Source: Rhodobacter sp.
Lineage (GTDB): Bacteria; Pseudomonadota; Alphaproteobacteria; Rhodobacterales; Rhodobacteraceae
Direction of reading: 5' to 3'
Assembly: GCA_027490955.1 (NCBI GenBank)
Contig: JAIXXB010000031.1
Span: forward strand, 1-42,480
Length of the DNA stretch: 42,480 bases
The position numbers and the translations under genes are program-made. How positions within the stretch are numbered: position 1 is the first letter of the stretch; each line of letters opens with the position of its first letter. The notes under the pieces were generated by a model. The model searched no databases. It was not told where the DNA came from and worked only from the letters and a program-made list of their open reading frames with translations. Of the stretch, positions 1 to 42,480 are shown piece by piece.

Positions 1-325
1 CCGACCCGCTGCACGCGATGAGGGCTCCGCGCGCCGCGCGATTGCTCAACCCGCGCAAATAGGTGTAAATGACCAAAGGACTCCAGTTATGACTGGATGA
101 AAGATCGGTGGCAGGTCACAAGGTCGCCACGTGCAGGCGTGTCTTTGGCTGCGGCCCCTTCTGGATGGATGTCAGCCACGCATCCGCCGCAGCTATCCTG
201 CCAAATCAGTGCGGGCGCCTGATGCTTTGCTTGTTTGATTGTGCATTGTGGGGCTGCTGTGATACACCACTTACAGTTGATCACCCCCTCGCCAGAGGGT
301 CGAGCGCTGCACGGGAATTTTCGTT
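1..325. other. 5' edge with no assignable gene; possible tail of an upstream + strand gene
   Basis: One reading frame is open from the window edge to a TAG at 60-62 and would encode a basic tail ending LLNPRK. It could be the C-terminus of a gene that begins outside the window, but about 20 residues are too few to assign. From 63 to 325 I see no convincing gene. A weak promoter-like pair (TTGATT near 234, TGTGAT about 17 bases further) could serve the response-regulator gene that follows. The open frames here on both strands have unnatural composition. Confidence 0.3.
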
Positions 326-1012
326 TTGACCGACCAAAGTCCCAGTTTGATCTTGATCGCCGAGGATGAGGCGCAGATTGCCGAGATTCTGGACGCCTAT
401 TTGCGTCGGGCGGGGTTTCGAACGGCGCGTGCGGGCGATGGGGATGCGGCGCTGCATTTGGCGCGGTCGCTGCGGCCTGATTTGATTTTGCTTGACCTGA
501 ACTTGCCAAAGCGCGACGGTTTTGGCGTTTTGGCCAGCCTGCGGCAGGATGGGACAGTGCCTGTTATTGTGATTTCCGCCTTGGATCAGGATATCGACAA
601 GCTGACCGCGCTGCGCATTGGTGCAGATGATTATGTGACCAAGCCTTTCAACCCCAATGAGGTGGTCGCCCGCATAACCGCGGTGTTGCGGCGCAGTTTG
701 GCGGGGGGCGAGGCTGGGCTGCATCGCTTGGGCGGGTTGGCGCTGAATACGTTGGCGCATGAGATTTCAACCGCCCAAGGCCCGCTTTCCTTGACCCCCA
801 GCGAGTTTCGTTTGCTAGAGCATTTTATGCGCCGTCCGGGGCGGGTGTTTTCGCGCGGTGATCTGGTGGATGCTTGCCTGCCCGAAGCCGAGGCCTTGGA
901 CAGGACTGTGGACAGCCACATTGCCAACTTGCGGCGCAAATTGGCCAGCAGCGGGGCGCAGGCGGCGCTGACGACAGTGCGCGGCGTGGGTTATCGGCTG
1001 GATGCCACATGA
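326..1012 (+). CDS. OmpR/BaeR-type response regulator
   Basis: Cytoplasmic DNA-binding response regulator of 228 residues. The receiver domain (about 1-122) has the acidic pair E13/D14, phospho-acceptor D57 in LLDLNLP, S84 and K106 in DDYVTKPF. A winged-helix output domain follows (about 130-226), with the family pattern LTPSEFRLLEHF, GRVFSRGDL and VDSHIANLRRKL. The receiver resembles BaeR/AdeR regulators, many of which control efflux pumps, and an efflux operon lies downstream. The start is TTG at 326, with GGGA about 10 bases upstream and no better codon in frame before the receiver domain. The stop overlaps the sensor-kinase start (ATGA at 1009-1012), so the two are translationally coupled. 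The target genes are inferred from position only. Confidence 0.93.
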   Translation: MTDQSPSLILIAEDEAQIAEILDAYLRRAGFRTARAGDGDAALHLARSLRPDLILLDLNLPKRDGFGVLASLRQDGTVPVIVISALDQDIDKLTALRIGADDYVTKPFNPNEVVARITAVLRRSLAGGEAGLHRLGGLALNTLAHEISTAQGPLSLTPSEFRLLEHFMRRPGRVFSRGDLVDACLPEAEALDRTVDSHIANLRRKLASSGAQAALTTVRGVGYRLDAT

Positions 1013-2085
1013 GGCCGGGGCTGCGAGTTTGGCTGCTTGTGGCCACGGCCCTTGCCTCGGTTGCAGCGCTGGGAACGCTGCTGATCTATTTTACCACGCT
1101 GGATTTATTGGCGGAAAGGCAGATCAAATCGGCGCTGGGTGAGGATATCCATGCGCAGATCATGGCGGGTGCCTATATCGCCGAAGCCGAGGCGCAAATG
1201 ATGGCCATATATGATTGGTATGCAAGGCCGCGCTTTGTTGTTTTGGGGTTTCTGGCCAGTTTCGCCATTGCGGGTGTTATTGGCTGGGTTTTTGCGCAAC
1301 CGCTGCTTCGCCATGTCGCAGCATTGCGCCGAACGGCGGCGACTGTGCGGCAGGGCAACCTGCAGGCGCGGGTTGCAGGGTTTCGCATGACAGCGGCTGA
1401 AATTGACCAGTTTTCCAGCGATTTCAATGCGTTGATCGAACGGGTGGAACGCGCCGAGCGCGAAAGCCGCGACAGCGCAGCCGCCCTTGCGCATGAATTG
1501 CGCACGCCGCTGGCAGTGATCCGCGGCCGCCTGCAGGGCCTTTTGGATGGTGTCTTTCCCACAGATCAGGCATCGATCCGCCTTGTGCTGCAGCAGGTCG
1601 AGCTGCTGAATCGTCTGGTGGAGGATTTGCGGTTTCTGACCCTGTTCGAAGCGGGCCGCATGGTGTTTCGGGCAGAATCTGTCGATTTGACGGCGCAGGT
1701 ACGTGCCGTGCTGGCGGATTATCCCAACGTCACGGCTGCGCTGGCCAAGGTGCAGGTAAAGGGTGACGCTGCACGGCTGTGGCAGGCGCTTGCCGCGCTT
1801 TTGGACAATGCAGCGCGCCATGCAGGCGGGGCAGATCGGGTAGAGCTGGCCGCGAAGGGCGGGCAGGCCGTGCTGCGGGTGATGGATCGCGGGCCGGGCC
1901 TGCCGGATGCGGCGGCAGATCGGGTTTTTGATCGGTTCTTTCGGGCGGAAAATGCGGCGCCAGATGGTTCGGGCCTTGGTCTGTCGGTTGTGCAGGCGAT
2001 TGTGGCAGGGCATGGCGGGCAGATTCGCGCCCTGCCGCGCGCGGGTGGCGGCACGAGTTTTGAGATTGTTCTGCCGCAGGCTTAG
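1009..2085 (+). CDS. Two-component sensor histidine kinase
   Basis: Inner-membrane sensor kinase of 358 residues, partner of the preceding regulator. Two membrane segments (about 7-28 and 76-97) flank a periplasmic loop of under 50 residues, so there is no sizeable periplasmic ligand domain. A HAMP linker (about 98-150) leads to the H-box with H162 in ALAHELRTPLAVIRG. The ATPase domain shows the N-box LLDNAARHA (N266), G1 box DRGPGLPD and G2 box GSGLGLSVVQAI. The start ATG at 1009 overlaps the regulator stop; an upstream extension in frame would only add out-of-frame regulator sequence. With so short a sensor loop, the signal is probably sensed in the membrane or envelope, as in antimicrobial- or envelope-stress kinases. 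That last point is inference. Confidence 0.92.
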   Translation: MRPGLRVWLLVATALASVAALGTLLIYFTTLDLLAERQIKSALGEDIHAQIMAGAYIAEAEAQMMAIYDWYARPRFVVLGFLASFAIAGVIGWVFAQPLLRHVAALRRTAATVRQGNLQARVAGFRMTAAEIDQFSSDFNALIERVERAERESRDSAAALAHELRTPLAVIRGRLQGLLDGVFPTDQASIRLVLQQVELLNRLVEDLRFLTLFEAGRMVFRAESVDLTAQVRAVLADYPNVTAALAKVQVKGDAARLWQALAALLDNAARHAGGADRVELAAKGGQAVLRVMDRGPGLPDAAADRVFDRFFRAENAAPDGSGLGLSVVQAIVAGHGGQIRALPRAGGGTSFEIVLPQA

Positions 2086-2218
2086 GCGGCGCGGCTGGCG
2101 GGCCATCTCGACCAAATCTGCATAAAGCATCCATGCTAATCACAGGTTCGGGCCGTAGCGGTGGGCAAAGGCGTGCCAAGCCTTGCAACCGCGTGCCGCA
2201 CCAGCAGAAGGATCAACC

Positions 2219-4411
2219 ATGCCCGCCCCCACAGACCCGCTTTATGCCCTGCAATGGCATTTCCCCATGCTGGGCAATATTGAAAAGATATGGGAAGACT
2301 ATACGGGTCGTGGGGTGAAGGTCTTTGTCGCCGATCTGGGCATGGAGGGCACGCACGAGGATATCGCGCCGAATTATGACAGTTCTTTGCACCTTTTTCA
2401 GAACGGGCAGGAACTGACGGGGGTTGACGCGCATGGCACCAGCGTTGCTGGCTTGATCGCAGCGGCGCGCAACGGCATCGGCGGGGTCGGTGTTGCCTAT
2501 GAGGCCAGATTGACAGGCGTGCCGCTGTTCAATGCCGCTTGGGAGCAGAATGATTTTTCCGCCATATTTGCGCATATGGCCAGTTTCGATGTGGTGAACA
2601 ACAGTTGGGGTGCCTTTCCCAATTTCGCGCCGATGCAGGATATGGCGCGGCCCAATTCCGCCTTTGGCAAATTGCATGGCGTGATGGCCGAAGTTGTCGC
2701 CGAAGGTCGTGCTGGGCTGGGGACAATCATCGTGCATTCGGCAGGCAACGACAATCTGAACGCCAATGGCGAGATGTTCTCGCTAAGCCGTTTCACGATC
2801 AGCGTGGGCGCGATTGAATCCAATGGCTTTATTGCCGATTATTCCAGCTATGGGCATGGCCTGCTGGTTTCTGCGCCAGCGGCGGCTTACACCACGGATG
2901 TGATGGGGGCAGAGGGGTTCAACACACCGCTGGATGATCCCTATCAGGATGAAAACTACACGTCCGAATTCAGTGGCACATCGGCGGCTGCACCTGTCAC
3001 ATCGGGGGTCGTTGCCCTGATGCTTGACGCGGCGCGCGGTTTGGGTTGGCGCGATGTGCAGACCATTCTTGCCCTTTCCGCCGCCCATACTGGATCGCCT
3101 GCCGATGGCCGCAGCCAATCCCCCGCCGAGGATTCACCTTGGGTCACGCTTTCGGGCAAGTTGTGGAATGGTGGCGGCCAGATATTCAGCGAAAGCTATG
3201 GCTATGGCATGATCAATGCCTATGCCGCCGTCAGGATGGCCGAGGCATGGCTGACCATGACCAAAGGCCCCGCGACATCGGCCAACGAGGTTGAAATGAC
3301 GCGCAGCTATCAGGGAAGGGAACTTGCCATCCCAGATGCGAGCAGACGGGCGGATGGCGATGCAGCGGTTCAGATTCGGGTGACCAAGGCCATAGAGATC
3401 GAATCGGTCTATCTCAGGGTCAAGCTGTCGCACGATAGGCTCAGCGATTTGCAGATTTCTTTGATCGCGCCTGACGGCACGGTCGTCACAGTGCTGGAAA
3501 ATGATCTGACGCAGATGGGCAGCCGAACGCAGTTTTCGTGGACCTTCGGCATACAATCTTTGCGCGGGTACAGTTCGGCTGGCACATGGCAGGTGATCGT
3601 GACCGATACTGAAACGGGCCATACGGGCGTGATGAAAGATGCGCGGCTGACCTTTTATGGCAGCGACGCCTCGCGCAATGATATTCACAGTTTCACCAAC
3701 GATTTTCGGGAATTGGCGGGCTTTGATGCGGGGCGCAAGACTGTCACGGATACAAATGGCGGTATCGATTGGCTGAACCTTGCTGCCATTTCGGGCAATA
3801 TCGTGGCCGATATGGATCGGGGCGGTTTGGTTTCTGTTGGTGGGGTGTTTTGGTTTGGCCTTGGCCAAGGGGCGGTGTCGTTCGAGAATCTTTTTGCGGG
3901 TGATGGCCATGATGTCTTGCGGGGCAATTATCTGGCCAACCATATCTTGGGCGGCCGCGGCCATGACAGGATTGCGGGCTTGCAAGGCAAAGATACGCTT
4001 ATGGGCGGTGCGGGCGATGATCGTCTGGCGGGCGGGCGCGGCGATGACATTCTGTCTGGGGGGGCTGGCAGCAATCTGCTGCGCGGCGGCGCTGGCAAGG
4101 ATGTCTTTGTGTTTGACACAGCCATTGGCCGCGGCCAGACGACCCAAATTGTTGATTTCGATGTGCCGCAAGATCGTATGCGCCTTGACGATGCCGTGTT
4201 CACGGGCCTGCCGCTTGGGCCGCTGTCTGTGCGCGCCTTTGCGGTGAACCTGACGGGCCTTGCCGATGATCCCTTTCAGCGCATCATCTACAATAGCCAA
4301 ACAGGCGGTCTTTATTTTGATGCAGATGGCTCTGGGCCAAGCGCGTCGATTCACTTTGCAACATTGGACGCTGGCCTTGATCTGACCAGCGCCGATTTCT
4401 TTGTGTTCTGA
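2219..4411 (+). CDS. Subtilisin/kexin-like serine protease with P domain and RTX C-terminus
   Basis: Predicted secreted calcium-dependent S8 protease of 730 residues. Catalytic residues are D39 (VADLG), H72 (DAHGTSVAG) and S255 (FSGTSAAAP), with oxyanion N177 (HSAGND). A P/proprotein-convertase domain spans about 380-482 (LQISLIAPDGTVV). The C-terminal part carries RTX nonapeptides (about 561-630, such as GGAGDDRLAGG) and a serralysin-like tail with a GKDVFVFD...IVDFD pattern. It has no Sec signal and almost no N-terminal propeptide, which fits type I secretion from an uncleaved C-terminal signal. The chosen ATG has AGAAGGA about 6 bases upstream; an upstream TTG at 2183 lacks support. No type I secretion ATPase is encoded nearby. 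The adjacent efflux ABC genes are of a different class and should not be assumed to export it. Confidence 0.9.
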   Translation: MPAPTDPLYALQWHFPMLGNIEKIWEDYTGRGVKVFVADLGMEGTHEDIAPNYDSSLHLFQNGQELTGVDAHGTSVAGLIAAARNGIGGVGVAYEARLTGVPLFNAAWEQNDFSAIFAHMASFDVVNNSWGAFPNFAPMQDMARPNSAFGKLHGVMAEVVAEGRAGLGTIIVHSAGNDNLNANGEMFSLSRFTISVGAIESNGFIADYSSYGHGLLVSAPAAAYTTDVMGAEGFNTPLDDPYQDENYTSEFSGTSAAAPVTSGVVALMLDAARGLGWRDVQTILALSAAHTGSPADGRSQSPAEDSPWVTLSGKLWNGGGQIFSESYGYGMINAYAAVRMAEAWLTMTKGPATSANEVEMTRSYQGRELAIPDASRRADGDAAVQIRVTKAIEIESVYLRVKLSHDRLSDLQISLIAPDGTVVTVLENDLTQMGSRTQFSWTFGIQSLRGYSSAGTWQVIVTDTETGHTGVMKDARLTFYGSDASRNDIHSFTNDFRELAGFDAGRKTVTDTNGGIDWLNLAAISGNIVADMDRGGLVSVGGVFWFGLGQGAVSFENLFAGDGHDVLRGNYLANHILGGRGHDRIAGLQGKDTLMGGAGDDRLAGGRGDDILSGGAGSNLLRGGAGKDVFVFDTAIGRGQTTQIVDFDVPQDRMRLDDAVFTGLPLGPLSVRAFAVNLTGLADDPFQRIIYNSQTGGLYFDADGSGPSASIHFATLDAGLDLTSADFFVF

Positions 4412-4546
4412 TGCGCAAAGTTTCTGGGCGCCCGCACAGATGAAAGGCCGAGTTTGCCCAGCGGCTGCGCGCCATGTCAGCCATCTGCACCAAACCTGCA
4501 CAAAGCGTCCACAGTCTGCGGGGTTTTGCGCCGTAAAAGGGCAGCT

Positions 4547-5692
4547 ATGTTTCTGCTCGCTCGCGCCACTGTCTGGTTTGACCGCCGCCGCTATGCCCCA
4601 ATCGCGGCTGTTGTGGTGATTTCGGGCTTGATGCTGCTGGCGCAAATCGCACTTGCCAACGGCAGTTTTCGCGAGGCGGTCGCGCCCATCGAACGCTCTG
4701 ACGCGCAGTTATGGGTGGGGCCAGAGGGGGCGGCAACGCTGCTTGACAGTATGGGCCTGACATCGGATCGCGCGAGTGTTCTTTGGGTTATCCCAGAGTT
4801 GCAGCGGCTAGAGCCCTTTGCCACGGCCTTCGGTTTTCTCAGCGCGACCCCGCGCGCAGGGGACGATGTGATGTTTGCCGATTGGCAGGGCGGATCGCGG
4901 CCCGTCACCATCATCTATATCGATCCTACCGCCGATGCGATGCTATATGCCCGCCACATGCCCGCCGATCTGCGCGCCCAATTGCGCGAGGCTGACACCA
5001 TTGTGATCGGTGACGAGGATGCAAAATCGATGGGCGTCCGTCTGGGTGATAGGGTTTGGCTGGACAACCGACCCTTGCGGCTGATCGCCACAATGCCTGG
5101 CCTTTTGAGGTTTGGTGCCTCGACTGTGCTGGTCAGCAAGGCCGCGCAACCGCCAGAAATTCCGCCCAGCTTTTGGCTGGTTGGTCTGAACCCCAGCACA
5201 TCTGACGCGCGCATATCTGAAATCGTCACCCAAACGGGCCCTGATCTTGGCCTGTCTATCCTGCGGCCCGACGATCTGTCGCAGGCCACCATCGCGCAGT
5301 TCGTCTTTGAATCGGGCGCGGGCCGCATTTTCATGTATAGCGCGGGCCTTGCCTTTGTCATTGCGGCGATGGTGGTCAGCCAAGTCATGCGGGCGGCGGT
5401 TTTGGCCAGTCTGCGCGAATATGCCGCCCTGCGCGCCTTTGGCATCGGCTTTGCCCGCCTGTGCTGGCTGGTCTTTCTGCAGGGCGGTTTGATCGCGGTT
5501 GTTTCGATTGCCGCCATGGCGGTGATGAGCCTTGCCCTGCTGGCCCTGCTGGACTGGGCCAGCGTGCCCTATGCCCTGCCACCCTTGCTGACAGTTTTTG
5601 TCTTTGTCAGCATCACGGCTGTCTTGCTGCTGTCCACAGTGCTGGCGCTGCGCCATCTGCGCCAGTCTGACCCTGCCAGTTTGCTACGATAG
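4547..5692 (+). CDS. ABC transporter permease, FtsX/DevC (MacB-like) type
   Basis: Inner-membrane permease of 381 residues with the four-helix layout of type VII (MacB/DevC/FtsX) exporters. One N-terminal membrane segment (about 20-42) is followed by a large periplasmic domain (about 45-255). Three C-terminal segments follow, around FMYSAGLAFVIAAMVVSQV, GGLIAVVSIAAMAVMSLAL and TVFVFVSITAVLLLSTVLA. The ATG at 4547 has AAAAGGG just upstream; a start at 4454 would add a 31-residue cysteine-rich leader that looks like noise. The ATPase gene begins 8 bases after the stop. Family members couple ATP hydrolysis to periplasmic pumping of lipids, toxins, peptides or drugs through an adaptor and a TolC-like channel. 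The substrate is unknown. Confidence 0.87.
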   Translation: MFLLARATVWFDRRRYAPIAAVVVISGLMLLAQIALANGSFREAVAPIERSDAQLWVGPEGAATLLDSMGLTSDRASVLWVIPELQRLEPFATAFGFLSATPRAGDDVMFADWQGGSRPVTIIYIDPTADAMLYARHMPADLRAQLREADTIVIGDEDAKSMGVRLGDRVWLDNRPLRLIATMPGLLRFGASTVLVSKAAQPPEIPPSFWLVGLNPSTSDARISEIVTQTGPDLGLSILRPDDLSQATIAQFVFESGAGRIFMYSAGLAFVIAAMVVSQVMRAAVLASLREYAALRAFGIGFARLCWLVFLQGGLIAVVSIAAMAVMSLALLALLDWASVPYALPPLLTVFVFVSITAVLLLSTVLALRHLRQSDPASLLR

Positions 5693-5700
5693 GGCTGGCC

Positions 5701-6417
5701 ATGGCGGATCAGATCGTTCTGGCGGGAAGATCACTGGCCAAAGGCTTTGGCACTGGCGCGCGCCGCACCGAGGTTTTGGGCGGGCTGGATGTCTGGGTTG
5801 CTGCGGGGTCGCTGACGCTGATTAAGGGGCCTTCGGGCTGTGGCAAATCCACGCTTTTGGCCATGCTGGCGGGGCTGACACGGCCTGATGGTGGGCGGGT
5901 TCTGCTGGGTGATATCGATCTATGGGCTTTGCCTCAGCGCCAGCGCGACCATCTGCGCCTGCATCAAATGGGCTTTATCTTTCAAGGATCAGTGCTGTTT
6001 CCTGCCCTTCCCGTGCGCGAGCAGGTGGCCTTTTTGCTGGCCGAAATGGGCATTGCCCGCGCCGAGGGGTTGGCACGGGCCGATGACGCCCTTGCCGCTG
6101 TTGGCCTTACCAATCGCGCCCATTTGCGGCCCGCCTCTTTGTCGGGCGGGGAAAAGCAGCGCGTCGCCATCGCCATTGCTTTGGCCAAAGCGCCCAAACT
6201 TGTCTTTGCAGATGAGCCGACCAGCGCGCTTGACAGCGAAAATGCGGCGACAGTGGGCCAGCTTTTGCGCGATCAGGCCGTGCAACGGGGCACTGCCGTT
6301 TTGTGCGTGACCCATGACGACCGCCTGCTGCGCCACGCCGACCGCGTGCTGTCCATGCGCGCGGGCCTGATCGAGGATGAACGCATCATCAAGGAAGTCC
6401 TGCCATGCCCGTCCTAG
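5701..6417 (+). CDS. ABC transporter ATP-binding protein of the tripartite efflux system
   Basis: Cytoplasmic ATPase of 238 residues, LolD/MacB-N/DevA-like. It shows Walker A GPSGCGKST, a Q-loop in MGFIFQGSVLFP, signature LSGGEKQRVAIAIALA, Walker B LVFADEPTSALD and an H-loop in CVTHDD, so all catalytic elements are intact. It pairs with the permease encoded immediately upstream. Its 3' end overlaps the start of the adaptor gene by 13 bases, pointing to one operon. The separate ATPase and permease polypeptides follow the DevBCA pattern rather than fused MacB. Confidence 0.93.
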   Translation: MADQIVLAGRSLAKGFGTGARRTEVLGGLDVWVAAGSLTLIKGPSGCGKSTLLAMLAGLTRPDGGRVLLGDIDLWALPQRQRDHLRLHQMGFIFQGSVLFPALPVREQVAFLLAEMGIARAEGLARADDALAAVGLTNRAHLRPASLSGGEKQRVAIAIALAKAPKLVFADEPTSALDSENAATVGQLLRDQAVQRGTAVLCVTHDDRLLRHADRVLSMRAGLIEDERIIKEVLPCPS

Positions 6418-7298
6418 CCACTTTTTTCTGGTTTCTTCTGCTTGTTCAGCCCTTTGCGGCCATAGCCCAGCAGGCAGAGCCGCTTGCGGAAACTGCCCCC
6501 GCCACATGGGCCGCTGCCTTGCGCGGCACAGTTGATTTAGAGGGCGGTTTGATGCGTCTGGCCGCCCAGCGCGAAGGGCTGATTGTAGAAGTTTTGGTGC
6601 AGGAAGGTGATCGTGTTCAGGCTGGGCAATTGTTGGGCCGCATTGATGATGACATGGCGCGCCTGCAACAGCAGGCCGCCGAACTGGAATTGGCGCAGGC
6701 GCGCGCAAGCAGCCTGATGGCCGATATCAAACTGGATCAGGCCAAGGCCGAAATGGACAGGCTGAACGAAATGGCCGCAGCCGATGCCGTGCCGCGCAAA
6801 GAAATAGGCCAAGCATCAAGTGCCATCGCCTTGGCAAGCGCCGAGCGCGATCAGGCCCGCATTGCCGTGGATCTGGCCCAAAACCGACTGGCCCTTGCCA
6901 AGCTAGAGGTTTCGGCCCGCGAAATTCGTGCGCCCATTGCAGGGGTGATCTTGCGCAGTTCGGCCCGTGTCGGGGATGCCACCTCGACCAGCACAGTGAC
7001 CGAGATGTTCCTGCTGGCCCCTGATGGCAAGCGTGTGTTGCGCGGGATGTTGGATGAGCAATTCGTGGGGCAAGTCGCCCCAGGTCAGCCCGCCGTTCTG
7101 ATCAGCGAGCGTATGGCGGGGGTGACATTGCAAGGCCGTGTTTTGCGCATTGCCCCGATTTTTGGAACGCCAGGGCAGACATCGGCAGACCAGAACGGGG
7201 CCGAAGCGCGCGGCGTTGCCATTGTCCTTAGCATCGAAGGTGCGGGGGCTGCAGATTTGATCTTGGGCGAACGCCTGATAGCGCGGATAGGAGAGTGA
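6405..7298 (+). CDS. Periplasmic adaptor (HlyD/RND-MFP family) of the efflux system
   Basis: Membrane-fusion/adaptor protein of 297 residues. A Sec signal (about 1-22, ending AIAQQ) is followed by a biotinyl-lipoyl-like half (EGLIVEVLVQEGDRVQAGQLLGRID). An alpha-helical hairpin follows (about 80-160, rich in Ala, Glu and Gln), then the second lipoyl half (VSAREIRAPIAGVIL), a beta-barrel and a membrane-proximal segment. It would link the permease/ATPase pair to the outer-membrane protein encoded next. It is shorter than many adaptors because of its short hairpin. The gene overlaps its neighbours on both sides, by 13 bases upstream and at the stop/start junction downstream. Confidence 0.9.
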   Translation: MPVLATFFWFLLLVQPFAAIAQQAEPLAETAPATWAAALRGTVDLEGGLMRLAAQREGLIVEVLVQEGDRVQAGQLLGRIDDDMARLQQQAAELELAQARASSLMADIKLDQAKAEMDRLNEMAAADAVPRKEIGQASSAIALASAERDQARIAVDLAQNRLALAKLEVSAREIRAPIAGVILRSSARVGDATSTSTVTEMFLLAPDGKRVLRGMLDEQFVGQVAPGQPAVLISERMAGVTLQGRVLRIAPIFGTPGQTSADQNGAEARGVAIVLSIEGAGAADLILGERLIARIGE

Positions 7299-8632
7299 TG
7301 ATGCCGCAAAGGTCTTTCCTTTTGGCCGTGGCCACGCTGCTGCTGGGTTGCGCATCCTTTCCCGAATTGGATGGCAGGCCCGTGGATGACATGCGCGCAG
7401 CCGATCTGGCTGCACCTTTGCCCCAAGAGCAGCCGATCAGCCTGCCTGATTTTGGCAATGCGGGCCTGCGCCAGATGATTGCCGAGGCGAATGTGAACGC
7501 GCTTGACCTTGCGGCGGCGCGGGGGCGGGCGATGCTGGCCGATCTGGTCTTGGCGCAGGCCGTGGCAATGCGCGCGCCGCAGCCAACGGGCAGCCTATCG
7601 CTGTCTGGCACATCGGCCATGGCGGCGCTTTCGGTCAGCTTTGAACCTGATTTGTCGGGCAGGATCAATTCTGCCATCCGCACAGCCCAGATTGAACATC
7701 AGGTGGCGGGGGTGGATTTGCTGATTGCGCGGCGGGCCTTGGTGCAGCAGGTGGTTTTGGGTTGGATCGCGCTGGGCGAGGCGCAGTTGGCCGCTGACCG
7801 CGCCCAGACCCGCCTCGCCTTGGTGCGCCCGCTTGTCCCGATGACTGCCGCGCGCCTTGCTGCGGGCGAGGTGACGGCGCGCGCCTTGGCCGAGGTGCAG
7901 CAAAGCCTTTCGCAGGCTGAACAGGCCGCCGCCTTGGCCCCCAGTCAGATCGCCTTGGCCAAGGCGCGGTTGCAGGCGCTGGGCGTGGCAACATTTCCAA
8001 AACAGATCGCGCTGACCCAAGTGCGGTTGCCGCAGGTGCCGTCTTCGGTTGATATCGCGCGCGTGGGGCTGCTGCCCGAGGTGTGCATGGCCTTTTTGCA
8101 GTTTCGCAGCGCCTCATCCGCGCGGGCCGATGCGCTTTTGGCCAGCAGGCCTAGGCTGGTGCTGACAGGTTCGATGACCCAAATGGCAAGCAGCCTAGAA
8201 GGTTTGATCACAGGCAGCCTTGCGCCGCTGGCCAGCACGTTGCTGTTGCAAACGGCCCTATTGGACAATGGTCAGGCGCGCAGCAGGCTGGATCAGGCGC
8301 GGCTGGCCGTTGCACAGGCCGAGGTGGCTTGGCTGCAGGCACGGGGCCGCGCCGAGATTGCGCTGCTGCAAGCGGGCATCGCATTTGCAGGCGCGCGGGC
8401 GGAACTGGCCCCTGCGCGCGATGGGCTGGCCATGGCCAAGGCCGAACTCTCCCGCGCACGCACGCGCGAAGGCGCGGGCGAAACCGATCGTTCTGATGTG
8501 ATCCAAGCCGAACTTGCTGTGATCGAGGCGCAGGCCGCCGCAGATCAGGCCCATGCGCGCGCGCTGTCGGCGGCATTGGGCTGGCTGGACGCAAGTGAAG
8601 GCGGCAGCACCCCCTGCCGCGCCTTCGGCTGA
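7298..8632 (+). CDS. Outer-membrane efflux lipoprotein, TolC/NodT family
   Basis: Outer-membrane channel subunit of about 444 residues. The N-terminus has a lipoprotein signal with the lipobox LLLGCAS, so lipidation is expected as in NodT/OprM-type channels. The body is long and helical, rich in Ala, Gln and Leu, with two related halves (ALAEVQQSLSQAEQAAALAPSQ and AVIEAQAAADQAHARALSAAL), typical of the TolC coiled-coil barrel. Two ATGs, at 7298 and 7301, follow AGGAGA at 7289-7294; the first overlaps the adaptor stop and the second has better spacing, so the start is uncertain by one codon. It is the last gene of the 4547-8632 efflux operon and is convergent with the hydrolase gene at 8675. 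Confidence 0.88.
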   Translation: MMPQRSFLLAVATLLLGCASFPELDGRPVDDMRAADLAAPLPQEQPISLPDFGNAGLRQMIAEANVNALDLAAARGRAMLADLVLAQAVAMRAPQPTGSLSLSGTSAMAALSVSFEPDLSGRINSAIRTAQIEHQVAGVDLLIARRALVQQVVLGWIALGEAQLAADRAQTRLALVRPLVPMTAARLAAGEVTARALAEVQQSLSQAEQAAALAPSQIALAKARLQALGVATFPKQIALTQVRLPQVPSSVDIARVGLLPEVCMAFLQFRSASSARADALLASRPRLVLTGSMTQMASSLEGLITGSLAPLASTLLLQTALLDNGQARSRLDQARLAVAQAEVAWLQARGRAEIALLQAGIAFAGARAELAPARDGLAMAKAELSRARTREGAGETDRSDVIQAELAVIEAQAAADQAHARALSAALGWLDASEGGSTPCRAFG

Positions 8633-8674
8633 GGGGCATCCAGCCGTGGCACGCGCTGTGGGCCGTGCTGCGCC

Positions 8675-9580
8675 CTATATCCCGTTGATCGGCACTTTGA
8701 GAAAGCGTTTGCCCGTGTCATCAGGTTCGGGCAATTCGCCTGCCCGCATATTCACCTGTAGGCTGGGGATGATCAGCTTTGGCATGGCCAAAGTCGCATC
8801 ACGCGCCTGCCGCGTGGCAACAAATTGGTCTTCGCTGATCCCGTCGCGCACATGGATGTTATGGGCGCGTTGTTCGGCCACAGTGGTTTGCCAGCGAATA
8901 TCGCGCCCATTGGGGCCGTAATCGTGGCACATGAACAGCCGCGTTTCGGCAGGCATGGACAGCACCCGCTGGATAGACCTGTAAAGCGTGCGCGCATCGC
9001 CACCCGGAAAATCGGCACGCGCCGATCCGCCATCGGGCATGAACAGCGTATCGCCCACAAAGGCCGCATCGCCCGCCACATGGGTCATGCAGGCTGGCGT
9101 ATGGCCGGGTGTATGCATGACGAACACCGATAGATTGCCAATCTGATAGCTGTCGCCATCTTGGAACAGCCGATCAAACTGGCTGCCATCGCGTTGAAAG
9201 GCGGTGCCTTCGTTGAACACTTTGCCAAAGGTGTCTTGCACGATGGTGATGTTTTGCCCAATGCCAATCTTGCCGCCCAGTTTGCCCTGAATATAGGGCG
9301 CGCCAGACAGGTGGTCGGCGTGGACATGGGTTTCAATCAGCCATTCCAGCCTAAGGCCCTGTGTCTGGATATGGTCAATCACCGCATCGGCCGAGGCATA
9401 GGTGATCCGCCCTGCGGCATAGTCAAAATCCATGACACTGTCGATCACGGCGCAGGCCGTGCTGGATGGATCGCGCAGAACATAGGTCACAGTGTTGGTG
9501 GCTGCGTCGAAAAAGCCCGTCACATCAGGTTTGATCGACAGATCAACCGCCTGTGGAAGGGGGGCAATATCTGCGCTCAT
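8675..9580 (-). CDS. Metallo-beta-lactamase-fold hydrolase, persulfide dioxygenase (ETHE1/Blh)-like
   Basis: Cytoplasmic MBL-fold protein of 301 residues. The metal motif THVHADHLSG is present, with further ligands in HTPGHTPACMTH, FVGDTLF and MCHDYG. The FMPDGGSARADFPGGDA segment and the C-terminal LPEPDDTGKRFLKVPIN closely recall the Blh/ETHE1-like group, which in bacteria includes glutathione-persulfide dioxygenases of sulfide detoxification. The ATG at 9580 follows AGGATGCCGC. It stands alone, convergent to the efflux operon and divergent from urtA. No rhodanese, BigR-type repressor or sulfide:quinone reductase is adjacent, so the sulfur role rests on family resemblance. Confidence 0.85.
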   Translation of the reverse strand: MSADIAPLPQAVDLSIKPDVTGFFDAATNTVTYVLRDPSSTACAVIDSVMDFDYAAGRITYASADAVIDHIQTQGLRLEWLIETHVHADHLSGAPYIQGKLGGKIGIGQNITIVQDTFGKVFNEGTAFQRDGSQFDRLFQDGDSYQIGNLSVFVMHTPGHTPACMTHVAGDAAFVGDTLFMPDGGSARADFPGGDARTLYRSIQRVLSMPAETRLFMCHDYGPNGRDIRWQTTVAEQRAHNIHVRDGISEDQFVATRQARDATLAMPKLIIPSLQVNMRAGELPEPDDTGKRFLKVPINGI

Positions 9581-10098
9581 GCGGCATCCTTCTGGGTTGC
9601 GGGTGCGGCGGTGGCCTTGGCAAGCCGCGCCTTTTTGTGGCCAGCGGTGGGGCTGCGTGCCATCGCGCCGCCTTACACCTATGCAATTCTATGAATATAA
9701 ATCGGCCACAGTGCAATGTCATTTCGCGCCGATATGGGCGGCTTTGGCAAAAGCGCGCCGACGCGCGTCAGCGGCGCGCTAAATGCCCTATGGGTGAATG
9801 GCGCGCCACATCACCGCCCGATCTGTGATTCGCCGCCGCTTTGCCCCGCATTACGGGCCGATTCGCCGCCATTTCGCCCAATTAAGCGCCATCTGCCCCC
9901 AGTTTTCGCGCGTTTATGCTGCACGCGCAGTATAAACCGCCCCCGCCGCGGCTGATTTCTTGCCGCGCTGCGGAAAAGACGATGGTCTGATCTGCAGAAG
10001 GGCCGATGCCTTTCGATTGGTGCGCCCTTGCGGCGCTTTGGGACAAACCGAAACGCGCCGCACCCTCCCATGCGGACGCCGTTATGAAAGGACAGGGA
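9581..10098. promoter_or_regulatory. Divergent 518-base intergenic region between the hydrolase and urtA
   Basis: No convincing gene is seen. The segment must hold promoters for the leftward hydrolase gene and the rightward urt operon. A 9-base inverted repeat lies at 9752-9780, and the phrase gattcgccgcc occurs twice (about 9829 and 9862). A TATAAA box lies near 9932. I could not identify a clear NtrC-type site, though urea uptake is often under nitrogen control. Confidence 0.4.
9752..9780. repeat. GC-rich inverted repeat in the hydrolase/urtA intergenic region
   Basis: The arms AGCGCGCCG (9752-9760) and CGGCGCGCT (9772-9780) are perfectly complementary. The gap between them includes most of the palindrome GACGCGCGTC (9760-9769). 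It could be an operator or an RNA hairpin; there is no T-run to make it a classic terminator. Confidence 0.5.
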
Positions 10099-11376
10099 AT
10101 GAAAACATTGAAATCATTGCTGCTGGGGGCTGGGCTGGGCCTAAGCATTTCTGGCGCCGCTGTGGCGCAAGACACGATCAAAGTCGGCGTTCTGCATTCG
10201 CTGTCGGGCACGATGGCCATTTCGGAAACCACGCTGAAAGACACTGTTCTGATGATGATCGACGCGCAGAACAAAAAGGGCGGGCTTTTGGGCAAACAGT
10301 TAGAGGCCGTGGTGGTTGACCCCGCCTCTGATTGGCCGCTGTTTGCCGAAAAGGCGCGCGAGTTGTTGACTGTGTCCAATGTGGCCGTGACCTTTGGCTG
10401 CTGGACATCGGTATCGCGCAAATCGGTGCTGCCCGTTTACGAAGAGCTGAACGGGCTTTTGTTCTATCCCGTGCAATATGAGGGCGAGGAATCTTCGAAA
10501 AACGTCTTTTACACGGGGGCTGCGCCAAATCAGCAAGCTATCCCTGCCACGGATTATTTCCTGAACGAACTCGGCGTGCAGAAATTCGCGCTGTTGGGCA
10601 CGGATTATGTCTATCCCCGCACCACCAATAACATTTTGGAATCCTATCTTTTGTCCAAGGGCATTGCGAAAGAGGATATCTTTGTCAATTACACGCCCTT
10701 TGGCCATTCGGATTGGTCGAAAATCGTGGCGGATGTGGTGGCCTTGGGTGCTGATGGCAAAAAGGTGGGTGTGATTTCCACCATCAACGGCGATGCGAAC
10801 ATCGGCTTTTACAAGGAACTGGCAGCGGCGGGGATTTCGGCAGATGACATTCCTGTTGTTGCCTTCTCGGTTGGGGAGGAGGAGTTGTCGGGCCTTGATA
10901 CCTCGAACCTTGTCGGCCATTTGGCGGCGTGGAATTATTTCCAATCGGCGGATACGCCTGAAAACGCGGCCTTTATTGAACAGTGGAAAACCTTTGCTGG
11001 CCCAGATCGCGTGACCAATGACCCGATGGAGGCCACGATGATTGGCTTTCAAATGTGGGTGGCTGCGGTGGAAAAGGCTGGCACGACCGATGTCGATGCG
11101 GTGCGCGCGGCGATGTATGGGCTAGAGGTGCCGAACCTGACGGGCGGCATGGCCAAGATGTTGCCAAACCATCACCTGACCAAGCCCGTGCTGATTGGCG
11201 AAATCCGCGCCGATGGTCAGTTTGATATCGTCAGCCAGACCGAACCTGTGGCTGGCGATGCTTGGACAGATTTTCTGCCCGAATCGGCCGTGCTGGAAAG
11301 CGATTGGCCAGGTTTGGGTTGCGGGATGTACAACAAAGACACCAAGACCTGTGTTCAGTTGACCTCGAATTACTAA
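10099..11376 (+). CDS. urtA: Urea ABC transporter substrate-binding protein
   Basis: Periplasmic urea-binding protein of 425 residues (Peripla_BP_5 type). It has a Sec signal ending SGAAVAQ. The body carries patterns characteristic of UrtA rather than generic branched-chain binders: VGVLHSLSGTMAISE, TFGCWTSVSRKSVLPV, GLLFYPVQYEGEE and LLGTDYVYPRTTN. The ATG at 10099 has AAAGGA six bases upstream; ATG 10084 or an earlier start would bury the signal peptide. It is the first gene of urtABCDE and is separated from urtB by 134 bases with a strong hairpin. Confidence 0.96.
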   Translation: MKTLKSLLLGAGLGLSISGAAVAQDTIKVGVLHSLSGTMAISETTLKDTVLMMIDAQNKKGGLLGKQLEAVVVDPASDWPLFAEKARELLTVSNVAVTFGCWTSVSRKSVLPVYEELNGLLFYPVQYEGEESSKNVFYTGAAPNQQAIPATDYFLNELGVQKFALLGTDYVYPRTTNNILESYLLSKGIAKEDIFVNYTPFGHSDWSKIVADVVALGADGKKVGVISTINGDANIGFYKELAAAGISADDIPVVAFSVGEEELSGLDTSNLVGHLAAWNYFQSADTPENAAFIEQWKTFAGPDRVTNDPMEATMIGFQMWVAAVEKAGTTDVDAVRAAMYGLEVPNLTGGMAKMLPNHHLTKPVLIGEIRADGQFDIVSQTEPVAGDAWTDFLPESAVLESDWPGLGCGMYNKDTKTCVQLTSNY

Positions 11377-11382
11377 GGCGGT

Positions 11383-11408
11383 TGGGGGGGGCAGCGGTGC
11401 CTCCCCCA
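11383..11408 (+). terminator. Intercistronic hairpin between urtA and urtB
   Basis: TGGGGGGGGCA (11383-11393) and TGCCTCCCCCA (11398-11408) form an 11-pair stem with one G-U and a GCGG loop. No T-run follows. Such hairpins behind binding-protein genes usually protect the upstream mRNA or reduce read-through, giving more binding protein than permease. A tandem acagatgccat repeat and a small cccgc/gcggg hairpin follow before urtB. Confidence 0.6.
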
Positions 11409-11510
11409 CCTGTCGTGCTTGCATTCAATGTCCCTACAGATGCCATACAGATGCCATACGCCCGCAATACGCGGGCCAGCCCCCAAAAACAAAGATATTT
11501 AAGGCGTTAG

Positions 11511-13451
11511 ATGCACAAGATTCCAGTCCTCCTCGCTTTGGGCCTGATGCTGGTCTTCAGCCCGTTTGCCCATGCTCAGACCCTGCCCGAGGTTATGGCG
11601 CAGAACGCCGATGCCATTGCCAAACCATCGCGGCAGACCATTGCCCCCGTCATTGCCGCCATCACCGCAACGGGTGATCCTGCCGCCGCGGTTGTTCTGG
11701 CGGCTTGGGCGGAAAAGGGGCTGGGCCTGCGTCAGGATGGGCAGTTTTTTCTGATTGTGGATCAGGGGGATAGTTGGGCGCTGACCGATCTGTCGGGCGC
11801 GGCGGCTGGCACAGCGGCCAAGGGCGACATCACACAGTTGAAACCCAATTCTGGCGTGCGCGGGCTGATTGCAGGGGCCTTGGTGCAGTTTCAACTGTCT
11901 GATCCCGACCCAGCGCGGCGGATTGCGGCCCTAACGGCGATTACCCGCGCCCCAGAAAAAGGCCATCTTGCTGCCCTGCGCGCCGCGATAAAGGGCGAGG
12001 GGGATGCAGATATTCTATCGCAAAAACAGCGGCTTGAGCGTTTGCTTACCTTGCAATTTGACCCAGACCCAGCCGCGCGCATTGCCGCGATTGATGGATT
12101 TGGCAGCGATATTGGGCTGGATCTGCGCGCGGCGTTGAACCCGCTGCTGGCCAGCACGCGGCAGGCCTTTGCCACTGTCCCCGCAGGTGCGAATATTGCC
12201 CAAATCCTGACTGTGGGCGCTGATCTTTCGGCCGCAGAGGCCTATGATTTGCTGGTCGCAGCATCGCTTGCCCCTGCGCGCCTATTGGCGGAAGATGCGC
12301 GCAAGTCATTGGAATCTCATATTGAAAATGGCAAAGTCGGTGGGATTGCCGTGGCTGATCTGGGCAGTCAAGCCGCCCGCGATGCTGCCTATTCGGCGCT
12401 GGAAGCGGCAGGTATCGTGCCCGCCGCCGCGACCGAGGCCGAGGTGCAGGCCGCCCTTTCCGCCAATATCTTCGCCGATGTTTATACCGAGCCGAACCCC
12501 CAAATCACCAGCGCCGCCAAGGCGGCCTTGGGGCGGATCGAAACCCGCCTTGCTGGTATGCAAGCGCTTGATTTAACACTCGATGGGTTGTCGCTGGCCT
12601 CGATTTATTTCCTTGCCGCCATTGGCCTTGCCATCACCTTTGGCGTGATGCGCGTCATCAATATGGCCCATGGAGAGTTCATAACGATGGGGGCCTATAC
12701 GGGCTATGTGGTGCAGCTTTTTGTGCCGAATTATACGCTGTCGCTGATCGTCGCGTTGCCTTTGGCCTTTGCCATCACTTTTGGCGCGGGTGTGCTGCTG
12801 GAACGCCTTGTGATCCGCCATTTGGCCAAGCGCCCCTTGGAAACGCTGCTGGCCACCTTTGGGATTTCCATCGCGCTGCAACAATTGTTCAAGAATATCT
12901 TTGGCACACAGGCCCGCCCGCTGACCTCGCCCGCATGGCTGGATGGGGCATTTGTGATGAATGATGTGGTGTCGATCAGCTATATCCGCATTGCGATTTT
13001 TGGTATGGCGCTGATTTTCCTTGGGCTTTTCCTGTTGATGATGAAGCGCACGGCGCTGGGCCTGCATGTGCGGGCGGTCACCCAAAACCCCGCTATGGCG
13101 GCATCCATGGGCATCAATACGGCGCGGATCAATATGCTGACCTTCGGCCTTGGCTCTGGCATTGCAGGCGTGGCGGGCGTGGCGATTGGCCTGTTTGCCA
13201 AGGTCACATCCGAACTGGGCAGCGATTACATCGTGCAAAGTTTTATGACTGTGGTCGTGGGCGGCGTGGGCAATATTTGGGGCACGCTGGCGGGCGCGGG
13301 GCTGATTGGATTTTTGCAAAAAGGGATCGAATGGTTCAACCCCTCCAACACCCTTGCCGCGCAAACCTATATGATTTTGTTCATTATTCTGTTCATCCAA
13401 ATCCGCCCAAGGGGCATCATCGCCCTAAAGGGCCGCGCGGCAGGAGATTGA
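11511..13451 (+). CDS. urtB: Urea ABC transporter permease UrtB
   Basis: Inner-membrane permease of 646 residues. A Sec-type signal (about 1-22, ending FAHAQ) precedes an extracytoplasmic region of about 330 residues rich in Ala and Leu with HEAT-like helical repeats. The LivH-type permease domain begins near residue 355 (LDGLSLASIYFLAAIGLAITFGV) and contains RVINMAHGEF, LLATFGISIALQQLF and VVGGVGNIWGTLAGA. Long N-terminal extensions are a feature of proteobacterial UrtB, and this one is at the long end. ATG 11511 is the natural start for the signal peptide. The urtC ATG begins 1 base after the stop. Confidence 0.95.
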   Translation: MHKIPVLLALGLMLVFSPFAHAQTLPEVMAQNADAIAKPSRQTIAPVIAAITATGDPAAAVVLAAWAEKGLGLRQDGQFFLIVDQGDSWALTDLSGAAAGTAAKGDITQLKPNSGVRGLIAGALVQFQLSDPDPARRIAALTAITRAPEKGHLAALRAAIKGEGDADILSQKQRLERLLTLQFDPDPAARIAAIDGFGSDIGLDLRAALNPLLASTRQAFATVPAGANIAQILTVGADLSAAEAYDLLVAASLAPARLLAEDARKSLESHIENGKVGGIAVADLGSQAARDAAYSALEAAGIVPAAATEAEVQAALSANIFADVYTEPNPQITSAAKAALGRIETRLAGMQALDLTLDGLSLASIYFLAAIGLAITFGVMRVINMAHGEFITMGAYTGYVVQLFVPNYTLSLIVALPLAFAITFGAGVLLERLVIRHLAKRPLETLLATFGISIALQQLFKNIFGTQARPLTSPAWLDGAFVMNDVVSISYIRIAIFGMALIFLGLFLLMMKRTALGLHVRAVTQNPAMAASMGINTARINMLTFGLGSGIAGVAGVAIGLFAKVTSELGSDYIVQSFMTVVVGGVGNIWGTLAGAGLIGFLQKGIEWFNPSNTLAAQTYMILFIILFIQIRPRGIIALKGRAAGD

Positions 13452-13452
13452 T

Positions 13453-14685
13453 ATGACCAGCGGTTTTCTGTCCAAAAACCCCAGTGTTTTGATCTTTCTG
13501 GCCATGCTGTCGCTGTTCACAGTTTTGGTGACGATCCTGTCCTCGGCCTATGGGTTTGACCTTGTGTCCACCTCATTCGTGAAGACTTTGGGTAAGACGC
13601 TTACCCTGTGCCTGATCGCTATCGCGATGGATCTGGTCTGGGGCTATGCGGGCATCTTGTCGCTGGGCCATTTCGCGTTCTTTGGCCTTGGCGGCTATAT
13701 GATTGGCATGTGGCTGATGTATGCGCGCACCGAAGGGGTGGTGATTGCGTCGCTTGCCGCATCGCCGCTGCCACCCACGCCAGAGGAGATCAGGGCCGGC
13801 GTGGTGAACCAAATCTTTGGCGTGGTGGGCGCGTCAGATTTGCCGATCATCTGGTCATTTGCCCACTCGCTGCCCATCCAATTGGCGCTGGTGGTGCTGG
13901 TGCCGGGCCTGCTGGCGCTGGTCTTTGGCTGGCTGGCATTTCGCAGCCGTGTGACGGGGGTTTACCTGTCGATCCTGACCCAAGCGATGACGCTGGCCCT
14001 CTCGCTGTATCTGTTTCAAAACGAATCTGGCCTGCGCGGCAATAACGGGTTGTCGGGGCTGCAAAACATCCCCTATCTTGACCATATCAGCCAAGATGTC
14101 ATCTCGATCTGGTTCTTTTGGGCATCTGCCGCCGCGCTGGGAATTGGCTATGTTCTGGCTGCCTATGTTGTGTCGGGTAAGTTTGGCCAAGCCCTGCGCG
14201 CCATACGCGATGACGAACAGCGGTTGCGGTTTTTGGGCTATTCGGTTGAAGGGTATAAGCTGTTCATCTTTACCCTGACCGCCATGATCGCGGCCATTGC
14301 AGGGGCGCTGTATTATCCGCAGGCGGGCATCATCAACCCTGCCGAAATTGCGCCGATTGCGTCGATTTACCTCGCCGTTTGGGTGGCGATTGGCGGGCGC
14401 GGGCGGTTGTATGGCGCCGTGATTGGGGCGGCCTTCGTCTCGCTTGTTTCTAGCTATTTCACGGGCGGCACGGCCCCTGACCTGCCCCTTGGCTTTGCCA
14501 CGCTGAAATGGGTGGATTGGTGGCAGGTGCTGCTGGGATTGTCCTTTGTGGCCGTCACTCTTTATGCGCCGCGCGGATTGGCTGGGCTGTTTGACCGCTT
14601 TACCCATTTGCTTGCGCCCCGCCGATTTGGTGCCGACCTTGGCCCCGATGCAGGCAGCCTGCGAGAGAAGGAGGCCAGCCAATGA
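13453..14685 (+). CDS. urtC: Urea ABC transporter permease UrtC
   Basis: Second membrane subunit of the urea importer, 410 residues, LivM-type. About ten hydrophobic segments are visible. Family patterns include MDLVWGYAGILSLGHFAFFGLGGYMIGMW, LQNESGLRGNNGLSGLQ (slightly altered spacing), GKFGQALRAIRDDEQRLRFLGY and WVAIGGRGRLYGAVIGAA. It starts at ATG 13453 behind AGGAGATTGAT. The 3' end overlaps urtD as ATGA at 14682-14685. Confidence 0.95.
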   Translation: MTSGFLSKNPSVLIFLAMLSLFTVLVTILSSAYGFDLVSTSFVKTLGKTLTLCLIAIAMDLVWGYAGILSLGHFAFFGLGGYMIGMWLMYARTEGVVIASLAASPLPPTPEEIRAGVVNQIFGVVGASDLPIIWSFAHSLPIQLALVVLVPGLLALVFGWLAFRSRVTGVYLSILTQAMTLALSLYLFQNESGLRGNNGLSGLQNIPYLDHISQDVISIWFFWASAAALGIGYVLAAYVVSGKFGQALRAIRDDEQRLRFLGYSVEGYKLFIFTLTAMIAAIAGALYYPQAGIINPAEIAPIASIYLAVWVAIGGRGRLYGAVIGAAFVSLVSSYFTGGTAPDLPLGFATLKWVDWWQVLLGLSFVAVTLYAPRGLAGLFDRFTHLLAPRRFGADLGPDAGSLREKEASQ

Positions 14686-15422
14686 GCGCACTTTTGGAAG
14701 TGTCTGGTGTGTCTGTGTCCTTTGACGGGTTTCGCGCGATCAACAACCTGTCCTTTTCCATCGGCCCTGCTGAAATGCGGTCAGTCATTGGCCCCAATGG
14801 CGCGGGCAAAACCACCTTTATGGATATTGTCACGGGCAAGACCAAACCCGATAGCGGCAGCGTGACTTTTGGTGCGCGGTCTGTGTCCCTGCTGTCCAAA
14901 TCCGAGGCGCAGATTGCCCAAATCGGCATTGGCCGCAAGTTTCAGCGCCCCACTGTGTTCGAAGATCAGACGACCGAGGAAAACTTGCGCCTTGCCCTAA
15001 AGGCCCCGCGCGCGCCTTGGGCTGTGCTTGTTTCGCGCAGCACCGCCCTTGACCGCGAGAGGATCGATTCTCTTGCCGCCCAAGTGGGGCTGACAGATGC
15101 CCTGCATCGCCGCGCGGGCGAGTTGAGCCATGGGCAAAAGCAATGGTTGGAAATGGGCATGCTGCTGGCGCAGGAACCCAAATTGCTGCTGGTTGATGAA
15201 CCCGCCGCAGGCATGACCTTGGCCGAGCGCGAGGCGACAACTGCCATGCTGGTAGATATGGCCAAAACCCGCGCGGTGATTGTGGTGGAACACGATATGG
15301 ATTTCGTGCGCCGTTTGGATTGTAAGGTGACAGTGCTGCATGAGGGCAGCGTTTTGGCCGAGGGCAGTCTGGCCCATGTCACCAAAAACCAAGCCGTGAT
15401 TGACGTTTATTTGGGGCGATAA
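14682..15422 (+). CDS. urtD: Urea ABC transporter ATP-binding protein UrtD
   Basis: First ATPase subunit, 246 residues, LivG-like. Walker A is GPNGAGKTT, the signature is LSHGQKQWLEMGMLLA and Walker B is LLLVDEPAAGMT. The His switch lies in VVEHDMDF. The signature helix HGQKQWLEMG is typical of UrtD and distinguishes it from LivG. Its start overlaps the urtC stop. Confidence 0.95.
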   Translation: MSALLEVSGVSVSFDGFRAINNLSFSIGPAEMRSVIGPNGAGKTTFMDIVTGKTKPDSGSVTFGARSVSLLSKSEAQIAQIGIGRKFQRPTVFEDQTTEENLRLALKAPRAPWAVLVSRSTALDRERIDSLAAQVGLTDALHRRAGELSHGQKQWLEMGMLLAQEPKLLLVDEPAAGMTLAEREATTAMLVDMAKTRAVIVVEHDMDFVRRLDCKVTVLHEGSVLAEGSLAHVTKNQAVIDVYLGR

Positions 15423-15423
15423 G

Positions 15424-16122
15424 ATGCTAAGCGCACAAAACCTTTGCCTGCATTACGGCGGATCGCAGATTTTGTATGACATTGATTTTAATGCCCGCGC
15501 GGGCGAGGTGACCTGTATTTTGGGTACGAATGGGGTGGGCAAAACCTCGCTTTTAAAGGCGCTGTCAGGCACGCATCCGCGCAGCGCTGGCCATGTTGAA
15601 CTGGGTGGCCTGACCCTGCCTATATCGGCGCGTGCCGATACGATTGCCCGCGCGGGTTTGGGCTATGTCCCGCAAGGGCGCATGATTTTTCCGCTGCTGA
15701 CAGTGCTGGAAAATCTGGCCACGGCCTATGCGGTTTTGCCCAAAAACCAGCACAGGGTTCCTGATGTGATCTATGATCTGTTTCCCGTGCTGCGTGATAT
15801 GGGGCATCGGCGTGGTGGTGATTTATCGGGCGGGCAGCAGCAGCAACTTGCCATTGCGCGCGCGATGCTGATGCAGCCCAAAGTTCTGCTGCTGGACGAG
15901 CCGACCGAAGGCATCCAGCCCAATATCATCGCGCAGATTGGCCGCGTGATTTCCTATCTGCGCAGCGAGGGGACGATGGCCATTGTTCTGGTCGAGCAGT
16001 ATTTCGACTTTGCCTATGATCTGGCCGACCATTTCTATGTACTCAAACGTGGGACCGTGGCCCTGCAGGGCCGAAAGGCCGATTTGGACAAATCAACGCT
16101 AAAGGCAGGCGTTTCGGTATAG
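15424..16122 (+). CDS. urtE: Urea ABC transporter ATP-binding protein UrtE
   Basis: Second ATPase subunit, 232 residues, LivF-like. Walker A is GTNGVGKTS, the signature is LSGGQQQQLAIARAML, Walker B is VLLLDEPTEGIQPNI and the H-loop is in LVEQYFDFA. The GVGKTSLLKALSG and PTEGIQP patterns match UrtE. The ATG at 15424 lies one base after the urtD stop; an earlier in-frame codon at 15400 lies inside urtD and is disfavoured by length. It is the last gene of the operon, followed by a strong terminator. No ureD, ureABC or other urease gene follows. Confidence 0.95.
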   Translation: MLSAQNLCLHYGGSQILYDIDFNARAGEVTCILGTNGVGKTSLLKALSGTHPRSAGHVELGGLTLPISARADTIARAGLGYVPQGRMIFPLLTVLENLATAYAVLPKNQHRVPDVIYDLFPVLRDMGHRRGGDLSGGQQQQLAIARAMLMQPKVLLLDEPTEGIQPNIIAQIGRVISYLRSEGTMAIVLVEQYFDFAYDLADHFYVLKRGTVALQGRKADLDKSTLKAGVSV

Positions 16123-16180
16123 CTTTGGCGGCCAGTTAAAGCGGCGGCTTTGCGCCCCGAAAAGCGCGCTGTTTATTGCT

Positions 16181-16212
16181 ATCCCCCCAAGGCATCTCGC
16201 CCTTGGGGGGAT
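16181..16212. terminator. Probable bidirectional terminator between urtE and the giant RTX gene
   Basis: ATCCCCCCAAGG (16181-16192) and CCTTGGGGGGAT (16201-16212) form a perfect 12-pair stem with an 8-base loop. It lies exactly between two convergent genes whose stops are at 16122 and 16221. Only weak T-tracts flank it, but the position and stability fit a shared terminator. Confidence 0.8.
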
Positions 16213-16220
16213 GTGGCAGA

Positions 16221-19200
16221 TCAGCCCAAAATACCGTTCAATTCTACGATATTGTCGGCAAGTGTTTGCAGGTTACTGATCCCCTGAATGGTTATACTCA
16301 TCGCAAAATCGCCTGTGCCAAAGGCTAGCGTGATCGAATTGGCAGCTTGGTTGATGGTCGCGATGGATTGAAGATCGGCCGCCGTGATGTTGCTATCGGC
16401 GTTCCAATACAGATGCAGCTTATCACCTTGGGCCACGTTGAAATCGGTAATCGTATCACTGCCCGACGATCTATCTGGATCCATAGATTCAAAGAAGAAG
16501 TGGAACTGGTCCGCGCCAAGCCCGCCTGTCAGCGTGTCCAAATCGCGCCCAGCGCCACCAAATAGGATGTCGTTGCCATCGCCGCCCAGCATCAGATCAC
16601 TGCCCGTATCGCCGCGCAAAGTATCGTTGCCTGCGCCGCCAGTCAGGGTGTCTCTGCCATCACGCCCGTTCAGATCATCATTGCCGACATCGCCATAGAT
16701 CAGATCTGCGCCAAGGCTGCCTGCGATATAGTCATCGCCATTGCCGCCATATGCCGCACCTGTGGCGCTGTCATCGCCCAGATAGATGTTATCAACGCCA
16801 TCGCCGCCATAGATCAAATCTATGCCCGCCTCGCCATATAGGAAATCATCCCCCGTGCCGCCCGACAGCGTATCTGCGCCCTCGCCACCCATAACTGTAT
16901 CGCCATGTGCGTCGCCATTGAGCAGGTCATTGAACGCGCCACCGACAATATAATCGTTGCCTTCCCCGCCAAAGACAGTGTCAGCACCATCACCAAAGGT
17001 GCTGCCAATCTGTTCATCGCCATAGAGGCTGTCATCGCCCACACCGCCATAAAGCAGATCACCGCCTGCATTGCCGGCCAAAATGTCAGTGCCGTCTGCG
17101 CCATTGATCGTATCACCATCGGCGCCACCAAAGACGGAATCACCCCCATTGCCGCCCGATAGGCTATCGCGCCCATCGCCGCCATAGATGGTGTCATTCG
17201 CAGTGCTGCCCGTGATCGTGTCATTATCGGCATCGCCAAAGACGCGTTCAGCTTCGGTCAAGGAAATACTATCATTTCCTGCCCCGCCATAGATCGTGTC
17301 AATGCCTGCGCCACCAAACAGCGTGTCATGCCCCGCGCCGCCATAAAGCGTATCGCCGCTGGAGCCGCCCGTGATGATATCTTCTCCAGCATCGCCATAG
17401 ATCAGCGCCGCATGTGTTGTGGCAAACAAACGATCGCTTCCGTCACCGCCATAGAGTCTATCCGACAGCACCGCTGCGCCCGCATAAATCAGATCGTTCC
17501 CACCTTCGCCAAACAGGTGATCATCGCCAGTATCGCCATAAAGCGTGTCATTGCCCACGCCGCCAAACAGATCATCATCGCCGCCGCCGCCGACCAGACT
17601 GTCATTGCCAAACAACGCACCTGCGGCGGTGTCATCGCCATACAAAGTGTCGCTGCCCCCAAGCCCGACCAGCGTGTCACTGCCCGCGCCGCCATAGCTT
17701 AGGCCCGCAATCTGCGCTGTGATCGAATCGTTGCCCGCCCCGCCAAAGGCGGCATCGCTGAAGATGATATCATTGCCATCATCGCCAAAGGCGGTGGTTT
17801 CTTCCTGACCATAAATCGTGTCACTGCCCGCGCCGCCATAGGCATTGCCGCCAAGAGACTGGCGGAGCAGATCATTGCCCGCCCCGCCATACAGCAGAGC
17901 ATCGAAGATATCAGACAAGTTACTTGTGGCATCCAGAACATCATTTCCATCGCCGCCTTCTAGCTGGGTGCGATGTGAAAATGCAATCAGCGTGTCGTTC
18001 CCAATCCCGCCCAGCAAGGTGGCCTCGGTGGCGTTTGTATTGGTGCTCAGTCTATCATCGCCAGCGCCAGCATCGACCCATGCCGCCATAACCTCTAATT
18101 GGATTGTGTCGTTGCCATCTTCGGCAAAAACAACTGCGCCACCCGTAATGCTATCGGCCCCTGCGCCCCCATAGATGGTGTTGCTGTCGCCGGGTACTCT
18201 GCCGATGATGGTGATTGTATCATTTCCAGCGCCGCTATAGATCGTATCCTGACCTGTACTGTCAAAGATGATGTCATTGCCATCATCGCCATAAAGTAGA
18301 TCGTGGCCCGCGCCGCCATAAACAGTGTCATTGCCAAGCCCACCATAAAGCGAGTCGGCAAAGCCATGGCCTGTCAGCACATCATTGCCTGCATCGCCAA
18401 AGGCCAAGACGGCGGCACTTTCGCCCGCGAATACAGTGTCATCGCCGCCGCCGCCATTCACTGTATCCGTGCCATCACCGCCTGCCACGTTGATCAGATC
18501 GTCGCCAAGCCCGCCATTGATCGAATCTGCACCGCTATAGCCATAGATCGTGTCATCATTGGCGCTGCCCGAGAAGCGATCGTCGCCATCAGTGGTGCCA
18601 AGCAAGCGGCCATTGATTTCCATCACAATCTGGCCAGCCTGCGCCGAAGTCACGCCAGCCAAGCGCAGCACATCATTGCCGCCAAAATCAATCACCAGCG
18701 GCGTGCCATTTGTGCCGCCACTGAACACGATCGTGGATGCAAACTGGGCATAAAACTCGTTTTCCAGCTGCTGGCTTGTCATCAGCGAGGTGTCCAGCCG
18801 AATGCGGTCTTGGGTCAGGCTAAAGTCGGTGACCAAATCATTGCCGTCACCGCGGGCAAAATGCACAATATCTGCATCAAGGCCTGTCGTGATGGTGTCA
18901 TTGCCGCGGCCAGCGGAAAGGTCATCACTGCCTGCACCGCCGTTCAACGTATCGGCGGCCGAACTGCCCCTAAGGCTGTCATTGCCCACATCACCATGCA
19001 ATGCGGCATTGGACGCATCGCCAACCAGCGTATCATTGCCAAGCCCGCCATAAAGCGTATCGCTGCCAGTGGCGGCATTCAAAACGTCATTGCCCGCATC
19101 GCCATACAGCACATCATCATTGCTGCCCGCGATCAAAGTGTCGGAACCTTCACCGCCATAGGCAAGATCATTGCCCGCACCATCGCGCAAAACGTCATCG

Positions 19201-22200
19201 CCGATGCCGCCAAACAGGCGGTCAACATCATCGCCACCATAAAGCGTATCGTTGCCCGCGCCGCCATTCACCGTGTCATTGCCCTGATCGCCAAACAACA
19301 GATCACCGCCGTTAGACGCCAGCGTATCGTTTCCAGCGTCCCCATAGATCAGATCAGTGCCAGAACCGCCGTAAATGGTATCGCGCCCGAAATCGCCGAA
19401 AAGACTGTCATTGTCCATCCCGCCATCAATGCGATCACCGTCAAAGCCGCCATAGACCAGATCAGCGTTAACACCAGTGACAATACGATCATCCCCTTCG
19501 CCGCCATAAACTATGTCCGCGCCAAAATAGCCCGTGATAGTATCGTTGCCAAGCCAGCCGTCTAGAAGATTTCCGTCGGCACCCATGCCAAAGATTTGGT
19601 CTGCACCCAGCCCGCCAAAAACGTGGTCGGTCACACCTGTGGCTGTGACATTAGAATCATCGCCCCTGCCGCTGACCAAGATATCGTCGCCAGACCCGCC
19701 AAAGATTGTGTCGGCATTATCGCCGCCATAGATCACATCTTGGCCATCTTCACCCAGCACTAGGTCATTGCTATTGCCCGCATAAATGCGGTCATCCCCC
19801 GCGCCGCCATAAAATGTATCGGCATTGGGCAGCGATCTTTCCTCCAAACTATCGATGCCCGCATCGCCGTACATTATGTCGTTGCCCGCACCGCCGTACA
19901 TCATGTCATTGCCCGCATCGCTGTACATCGTGTCATTGCCCGCACCGCCCAGCATACGATCATTGCCCGTGCGACCGTGCAGGGTGTCACTGCCATCGCC
20001 GCCGTCCAGCGTGTCATTGCCATCGCCGCCGTCCAACAAATCTACCGCGCCAAAGCCACTCAGCAGGTCATTGCCCGCGCCGCCATACATGGTCTCGTTC
20101 ACCGCGCCGCCGACTATGGTCTCGCCAAAGCTGGTGCCTGTAAAGATAGTCCCCGCATTCGTCACTTGCATTATACCAATATTCGCCATGCTGGTGACGC
20201 CATTGAGCGTGATGGTTGCCCCTCCAACCAGTGTCAGCACCATGTTTCCGCCTTGGATCGTGCTATTGGTGATGTCAGAAACGCCCGCTTCGCCGCCTTC
20301 AAACCTTAGAAAATCAACGCCAGCGGTAAAGTCATAGATCGTGTCTCTGGCGCTGCTTGCGGCGATGGTAAAGCCAAAGGTGTCTGACCCAAGCCCACCG
20401 TAAAGAGTATCAGACCCACTGCCGCCATACAGCAAATCATCGCCCGCCCCGCCATAGACGATGTCTGAATCATCGCCGCCATCCAGCAGATCATTGCCTG
20501 CGCCGCCGTCCAGCAAATCCAATCCGATAGATCCCGAAAGATTATCAGCGTCCTCGCCGCCATAAATGCGGTCGTTCATCCAGCCGCCCATGATGGTATC
20601 TGCGCCCGCATCGCCATAGATCGTATGGTTGCCGATAGAACCAGAAAACAACGCGCCGTTAATGCTATCCGCATCTGCGCCGCCATAGATCAGGCTCACC
20701 GCAGTGACCTCGATCCTGTCCATCCCAGAGCCGCCAAAAATCGTATGCGGGCTTTCCAAAGTCTGAAGTTCAGCGCGAATCGTGTCATCGCCCGCATTGC
20801 CGTGAACTACATTGTTCGACAGCGTGTCATTCAGGGTCGTCGAGCCGATCGTGATGACATCGTTGCCATCACCGCCATACAGCGTATCGTCGCCAATCTG
20901 TGCAACCATTGTGTCGTTGCCTGCCCCGCCGAAAAGAACGTCGGTGGCAAGACGACCATCGACATAGTCGTGATCACCCCCGCCATAGATCGTCTCAAAG
21001 CCTGCGCCGCCATAGACGATATCCAAACCTGCCCCGCCATCCAGAAACGACGTAGCAGCCCCGCTGGACCAGATCTGATCGTTGCCGTCCCCGCCAAAAA
21101 TGCGGTCGGCCACGCCTGCGAGGGCCGCCAATGAATCGTTCTCATTGCCGCCAGTCAGGGTGTCATCGCCCGCACCGCCGTTAACGGTGTCAGACCCCGC
21201 ACCGCCGTAGATTATGTCATCGCCATCGTCGCCATTCGCCACATCTGCGCCGTTGCCCGCATAGATGCGGTCCATATCCGCGCCGCCGTAAATCGTATCA
21301 GCATTGGACAGCGTATCATTCCCGCCCGCATCGCCGTAAATCGTATCATTGCCTGCGCCGCCCAGCAGGCGGTCATTGCCCGCGCGGCCATGCAATGTGT
21401 CGCTGCCATCACCGCCGTCCAGCGTGTCATTGCCATCACCGCCGTCCAGTGCATCAGCGCCACCAGCGCCATTAAGCACATCATTGCCGCCATCGCCGTA
21501 CAGCGTATCGTTCCGCGCCCCGCCTGCGATGGTGTTGCTTAGGCTACCGCCTGAAATAAAGTCGCCACCCGAGGTTTGCACCCCCACAATCACCGAATCG
21601 GCTGCGCCAGCCCCGTTCAGCCGCACTGTGCCATTGGCATTGGTATAAAGTAGCGCGCCTGCTGCGCCTGCAATCGTGGACATGCCCGCGCGCATGGCGT
21701 CTGTGGTCGCAAGCGATGCAACCGCCCCATCCAACATCAAGACATCGCCCTGCGCGGCTGAATAATCTGTCACTGTATCATTGCCAAAGGCAGAGTTGCT
21801 TGAAATCACAAACCGATCCGCCTCGGTGCCGCCCGTCAGGGTGTCATTGCCTGCGCCGCCCGTCAGCGTATCTGCGCCAGCCCCGCCCAGCAAAACCCCA
21901 TAGCCACGGCCATCGATCAGCATATCATTGCCAGCACCGCCGTCTAACGTCGAGGCACGGACAACCCCGTCATTGGTATAGCGAACCGAGGTGATGGTGT
22001 TTGGGCTGGCGCTGGCATTTTGCCACGAAATCACAAAGCCCGTCGGTGTTGCAACAACGGTTGGGTTGGTTGCGAGTAACCCAAACCCTTGCGGGTTGAC
22101 GATGAATTCGTCGGTAAAGGGCGTGTTGTCTGCGTTAAACACCCGCGCCACGATGTTGATCTTATCGGTGGGGATCCACCCTCCGCCCGTATAATCCGTA

Positions 22201-23345
22201 GATTGGGCTTCGTAGACCACCACAAACTTGCCATCTGCCAATACAGTGATCGAAGGGTTGCGTTCGTTCAGCGTTGCCAAAGCAAGGTTTTGCATAACCT
22301 GAAAATCGTTATAGGTCGTGCCCGTGGAATCAAACCTACGCCCATAAATCCCAAAAGCATCGTTGTTGCCGACTTGGCCATACAACAAATGTTCACTCGT
22401 CCAAACGGCGATGAAACCACCGTTGGCCGTTGCCGCAACGCTTGGCTGCGATTGATTCCAAAATGCATTTTGGTTCAGCAGAAACTGACCTGCGACTGGG
22501 CTGCCTGTTGCGGTGAAAACGCGGCCAAAAACATCTGATTTAGATGCACCTTCCGTGACCATCCCAATGCCTGCTTCATCTTCCCAAACGACAACAAAAT
22601 TGCCGTTCGACAGGGCCACCACCTGCGGCGCAAATTGGTTCATGTTCGTAGAGGTATTCACCAAAAAAGGGCCGCCCGACAGTGTCCCATTTGCAGCCAC
22701 AATCTGGCCACTGATCGCATTGCCCGAAGCATCGCCTGCTTGGCTGCTGTTGGTGTAAACCACAACATAGCCACCGCCAGAAAGGGCGGCAATCGAAGGT
22801 TGGAATTGTGACACCGACGCCGTGTTTGGTGTAATATTGATAATCTCAGAGCCGACGAGTGCATCCGTATAGCTGCGCGCCATGATGTTGGTTGCGGCTT
22901 GCGTTCCGCTTTCAGGGGAATCCCACGTGACCACAAAGCCGTCATTTGCCAGCGCGGTGACTGCGGGGCGCAGTTGGTTGCCAGTTGTTTGGCCAGCGTT
23001 GACCAGCAGTTCGGCCCCTACTTTTGCGCCCAACGCATCAAAGCGTTGCGCCCTGATGTCATAGCTTGTTTCATCAACCCACGTCAGCACATAACCGCCG
23101 CCAGACAGTTGCGCGCTGGCGGGAACAGTTTGCGCGCCAGTGGTGATTGTGCTGACCACCGCTTCGGTTCCAACCCGCGTCATTGGGTTAAACGGGCCTG
23201 TGGCGTTGATCGTATCATCGCCCAATCCGCCAATCAGCCGGTCAACCCCGCCGCCGCCGTAAATCACATCATTTCCTGCCAAACCATCGATAGTCTCGGC
23301 TGCGGCGGTGCCGTTCAGCGTGTCGTTCAGGGCGGTGCCGTCCAT
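16221..23345 (-). CDS. Giant RTX-repeat protein with propeller-like N-terminal domain
   Basis: Predicted type I-secreted calcium-binding surface or extracellular protein of about 2374 residues. After a short RTX block (about 1-48), residues about 60-465 hold repeated blades of the form GGGYVLTW, DGFVVTW, GGYVVVY, NFVVVWE, GGFIAVW, KFVVVYE, each followed by a GRxF-like strand, resembling a beta-propeller. About 1900 residues of RTX nonapeptides (GGAGNDTLYGG-type) follow. These are interrupted by serralysin-C-like modules near 515-590, 990-1060, 1485-1580 and at the C-terminus from about 2268 (FNVAQGDKLHLYW...), the last one the likely secretion signal. ATG 23345 has GGAG 8 bases upstream; a TTG four codons earlier is less likely. 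No T1SS genes adjoin it. It may act in adhesion, as a biofilm matrix protein or as a surface layer; the substrate is unknown. Confidence 0.9.
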   Translation of the reverse strand: MDGTALNDTLNGTAAAETIDGLAGNDVIYGGGGVDRLIGGLGDDTINATGPFNPMTRVGTEAVVSTITTGAQTVPASAQLSGGGYVLTWVDETSYDIRAQRFDALGAKVGAELLVNAGQTTGNQLRPAVTALANDGFVVTWDSPESGTQAATNIMARSYTDALVGSEIINITPNTASVSQFQPSIAALSGGGYVVVYTNSSQAGDASGNAISGQIVAANGTLSGGPFLVNTSTNMNQFAPQVVALSNGNFVVVWEDEAGIGMVTEGASKSDVFGRVFTATGSPVAGQFLLNQNAFWNQSQPSVAATANGGFIAVWTSEHLLYGQVGNNDAFGIYGRRFDSTGTTYNDFQVMQNLALATLNERNPSITVLADGKFVVVYEAQSTDYTGGGWIPTDKINIVARVFNADNTPFTDEFIVNPQGFGLLATNPTVVATPTGFVISWQNASASPNTITSVRYTNDGVVRASTLDGGAGNDMLIDGRGYGVLLGGAGADTLTGGAGNDTLTGGTEADRFVISSNSAFGNDTVTDYSAAQGDVLMLDGAVASLATTDAMRAGMSTIAGAAGALLYTNANGTVRLNGAGAADSVIVGVQTSGGDFISGGSLSNTIAGGARNDTLYGDGGNDVLNGAGGADALDGGDGNDTLDGGDGSDTLHGRAGNDRLLGGAGNDTIYGDAGGNDTLSNADTIYGGADMDRIYAGNGADVANGDDGDDIIYGGAGSDTVNGGAGDDTLTGGNENDSLAALAGVADRIFGGDGNDQIWSSGAATSFLDGGAGLDIVYGGAGFETIYGGGDHDYVDGRLATDVLFGGAGNDTMVAQIGDDTLYGGDGNDVITIGSTTLNDTLSNNVVHGNAGDDTIRAELQTLESPHTIFGGSGMDRIEVTAVSLIYGGADADSINGALFSGSIGNHTIYGDAGADTIMGGWMNDRIYGGEDADNLSGSIGLDLLDGGAGNDLLDGGDDSDIVYGGAGDDLLYGGSGSDTLYGGLGSDTFGFTIAASSARDTIYDFTAGVDFLRFEGGEAGVSDITNSTIQGGNMVLTLVGGATITLNGVTSMANIGIMQVTNAGTIFTGTSFGETIVGGAVNETMYGGAGNDLLSGFGAVDLLDGGDGNDTLDGGDGSDTLHGRTGNDRMLGGAGNDTMYSDAGNDMMYGGAGNDIMYGDAGIDSLEERSLPNADTFYGGAGDDRIYAGNSNDLVLGEDGQDVIYGGDNADTIFGGSGDDILVSGRGDDSNVTATGVTDHVFGGLGADQIFGMGADGNLLDGWLGNDTITGYFGADIVYGGEGDDRIVTGVNADLVYGGFDGDRIDGGMDNDSLFGDFGRDTIYGGSGTDLIYGDAGNDTLASNGGDLLFGDQGNDTVNGGAGNDTLYGGDDVDRLFGGIGDDVLRDGAGNDLAYGGEGSDTLIAGSNDDVLYGDAGNDVLNAATGSDTLYGGLGNDTLVGDASNAALHGDVGNDSLRGSSAADTLNGGAGSDDLSAGRGNDTITTGLDADIVHFARGDGNDLVTDFSLTQDRIRLDTSLMTSQQLENEFYAQFASTIVFSGGTNGTPLVIDFGGNDVLRLAGVTSAQAGQIVMEINGRLLGTTDGDDRFSGSANDDTIYGYSGADSINGGLGDDLINVAGGDGTDTVNGGGGDDTVFAGESAAVLAFGDAGNDVLTGHGFADSLYGGLGNDTVYGGAGHDLLYGDDGNDIIFDSTGQDTIYSGAGNDTITIIGRVPGDSNTIYGGAGADSITGGAVVFAEDGNDTIQLEVMAAWVDAGAGDDRLSTNTNATEATLLGGIGNDTLIAFSHRTQLEGGDGNDVLDATSNLSDIFDALLYGGAGNDLLRQSLGGNAYGGAGSDTIYGQEETTAFGDDGNDIIFSDAAFGGAGNDSITAQIAGLSYGGAGSDTLVGLGGSDTLYGDDTAAGALFGNDSLVGGGGDDDLFGGVGNDTLYGDTGDDHLFGEGGNDLIYAGAAVLSDRLYGGDGSDRLFATTHAALIYGDAGEDIITGGSSGDTLYGGAGHDTLFGGAGIDTIYGGAGNDSISLTEAERVFGDADNDTITGSTANDTIYGGDGRDSLSGGNGGDSVFGGADGDTINGADGTDILAGNAGGDLLYGGVGDDSLYGDEQIGSTFGDGADTVFGGEGNDYIVGGAFNDLLNGDAHGDTVMGGEGADTLSGGTGDDFLYGEAGIDLIYGGDGVDNIYLGDDSATGAAYGGNGDDYIAGSLGADLIYGDVGNDDLNGRDGRDTLTGGAGNDTLRGDTGSDLMLGGDGNDILFGGAGRDLDTLTGGLGADQFHFFFESMDPDRSSGSDTITDFNVAQGDKLHLYWNADSNITAADLQSIATINQAANSITLAFGTGDFAMSITIQGISNLQTLADNIVELNGILG
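19890..20035 (-). repeat. Internal duplication in the RTX gene, copy 2
   Basis: This stretch aligns without gaps to 21303-21448 at a constant offset of 1413 bases, and both copies contain the block cagcgtgtcattgccatc. Protein similarity extends beyond the listed bounds on the low-coordinate side (DRIYAGN in both). It indicates segmental duplication of a unit of about 470 residues, not merely the short nonapeptide period. Confidence 0.6.
21303..21448 (-). repeat. Internal duplication in the RTX gene, copy 1
   Basis: Partner of 19890-20035 (offset 1413 bases, no indel in the part compared). Both copies encode the LDGGDGNDTLDGGDGSD series followed by TLHGR and a GNDR motif. Confidence 0.6.
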
Positions 23346-23592
23346 CGGAAACTCCAATCAAAATATCGCAAAAATGGGCAGGTCTAGGCTGAGGAATTGC
23401 GCCGCATCGGGTTGGTTGCGGCACCAAACTGGCAAAAGGTTGAACTAACCTTTCGAGACAGTAATCACCAAAAGTATAAATGCAATCGTGATTTACCCCT
23501 TATCAGAATGTAAACCATGATTTTACACCCATAGGTATAAAACCGCCTGCGCCTTGCTGTGGGCGCTCGGTATGCTGTGTCAAAATTGGGGG
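23346..23592 (-). promoter_or_regulatory. AT-rich promoter region of the giant RTX gene with two palindromes
   Basis: This 247-base gap is much richer in AT than its surroundings. It contains AAAGGTT-N5-AACCTTT (23435-23453) and TGTAAA-N7-TTTACA (23509-23527), both perfect inverted repeats. TATAAA-like boxes lie at 23475 and 23536. They are probable regulator sites and promoter elements for the leftward RTX gene. The regulator is not identifiable from the sequence. Confidence 0.55.
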
Positions 23593-25152
23593 TTAGAATT
23601 GGGGGTTGGGGTGCGCCGATTGCGCTGTGCCGCGCTCTGACTTTTCCAAAATCTCGGCCAGAACAGTGGCGGCCAAGGTTTGCGGGTGGCGCGATGCGGT
23701 CTGTGATCCGATCGGGCCATGCAGGCGGTCAAGATCGGTTTGCGTCACACCCATGTCGCGCAGGGATTGGCTGCGCTGGGCGGCCACGCGGCGGCTGCCC
23801 TGTGCGCCGATATAAAAGGCAGGGCTTTGCAACGCGCGCTGCAAAATGGGCAATTCGCGGTCATGGTCGTGAAAGAATGTCACAATTGCCGTGCGGCTAT
23901 CGGCCTGCAAATCGGGCGCGGTGCCAGTGGCATAGGGCACAAAGCTGGCCGTGCATCCAGACTGCATGGTTGCGGCAAAGGTCGCCTCGGATGGGGTGAC
24001 CAGATGGTGGGCGATGCCCGCGCCCTGCGCCAGCCGTGCAAAGAAAACGGCCTCTGGGCCTTCGCCGTAGATATGCAGTTGCACCGCTGGTGAGAGGTCA
24101 ACCCAAAACGCATCCCCCTTCCAGCCTGTGGCACATGGCCCGTCCAGCGCCAGCCTGCCATTTTGGGAAAAACAAATCGAAAACACGGCCCGCCCGCTGC
24201 GTAATTTGGCGATTTGCGCCAAAATATTGGGGTCGGGGCGGGGGTATAGGGTTACCTCGATGCCGCCACCGCAGGGCAGGCGAATGTCGAAAAAGGGCGA
24301 TCCCGCGCCATAGCGCAGGCAATGAACTTGGCCATCGCGCAGCGCAGTGCGGGCATGCGTGGCAAGGTCGCCTTCGATGCAGCCATTGGTCAGGCCCCCT
24401 GCCGATGTGCCATCTGCGAAAAGACACATCATCGCGCCAGCGCTGCGGTAAGATGCCCCGCTTACGCGGGTCACCACGGCCAAGACCGCCTCGTTTGGGC
24501 GCAGCAAAGCTGCCTGCAGCGGGTCAAGCAGACTGGGATGTTCGCCCTGCATCAGCGCTTGGGCCGCGCGATCAGCATACCAATCTGCCCAGTCTTCGGG
24601 TGTGTCCAAATCCAGCGTGGCATGGCGTGCGGGCAATGGCACGGGTTTGACCAGCCCTTGGTGTTTTTGAATAATCTCGCGCGCGCCGACATCGCCCGCC
24701 ATTGTTTTAAGTTGCGGCAGAAGGGCGGCGGGAAAGACAACGGGATGGCCCAAGCTATCGCCTGAAGCGCCGCGCAAAATCGCATTTTGGTCAGCTTTGT
24801 GGGCGGTGATCATGCGGTTTAAATCATCTTGCGTAATCTCGGGCATATCGGCGGGCAGGATCATAAGGCCCGAGGCATCTTGCGCCATCTCAAGGCCAGC
24901 GCGGATGCTGGCCGACATCCCTTCGCCATGCGCGTGCAGAGGCAGGATCGATACGCCAAGCCCCGCCAAGGCGGCGCGGCGCAGGGGGTTGTCCTGCGGG
25001 ATGGTCACCAAAACCCTGCGCCCCGTTGCCACGGCTTGCAATGCGATGTGGCGCAGATGCGGCAGGCCAGAATGGCATAACAGCAGCTTATCCGCCCCGC
25101 GCATCCGCTGCGAAGCCCCCGCCGCCAAAACCAAGATCACCAGTTCCGTCAA
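23593..25152 (-). CDS. MobA-like nucleotidyltransferase fused to XdhC-type Mo-cofactor chaperone
   Basis: Two-domain protein of 519 residues. Residues 1-195 form a MobA/MocA-like NTP transferase (LAAGASQRM near 9-17, K22, PADMPEITQDD, HPVVFP), which would modify molybdopterin with a nucleotide. Residues about 215-505 form an XdhC/CoxI domain (RVSGASYRSAGAMM, GGLTNGCIEGDL, CGGGIEVTLYP, then a Rossmann-like half with IYGEGPEAVFF and FYIGAQGS). XdhC proteins bind the finished cofactor and deliver it to xanthine-dehydrogenase-family enzymes. The client here is probably the molybdenum hydroxylase encoded at 38519-42089. The start is TTG at 25152 with AAGG 9 bases upstream. The stop lies inside a short AATTGGGGGTT duplication (23584-23607). 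Fusions of these two domains occur elsewhere but are less common than separate proteins. Confidence 0.88.
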   Translation of the reverse strand: MTELVILVLAAGASQRMRGADKLLLCHSGLPHLRHIALQAVATGRRVLVTIPQDNPLRRAALAGLGVSILPLHAHGEGMSASIRAGLEMAQDASGLMILPADMPEITQDDLNRMITAHKADQNAILRGASGDSLGHPVVFPAALLPQLKTMAGDVGAREIIQKHQGLVKPVPLPARHATLDLDTPEDWADWYADRAAQALMQGEHPSLLDPLQAALLRPNEAVLAVVTRVSGASYRSAGAMMCLFADGTSAGGLTNGCIEGDLATHARTALRDGQVHCLRYGAGSPFFDIRLPCGGGIEVTLYPRPDPNILAQIAKLRSGRAVFSICFSQNGRLALDGPCATGWKGDAFWVDLSPAVQLHIYGEGPEAVFFARLAQGAGIAHHLVTPSEATFAATMQSGCTASFVPYATGTAPDLQADSRTAIVTFFHDHDRELPILQRALQSPAFYIGAQGSRRVAAQRSQSLRDMGVTQTDLDRLHGPIGSQTASRHPQTLAATVLAEILEKSERGTAQSAHPNPQF

Positions 25153-25237
25153 CAGTCTTGCCTTTCATGCCCCATCAATGCGGCCTTGGCCCGAACCTTT
25201 TCACCAACCTCTGGGCAAAAGCCTGCCCGTTTCGCAA

Positions 25238-25249
25238 CTTGCATGCAAC
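25238..25249. promoter_or_regulatory. Weak match to the island operator upstream of the MobA-XdhC gene
   Basis: CTTGCATGCAAC matches the TTAGYATRCWAA motif at 9 of 12 positions and contains a perfect 10-base palindrome. It lies 86 bases upstream of the MobA-XdhC start. Its membership of the regulon is tentative. Confidence 0.4.
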
Positions 25250-25374
25250 ATCGCATGCGCTGTGATGTTTCTGCATGGGCCGCGCTGTTTCGGCCAGCCA
25301 TCGGCATGGTATCTGGCATGGTATCTGGCAGGGCGGCCAAGCGCGATATCAACTACGTCTTGGTCAGGATCATG

Positions 25375-25397
25375 TTTGCATGCTAACATCATGCAAA
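25375..25397. promoter_or_regulatory. Island operator with extended inverted repeat, upstream of the membrane-protein gene
   Basis: TTTGCATGCTAA (25375-25386; TTAGCATGCAAA on the other strand) fits the 12-mer shared with the nicotinate-type genes. It is also half of a perfect inverted repeat, TTTGCATG-N7-CATGCAAA. It overlaps the probable -10 box of the gene starting at 25420, a repressor-like position. Confidence 0.6.
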
Positions 25398-25419
25398 ATG
25401 AATCGGAAAGGGTCAACAG

Positions 25420-26838
25420 ATGAATATTGCCTTGCGATTTGGCCTGCTGTGCTGCTGTGCGCTTTGGGCCAGTTTCCCTTTGCCTGCCTTGGCCCATGCC
25501 GCTGACGATGGATTTGTTTTGCTGTTGCCCACCAATATCTACATCCCTGCAGGCGTGGGGGCCTTTGCTGTGACGGCTTTGATTTTGATGTTTATGTCTG
25601 CGCGCAGCATCAAAAAACTATCCTCCACTTTGCCGCTGTCAGATGCGAGCGCGCCTGATTGGCTGGTGGTGCCTGTCAGCCTGCTCTCGACGGCTGTGTT
25701 TTTTGGGCTGCTGTATATCGGCTGGACGGGGCCGCATGACCCGCTGGTAAATCTTTTGCCCTTGATGATTTGGTCCAGCCTTTGGGCGGGGTTTGCCAGC
25801 TTGCATATGCTGGTTGGCGATTTGTGGCGATGGGTCAACCCATGGGCGGGGTTTTATCGGCTGATTGTGGGGGCGGGCACAGACCCGCTGTTAAAAATGC
25901 CTGCCGCGGTGGGCATTTGGCCTGCGCTTGTATTTTTCATCCTATTCGCAGGGTTTTCCATTGTTGATCCCGCCCCGACTGACCCCGAACGTTTGGCAAG
26001 GCTGGCGGCAGGCTATTGGTTGATCACCTTTGTGGGGATGGTTGTCTTTGGGCAAAAGCCATGGCTGGAACGCTGCGAATTCTTTTCGGTGTTTTTTGGG
26101 CTGTTGTCGCATGTGTCTTGGTTGCGCCTTTATCCCAAGGCGGAACTGGGCTTGCCAGGTTGGTCGGCGCTGAGCCTGCTGGCCGATACGCGGCTATCCG
26201 TGCCCATTTTTTGTATTGTGATGCTGGGCATCGGCAGTTTTGACGGATTGGCCGAAACCTTTTGGTGGTTGGCAAAGATTGGGGTCAACCCGCTGGATTT
26301 TGAAGGCAGATCCACCATTCTTTGGCAGTCTATCGGCGGGATCGCCTCCTCGATTGTGATTTTGCTGGCTGCATTTATGGCCACGGCTTGGCTGGGCTGC
26401 CTGCTGGCGGCGCGGTTCGGACAAGCGCGCGCATTTCCACTGCGGCAGGTCTTTGCCGCCTTGGCCTTTTCCACCATTCCCATTTTTCTGGGCTTTCATT
26501 TCGCCCATTTTCTGCCGACTTTCCTGACATGGTCGCAATACACGCTGCTGGCGCTGAACGATCCGCTGGCCATTGGCACTAACCTTTTCGGGCTAGAGGG
26601 GTTGCGCGTGCGCGTTGGCTTTTTGGCGCATATGCAAACTGTGCACGTGATTTGGTTAGTGCAAGGCGCGGTGATTGTCATCTCGCATATCATCGCGGTT
26701 GTCATTGCCCATACGGCGTTGCAAAGGGCCTATGGGCAGGGCAAGCAGGCGCTGTGGGCCGAATTGCCTGCGGCGGTTTTTCTGCTGGGCTATACGTGGT
26801 TTGGGCTGTGGCTGTTGGCCGCGGCGCGCGGCGCCTAG
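25420..26838 (+). CDS. Polytopic inner-membrane protein of unknown function
   Basis: Integral membrane protein of 472 residues. A cleavable-looking signal (about 1-27, ending ALAHA) is followed by roughly ten to twelve hydrophobic segments. Notable features are conserved-looking aromatic and His stretches: WVNPWAGFYRL, HVSWLRLYP, FHFAHFLPTFLTWSQY and HMQTVHVIWLVQGAVIVISHI. Some weakly similar proteins in actinobacteria carry the doubtful label 'fenitrothion hydrolase'; I would not transfer that name. ATG 25420 follows GGAAAGGG. It is convergent with the MarR gene (18-base gap) and has the island operator at its promoter. It may therefore act in uptake or electron transfer connected with N-heterocycle catabolism; that is inference from context. 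Confidence 0.8.
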   Translation: MNIALRFGLLCCCALWASFPLPALAHAADDGFVLLLPTNIYIPAGVGAFAVTALILMFMSARSIKKLSSTLPLSDASAPDWLVVPVSLLSTAVFFGLLYIGWTGPHDPLVNLLPLMIWSSLWAGFASLHMLVGDLWRWVNPWAGFYRLIVGAGTDPLLKMPAAVGIWPALVFFILFAGFSIVDPAPTDPERLARLAAGYWLITFVGMVVFGQKPWLERCEFFSVFFGLLSHVSWLRLYPKAELGLPGWSALSLLADTRLSVPIFCIVMLGIGSFDGLAETFWWLAKIGVNPLDFEGRSTILWQSIGGIASSIVILLAAFMATAWLGCLLAARFGQARAFPLRQVFAALAFSTIPIFLGFHFAHFLPTFLTWSQYTLLALNDPLAIGTNLFGLEGLRVRVGFLAHMQTVHVIWLVQGAVIVISHIIAVVIAHTALQRAYGQGKQALWAELPAAVFLLGYTWFGLWLLAAARGA

Positions 26839-26856
26839 GCTGCGGGCGGCATTGTG

Positions 26857-27309
26857 CTAAATGATCTTGCGCAGCAGGCGGATAAGGGTTTCGCGTTCCT
26901 TGGCGTTAAGCGGCACTAAGGTTTCCTCTGAAATGCGCAGACCTGCGCGGTGCAGATCATCCATCATATCCAAGGCTTTTTGGGTGGGCCTAATCGTCGC
27001 GCGGCGCAAATCTTTGGTATCGCGGGCCACGGTGATCAATTCTTTGGCGCGCAGGCGGTCAATCACCCCTTTGGTGGTGGCCACATCCATCGACACCAAC
27101 CGACCCAGCAGGTTTTGCGAACATTCCCCCACTTCGGCCAGACGCACCAGTGCCGAAAACTGCATATTCGTCAACCCTTCGGGAACCAGCCCTTGGAACA
27201 ACACCGCATGGCGTTGCGCGGCAAGGCGCATCAGATAGCCAACTTGGTCATCCAATCGATAGCTTTGCCCCAAGTTTTGTTCGGGCGCTGTCTGCGAAGA
27301 ATCTGTCAT
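26857..27309 (-). CDS. MarR-family transcriptional regulator
   Basis: Winged-helix regulator of about 150 residues from the chosen start. The pattern QRHAVLFQGLVPEGLTNMQFSALVRL, SQNLLGRLVSMDVATTKGVIDRL and DTKDLRRATIRPTQKA is typical of MarR proteins controlling aromatic-acid or N-heterocycle catabolism. ATG 27309 follows GGGACAGACG; ATGs at 27321 and 27333 are alternatives. It lies downstream of livF on the same strand with about 200 bases between. A SlyA/MarR-style palindrome (TTAGYATRCWAA) recurs at the island promoters, making this the best regulator candidate present. No such site was found directly upstream of this gene. The ligand would be nicotinate, 6-hydroxynicotinate or a relative, by inference. 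Confidence 0.88.
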   Translation of the reverse strand: MTDSSQTAPEQNLGQSYRLDDQVGYLMRLAAQRHAVLFQGLVPEGLTNMQFSALVRLAEVGECSQNLLGRLVSMDVATTKGVIDRLRAKELITVARDTKDLRRATIRPTQKALDMMDDLHRAGLRISEETLVPLNAKERETLIRLLRKII

Positions 27310-27471
27310 CGTCTGTCCCATGTGCTGCCGCATCACCACAGCAGCCTTCCGAGCAGTCTTTATATCTGGTTGCGGTGATTTTCCACACTGATTTCGTGGC
27401 AATCAAAGCCTGAGGTATAACAGATGCGCCGCCTAACACGGCAATGGCGAGCGAAGCTGTGAAAGCCACTT

Positions 27472-27493
27472 TGTCAGCGCCCTGTCAGCGCCC
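27472..27493. repeat. Tandem 11-base repeat between livF and the MarR gene
   Basis: TGTCAGCGCCC occurs twice in direct succession (27472-27482 and 27483-27493), just downstream of livF on the minus strand. The role is unknown; it is too short for a mobile-element scar. Confidence 0.4.
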
Positions 27494-27515
27494 AAAGTTT
27501 TCCCAGCGCCTGACG

Positions 27516-28253
27516 TTATGCTTTGGCCATGGTCTGGGCGCTGGCCTCGTTTATTCCCAGATAGCGTTGCAGCAGGCTGGGGTCTGCGCGCAGTTCGGCC
27601 ACGCGATAGACCCCTTTGATTTCGCCATGATCCATAAAGGCCACAGTATCTGCCACGGACAAAACCGCATCAACGCGCTGTTCGACCAGCAGCACGCCCA
27701 CGCCTTTGGCGCGCAAAGCAACCACGGCCTGCCGAATAAGCGCCACTGCCGAGGGCATCAGCCCTTCGGTCGGCTCGTCCAGCATGATGATATCGGGTTC
27801 AATACACATGGCCCGCGCCACGGCCAGCATGGTCTGCTCGCCCCCCGACAGCGTGCCAGACCTTTGCTTCATTCGTTCGCGCAAAATCGGGAAAAGCGTC
27901 AGCGCAGCCTCCAGCCCGCCTGTGCCCGCATGGCGTGTTTGCAGCCCGATGTCTAAATTTTCTTTGACAGTCAGCTCTGCGAATAACTTGCGCCCTTGCG
28001 GCACATAACCGATGCCGCGTTTCGGAATCTGGTTGGCGGGCAGGTTGAACAGGTTTTCCCCATTCAGCAAAAGTCGCCCTGATGCGGGTTTGACTGTGCC
28101 CATAATCGCATTCAACGCGGTGGTTTTGCCCGCCCCGTTGCGCCCCAACAGACACAGGATTTCGCCGCCCACCACATCAAGGGACACATCCCGCAGCGCC
28201 TGACTGCGGCCATAAAAGGCGGTGTAGTTTTGCACTTGAAGCAGATGCGTCAT
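27516..28253 (-). CDS. livF: Branched-chain-type ABC importer ATP-binding protein (LivF family)
   Basis: ATPase of 245 residues. Walker A is GRNGAGKTT, the signature is LSGGEQTMLAVARAMC, Walker B is IIMLDEPTEGLMP and the H-loop region is LVEQRVDA. It is the distal gene of a five-gene importer operon (binding protein, LivH, LivM, LivG, LivF). The start overlaps the livG stop (ATGA). The symbol denotes family only: the position inside a nicotinate-type catabolic island suggests the substrate is nicotinate or another carboxylated N-heterocycle, not leucine. Confidence 0.92.
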   Translation of the reverse strand: MTHLLQVQNYTAFYGRSQALRDVSLDVVGGEILCLLGRNGAGKTTALNAIMGTVKPASGRLLLNGENLFNLPANQIPKRGIGYVPQGRKLFAELTVKENLDIGLQTRHAGTGGLEAALTLFPILRERMKQRSGTLSGGEQTMLAVARAMCIEPDIIMLDEPTEGLMPSAVALIRQAVVALRAKGVGVLLVEQRVDAVLSVADTVAFMDHGEIKGVYRVAELRADPSLLQRYLGINEASAQTMAKA

Positions 28254-29011
28254 TCCAACCGCGCCCCCAAATAGGCCGCCTGAACCGCCGCATTGGCCGC
28301 AATTTCTGTTGGGGTTCCCTCTGCCAAAATACGGCCATATTCCAGAACGGTGATCCTTTCAGCCACTGTCATCACCACATCCATGTTATGTTCAATCAAC
28401 AGCACTGTGGCGTTTTGGTTGATTTTGCGGATCAGGTCTTTGAACAGGTCAATCTCGCTGTCAGACAGCCCTTGGGTCGGCTCGTCCAAAATCAGCAGCC
28501 GCGGTCTAAGGGCCAGCCCCATCGCCACCTCTAGCAACCGCTGATGGCCATAGGCCAAGGTGCCTGCAACCACGTCCAGATATTCTGCCAGACCGAGGGT
28601 TTCGGCCGCATCCTTGGCCTCGGCCATAATCACAGCATCGCTGGCCTGAGTGCTGCCTGTGCGGGGGATCAGATTTGGCCGCAGCCTGCTTTGCGCGGCC
28701 ACGCTGATGTTTTCCAGAACAGTCATGGATTTAAAGATATTGGTGATTTGGAACGTATAGGCGATGCCCAGACGCACCCTTTCATAGGCGCTCAGCCTGC
28801 TGATATCTTGCCCCAAAAACTGCACCTGCCCTGCGGTGGCGCGATAGCGCCCCGACAGCAGGCTGACAAAGGTTGATTTTCCCGCGCCATTTGGCCCGAT
28901 AATGGCGCGCACCTCGCCTGTATTCATTTGAAAATCAACATTATCAACGGCGCGCAGGCCGCCAAACTGCCGCGTCAAACCTTTGGTTTGCAAAAGGGTC
29001 AATTCAGCCAT
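28250..29011 (-). CDS. livG: Branched-chain-type ABC importer ATP-binding protein (LivG family)
   Basis: ATPase of 253 residues. Walker A is GPNGAGKST. The signature is degenerate (LAYGHQRLLEVAMGLA) but in line with LivG proteins. Walker B is LLILDEPTQGLS and the His switch is in LIEHNMDVV. ATG 29011 overlaps the livM 3' end by 13 bases; an earlier codon at 29059 would only extend into livM. It forms the ATPase pair with LivF. Confidence 0.92.
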   Translation of the reverse strand: MAELTLLQTKGLTRQFGGLRAVDNVDFQMNTGEVRAIIGPNGAGKSTFVSLLSGRYRATAGQVQFLGQDISRLSAYERVRLGIAYTFQITNIFKSMTVLENISVAAQSRLRPNLIPRTGSTQASDAVIMAEAKDAAETLGLAEYLDVVAGTLAYGHQRLLEVAMGLALRPRLLILDEPTQGLSDSEIDLFKDLIRKINQNATVLLIEHNMDVVMTVAERITVLEYGRILAEGTPTEIAANAAVQAAYLGARLE

Positions 29012-29958
29012 TTCGCCCACCTGTCGCGCACAGTACCCAAAATGCCCTTGGGCAGCCAAAGCGTCATAACAATAAGAATAATGCCGATTACGATCAGATA
29101 GGCGGTGGTAAACCCGCTTAGCCGATCAATCAAAAGCGTCATCAAGGCTGTACCAACCAGCGGGCCCAAAAGCGTGCCCGCACCGCCCACCAAGGTGAAC
29201 AGCAATGGTTCGATCGAATTGCCAAAATCCGCCGAGGAAGAACCGATATAGCCAAAGATCAACCCGTTCAACGCGCCCGCCACCCCTGAGATCGTGCCAG
29301 ACAGCACAAAGGCCACCAGTTTGATCACATAGGTGTTAAATCCCAACATCTCGGTGCGGCTTTCGTTTTCGCGCACAGCGATCAGCAATCGGCCAAATGG
29401 GCCTTTGGTCACGGCATAGGTCAAAAGCAAAACCGCCGCGAAAACGACAAAGGCGATGTTATAGCGCGTCGCCTCTGACGTCATGTCCAATGTCATGCCC
29501 AAAAACCCAAAGCTGCGCGATTCAGGCGGCAGGGTTAGGCCCTGATCGCCGCCCGTCACGTGGGAAAATTGCAAAATGGACAGGTAGGCCACCTGCGAGA
29601 ACATCAGCGTGACAATCATAAAGGCAACTGTTTGCGTTTTCAGCGCCAGAAAGGCGATCAAGGTTGATGCCGCGGCCGAGGCTGCAATGCCAAACAAAAA
29701 CGACCAAAACAGCGGCAAGCCCCAATAATAACTCGCGAGGCCCGAGGCATATAGCCCAACGGCAAAGAACATCGCATGGCCAAGGCTAAGCAGGCCCGTA
29801 TAGCCCATCAGCAGGTTGTAACCCATTGCAAAAATGGCAAAAATCATGATGCGGGTCAGGGTCAGCACGAAATAGCTGGGCATGACAAATTGCAGCAAAA
29901 ACAGCACTGCCAGAACAGCAAGGCAAAGCAGCAAAAGTTTTTTGGAAGGTGACATCAT
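28999..29958 (-). CDS. livM: Branched-chain-type ABC importer permease (LivM family)
   Basis: Inner-membrane permease of 319 residues with eight to ten hydrophobic segments. Family patterns are FAIFAMGYNLLMGYTGLLSLGHAMFFAVG, GPFGRLLIAVRENESRTEMLGFN and TLVGGAGTLLGPLVGTAL. The start ATGATG at 29955-29958 overlaps the livH stop. It partners LivH; the substrate is unproven. Confidence 0.92.
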   Translation of the reverse strand: MMSPSKKLLLLCLAVLAVLFLLQFVMPSYFVLTLTRIMIFAIFAMGYNLLMGYTGLLSLGHAMFFAVGLYASGLASYYWGLPLFWSFLFGIAASAAASTLIAFLALKTQTVAFMIVTLMFSQVAYLSILQFSHVTGGDQGLTLPPESRSFGFLGMTLDMTSEATRYNIAFVVFAAVLLLTYAVTKGPFGRLLIAVRENESRTEMLGFNTYVIKLVAFVLSGTISGVAGALNGLIFGYIGSSSADFGNSIEPLLFTLVGGAGTLLGPLVGTALMTLLIDRLSGFTTAYLIVIGIILIVMTLWLPKGILGTVRDRWAKWLN

Positions 29959-30839
29959 TGGCGGGCCGACTTTCCAAACAGCCCCTCAGGTTTGAACACC
30001 AACACAAGGGCGACCAGTAGGGTGGATGCAATTTTGGCCAGCGTGGGCGAGAGCATGACAGACAAAAGACCATCTGACATGCCAATCAAAATCGCCGCCG
30101 CAATCGTGCCTGGGATCGAGCCGATGCCCCCCACAATCACCACCACAAATGACAGCAGCAGCGGATCGTGGCCCATCAGATAATCGGCTTGGCGAATGGG
30201 AACGATCAACACCCCTGCAATCGCGGCCAGCATCGCCCCCACGGCAAAAACGCCTGAGTAAACCCGCGCCACGGGAATACCAAAGTTTTGCGCAGTGTCT
30301 TTGTCATATTGCGTGGCGCGCATCAGCAACCCGATGCGCGATTTGCGCAGCAACTGCCACAAGGCGATGACGATGACGATTGTGACCAGAACGATGAACA
30401 ACTTATAGCTTGAATACCCAAACCAAGGCGTCCGAATGGTATAGGAAAACGGCGGATTGACCGCCTGCGCATTGGGGCCAAAGGTGATCAATGTCATTTG
30501 CTGCAAAATATACATCAGCCCGATGGTCGACACGATGGTCGCTTCGGGATTGTAATTGATCCGCTTTAGCATGGCCCAATCGGCCAGTATGGCCAGCGCG
30601 CCCACGCACAGCGGTGCCATCACCAGCGCGCCCGCAAATGTCAGCCATGCTGGCCCCGGCAATAACGAGGCGCAGACATAGGCCCCCACCGCCCCCAGCA
30701 TAAAGAATTCGCCATGGGCCACATTGACCACCCGCATGACACCAAAAACGATCGACAGTCCCAAAGCGGTTAGGGTCAGAACCGAGGCCTGAACCAAGCC
30801 CTCAAGCGCGGCAAGCAATAAGAAAGGAGCCAAGTCCAT
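29955..30839 (-). CDS. livH: Branched-chain-type ABC importer permease (LivH family)
   Basis: Inner-membrane permease of about 294 residues. Patterns include LTALGLSIVFGVMRVVNVAHGEFFMLGA, YILQQMTLITFG and VVVIVGGIGSIPGTIAAAILIG. Two starts are possible, ATG 30839 (chosen, fits family length) and ATG 30851; each has a GGTGG-like sequence but neither is ideally spaced. It follows the binding-protein gene after 136 bases containing a strong hairpin. Confidence 0.9.
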   Translation of the reverse strand: MDLAPFLLLAALEGLVQASVLTLTALGLSIVFGVMRVVNVAHGEFFMLGAVGAYVCASLLPGPAWLTFAGALVMAPLCVGALAILADWAMLKRINYNPEATIVSTIGLMYILQQMTLITFGPNAQAVNPPFSYTIRTPWFGYSSYKLFIVLVTIVIVIALWQLLRKSRIGLLMRATQYDKDTAQNFGIPVARVYSGVFAVGAMLAAIAGVLIVPIRQADYLMGHDPLLLSFVVVIVGGIGSIPGTIAAAILIGMSDGLLSVMLSPTLAKIASTLLVALVLVFKPEGLFGKSARQ

Positions 30840-30934
30840 GAACCCACCCATCCACCTTTACGCAGCAAGTCCACGATAGGGCTGCCCCGTTCAATTAGCC
30901 GTTTAATTCGCCGTGTGTTTATCTGTCACGCCGA

Positions 30935-30959
30935 TCTGGCGGCGGCATGCGCCGCCAGA
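30935..30959 (-). terminator. Intercistronic hairpin between the binding-protein gene and livH
   Basis: TCTGGCGGCG (30935-30944) and CGCCGCCAGA (30950-30959) form a perfect 10-pair stem with a 5-base loop, 17 bases beyond the binding-protein stop. No T-run follows. It probably stabilises the upstream message or attenuates read-through, as for the urtA-urtB hairpin. Confidence 0.6.
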
Positions 30960-30975
30960 ACAGGTGACTGCCTTA

Positions 30976-32265
30976 TCAGAAGGACATCGTGGTATAATCC
31001 ACTTCGTCTTCATACAGCGTTTCTTCAATCGTGGTGCGATAGACAACTTCCAGCTTTCCACTGACCACTTTCGAAATGTTCTGATGGCCAAAGGATTGGT
31101 GAGTTTTGCCGTTGAACACCTTGTCGCCCTGCGGGAACTCGTTGCTTTCGGCAAAAGAGGTGATGGATTCCATCGCCTCTAACATGGCTTGTTTTTGATC
31201 GGGGCCTTTGTAGCCCGACAATTCCATCGCCTGTTTCATGGCAAACAATGTTTCCCAAACCGAGAACATATGCGAATAGGTCGACACATCGTTTTCGTCA
31301 CCCACAGCCGCGCCCGAAGCATCTACGCCGACTTTTTCGCGGAAGAACTTGTCAAACTCGGTCTGATTGGCCTGCGCGTAACGGGGCATCGCCTCCCAGA
31401 AATAGCTGCCTTCAAGGAAGGACAGCGCTTCGATATCCGTCCTGACCGCCTCCAAACTGTCCATAAAGCCGAACAGTTTTGGCCCAGAGCTGCCCAGATA
31501 ATCCCCCAGTTCTTTGACAAAGGTCAAAACGGCTGGCCCGACCATGACGTGGTAAATCACGTCTGTGTCGGCAGGGATTTGCGGCAGATAACGGGTGAAA
31601 GAGGTTTCCGTTGGCGGGATGGCGATATTGGCCACAATCGAGCCGCCCTGCGCTGCAATCGCGGCGGTAAAGTTGTCGCGGTGATCGTAACCAAAGGCGA
31701 AATCGGGGTAAATCAGGGTCACTTTCTTGCCCAGATTTTGCGAAATCCATGGTGCCATAGAAATCACTTGGCTTTTCACATCGGTGATCGAGGGCTGGAA
31801 CACATAGCGGTTCAGTGCGCCAGCGGCCAGCGTATGCGCCTCGGAGCAGATGAAATACGGCATTTTCAATTCGCCCGCGCGGGCGGCCGTTGCTGCCACC
31901 ACATGCGAGAAAAGATGCCCAAATACGGCGTCAACCTTATGCTCTGCCGAGAATTTTTCCATAACTTGCACGCCGCGTGCAGGATCGGTGCCGTCATCTT
32001 CGACGATCATTTCCACCTGCATGCCGTTGATGCCGCCTGCCTCGTTGATCAGTTTAACAGCGGCATTCGCGGTTTGCTCGTACCAGCGGCCATAAGAGGC
32101 GCCAATGCCCGTGCGGTGAAACGGCGCGCCCAGACGGATGATGTCGCCCGACTGCGCAACAGCCCGCCCAACCAGCCCCGGCGCTGCCAACAAAAGACCA
32201 GCAGCACCCATTCCACGCAACGCACCACGGCGTGTCGTGATCAGCCCTTTACGTTTAGTGTCCAT
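30976..32265 (-). CDS. ABC importer substrate-binding protein (Peripla_BP_6/LivJ type)
   Basis: Periplasmic binding protein of 429 residues. The N-terminus TTRRGALRGMGAAGLLLAAP is a Tat-type signal, unlike the Sec signal of UrtA. The mature part opens IIRLGAPFHRTG and contains INEAGGINGMQVEMIVEDD, AVFGHLFSHV and TLIYPDFAFGYDH, typical of the amide/urea/aromatic-acid branch of the family. ATG 32265 follows GGAGAGCAAGAA. It is the first gene of the importer operon. About 91 bases upstream lies the island operator overlapping a TTGATC-N16-TATGCT promoter. Confidence 0.9.
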   Translation of the reverse strand: MDTKRKGLITTRRGALRGMGAAGLLLAAPGLVGRAVAQSGDIIRLGAPFHRTGIGASYGRWYEQTANAAVKLINEAGGINGMQVEMIVEDDGTDPARGVQVMEKFSAEHKVDAVFGHLFSHVVAATAARAGELKMPYFICSEAHTLAAGALNRYVFQPSITDVKSQVISMAPWISQNLGKKVTLIYPDFAFGYDHRDNFTAAIAAQGGSIVANIAIPPTETSFTRYLPQIPADTDVIYHVMVGPAVLTFVKELGDYLGSSGPKLFGFMDSLEAVRTDIEALSFLEGSYFWEAMPRYAQANQTEFDKFFREKVGVDASGAAVGDENDVSTYSHMFSVWETLFAMKQAMELSGYKGPDQKQAMLEAMESITSFAESNEFPQGDKVFNGKTHQSFGHQNISKVVSGKLEVVYRTTIEETLYEDEVDYTTMSF

Positions 32266-32538
32266 TTCTTGCTCTCCGTAAAAAACCGGCCGATCTGACG
32301 CCGCCGGTGTCCCTGTTGTGTGGCAACCAACAGCAAATTGCCGATCTCCACGTTGTTAGCATACAATCAATTTTTTGCAGATCAACAATTTTTGCGACTG
32401 TGTCCGCCCTCGCTGGACTGCCGCCCGTTTTTTCATCAGCCGCGCCAAAGTCTGATCTGCCCAGCCGTTTTGGGGGCGGGCAAGTTCGGCCAAATTAGGC
32501 CCCAAAATTGCGCCGCATGGCGCGGTGAAATGTTTCGC
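32266..32538. promoter_or_regulatory. Intergenic region: importer promoter and 3' end of the fpr operon
   Basis: It holds the promoter TTGATC (32380-32385) and TATGCT (32358-32363), minus strand, 16 bases apart, for the importer operon. Nearer fpr, TTTTGGGG (32468-32475) and CCCCAAAA (32500-32507) can pair around a 24-base loop and may end fpr transcription. No gene is seen. Confidence 0.5.
32356..32367. promoter_or_regulatory. Island operator at the importer promoter
   Basis: TTAGCATACAAT overlaps the -10 box (TATGCT on the minus strand) of the importer promoter. It matches the shared palindrome at 11 of 12 positions. Confidence 0.65.
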
Positions 32539-33342
32539 TCAATCCACGAAAGCGCGTTCGACAACATAGGTAGCGGGGGCGGAATTTGACCCTTCGGTCA
32601 GCCCATAGCTTTCCAGCATGGCCCTTGTGTCACGCAGCATTTCCATAGAGCCGCAGATCATGGCGCGGTCGGTTTGGGGGGAAATGGGCGGCAGGCCCAA
32701 ATCGGCAAACAGCTTGCCATTGGCCATCAGATCGGTGATCCGTCCCATGGTCGGGAAAGACGCGCGCGTGGTGGTGCTGTATAGGCGCAAGCCTGCGGCC
32801 ATCTCTGCGACCAAAGGATCGGCCCTGAGCGCCGCTACAAGGTTTTGGCCATAGGTCAATTCCGCAGCCGTGCGGCAGGTATGGGTCAAGATCACCTCGT
32901 CAAACCGCGCATATGTTTCGGGGTCGCGAATCAGGCTGGCAAAGGGCGCAATGCCCGTGCCTGTTGAAAACATCCAAAGCCGTTTGCCAGCCAGCAGCGC
33001 ATCATGCACCAAGGTTCCTGTCGGCTTTTTGCGCATCCAAATGGTATCGCCGCGCTGGATGCGTTGCAGATGCTCTGTCAGTGGGCCATCGGGCACTTTG
33101 ATAGAGTAAAACTCAAGCTCGTCATCCCATGCGGGTGAGGCAATGGAATAGGCGCGAAAAATGGGGCGGTCTGGCTGCGGCAGGCCAATCATCACAAACT
33201 CGCCCGAGCGAAAGCGAAACGAGGCGGGGCGCGTCATGCGAAAGCGGAACAGGCGGTCTGTGTAATGTTCGGTTTGCGTGACCCGCTGGGCGAAAATACC
33301 ATCGGGTATGGCAATGTTTTGGGGTGAAATCAGGTGGGTCAC
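32539..33342 (-). CDS. fpr: Ferredoxin-NADP+ reductase
   Basis: Flavoenzyme of 267 residues moving electrons between NADPH and ferredoxin. The FAD-binding motif is RAYSIASP, followed by the NADP-site pattern FSTGTGIAPFASLIRD and the distal MICGSMEMLRDT. The C-terminus VVERAFVD is like that of bacterial subclass Fpr. The start is GTG at 33342 with AAAGGA six bases upstream; the longer frame back to 33459 runs into fdxA sequence and is not used. It follows fdxA by 11 bases, so the two form one operon. In this setting it would reduce the ferredoxin that supplies 6-hydroxynicotinate reductase. A general role in redox balance is the alternative. Confidence 0.92.
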   Translation of the reverse strand: MTHLISPQNIAIPDGIFAQRVTQTEHYTDRLFRFRMTRPASFRFRSGEFVMIGLPQPDRPIFRAYSIASPAWDDELEFYSIKVPDGPLTEHLQRIQRGDTIWMRKKPTGTLVHDALLAGKRLWMFSTGTGIAPFASLIRDPETYARFDEVILTHTCRTAAELTYGQNLVAALRADPLVAEMAAGLRLYSTTTRASFPTMGRITDLMANGKLFADLGLPPISPQTDRAMICGSMEMLRDTRAMLESYGLTEGSNSAPATYVVERAFVD

Positions 33343-33353
33343 GATGAATCCTT

Positions 33354-33686
33354 TCACGTCTGCGCGGCAAGGGGCGACAGATGGGCCAGCTTGTCTGGGA
33401 TTGTGGCCCAGTGGTCGGCATCGGCAGGAACGACACCCTTTTGGGTGATATTTGGCCAAAGCATGGCATAGTGCCTATTCAGCGCGACCCATTTTTCGGA
33501 ATCGGGCATTGTATCGGGCTGAATGGCGTTTGCGGGGCATTCGGGTTCGCATACGCCGCAATCGATACATTCGTCGGGGTGAATCACGATGGTATTTGCC
33601 CCTTCGTAAAAGCAATCCACAGGGCATACCTCGATGCAGTCTTGATACTTGCAGTTGATGCAAGCCTCGGTCACAACATAGGTCAA
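33354..33686 (-). CDS. fdxA: 7Fe-type ferredoxin (3Fe-4S/4Fe-4S)
   Basis: Small cytoplasmic electron carrier of 110 residues. Cys9, Cys17 and Cys50 suit a 3Fe-4S cluster, and Cys21, Cys40, Cys43 and Cys46 a 4Fe-4S cluster ([26 protein letters not shown]). The C-terminal extension with DSEKWVALN is typical of FdxA. The start is TTG at 33686 with AGGAG about 6 bases upstream; no ATG is available. The gene is read from TTGACA-N16-TATTTT, with the island operator immediately downstream of the -10 box. It is the probable electron donor to Hnr. Confidence 0.93.
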
Positions 33687-33701
33687 TCAATGCTCCTATC
33701 A

Positions 33702-33742
33702 TTAGTATACAAACAAAATACTGGCGCGAATGATTCTGTCAA
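33702..33742 (-). promoter_or_regulatory. Promoter and operator of fdxA-fpr
   Basis: On the minus strand, TTGACA (33737-33742) and TATTTT (33715-33720) are 16 bases apart. The operator TTAGTATACAAA (33702-33713, plus strand) abuts the -10 box and would cover the transcription start. The close overlap favours repression. Confidence 0.65.
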
Positions 33743-33756
33743 CAGGGCTTTTTGCC

Positions 33757-33789
33757 TTGACGACTGCTAGGCTTTTATTTGTATGCTAA
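33757..33789 (+). promoter_or_regulatory. Promoter and operator of the enamidase gene
   Basis: TTGACG (33757-33762) and TATGCT (33782-33787) are 19 bases apart. The operator TTTGTATGCTAA (33778-33789) covers the -10 box. It lies back to back with the fdxA promoter, giving a divergent control region with two operators 64 bases apart. Confidence 0.6.
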
Positions 33790-33817
33790 TGCTGGCGGCA
33801 ACATGTGGAGCAGCGCT

Positions 33818-34981
33818 ATGAAGAAACTTGTCATACGGGGCATTGGGCAAATCCTGACGGGGAAATTGGAACAGCCCCTTGCGGATGGCGATTGTTTGGT
33901 TGCCATTGATGGGCGCATTACCGCTTGGGGTGCGGAAAAGGATTTAGATTGCGAGGGGGCCACAACCCTTGTTGACGCAAAGGGCGTCACCCTTGCGCCG
34001 GGTTTGATTGACAGCCATGTCCACCCCGTTGTGGGCGATTATACCCCGCGCCAACAGCAGTTGCATTGGATTGACAGCACCCTGCATGGCGGGGTGACCA
34101 CGCTGATTTCGGCGGGCGAGGTGCATATGCCGGGACGTCCCAAAGATATCGTGGGGCTAAAGGCGATGGCGATTGCGTCGCAGCGATGGTACGAAAACTT
34201 CCGCCCTTCGGGGGTAAAGGTGCATGCAGGTGCGCCTGTCATTGAACATGGCATGGTAGAACAAGATTTTCAGGAACTGGCCGCAGCGGGTGTGAAACTG
34301 TTGGGCGAGGTGGGTCTGGGCACTGTGAAAGATGGCAAGACCGCGCGGCAAATGGTGGAATGGGCGCGCAAATACGGCATCCAAAGCACCATTCATACAG
34401 GCGGGCCTTCGATTCCTGGATCGGGTTTGATTGATGCCGATATGGTGATTGAAACGGGCACGGATGTGATTGGCCATATCAATGGCGGACATTCGGCGCT
34501 GCCTGATGACCAAATCATCTGCCTGTGCGAAAGCTGCAAGGCGGCGTTTGAAATTGTGCATAATGGCAATGAACGCGCTGCTGTGCTGGCGCTGAATACG
34601 GCGCGCGAATTGGGCAAGCTGGATCAAGTCATTCTGGGCACAGACGGGCCTGCGGGGTCGGGTGTGCAGCCTTTGGGCATTTTGCGGATGATCGCCATGC
34701 TGTCTGCCTTTGGCAATGTGCCTGCTGAACTGGCCTTTTGCTTTGGCACGGGCAATACGGCACGCCAGCGCAAGCTGGATGTTGGGCTGATCGAGGTGGG
34801 CTATTCAGCGGATTTCGTTTTGCTGGATCAGGCGCAGCATTCGGGCGGGAAAACCATGCTTGACTCGGTGCGTTTGGGCAATCTGCCCGGTGTGGCGATG
34901 ACCATCATTGATGGGGTGGTCACATCAGGGCGCTCGCGCAATACACCGCCTGCTCAGCGATTGCCCGAACAGATTTTATAG
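33818..34981 (+). CDS. ena: Enamidase (1,4,5,6-tetrahydro-6-oxonicotinate amidohydrolase)
   Basis: Amidohydrolase-superfamily enzyme of 387 residues. In Eubacterium barkeri, enamidase hydrolyses tetrahydro-6-oxonicotinate to ammonia and 2-formylglutarate. Candidate metal ligands are H67 and H69 (IDSHVHP), E164 (LLGEVGLG), H193 (TIHTGG), H220 (GHINGG) and D276 (GTDGPAG). From memory of the E. barkeri protein, several stretches are nearly the same: GDYxPRQ, LHGGVTT, GEVGLGT, HTGGxSIPG, GHINGG, PLGILR and the C-terminal SRNTPPAxR. The length is also close. ATG 33818 has GGAG upstream; a TTG at 33779 lies within the operator and ATG 33803 is less likely. It is convergent with the PF06684 gene, 23 bases away. 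Similarity to dihydropyrimidinases and imidazolonepropionases is only superfamily-level. Confidence 0.88.
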   Translation: MKKLVIRGIGQILTGKLEQPLADGDCLVAIDGRITAWGAEKDLDCEGATTLVDAKGVTLAPGLIDSHVHPVVGDYTPRQQQLHWIDSTLHGGVTTLISAGEVHMPGRPKDIVGLKAMAIASQRWYENFRPSGVKVHAGAPVIEHGMVEQDFQELAAAGVKLLGEVGLGTVKDGKTARQMVEWARKYGIQSTIHTGGPSIPGSGLIDADMVIETGTDVIGHINGGHSALPDDQIICLCESCKAAFEIVHNGNERAAVLALNTARELGKLDQVILGTDGPAGSGVQPLGILRMIAMLSAFGNVPAELAFCFGTGNTARQRKLDVGLIEVGYSADFVLLDQAQHSGGKTMLDSVRLGNLPGVAMTIIDGVVTSGRSRNTPPAQRLPEQIL

Positions 34982-35004
34982 CCTTCTAGGGGGGCAGGGC
35001 CGCC

Positions 35005-35589
35005 TTAGCGCAGCCCGTCCTTTCCCTCGGCTTGGGCATGGGTCAGCCCGCCGACCCGCGCCAAGGGGCGGCCGCTGTCGGTAACGGCGACTGCCACCAT
35101 GATTTCATTGCTGCGAGGGGAATCGTTCAACTGCACTTCGATTCCATCAAAATGGCTGCGCACATAGGCTGCGTCTTTGTGCCCCAAAGGCACGTCCAAC
35201 ACCTGCCCCGGCCCGCCCATCTTTTTTGAAGATGGCACCAAGGCCGCGCCTTTTTCAACAGCCAGACGCAAAGGCGCGCCCAATTTAGGGTGCAAAATGG
35301 CGGCGGCATGTTCCAATTCGCCATTCTCGCCCACCATGGCCGATTTGCCATAGCTTTGCGCCTGATCGGGCGTAATTCCCAGCGCCTCGACACAGCGCTG
35401 GCCCAGCAGCGCGCCCAGTTCGGCGCCGATATCGGTCAGCAGGGTCAGATCCTCTTGGTAGATGCCCGCAAAAGGGTTTGCGATCACGGCCACGGCCACT
35501 GCCTTGCGGGTTGGGGGGGCAACCGCGCGCCCCATCTCGCTGTGGGTTTCCTCTATTGTCACGGACAATTTGCGAATTTGCGCGATCAT
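35005..35589 (-). CDS. Amino acid synthesis (PF06684) family protein, paralog 1
   Basis: Protein of 194 residues of the PF06684 'amino acid synthesis' family, whose biochemical role is not established. Family patterns are VAVIANPFAGIYQEDL, YGKSAMVGENGELEHAAAILHP, ALVPSSKKMGGPGQVLDVPLGHKDAAYVRSH (read in parts) and the end GKDGLR. No signal or membrane segment is seen. The ATG at 35589 overlaps the stop of the upstream paralog (ATGA); the longer frame back to 35877 reads antiparallel noise from that gene. It is the last gene of the hydroxylase-Hnr operon. A role in turning over 2-formylglutarate or a related acid is possible but unproven. Confidence 0.85.
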   Translation of the reverse strand: MIAQIRKLSVTIEETHSEMGRAVAPPTRKAVAVAVIANPFAGIYQEDLTLLTDIGAELGALLGQRCVEALGITPDQAQSYGKSAMVGENGELEHAAAILHPKLGAPLRLAVEKGAALVPSSKKMGGPGQVLDVPLGHKDAAYVRSHFDGIEVQLNDSPRSNEIMVAVAVTDSGRPLARVGGLTHAQAEGKDGLR

Positions 35590-36167
35590 CTTAATCCATC
35601 CTCGCCTTTGATATGTGCCGCATCCAAGCCGCCTGCGCGGTTGTGCACGCGCGCGCCATTGCTCATCACCAAAATCAGGGCCAATTCCGCGCGACGGGGC
35701 GCATCGGGGCAGCCCACCTCCATCGAATCGAAATGGCTGCGCACATAAGAGGCGTTGATATGGGTGATCGGCACATCCAGCCGCCCGCCCACGCCCACCA
35801 CCTTTTTTGTTGATGGAACGATGGCCTTGGTGTTGTTCAACACTTCGCGCATCGCATAACCGCCCGGTTCGTGCCACAGCGCGCCATGTTCCAATTCGCC
35901 GCCTTCGCCAATCATCGCGCCTTTGCCATAGCCTTCTACCTGATCTACCCCACCCAGCATTGCCACAAGGCGCTGCGCCATCTGCAGGCCAAGGGGTTTA
36001 AGCGGTTCCATGAACCAGCGGATGTCAGGCTCGTATCGGCCAGCAAATGGGTTGGCCACAACAGCCAAGGCCGAGGCGCGGCGATAGGGGCGCGGCGGTG
36101 GCGGGCCGCCTTCGTGCAGCACCTCCTCTAGGCTGAACACCAGTTTGCGCAGGGAATACTCAGGCAT
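35586..36167 (-). CDS. Amino acid synthesis (PF06684) family protein, paralog 2
   Basis: Protein of 193 residues, clearly homologous to its downstream neighbour along the whole length. Patterns are VVANPFAGRYEPDI, YGKGAMIGEGGELEHGALWH, IVPSTKKVVG, LDVPITHINASYVRSHFDSMEV and the end GEDGLR. Divergence between the two copies suggests distinct partners or a hetero-oligomer rather than recent duplication. ATG 36167 overlaps the UPF0280 stop by 8 bases; TTG 36173 is an alternative. Confidence 0.85.
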   Translation of the reverse strand: MPEYSLRKLVFSLEEVLHEGGPPPPRPYRRASALAVVANPFAGRYEPDIRWFMEPLKPLGLQMAQRLVAMLGGVDQVEGYGKGAMIGEGGELEHGALWHEPGGYAMREVLNNTKAIVPSTKKVVGVGGRLDVPITHINASYVRSHFDSMEVGCPDAPRRAELALILVMSNGARVHNRAGGLDAAHIKGEDGLR

Positions 36168-37020
36168 GTTCAAGGACTTTCGCTAAGGGTGCGGCAGCGC
36201 CGCAGGTCAGGGCCGCACCTTGCAAAAACAATGCGCAGCCTGAAATCTGCCCTGTGTCCAGCAAGGCCGTGGCACGGGCAAGCCCCGCGCGCAGCGCCCG
36301 ATCGCGCAGATCAGGCGGCAGGGTGGCACAGCCTGTGACCACGGGAATCGGCCCCAAATCGCTGTCTGGGGCAAGGCTGTTTGCCGCAGCGCGGGTGATT
36401 GCGGGATGGTCGGGCAAATCAACGGCATTGGCAATCAGCGTGGCGGCAACATCGGCGAGGGCGGCGCTTTGCGCCAGAACGGTGACGCTGTCGGCAATGC
36501 CAAGGCTAAAGCTGCGGCCATGGCGTCCACTGGTGGCGATACCGCCAATGCCATCTTGGGCGCGCAGGCGAATATCCCCTAAATCTTGGCCCGTGACCGA
36601 TGCCATGCGCACAGTATATTCTGTGCCTGCCGCCAAATGCAGGGCGATATCGCCGCCGTTATTGACCATGGCCCGCGAAAGCTGCGCCGCGCCCAGCATT
36701 GCGGCCAAGATTTCATCGGCCACCGATCCTGCCACCGCCGCCATGCGCGTTAAAAATGCGCCATCGTAAAGGCGGGTGGTGGCGGCATCCATGCGCCGCG
36801 CCACAGCGCCCTGCGGCCTTGGCCCTGTGGCAGAAAAGGGCGCGCGCAGCAGGGGCAATTCTTCGACCAGTTCGTGTAAAACAGTTTCAAACCGCTGCAC
36901 GGCGGCGCGAAAGGCGCGATCCTTTTCACCATCTGCCTTGACGATCAGGTCAATCGGGCCGTGCTGCAAATGCAGCCGCGTGCCATCGACCGACAGCGCT
37001 GCAGTGGCGCGCGATGTCAC
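36160..37020 (-). CDS. UPF0280 family, ApbE-like protein
   Basis: Protein of 286 residues with the core motifs of the ApbE flavin transferase fold: VNNGGDIAL (119-127), GIATSGRHGRS (160-170) and SVTVLAQSAALADVAATLIANA (178-199, read in parts). ApbE proteins attach FMN covalently to target proteins. UPF0280 members have no settled function. The start is GTG at 37020 behind AGGAGCAAATC, and it overlaps the hnr stop (GTGA). Hnr of E. barkeri is reported to carry a covalently bound flavin, so a dedicated flavin transferase for Hnr is an attractive inference. There is no signal peptide, so it acts in the cytoplasm, unlike classical ApbE. Confidence 0.85.
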   Translation of the reverse strand: MTSRATAALSVDGTRLHLQHGPIDLIVKADGEKDRAFRAAVQRFETVLHELVEELPLLRAPFSATGPRPQGAVARRMDAATTRLYDGAFLTRMAAVAGSVADEILAAMLGAAQLSRAMVNNGGDIALHLAAGTEYTVRMASVTGQDLGDIRLRAQDGIGGIATSGRHGRSFSLGIADSVTVLAQSAALADVAATLIANAVDLPDHPAITRAAANSLAPDSDLGPIPVVTGCATLPPDLRDRALRAGLARATALLDTGQISGCALFLQGAALTCGAAAPLAKVLEHA

Positions 37021-38522
37021 GATTTGCTCCTGCGTGACCAGCGGAAATGCGCGGCTTCCAGCGGGTCATGCTGATCGGGGTTCAGCGTTAAGCGGCGCAA
37101 ATCTTGCAGCGCCGTGTCTTCGACGGGCCTGATTTCCGACATATGGCCGCCCAGCGCCTGATAATCATGGCGGCGCAGCGTGAATTCGATTGGCGCAACC
37201 AAGGCAGGGGTTGGCACATAGCCAAAAGATCCCGTGGGCATATCCAAAACATCCACCATAAAGGTAATGCCGCCACCCGGCCAAATATAGGATTTTGCCC
37301 CGCCGCTGGACACATGGGTCAGCGCGTCTTTGACCGATTTGGTCAGCCGCACGGGGTTTTCTGTGACGCCCGCGCGCAAACTGCCACCAGCACCGCCCAT
37401 GAACAGCACCGAACAAACCGATGGTTCGCAGTTTTCCGCGATCAAATCCGCAGATTTTTGCAGCACAGCAGGGGTGCTGCGCAATTGCGGTGTCAAATCA
37501 TCGTCCAATTCGTAATAGGCCGATTGCTCTCCCGTAGTCGAGACCATGAACAGCCGCAGTCCGGGCCGCGCCACTTTGGCATTGAACGGCCCGATGATGC
37601 GCAACGGATCGTCAATATCTGTGCCGCCCCAACCCGTTCCAGGCTTGGCAACCTGAAAATATCGCCCGGGAGTCGAGCGCCGACCCAGCAGTTTGATGCC
37701 CGTGGGGGCCACGTTCAGTTGCTTGCCCGCCTCATGTTCCGACAAAACGCCCGTGATATGATCATCCACCACCACAACATCGTCGGTATGGCCAAGCCAT
37801 TGCTTTGCAAACATCCCGATGGTCGCCGAACCGCAGCCCACGCGCATCAGCTTTTCGGGCGCGCCGTTGATGATGGGGGCTTTGCCTGCCTGAACAATCA
37901 CGGTGGTCTGATGCCCGTCTTTGCCGATCACCAGTTCAACCGCCTCGCGGTTACACAGGCGCAGTAAGGTGTCACAGGTCACGCGGCCTTCGGATTTTGA
38001 GCCGCCTGTCAAATGCTCTACCCCGCCAAGCGACAGCATTTTTGATCCGTATTCAGACGTGGTCACATGGCCCACGTGTTCGCCTGCGGCATAAACGGGG
38101 TCGCATTCGTGGCCGATATGGCGGTCTGTGTCAATTTTCACCTTCACGCCGCAATAGCTGAAAATCCCTTCGGTCACGACAGTGATCATATCGACTCCGT
38201 CCACCTCTTGGCTGACGATAAAGGGGGCGGGTTTATAATCGGGATAGGTTGTGCCCGCGCCAACTGCCGTCACAAAGGTGCGCGCGCCTTTGATGATGTC
38301 GCCATCCCAGTCGTCATGCGCTGTGTCGGCCAAAAACGGCACCAGTTTATGGCCCGAGTTTTGCAAGACCGTCAATGGATCCAGCCGCACCAAATTGCCT
38401 TGGTGGTTGGCGTATCGGTCGCAGGCCCCCGCGCGCCCTTCGGCGATGTAGCACATCACGGGGCAGGCATCGCAGCGAATCTTTTCGGGTGCGGTGTCTT
38501 TGGGGGGGATGATTTCGTTCAT
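37017..38522 (-). CDS. hnr: 6-hydroxynicotinate reductase
   Basis: Iron-sulfur flavoenzyme of 501 residues. Known members reduce 6-hydroxynicotinate to 1,4,5,6-tetrahydro-6-oxonicotinate with reduced ferredoxin. The N-terminus has a ferredoxin-like cluster motif, C17-x2-C20-x3-C24-x9-C34. Further cysteines (C124, C140, C183, C190, C230 and a pair in ENCEPSVC) could hold more clusters; the E. barkeri enzyme is reported to contain one 2Fe-2S and two 4Fe-4S clusters plus covalent flavin. I see no canonical ApbE target motif; GSAT at 231-234 is the nearest resemblance. ATG 38522 overlaps the hydroxylase stop (ATGA), and the 3' end overlaps the UPF0280 start. The enamidase and ferredoxin nearby support the assignment. 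Confidence 0.85.
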   Translation of the reverse strand: MNEIIPPKDTAPEKIRCDACPVMCYIAEGRAGACDRYANHQGNLVRLDPLTVLQNSGHKLVPFLADTAHDDWDGDIIKGARTFVTAVGAGTTYPDYKPAPFIVSQEVDGVDMITVVTEGIFSYCGVKVKIDTDRHIGHECDPVYAAGEHVGHVTTSEYGSKMLSLGGVEHLTGGSKSEGRVTCDTLLRLCNREAVELVIGKDGHQTTVIVQAGKAPIINGAPEKLMRVGCGSATIGMFAKQWLGHTDDVVVVDDHITGVLSEHEAGKQLNVAPTGIKLLGRRSTPGRYFQVAKPGTGWGGTDIDDPLRIIGPFNAKVARPGLRLFMVSTTGEQSAYYELDDDLTPQLRSTPAVLQKSADLIAENCEPSVCSVLFMGGAGGSLRAGVTENPVRLTKSVKDALTHVSSGGAKSYIWPGGGITFMVDVLDMPTGSFGYVPTPALVAPIEFTLRRHDYQALGGHMSEIRPVEDTALQDLRRLTLNPDQHDPLEAAHFRWSRRSKS

Positions 38523-41257
38523 GGATTATGCGCCTTCATGGCCGCACGCAGGCGCGACGGCGTTGCAGGTAATTGGCTCAGCCGCACCCCCGTCGCCGCC
38601 TTAATCGCGTTCAATAGCGCGGGGGCCGTTGGAATAAGAACATGCTCGCCCAAGCCCTTTGCGCCAAAGGGGCCATGGGCGTCAGCCTCTTCGATGATCA
38701 GTGTTTCAATGGGCGGAATATCCCCAATTGTGGGAATAAGATAATCATGCAGATTTTCCGTGCGCCCGGGGAGGTACTCCTCCATCAGGGCCATCCCTAG
38801 GCCCTGCGCAATGCCGCCATGCACCTGCCCTTCGACAAGCATGGGGTTTATCGCGCGGCCGACATCATGGGCGGCAACAAATTTAAGAGGGCGCAGCGTG
38901 CCAAGTTCGATGTCCACCTCGACCACGGCCAGATGGGCGGCATAGCCAAATTGGGCATAGGGCGCGCCCTGTCCTTCGGCGTCAAGGGGTTTGGTGGGCG
39001 GGTCATAGGTTTCCTCGGCGCGCAGCACGAATCCCTCGTCATCGGCGGGCAGGCTGGCCAAATCCAGTTGCCGCGACGCGCCGTGTTCGGTGGCGCTGAT
39101 CACGCCGCGCCCAAAGGTTAGACTGGCCGCATCGCCCATATTCAGCCGCGCCAAAATTATCTGACGCAGGGCTTGCCCCGACAGACGCGCCGCATTGCCC
39201 GTGACAAAAGTTTGCCGCGAGGCCGATGTTTTGCCCGCATCTGGCGTGACCGCCGTATCGGCACCCACCAAAACCACCGCATCGACAGCCGCGCCCAAAG
39301 CCGTGGCAAAGATTTGTGTGATGACAGTGTTGGCACCTTGGCCGATATCCATCGCCCCCTGATGCAACACCAAGGTGCCATCGGCGCGCACCCCGCATTT
39401 GATGGTGGACGGGTTGGGCAGCGATGTATTCCCGCAGCCATACCAGCCCGCAGCCACGCCCACGCCGCGCCGCATCACGCCGCCTTTGGCGTTAAAACCT
39501 GCCGCCGCCTGCTGCTCGCGCGCCCATGCAGGTCGCAGCGCCGTAAGGCAGTGCTTAATGCCAACGCCCTGTGCAAAGACCTGCCCGCAGACTGTGGGCA
39601 CGCCGTTTTCCAGCGCGTTCATAATCCGAAACTCCAGCGGGTCGATCCCCAATTTCGCGGCCAATTCGTCAAACAGGCTTTCTTGCGCAAAGGCAGATTG
39701 CGGCACGCCAAACCCGCGAAACGCACCAGAAGGCGGGTTATGCGTATGTATCGCGCGCGAGCGTGCGCGATAATTGGCAATGCGATAGGGGCCAGAGGCA
39801 TGCACAGGCACGCGGTTGGCCACTGTTGGCCCCCAACTGGCATAAGCGCCTGTGTCAAACACGCCCAAGAAATCCATCGCCGTGATCTTTCCCTGCCGAT
39901 CTGCACCAATGCGCAGGGTGATGTCAGAGGGATGACGTTTGGTCGTGCTTTGCATCGATTCTTTGCGGCTGTAGCACATGCGCACAGGCTGGCCAGTTTT
40001 GATCGCCCCCAGCGCCAAGAACGGCTGAACACTGATATCCAGCTTTGATCCGAAACCGCCCCCAACCGCCGTTGGCACAATACGAATTTGCGCGGCGGGC
40101 ATATCCAAAATCGCCTCCAATGCCTCGCGGTCCATCACGGGGGCTTGCGTGCAGGCATGCACCTCGACACGGCCATCCACCACCTGCGCAAAGCCTGCTT
40201 CGGGTTCGATATAGGCATGTTCAACAAAGCCCGTGCGATAGTGGCCTTCGATGGTCACTTCTGCGGCGGCAAGTGCAGCCTCGGCATCGCCGCAAGAGAC
40301 ATGGCCACCGCACATCACATTGGCGGTGCGCGTATTGTGCAGCAAAACCGCCCCGTCTGCCTGCGCTGTGAACGGGTCTTTCAGCGCGGGCAGTTCTTGC
40401 CATGATATAGGAAAAGTGGCGGGATCCAGCGCGGCAATCGCCTCGGGCGTGCCGATCAGCGCGGCCACCGCCTCGCCGCGAAACCGCGCCTCGCCTACGG
40501 CGAAAACGGGTTGGTCAACAAAGGCAGGTATCACGCCAAAGGCATTGCGCCCTGCAATGTCAGCAGCGGTCAAATGCGCCACAAGCCCCTCAGTTTGCGC
40601 CACAAACCCGTCCAAATCGCCCAATTGAAACGCCGCACGGAAATAGGGCGAGCGGATGACATAAATCTCCAGCGTGCCTGCAGGGGCGATGTCATCGCCG
40701 AACATCTCTTGCCCCGCAACTTTGCTTGCACCATCAAGGCGGCGGATCGCCTCGCCCACGCGGCCTGCACCTGGTTTGGCCATCGCCGCCACACCCATGA
40801 CCGCATCTATAATCTTGCGATAACCCGTGCAGCGGCACAGCACACCGCCCAAGGCATCTTGCACCGCGCCTTCGCTGGGGGCGGCATCTTGGCGCAGCAG
40901 GGCAACCGCCGACACCATCATGCCCGGTGTGCAGATACCGCATTGCGCCGCGCCATGATCTTGGAAACTTTCGGCCAAAGCATGGGCATGCGGGTCGGTC
41001 TTGACCAGCCCGCCCAAAGTTTCGATATGCCGCCCCTGCGCTGCTTGGGCGGGGGTCAAACAGGCGCAAACGGGCGCGCCATCGATCAACACAGTGCACG
41101 CGCCGCAATCGCCCGCATTGCAGCCAATCTTCACTTCTCTTGCGCCAAGCTGTTCGCGCAAAATCTCGGACAGGCGCTGGCCAGACACGGCCTGCGCTGT
41201 GACGGGCCGATCATTCAGGTGAAACAGAACGGCCGTGTTTTCAGAAACCAAGGACAT
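38519..41257 (-). CDS. Molybdenum hydroxylase, fused 2Fe-2S and molybdopterin subunit (probable nicotinate dehydrogenase)
   Basis: Fusion of 912 residues in the xanthine dehydrogenase family. The N-terminal part has a plant-type 2Fe-2S motif (C46, C51, C54, C66) and a second cluster in the helical domain (C106, C109, C141, C143). The Mo-binding part begins near residue 165 and shows GGGFGSKLD, FRGFGVPQ, DIGQGANTVITQIFA and GAKGLGEH, where the Glu corresponds to the catalytic Glu of the family. With the FAD subunit encoded upstream it would hydroxylate an N-heterocycle with water. Nicotinate is the likely substrate because Hnr and enamidase follow. E. barkeri instead splits this part over three polypeptides. 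ATG 41257 overlaps the FAD-subunit gene by 17 bases. Xanthine or another purine as substrate is less likely. Confidence 0.88.
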   Translation of the reverse strand: MSLVSENTAVLFHLNDRPVTAQAVSGQRLSEILREQLGAREVKIGCNAGDCGACTVLIDGAPVCACLTPAQAAQGRHIETLGGLVKTDPHAHALAESFQDHGAAQCGICTPGMMVSAVALLRQDAAPSEGAVQDALGGVLCRCTGYRKIIDAVMGVAAMAKPGAGRVGEAIRRLDGASKVAGQEMFGDDIAPAGTLEIYVIRSPYFRAAFQLGDLDGFVAQTEGLVAHLTAADIAGRNAFGVIPAFVDQPVFAVGEARFRGEAVAALIGTPEAIAALDPATFPISWQELPALKDPFTAQADGAVLLHNTRTANVMCGGHVSCGDAEAALAAAEVTIEGHYRTGFVEHAYIEPEAGFAQVVDGRVEVHACTQAPVMDREALEAILDMPAAQIRIVPTAVGGGFGSKLDISVQPFLALGAIKTGQPVRMCYSRKESMQSTTKRHPSDITLRIGADRQGKITAMDFLGVFDTGAYASWGPTVANRVPVHASGPYRIANYRARSRAIHTHNPPSGAFRGFGVPQSAFAQESLFDELAAKLGIDPLEFRIMNALENGVPTVCGQVFAQGVGIKHCLTALRPAWAREQQAAAGFNAKGGVMRRGVGVAAGWYGCGNTSLPNPSTIKCGVRADGTLVLHQGAMDIGQGANTVITQIFATALGAAVDAVVLVGADTAVTPDAGKTSASRQTFVTGNAARLSGQALRQIILARLNMGDAASLTFGRGVISATEHGASRQLDLASLPADDEGFVLRAEETYDPPTKPLDAEGQGAPYAQFGYAAHLAVVEVDIELGTLRPLKFVAAHDVGRAINPMLVEGQVHGGIAQGLGMALMEEYLPGRTENLHDYLIPTIGDIPPIETLIIEEADAHGPFGAKGLGEHVLIPTAPALLNAIKAATGVRLSQLPATPSRLRAAMKAHNP

Positions 41258-42089
41258 GGCCCGCCGCCTTTCTGATGGCACGTTCACACAGTTTGCCAAC
41301 TGCATCCAAGCGATACGCGACTGTGCCGCGCACATCGTCAATCGGTGACAGCGGGGCCAAATGCGGCGGCTCTACCACCACTTCCTCTGGGCGCAGGCCA
41401 ACCATCGCCGCCTCAAGCAGGGGCAAGCGCTGCGCCACGGGCGAGCAGGCCCCAACCGCCACGCGCCCCCATGCAATGCGCCCTGTGGCATCGCATTCCA
41501 ACACCACCGACACCATCGCAATCGAAATCACCAGATACCGCCGCGACCCCAGCTTTACAAATGACGCCCCCGCGCGATCTGGCAGTTTCGGCACGATGAT
41601 CGCGGTCATGATCTCATCCGCGCCCAGCGCAGTGCGCCGCACACCCAGCAGAAACTCTGCCAAAGGCAAACGCCGCCGACCGCGCGCTTGGCTGGCCAGT
41701 TCAACGCGCGCATCCAAGGCCAAAAGCGCAGGAACCCCATCGGCGGCGGGCGAGGCATTGCACAAATTGCCGCCAATCGTGCCCGCGTTTTGAATCTGCA
41801 CGCTGCCGACCTCGCGCGCGGCCTGCTTTAGCCCGTCAAAGGCCGCAGGAACCTGCGCGCGCACAATATCGCTCCATGTCACGGCAGCGCCAAAGACCCA
41901 GTCGTTTGCGGTTTGCGAAATTGTCCGCAACTCGCCAATGCGGGAAATATTCAGCAAACTTTGCCGAAAACTGCCTTGCTGAAGGCTGGGAAATACATCC
42001 GTGCCGCCCGCAATAACCTTTGTTCCCCCTTGGGCCAGCGCGCCAAGTGCGTGGTCTAAATCACTGGGACTGAGGTAGGGCTTGTGCAC
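41241..42089 (-). CDS. Molybdenum hydroxylase FAD-binding subunit
   Basis: CoxM/XdhA-type FAD subunit of 282 residues. FAD-binding patterns are VIAGGTDVFPSL and IQNAGTIGGNLCNASPAADGVPALLALDA, the latter read in parts. A CO-dehydrogenase flavoprotein C-terminal domain follows (VKLGSRRYLVISIAM, AVGACSPVAQRLP). It accepts electrons from the Fe-S/Mo subunit. I chose GTG 42089, preceded by GGTGGTG; a TTG at 42119 lies inside the operator and would be a poor start. It is the first gene of a six-gene operon with overlapping reading frames running to 35005. Confidence 0.9.
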   Translation of the reverse strand: MHKPYLSPSDLDHALGALAQGGTKVIAGGTDVFPSLQQGSFRQSLLNISRIGELRTISQTANDWVFGAAVTWSDIVRAQVPAAFDGLKQAAREVGSVQIQNAGTIGGNLCNASPAADGVPALLALDARVELASQARGRRRLPLAEFLLGVRRTALGADEIMTAIIVPKLPDRAGASFVKLGSRRYLVISIAMVSVVLECDATGRIAWGRVAVGACSPVAQRLPLLEAAMVGLRPEEVVVEPPHLAPLSPIDDVRGTVAYRLDAVGKLCERAIRKAAGHVLGF

Positions 42090-42108
42090 GTCAACACCAC
42101 CGATTTTG

Positions 42109-42149
42109 ATAGTATACAAACAATATTATCAATTGCGCGGGCCTGTCAA
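42109..42149 (-). promoter_or_regulatory. Promoter and operator of the hydroxylase-hnr operon
   Basis: On the minus strand, TTGACA (42144-42149) precedes TAATAT (42123-42128) by 15 bases, or TATTGT by 18. The operator ATAGTATACAAA (42109-42120, plus strand) lies directly downstream of the -10 box and 20 bases before the GTG start. Confidence 0.6.
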
Positions 42150-42329
42150 GTTGTTACAGCATGGCCGATTTGTCCACCCCAAGCAACCAAGGGCCAAATG
42201 GGCAGGCGGCCAGACTGACCAGAGGTATGGCCCGCAATCAGGCGCGCCGCCGCCCACAGTATAACCGCAAACCCGTCCGGCCAACATGATTTAGGCGCAG
42301 CTTCTGCCAAGGCCAGACATTTCTGCACC
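42150..42329. other. Spacer between etfA and the catabolic island
   Basis: About 180 bases downstream of the etfA stop and upstream of the island promoter. No gene or clear terminator is seen. Open frames here are short and of unlikely composition. Confidence 0.4.
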
Positions 42330-42480
42330 CTACAATTTTTCAATCATCTCTGGGACGGCCCTGAAGAGGTCTGCGACAAGGCCGTAATCGGCGACTTGGA
42401 AGATGGGGGCTTCTTCGTCTTTGTTGATGGCGACGATGACTTTGCTGTCTTTCATGCCTGCCAGATGCTGGATTGCGCCC
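42330..42480 (-). CDS. etfA: Electron transfer flavoprotein alpha subunit, C-terminal end (partial)
   Basis: The last 49 codons run off the window edge. The peptide contains [31 protein letters not shown] and LVADLF, and ends with an EMIEKL-like tail. This is the highly conserved FAD-binding C-terminus of EtfA, which passes electrons from acyl-CoA and related dehydrogenases to the ETF-ubiquinone reductase. The start and the usual upstream etfB lie outside the window. It is probably the housekeeping neighbour marking the right border of the island. Confidence 0.9.

Follow-up and report, generated by a model that had tools for sequence, protein, structure and literature searches.

The window, a stretch of 42,480 nucleotides from Rhodobacter sp., carries on its minus strand a series of genes running from an XDH-type hydroxylase through an Hnr-like reductase and a UPF0280 protein to two AA_synth proteins. 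The hydroxylase (38519..41341), a presumed nicotinate dehydrogenase, fuses the [2Fe-2S] and molybdopterin parts of the XDH family, and an XDH-family FAD subunit, identified by Pfam and NCBIfam, is encoded at 41241..42119 on the same strand. The Hnr-like 6-hydroxynicotinate reductase (37017..38522) has an ATG start and 501 aa and lacks an N-terminal ferredoxin domain; the UPF0280 protein (36160..37020), recognized from the ORF list and NCBIfam and of the type that we call Hnr-type below, has a GTG start and 286 aa. COG2122 is taken here to be the same family as UPF0280. Both the hydroxylase/hnr and the hnr/UPF0280 junctions are 4-base overlaps. At the second, hnr ends in ...AGC AAA TCG TGA and UPF0280 begins with GTG ACA TCG..., and the shared GTGA at 37017..37020 (minus strand) is as the preliminary description had read it. 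On its own, this overlap is weak evidence for a partnership.

The two AA_synth proteins (PF06684) are encoded at 35586..36173, directly downstream of UPF0280, and at 35005..35877, both on the minus strand, followed on the plus strand by an amidohydrolase identified by Pfam (33779..34981), a candidate enamidase judging from its context. An FdxA-type ferredoxin (33354..33686, minus strand; NF045490, 152.8 bits, cut-off 135) is a possible electron donor to Hnr, and next to it is a protein resembling ferredoxin--NADP+ reductase (32539..33459, minus strand), which scored below its NCBIfam cut-off and to which that role is only provisionally given. Beyond the ferredoxin genes lie those of an ABC transporter, which includes a Peripla_BP_6 protein (Pfam/NCBIfam) and the remaining parts of which were named by eye. 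Clusters in which genes for the first three steps of nicotinate degradation lie together with those for an ABC transporter and for two conserved proteins of unknown function are described in PMC3511419 for Azorhizobium caulinodans, Bradyrhizobium, Rhodopseudomonas palustris, strain SG-6C, and E. barkeri, and UPF0280 may be one of those two proteins.

The name given to the reductase is based on annotated records and cluster context: "6-hydroxynicotinate reductase" is the annotation in 10 of the 15 listed rows among 26 plasmid records, with identities of up to 76.5% to records known by annotation rather than experiment. Similarity to annotated members and the surrounding cluster both place the protein among the Hnr reductases. 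The 501-aa protein had no Pfam or NCBIfam match above cut-off and no PDB match, and a weak match to GCV_T_C was found in all 14 Hnr sequences compared (best E 6e-4, below cut-off). Six cysteines (17, 20, 24, 34, 230, and 365) are unchanged across 15 homologues. CxxCxxxC-x9-C is the sole cluster motif of the window Hnr, and all five distant homologues carry two ferredoxin cluster motifs in addition to it; the fused two-cluster ferredoxin domain is present in 5/5 distant Hnr proteins and in 0/10 of those from the window's phylum. The enzyme from E. barkeri reportedly contains one [2Fe-2S] cluster, two [4Fe-4S] clusters, and a flavin that Alhapel in 2006 is said to have found to be covalently bound. 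The AF2 model of Hnr was too poor (pLDDT 66.9) to position a flavin site and matched no PDB structure at E <= 0.001.

Pairing of UPF0280 with Hnr and with HcyBio

The preliminary description had suggested surveying genomes for co-occurrence of the two genes and had named its absence as one of three grounds for dropping the idea that UPF0280 flavinylates Hnr. Two sets of genomes, partly draft or metagenome assemblies, were searched: a family set of 198 genomes, one per genus, and a phylum set of 299, with some genomes in both. In the family set Hnr was found in 79 genomes, UPF0280 in 78, and both in 77, the three discordant genomes being two with a gene at a contig end (G132 and G155) and one with a partial Hnr match (G008). 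By the listed coordinates, the two genes lie on the same strand and less than 250 bases apart in 75 of the 77 genomes, the exceptions being 4.2 kb apart (G010) or on two contigs (G147). Internal stops occur in both matches of G014, as if the pair had been lost jointly. In the phylum set, the 21 genomes with Hnr (one of which, G213, has it split over two frames) are identical to the 21 with UPF0280. UPF0280 is a near-obligate partner of Hnr, and the pairing is far above chance; the survey thus left the idea unrefuted on this ground.

Loci from many phyla were drawn from the best 80 of 254 relatives (595 stretches) in a search with UPF0280, and 47 of these genomes were tested for client proteins. 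Hnr was present in 4 of these 47, all from outside the window's phylum (Syntrophaceae, Desulfosporosinus, Desulfobacula, and Formimonas), and in 1 of 341 Clostridia genomes. Hnr matches of about 50 or fewer N-terminal residues were left out of these searches; the CxxCxxxC in such matches also occurs in radical-SAM-like proteins of two loci (L101 and L122). At all five Hnr loci from outside the phylum UPF0280 is downstream on the same strand, directly adjoining in four; at L196 a gap of more than 400 bases holds a 103-aa frame that was taken for a chance occurrence. The Clostridia locus (L194) also encodes an amidohydrolase, a two-part molybdopterin protein, the accompanying Fe-S and FAD subunits, and a protein resembling hydroxyisobutyrate dehydrogenase, a set that we take to resemble that of E. 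barkeri. Hnr and UPF0280 are inherited together and nearly always adjacent, both inside and outside the window's phylum. Plain operon hitch-hiking was rejected as the source of the pairing in view of its persistence in distant genomes where the gene order differs and of the occurrence of UPF0280 with HcyBio in genomes that have no Hnr.

HcyBio, a homocysteine-making enzyme that we take to be DUF39/COG1900, is the other partner. Among the 80 UPF0280 loci of the best 80 relatives, 31 have HcyBio within roughly 6 kb or less on each side, often beside a short NIL/4Fe-4S ferredoxin gene (checked with Pfam at L103); the ferredoxin of HcyBio is either such a NIL/ferredoxin partner or fused. HcyBio was present somewhere in the genome in 44 of the 47 tested genomes from these best 80 relatives, including the 4 with Hnr, and neither client was found in the remaining 3 (G522, G550, and G558). 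Of the 341 Clostridia genomes, 43 gave a strong UPF0280 match and 42 of these contained HcyBio, the 43rd being the sole Hnr genome; HcyBio was found in 0 of the 37 UPF0280-negative Clostridia genomes tested (of 295 negatives). Three genomes with weak UPF0280 matches (G730, G751, and G849; E 1e-4 to 5e-4) were left out of both the count and the HcyBio test. This clean split agrees with genetics in Desulfovibrio vulgaris, where COG2122 is described as required for homocysteine synthesis and its fitness correlates with that of DUF39 at r = 0.98 (PMC5764234). The family is therefore not the uncharacterized one that the preliminary description took it to be. No open-licence paper linking UPF0280/COG2122 to Hnr was found.

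Residues and phylogeny both divide the family into two types. The 18 Hnr-type proteins have T91, N120 (17), and R169, lack one Ser, and at position 162 have Ala in 16, Cys in 1 (L194), and Asn in 1 (L197); none of their alignment columns has Cys in 30% or more of the rows. The 80 proteins of the other type have G91, E120 (79), C162 (78), an extra Ser, and mostly H169 (66); within this type, the protein at L144, from a genome with neither client (G550), has S162 and R169. A quick tree covering 66 of the 98 proteins, in which L194 is a long row, places the Hnr-type proteins in one clade on one side of a branch with an SH-aLRT value of 100. Four genomes each encode two UPF0280 proteins, one adjoining Hnr and the other with HcyBio-type residues. 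The clade split, the residue split, and these four genomes indicate that the type of UPF0280 tracks the client. The homocysteine-pathway COG2122 proteins of D. vulgaris (DVU1097) and Methanosarcina acetivorans (MA1715) belong to the same family as Hnr-type UPF0280 and likewise accompany a ferredoxin-linked reductive system, namely, HcyBio with its NIL/ferredoxin, but they fall on the other side of the tree and carry the other residue set.

The two clients themselves do not appear to be related. Homology between Hnr and HcyBio was rejected after hhalign gave nothing significant (14 versus 15 rows, E 0.15), and a second pair of comparisons gave best E values of 0.19 and 0.27. A short stretch, VDMVTVVTEGIFSYCG versus VDVVTTGTFGPMCSSG, recurs in both of the later comparisons and by eye; it proves nothing.

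UPF0280 as a divergent member of the ApbE superfamily

The window UPF0280 protein matches NCBIfam NF003322 (PRK04334) with 348.8 bits (cut-off 290) and misses the Pfam ApbE (PF02424) cut-off (17.6 versus 25.6 bits, E 0.003), which the Hnr-type proteins of G824/L194 (27.8 bits) and G529 exceed. Compared with ApbE by hhalign, a shallow UPF0280 profile of 13 rows matched weakly (probability 19%, E 0.0012), and one built from the 18 Hnr-linked proteins matched with a probability of 96% and E 4e-9, stronger than the whole set (E 8e-6) and confined to the C-terminal core. The AF2 model of UPF0280 (pLDDT 90) matched 2o34, the structure of DVU1097, with E 8e-11 in Foldseek; DVU1097 is presumably a COG2122/UPF0280 member. 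Apart from it, the 19 Foldseek matches at E <= 0.001 were all FmnB/ApbE/Ftp structures, with E values from 2e-5 at TM scores of just 0.3 to 0.5 and rmsd of about 9 to 14 Å. The ApbE core motifs claimed in the preliminary description are all present: VNNGGDI (119-125), GIATSG (160-165), and SVTVLAQSAALAD (178-190). By fold and core profile, UPF0280 is a divergent ApbE-superfamily protein. It shares with ApbE, Ftp, and FmnB (PF02424) the core of ATSG, NGGD-like, and ADxxAT motifs, and it differs from them in that the match covers the C-terminal core alone, the segment with the catalytic His is absent, no signal sequence or lipobox was seen by eye in the window protein, and its partner has no DxxSGAT target.

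The residues that FmnB uses to hold Mg and phosphate are given as Ala187, Asn216, Thr256, Ser257, Asp301, and Thr305 (PMC8906456), and the corresponding set in the UPF0280 alignment, A94, N121, T163, S164, D190, and T194, is present in the window protein. The correspondence was drawn by motif (D190, T194, and S164 with Asp301, Thr305, and Ser257), or by eye in the case of A94 and N121, with FmnB standing outside the alignment. Across the 98 proteins, D190 and T194 are kept in all, A94 in 97, N121 in 96, and S164 in 95.

Other features argue against flavin transfer. The YxHxxDPxxG segment containing the ApbE catalytic His is deleted in UPF0280 by profile comparison, and the nearest candidate position for a His, 169, is Arg in 18/18 Hnr-type proteins. 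Two FAD-contacting residues of FmnB, Asp184 and Lys190, correspond by reading to T91 and A97. The catalytic His lies in HxxDPxxG and is reported as His257 in Vibrio cholerae ApbE and His273 in FmnB (PMC12052999, PMC8906456). Its loss speaks against transfer in that the FmnB study makes it central, describing an Asp-Ser-His triad as the catalytic center, replacement of which led to loss of activity (PMC8906456). By itself, however, the loss would not exclude transfer, since a review states that replacing His257 with Gly reduces the activity of V. cholerae ApbE (PMC12052999) and, for Ftp_Tp, the Mg ligands alone are described as having proved critical to FMN transfer (PMC4767422). The homology of COG2122 is described as not seeming to extend to the flavin-binding region (PMC5764234). 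The ApbE target motif, D-x2-3-[ST]-G-A-[ST], was absent from 60 Hnr frames (drawn from 58 loci, with some frames belonging to the same gene) and from 31 HcyBio frames; a bare [ST]GA[ST] occurs in three Hnr frames, once outside the gene and twice within the C-terminal tail of a protein, the two proteins being similar.

Proposed role in the maturation of Hnr

UPF0280 is likely a dedicated helper because it is nearly always beside Hnr or, as the sister form, with HcyBio, and we regard it as very probably an accessory or maturation factor dedicated to Hnr. The chance that it acts by attaching flavin covalently is a little less than even. The reading of UPF0280 as the dedicated maturation partner of Hnr, working as a divergent cytoplasmic flavin transferase, is given a probability of about 0.5. 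A client-specific transferase fits a family that is nearly restricted to two clients and has kept the Mg/phosphate site, and it fits the covalent flavin reported for E. barkeri Hnr. The preliminary description had proposed such a cytoplasmic flavinylator of Hnr: its superfamily, its lack of a visible signal sequence, and its near-obligate partnership stand, while the missing His segment, the invariant Arg, the lack of a target motif, and the HcyBio company of most UPF0280 proteins outside the phylum (among the best 80 of 254 relatives) tell against it.

In such a mechanism, A94, N121, T163/S164, D190, and T194 of UPF0280 would bind Mg2+ together with the pyrophosphate of FAD, or of a related dinucleotide, and the protein would move FMN onto a Ser or Thr of Hnr. 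Candidate acceptors are the eight positions with an invariant Ser or Thr in the 15-row Hnr alignment, T114, T117, S122, S160, T301, T329, T330, and S381. The tethered flavin would then let the ferredoxin-fed Hnr pass two electrons to the pyridone ring, and we infer that a flavin could serve as the one- to two-electron step for both Hnr and HcyBio.

A canonical ApbE was rejected as the general answer to which enzyme attaches the flavin, since no further ApbE was found in 22 of 73 Hnr genomes. These 73 were selected from the Hnr genomes found and consist of 68 from the window's class, among which the more complete assemblies predominate, and 5 from elsewhere. The 22 comprise 21 with no ApbE match, the window's own genome (95.4% complete) being one of the 22, and G353, whose only match falls in its UPF0280. 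The presence of canonical ApbE in the other 51 speaks against a dedicated flavin transfer by UPF0280.

Instead of a transferase, UPF0280 might be a chaperone for noncovalent flavin insertion or a stable subunit of Hnr or HcyBio, with any covalent bond formed by the client itself; the covalent flavin of Hnr may indeed be of a self-catalyzed kind. The changed His segment, the altered FAD contacts, and the missing target motif would all fit, as would adjacent pairing that is near obligate nonetheless, but a scaffold would need less than the metal/phosphate residues kept in nearly all 98 proteins from many phyla, and this explanation is unlikely.

A sulfur carrier is quite improbable. Here UPF0280 would bear a persulfide, as proposed for MA1715/COG2122 in methanogens, and beside Hnr it would act in building or repairing Fe-S clusters. 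A role of COG2122 in persulfide formation has been suggested alongside the homocysteine requirement (PMC5764234), and MA1715 has been called a sulfur trafficking protein (PMC12068725); Cys162 is kept in 78 of 80 sister-type proteins and is found in the Hnr-type protein of L194, and Hnr and HcyBio both belong to Fe-S systems. Against this, Cys162 occurs in 1 of 18 Hnr-type proteins, which have no other common Cys column, the Hnr reaction adds no sulfur, and general Fe-S assembly needs no helper limited to two enzyme families. The sulfur-trafficking idea may be valid for the Cys-bearing type. It is very improbable that UPF0280 carries out a separate reaction of nicotinate breakdown and owes its place in the cluster to that alone, as the sister type is equally tied to HcyBio and a different pathway.

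If flavin attachment by UPF0280 is correct, the factor that gives 6-hydroxynicotinate reductase its covalent flavin would no longer be missing, and the homocysteine pathway of many anaerobes would be predicted to contain a hidden cofactor. A family known mainly through homocysteine genetics now has two client types, each with its own branch, and Hnr is an experimentally easy client with which to probe its chemistry. To our knowledge, no covalent flavin has been described for HcyBio, and the service of the sister type to a client with no known flavin counts against flavin transfer. It is doubtful that the UPF0280 family as a whole consists of cytoplasmic flavin transferases with Hnr and HcyBio, both ferredoxin-fed, as its two private clients; were it so, the DUF39 enzyme would bear an unnoticed covalent flavin that explains its need for COG2122. 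The milder phenotype in M. acetivorans could then arise because an ordinary ApbE is also present there, as was found in a control search of that genome.

UPF0280 in genomes in which neither client was found

Neither Hnr nor HcyBio, the homocysteine enzyme that is the other client of UPF0280, was found in three UPF0280-bearing genomes, G550 (fetched locus L144), G522 (L097), and G558 (L159). It is possible that UPF0280 serves a third client in these organisms or that the genomes are incomplete. The L144 protein carries S162 and R169, which is atypical of its group.

Two-frame matches to Hnr and UPF0280

In genome G213 (L052 and L053), the Hnr match is split at residue 246 into two segments, read in different frames and sharing 4 bases, and UPF0280 adjoins this two-frame Hnr. 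The split reflects either a frameshift or an Hnr that naturally consists of two parts. UPF0280 of genome G399 (L073 and L074), the only Hnr genome in the phylum set from outside the class of the window, was recovered as two mutually frame-shifted matches and may therefore be a broken gene or reflect a sequencing error.

Features of the window and of distant loci

Two copies of AA_synth (PF06684) lie beside Hnr and UPF0280 in the window (35005-36173), and the family also occurs near these genes in three of the five Hnr loci from outside the phylum (L195, 10834-11271; L196, 5836-6432; and L197, 15697-16329). The window Hnr (37017-38522) contains an N-terminal CxxCPxxC-x9-C motif at residues 17 to 34, which the N terminus of the AmmeMemoRadiSam radical SAM family resembles at a level below the cut-off (E value of 0.02). 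Outside the nicotinate cluster, the window contains an open frame of 2378 aa on the minus strand (16221-23357).
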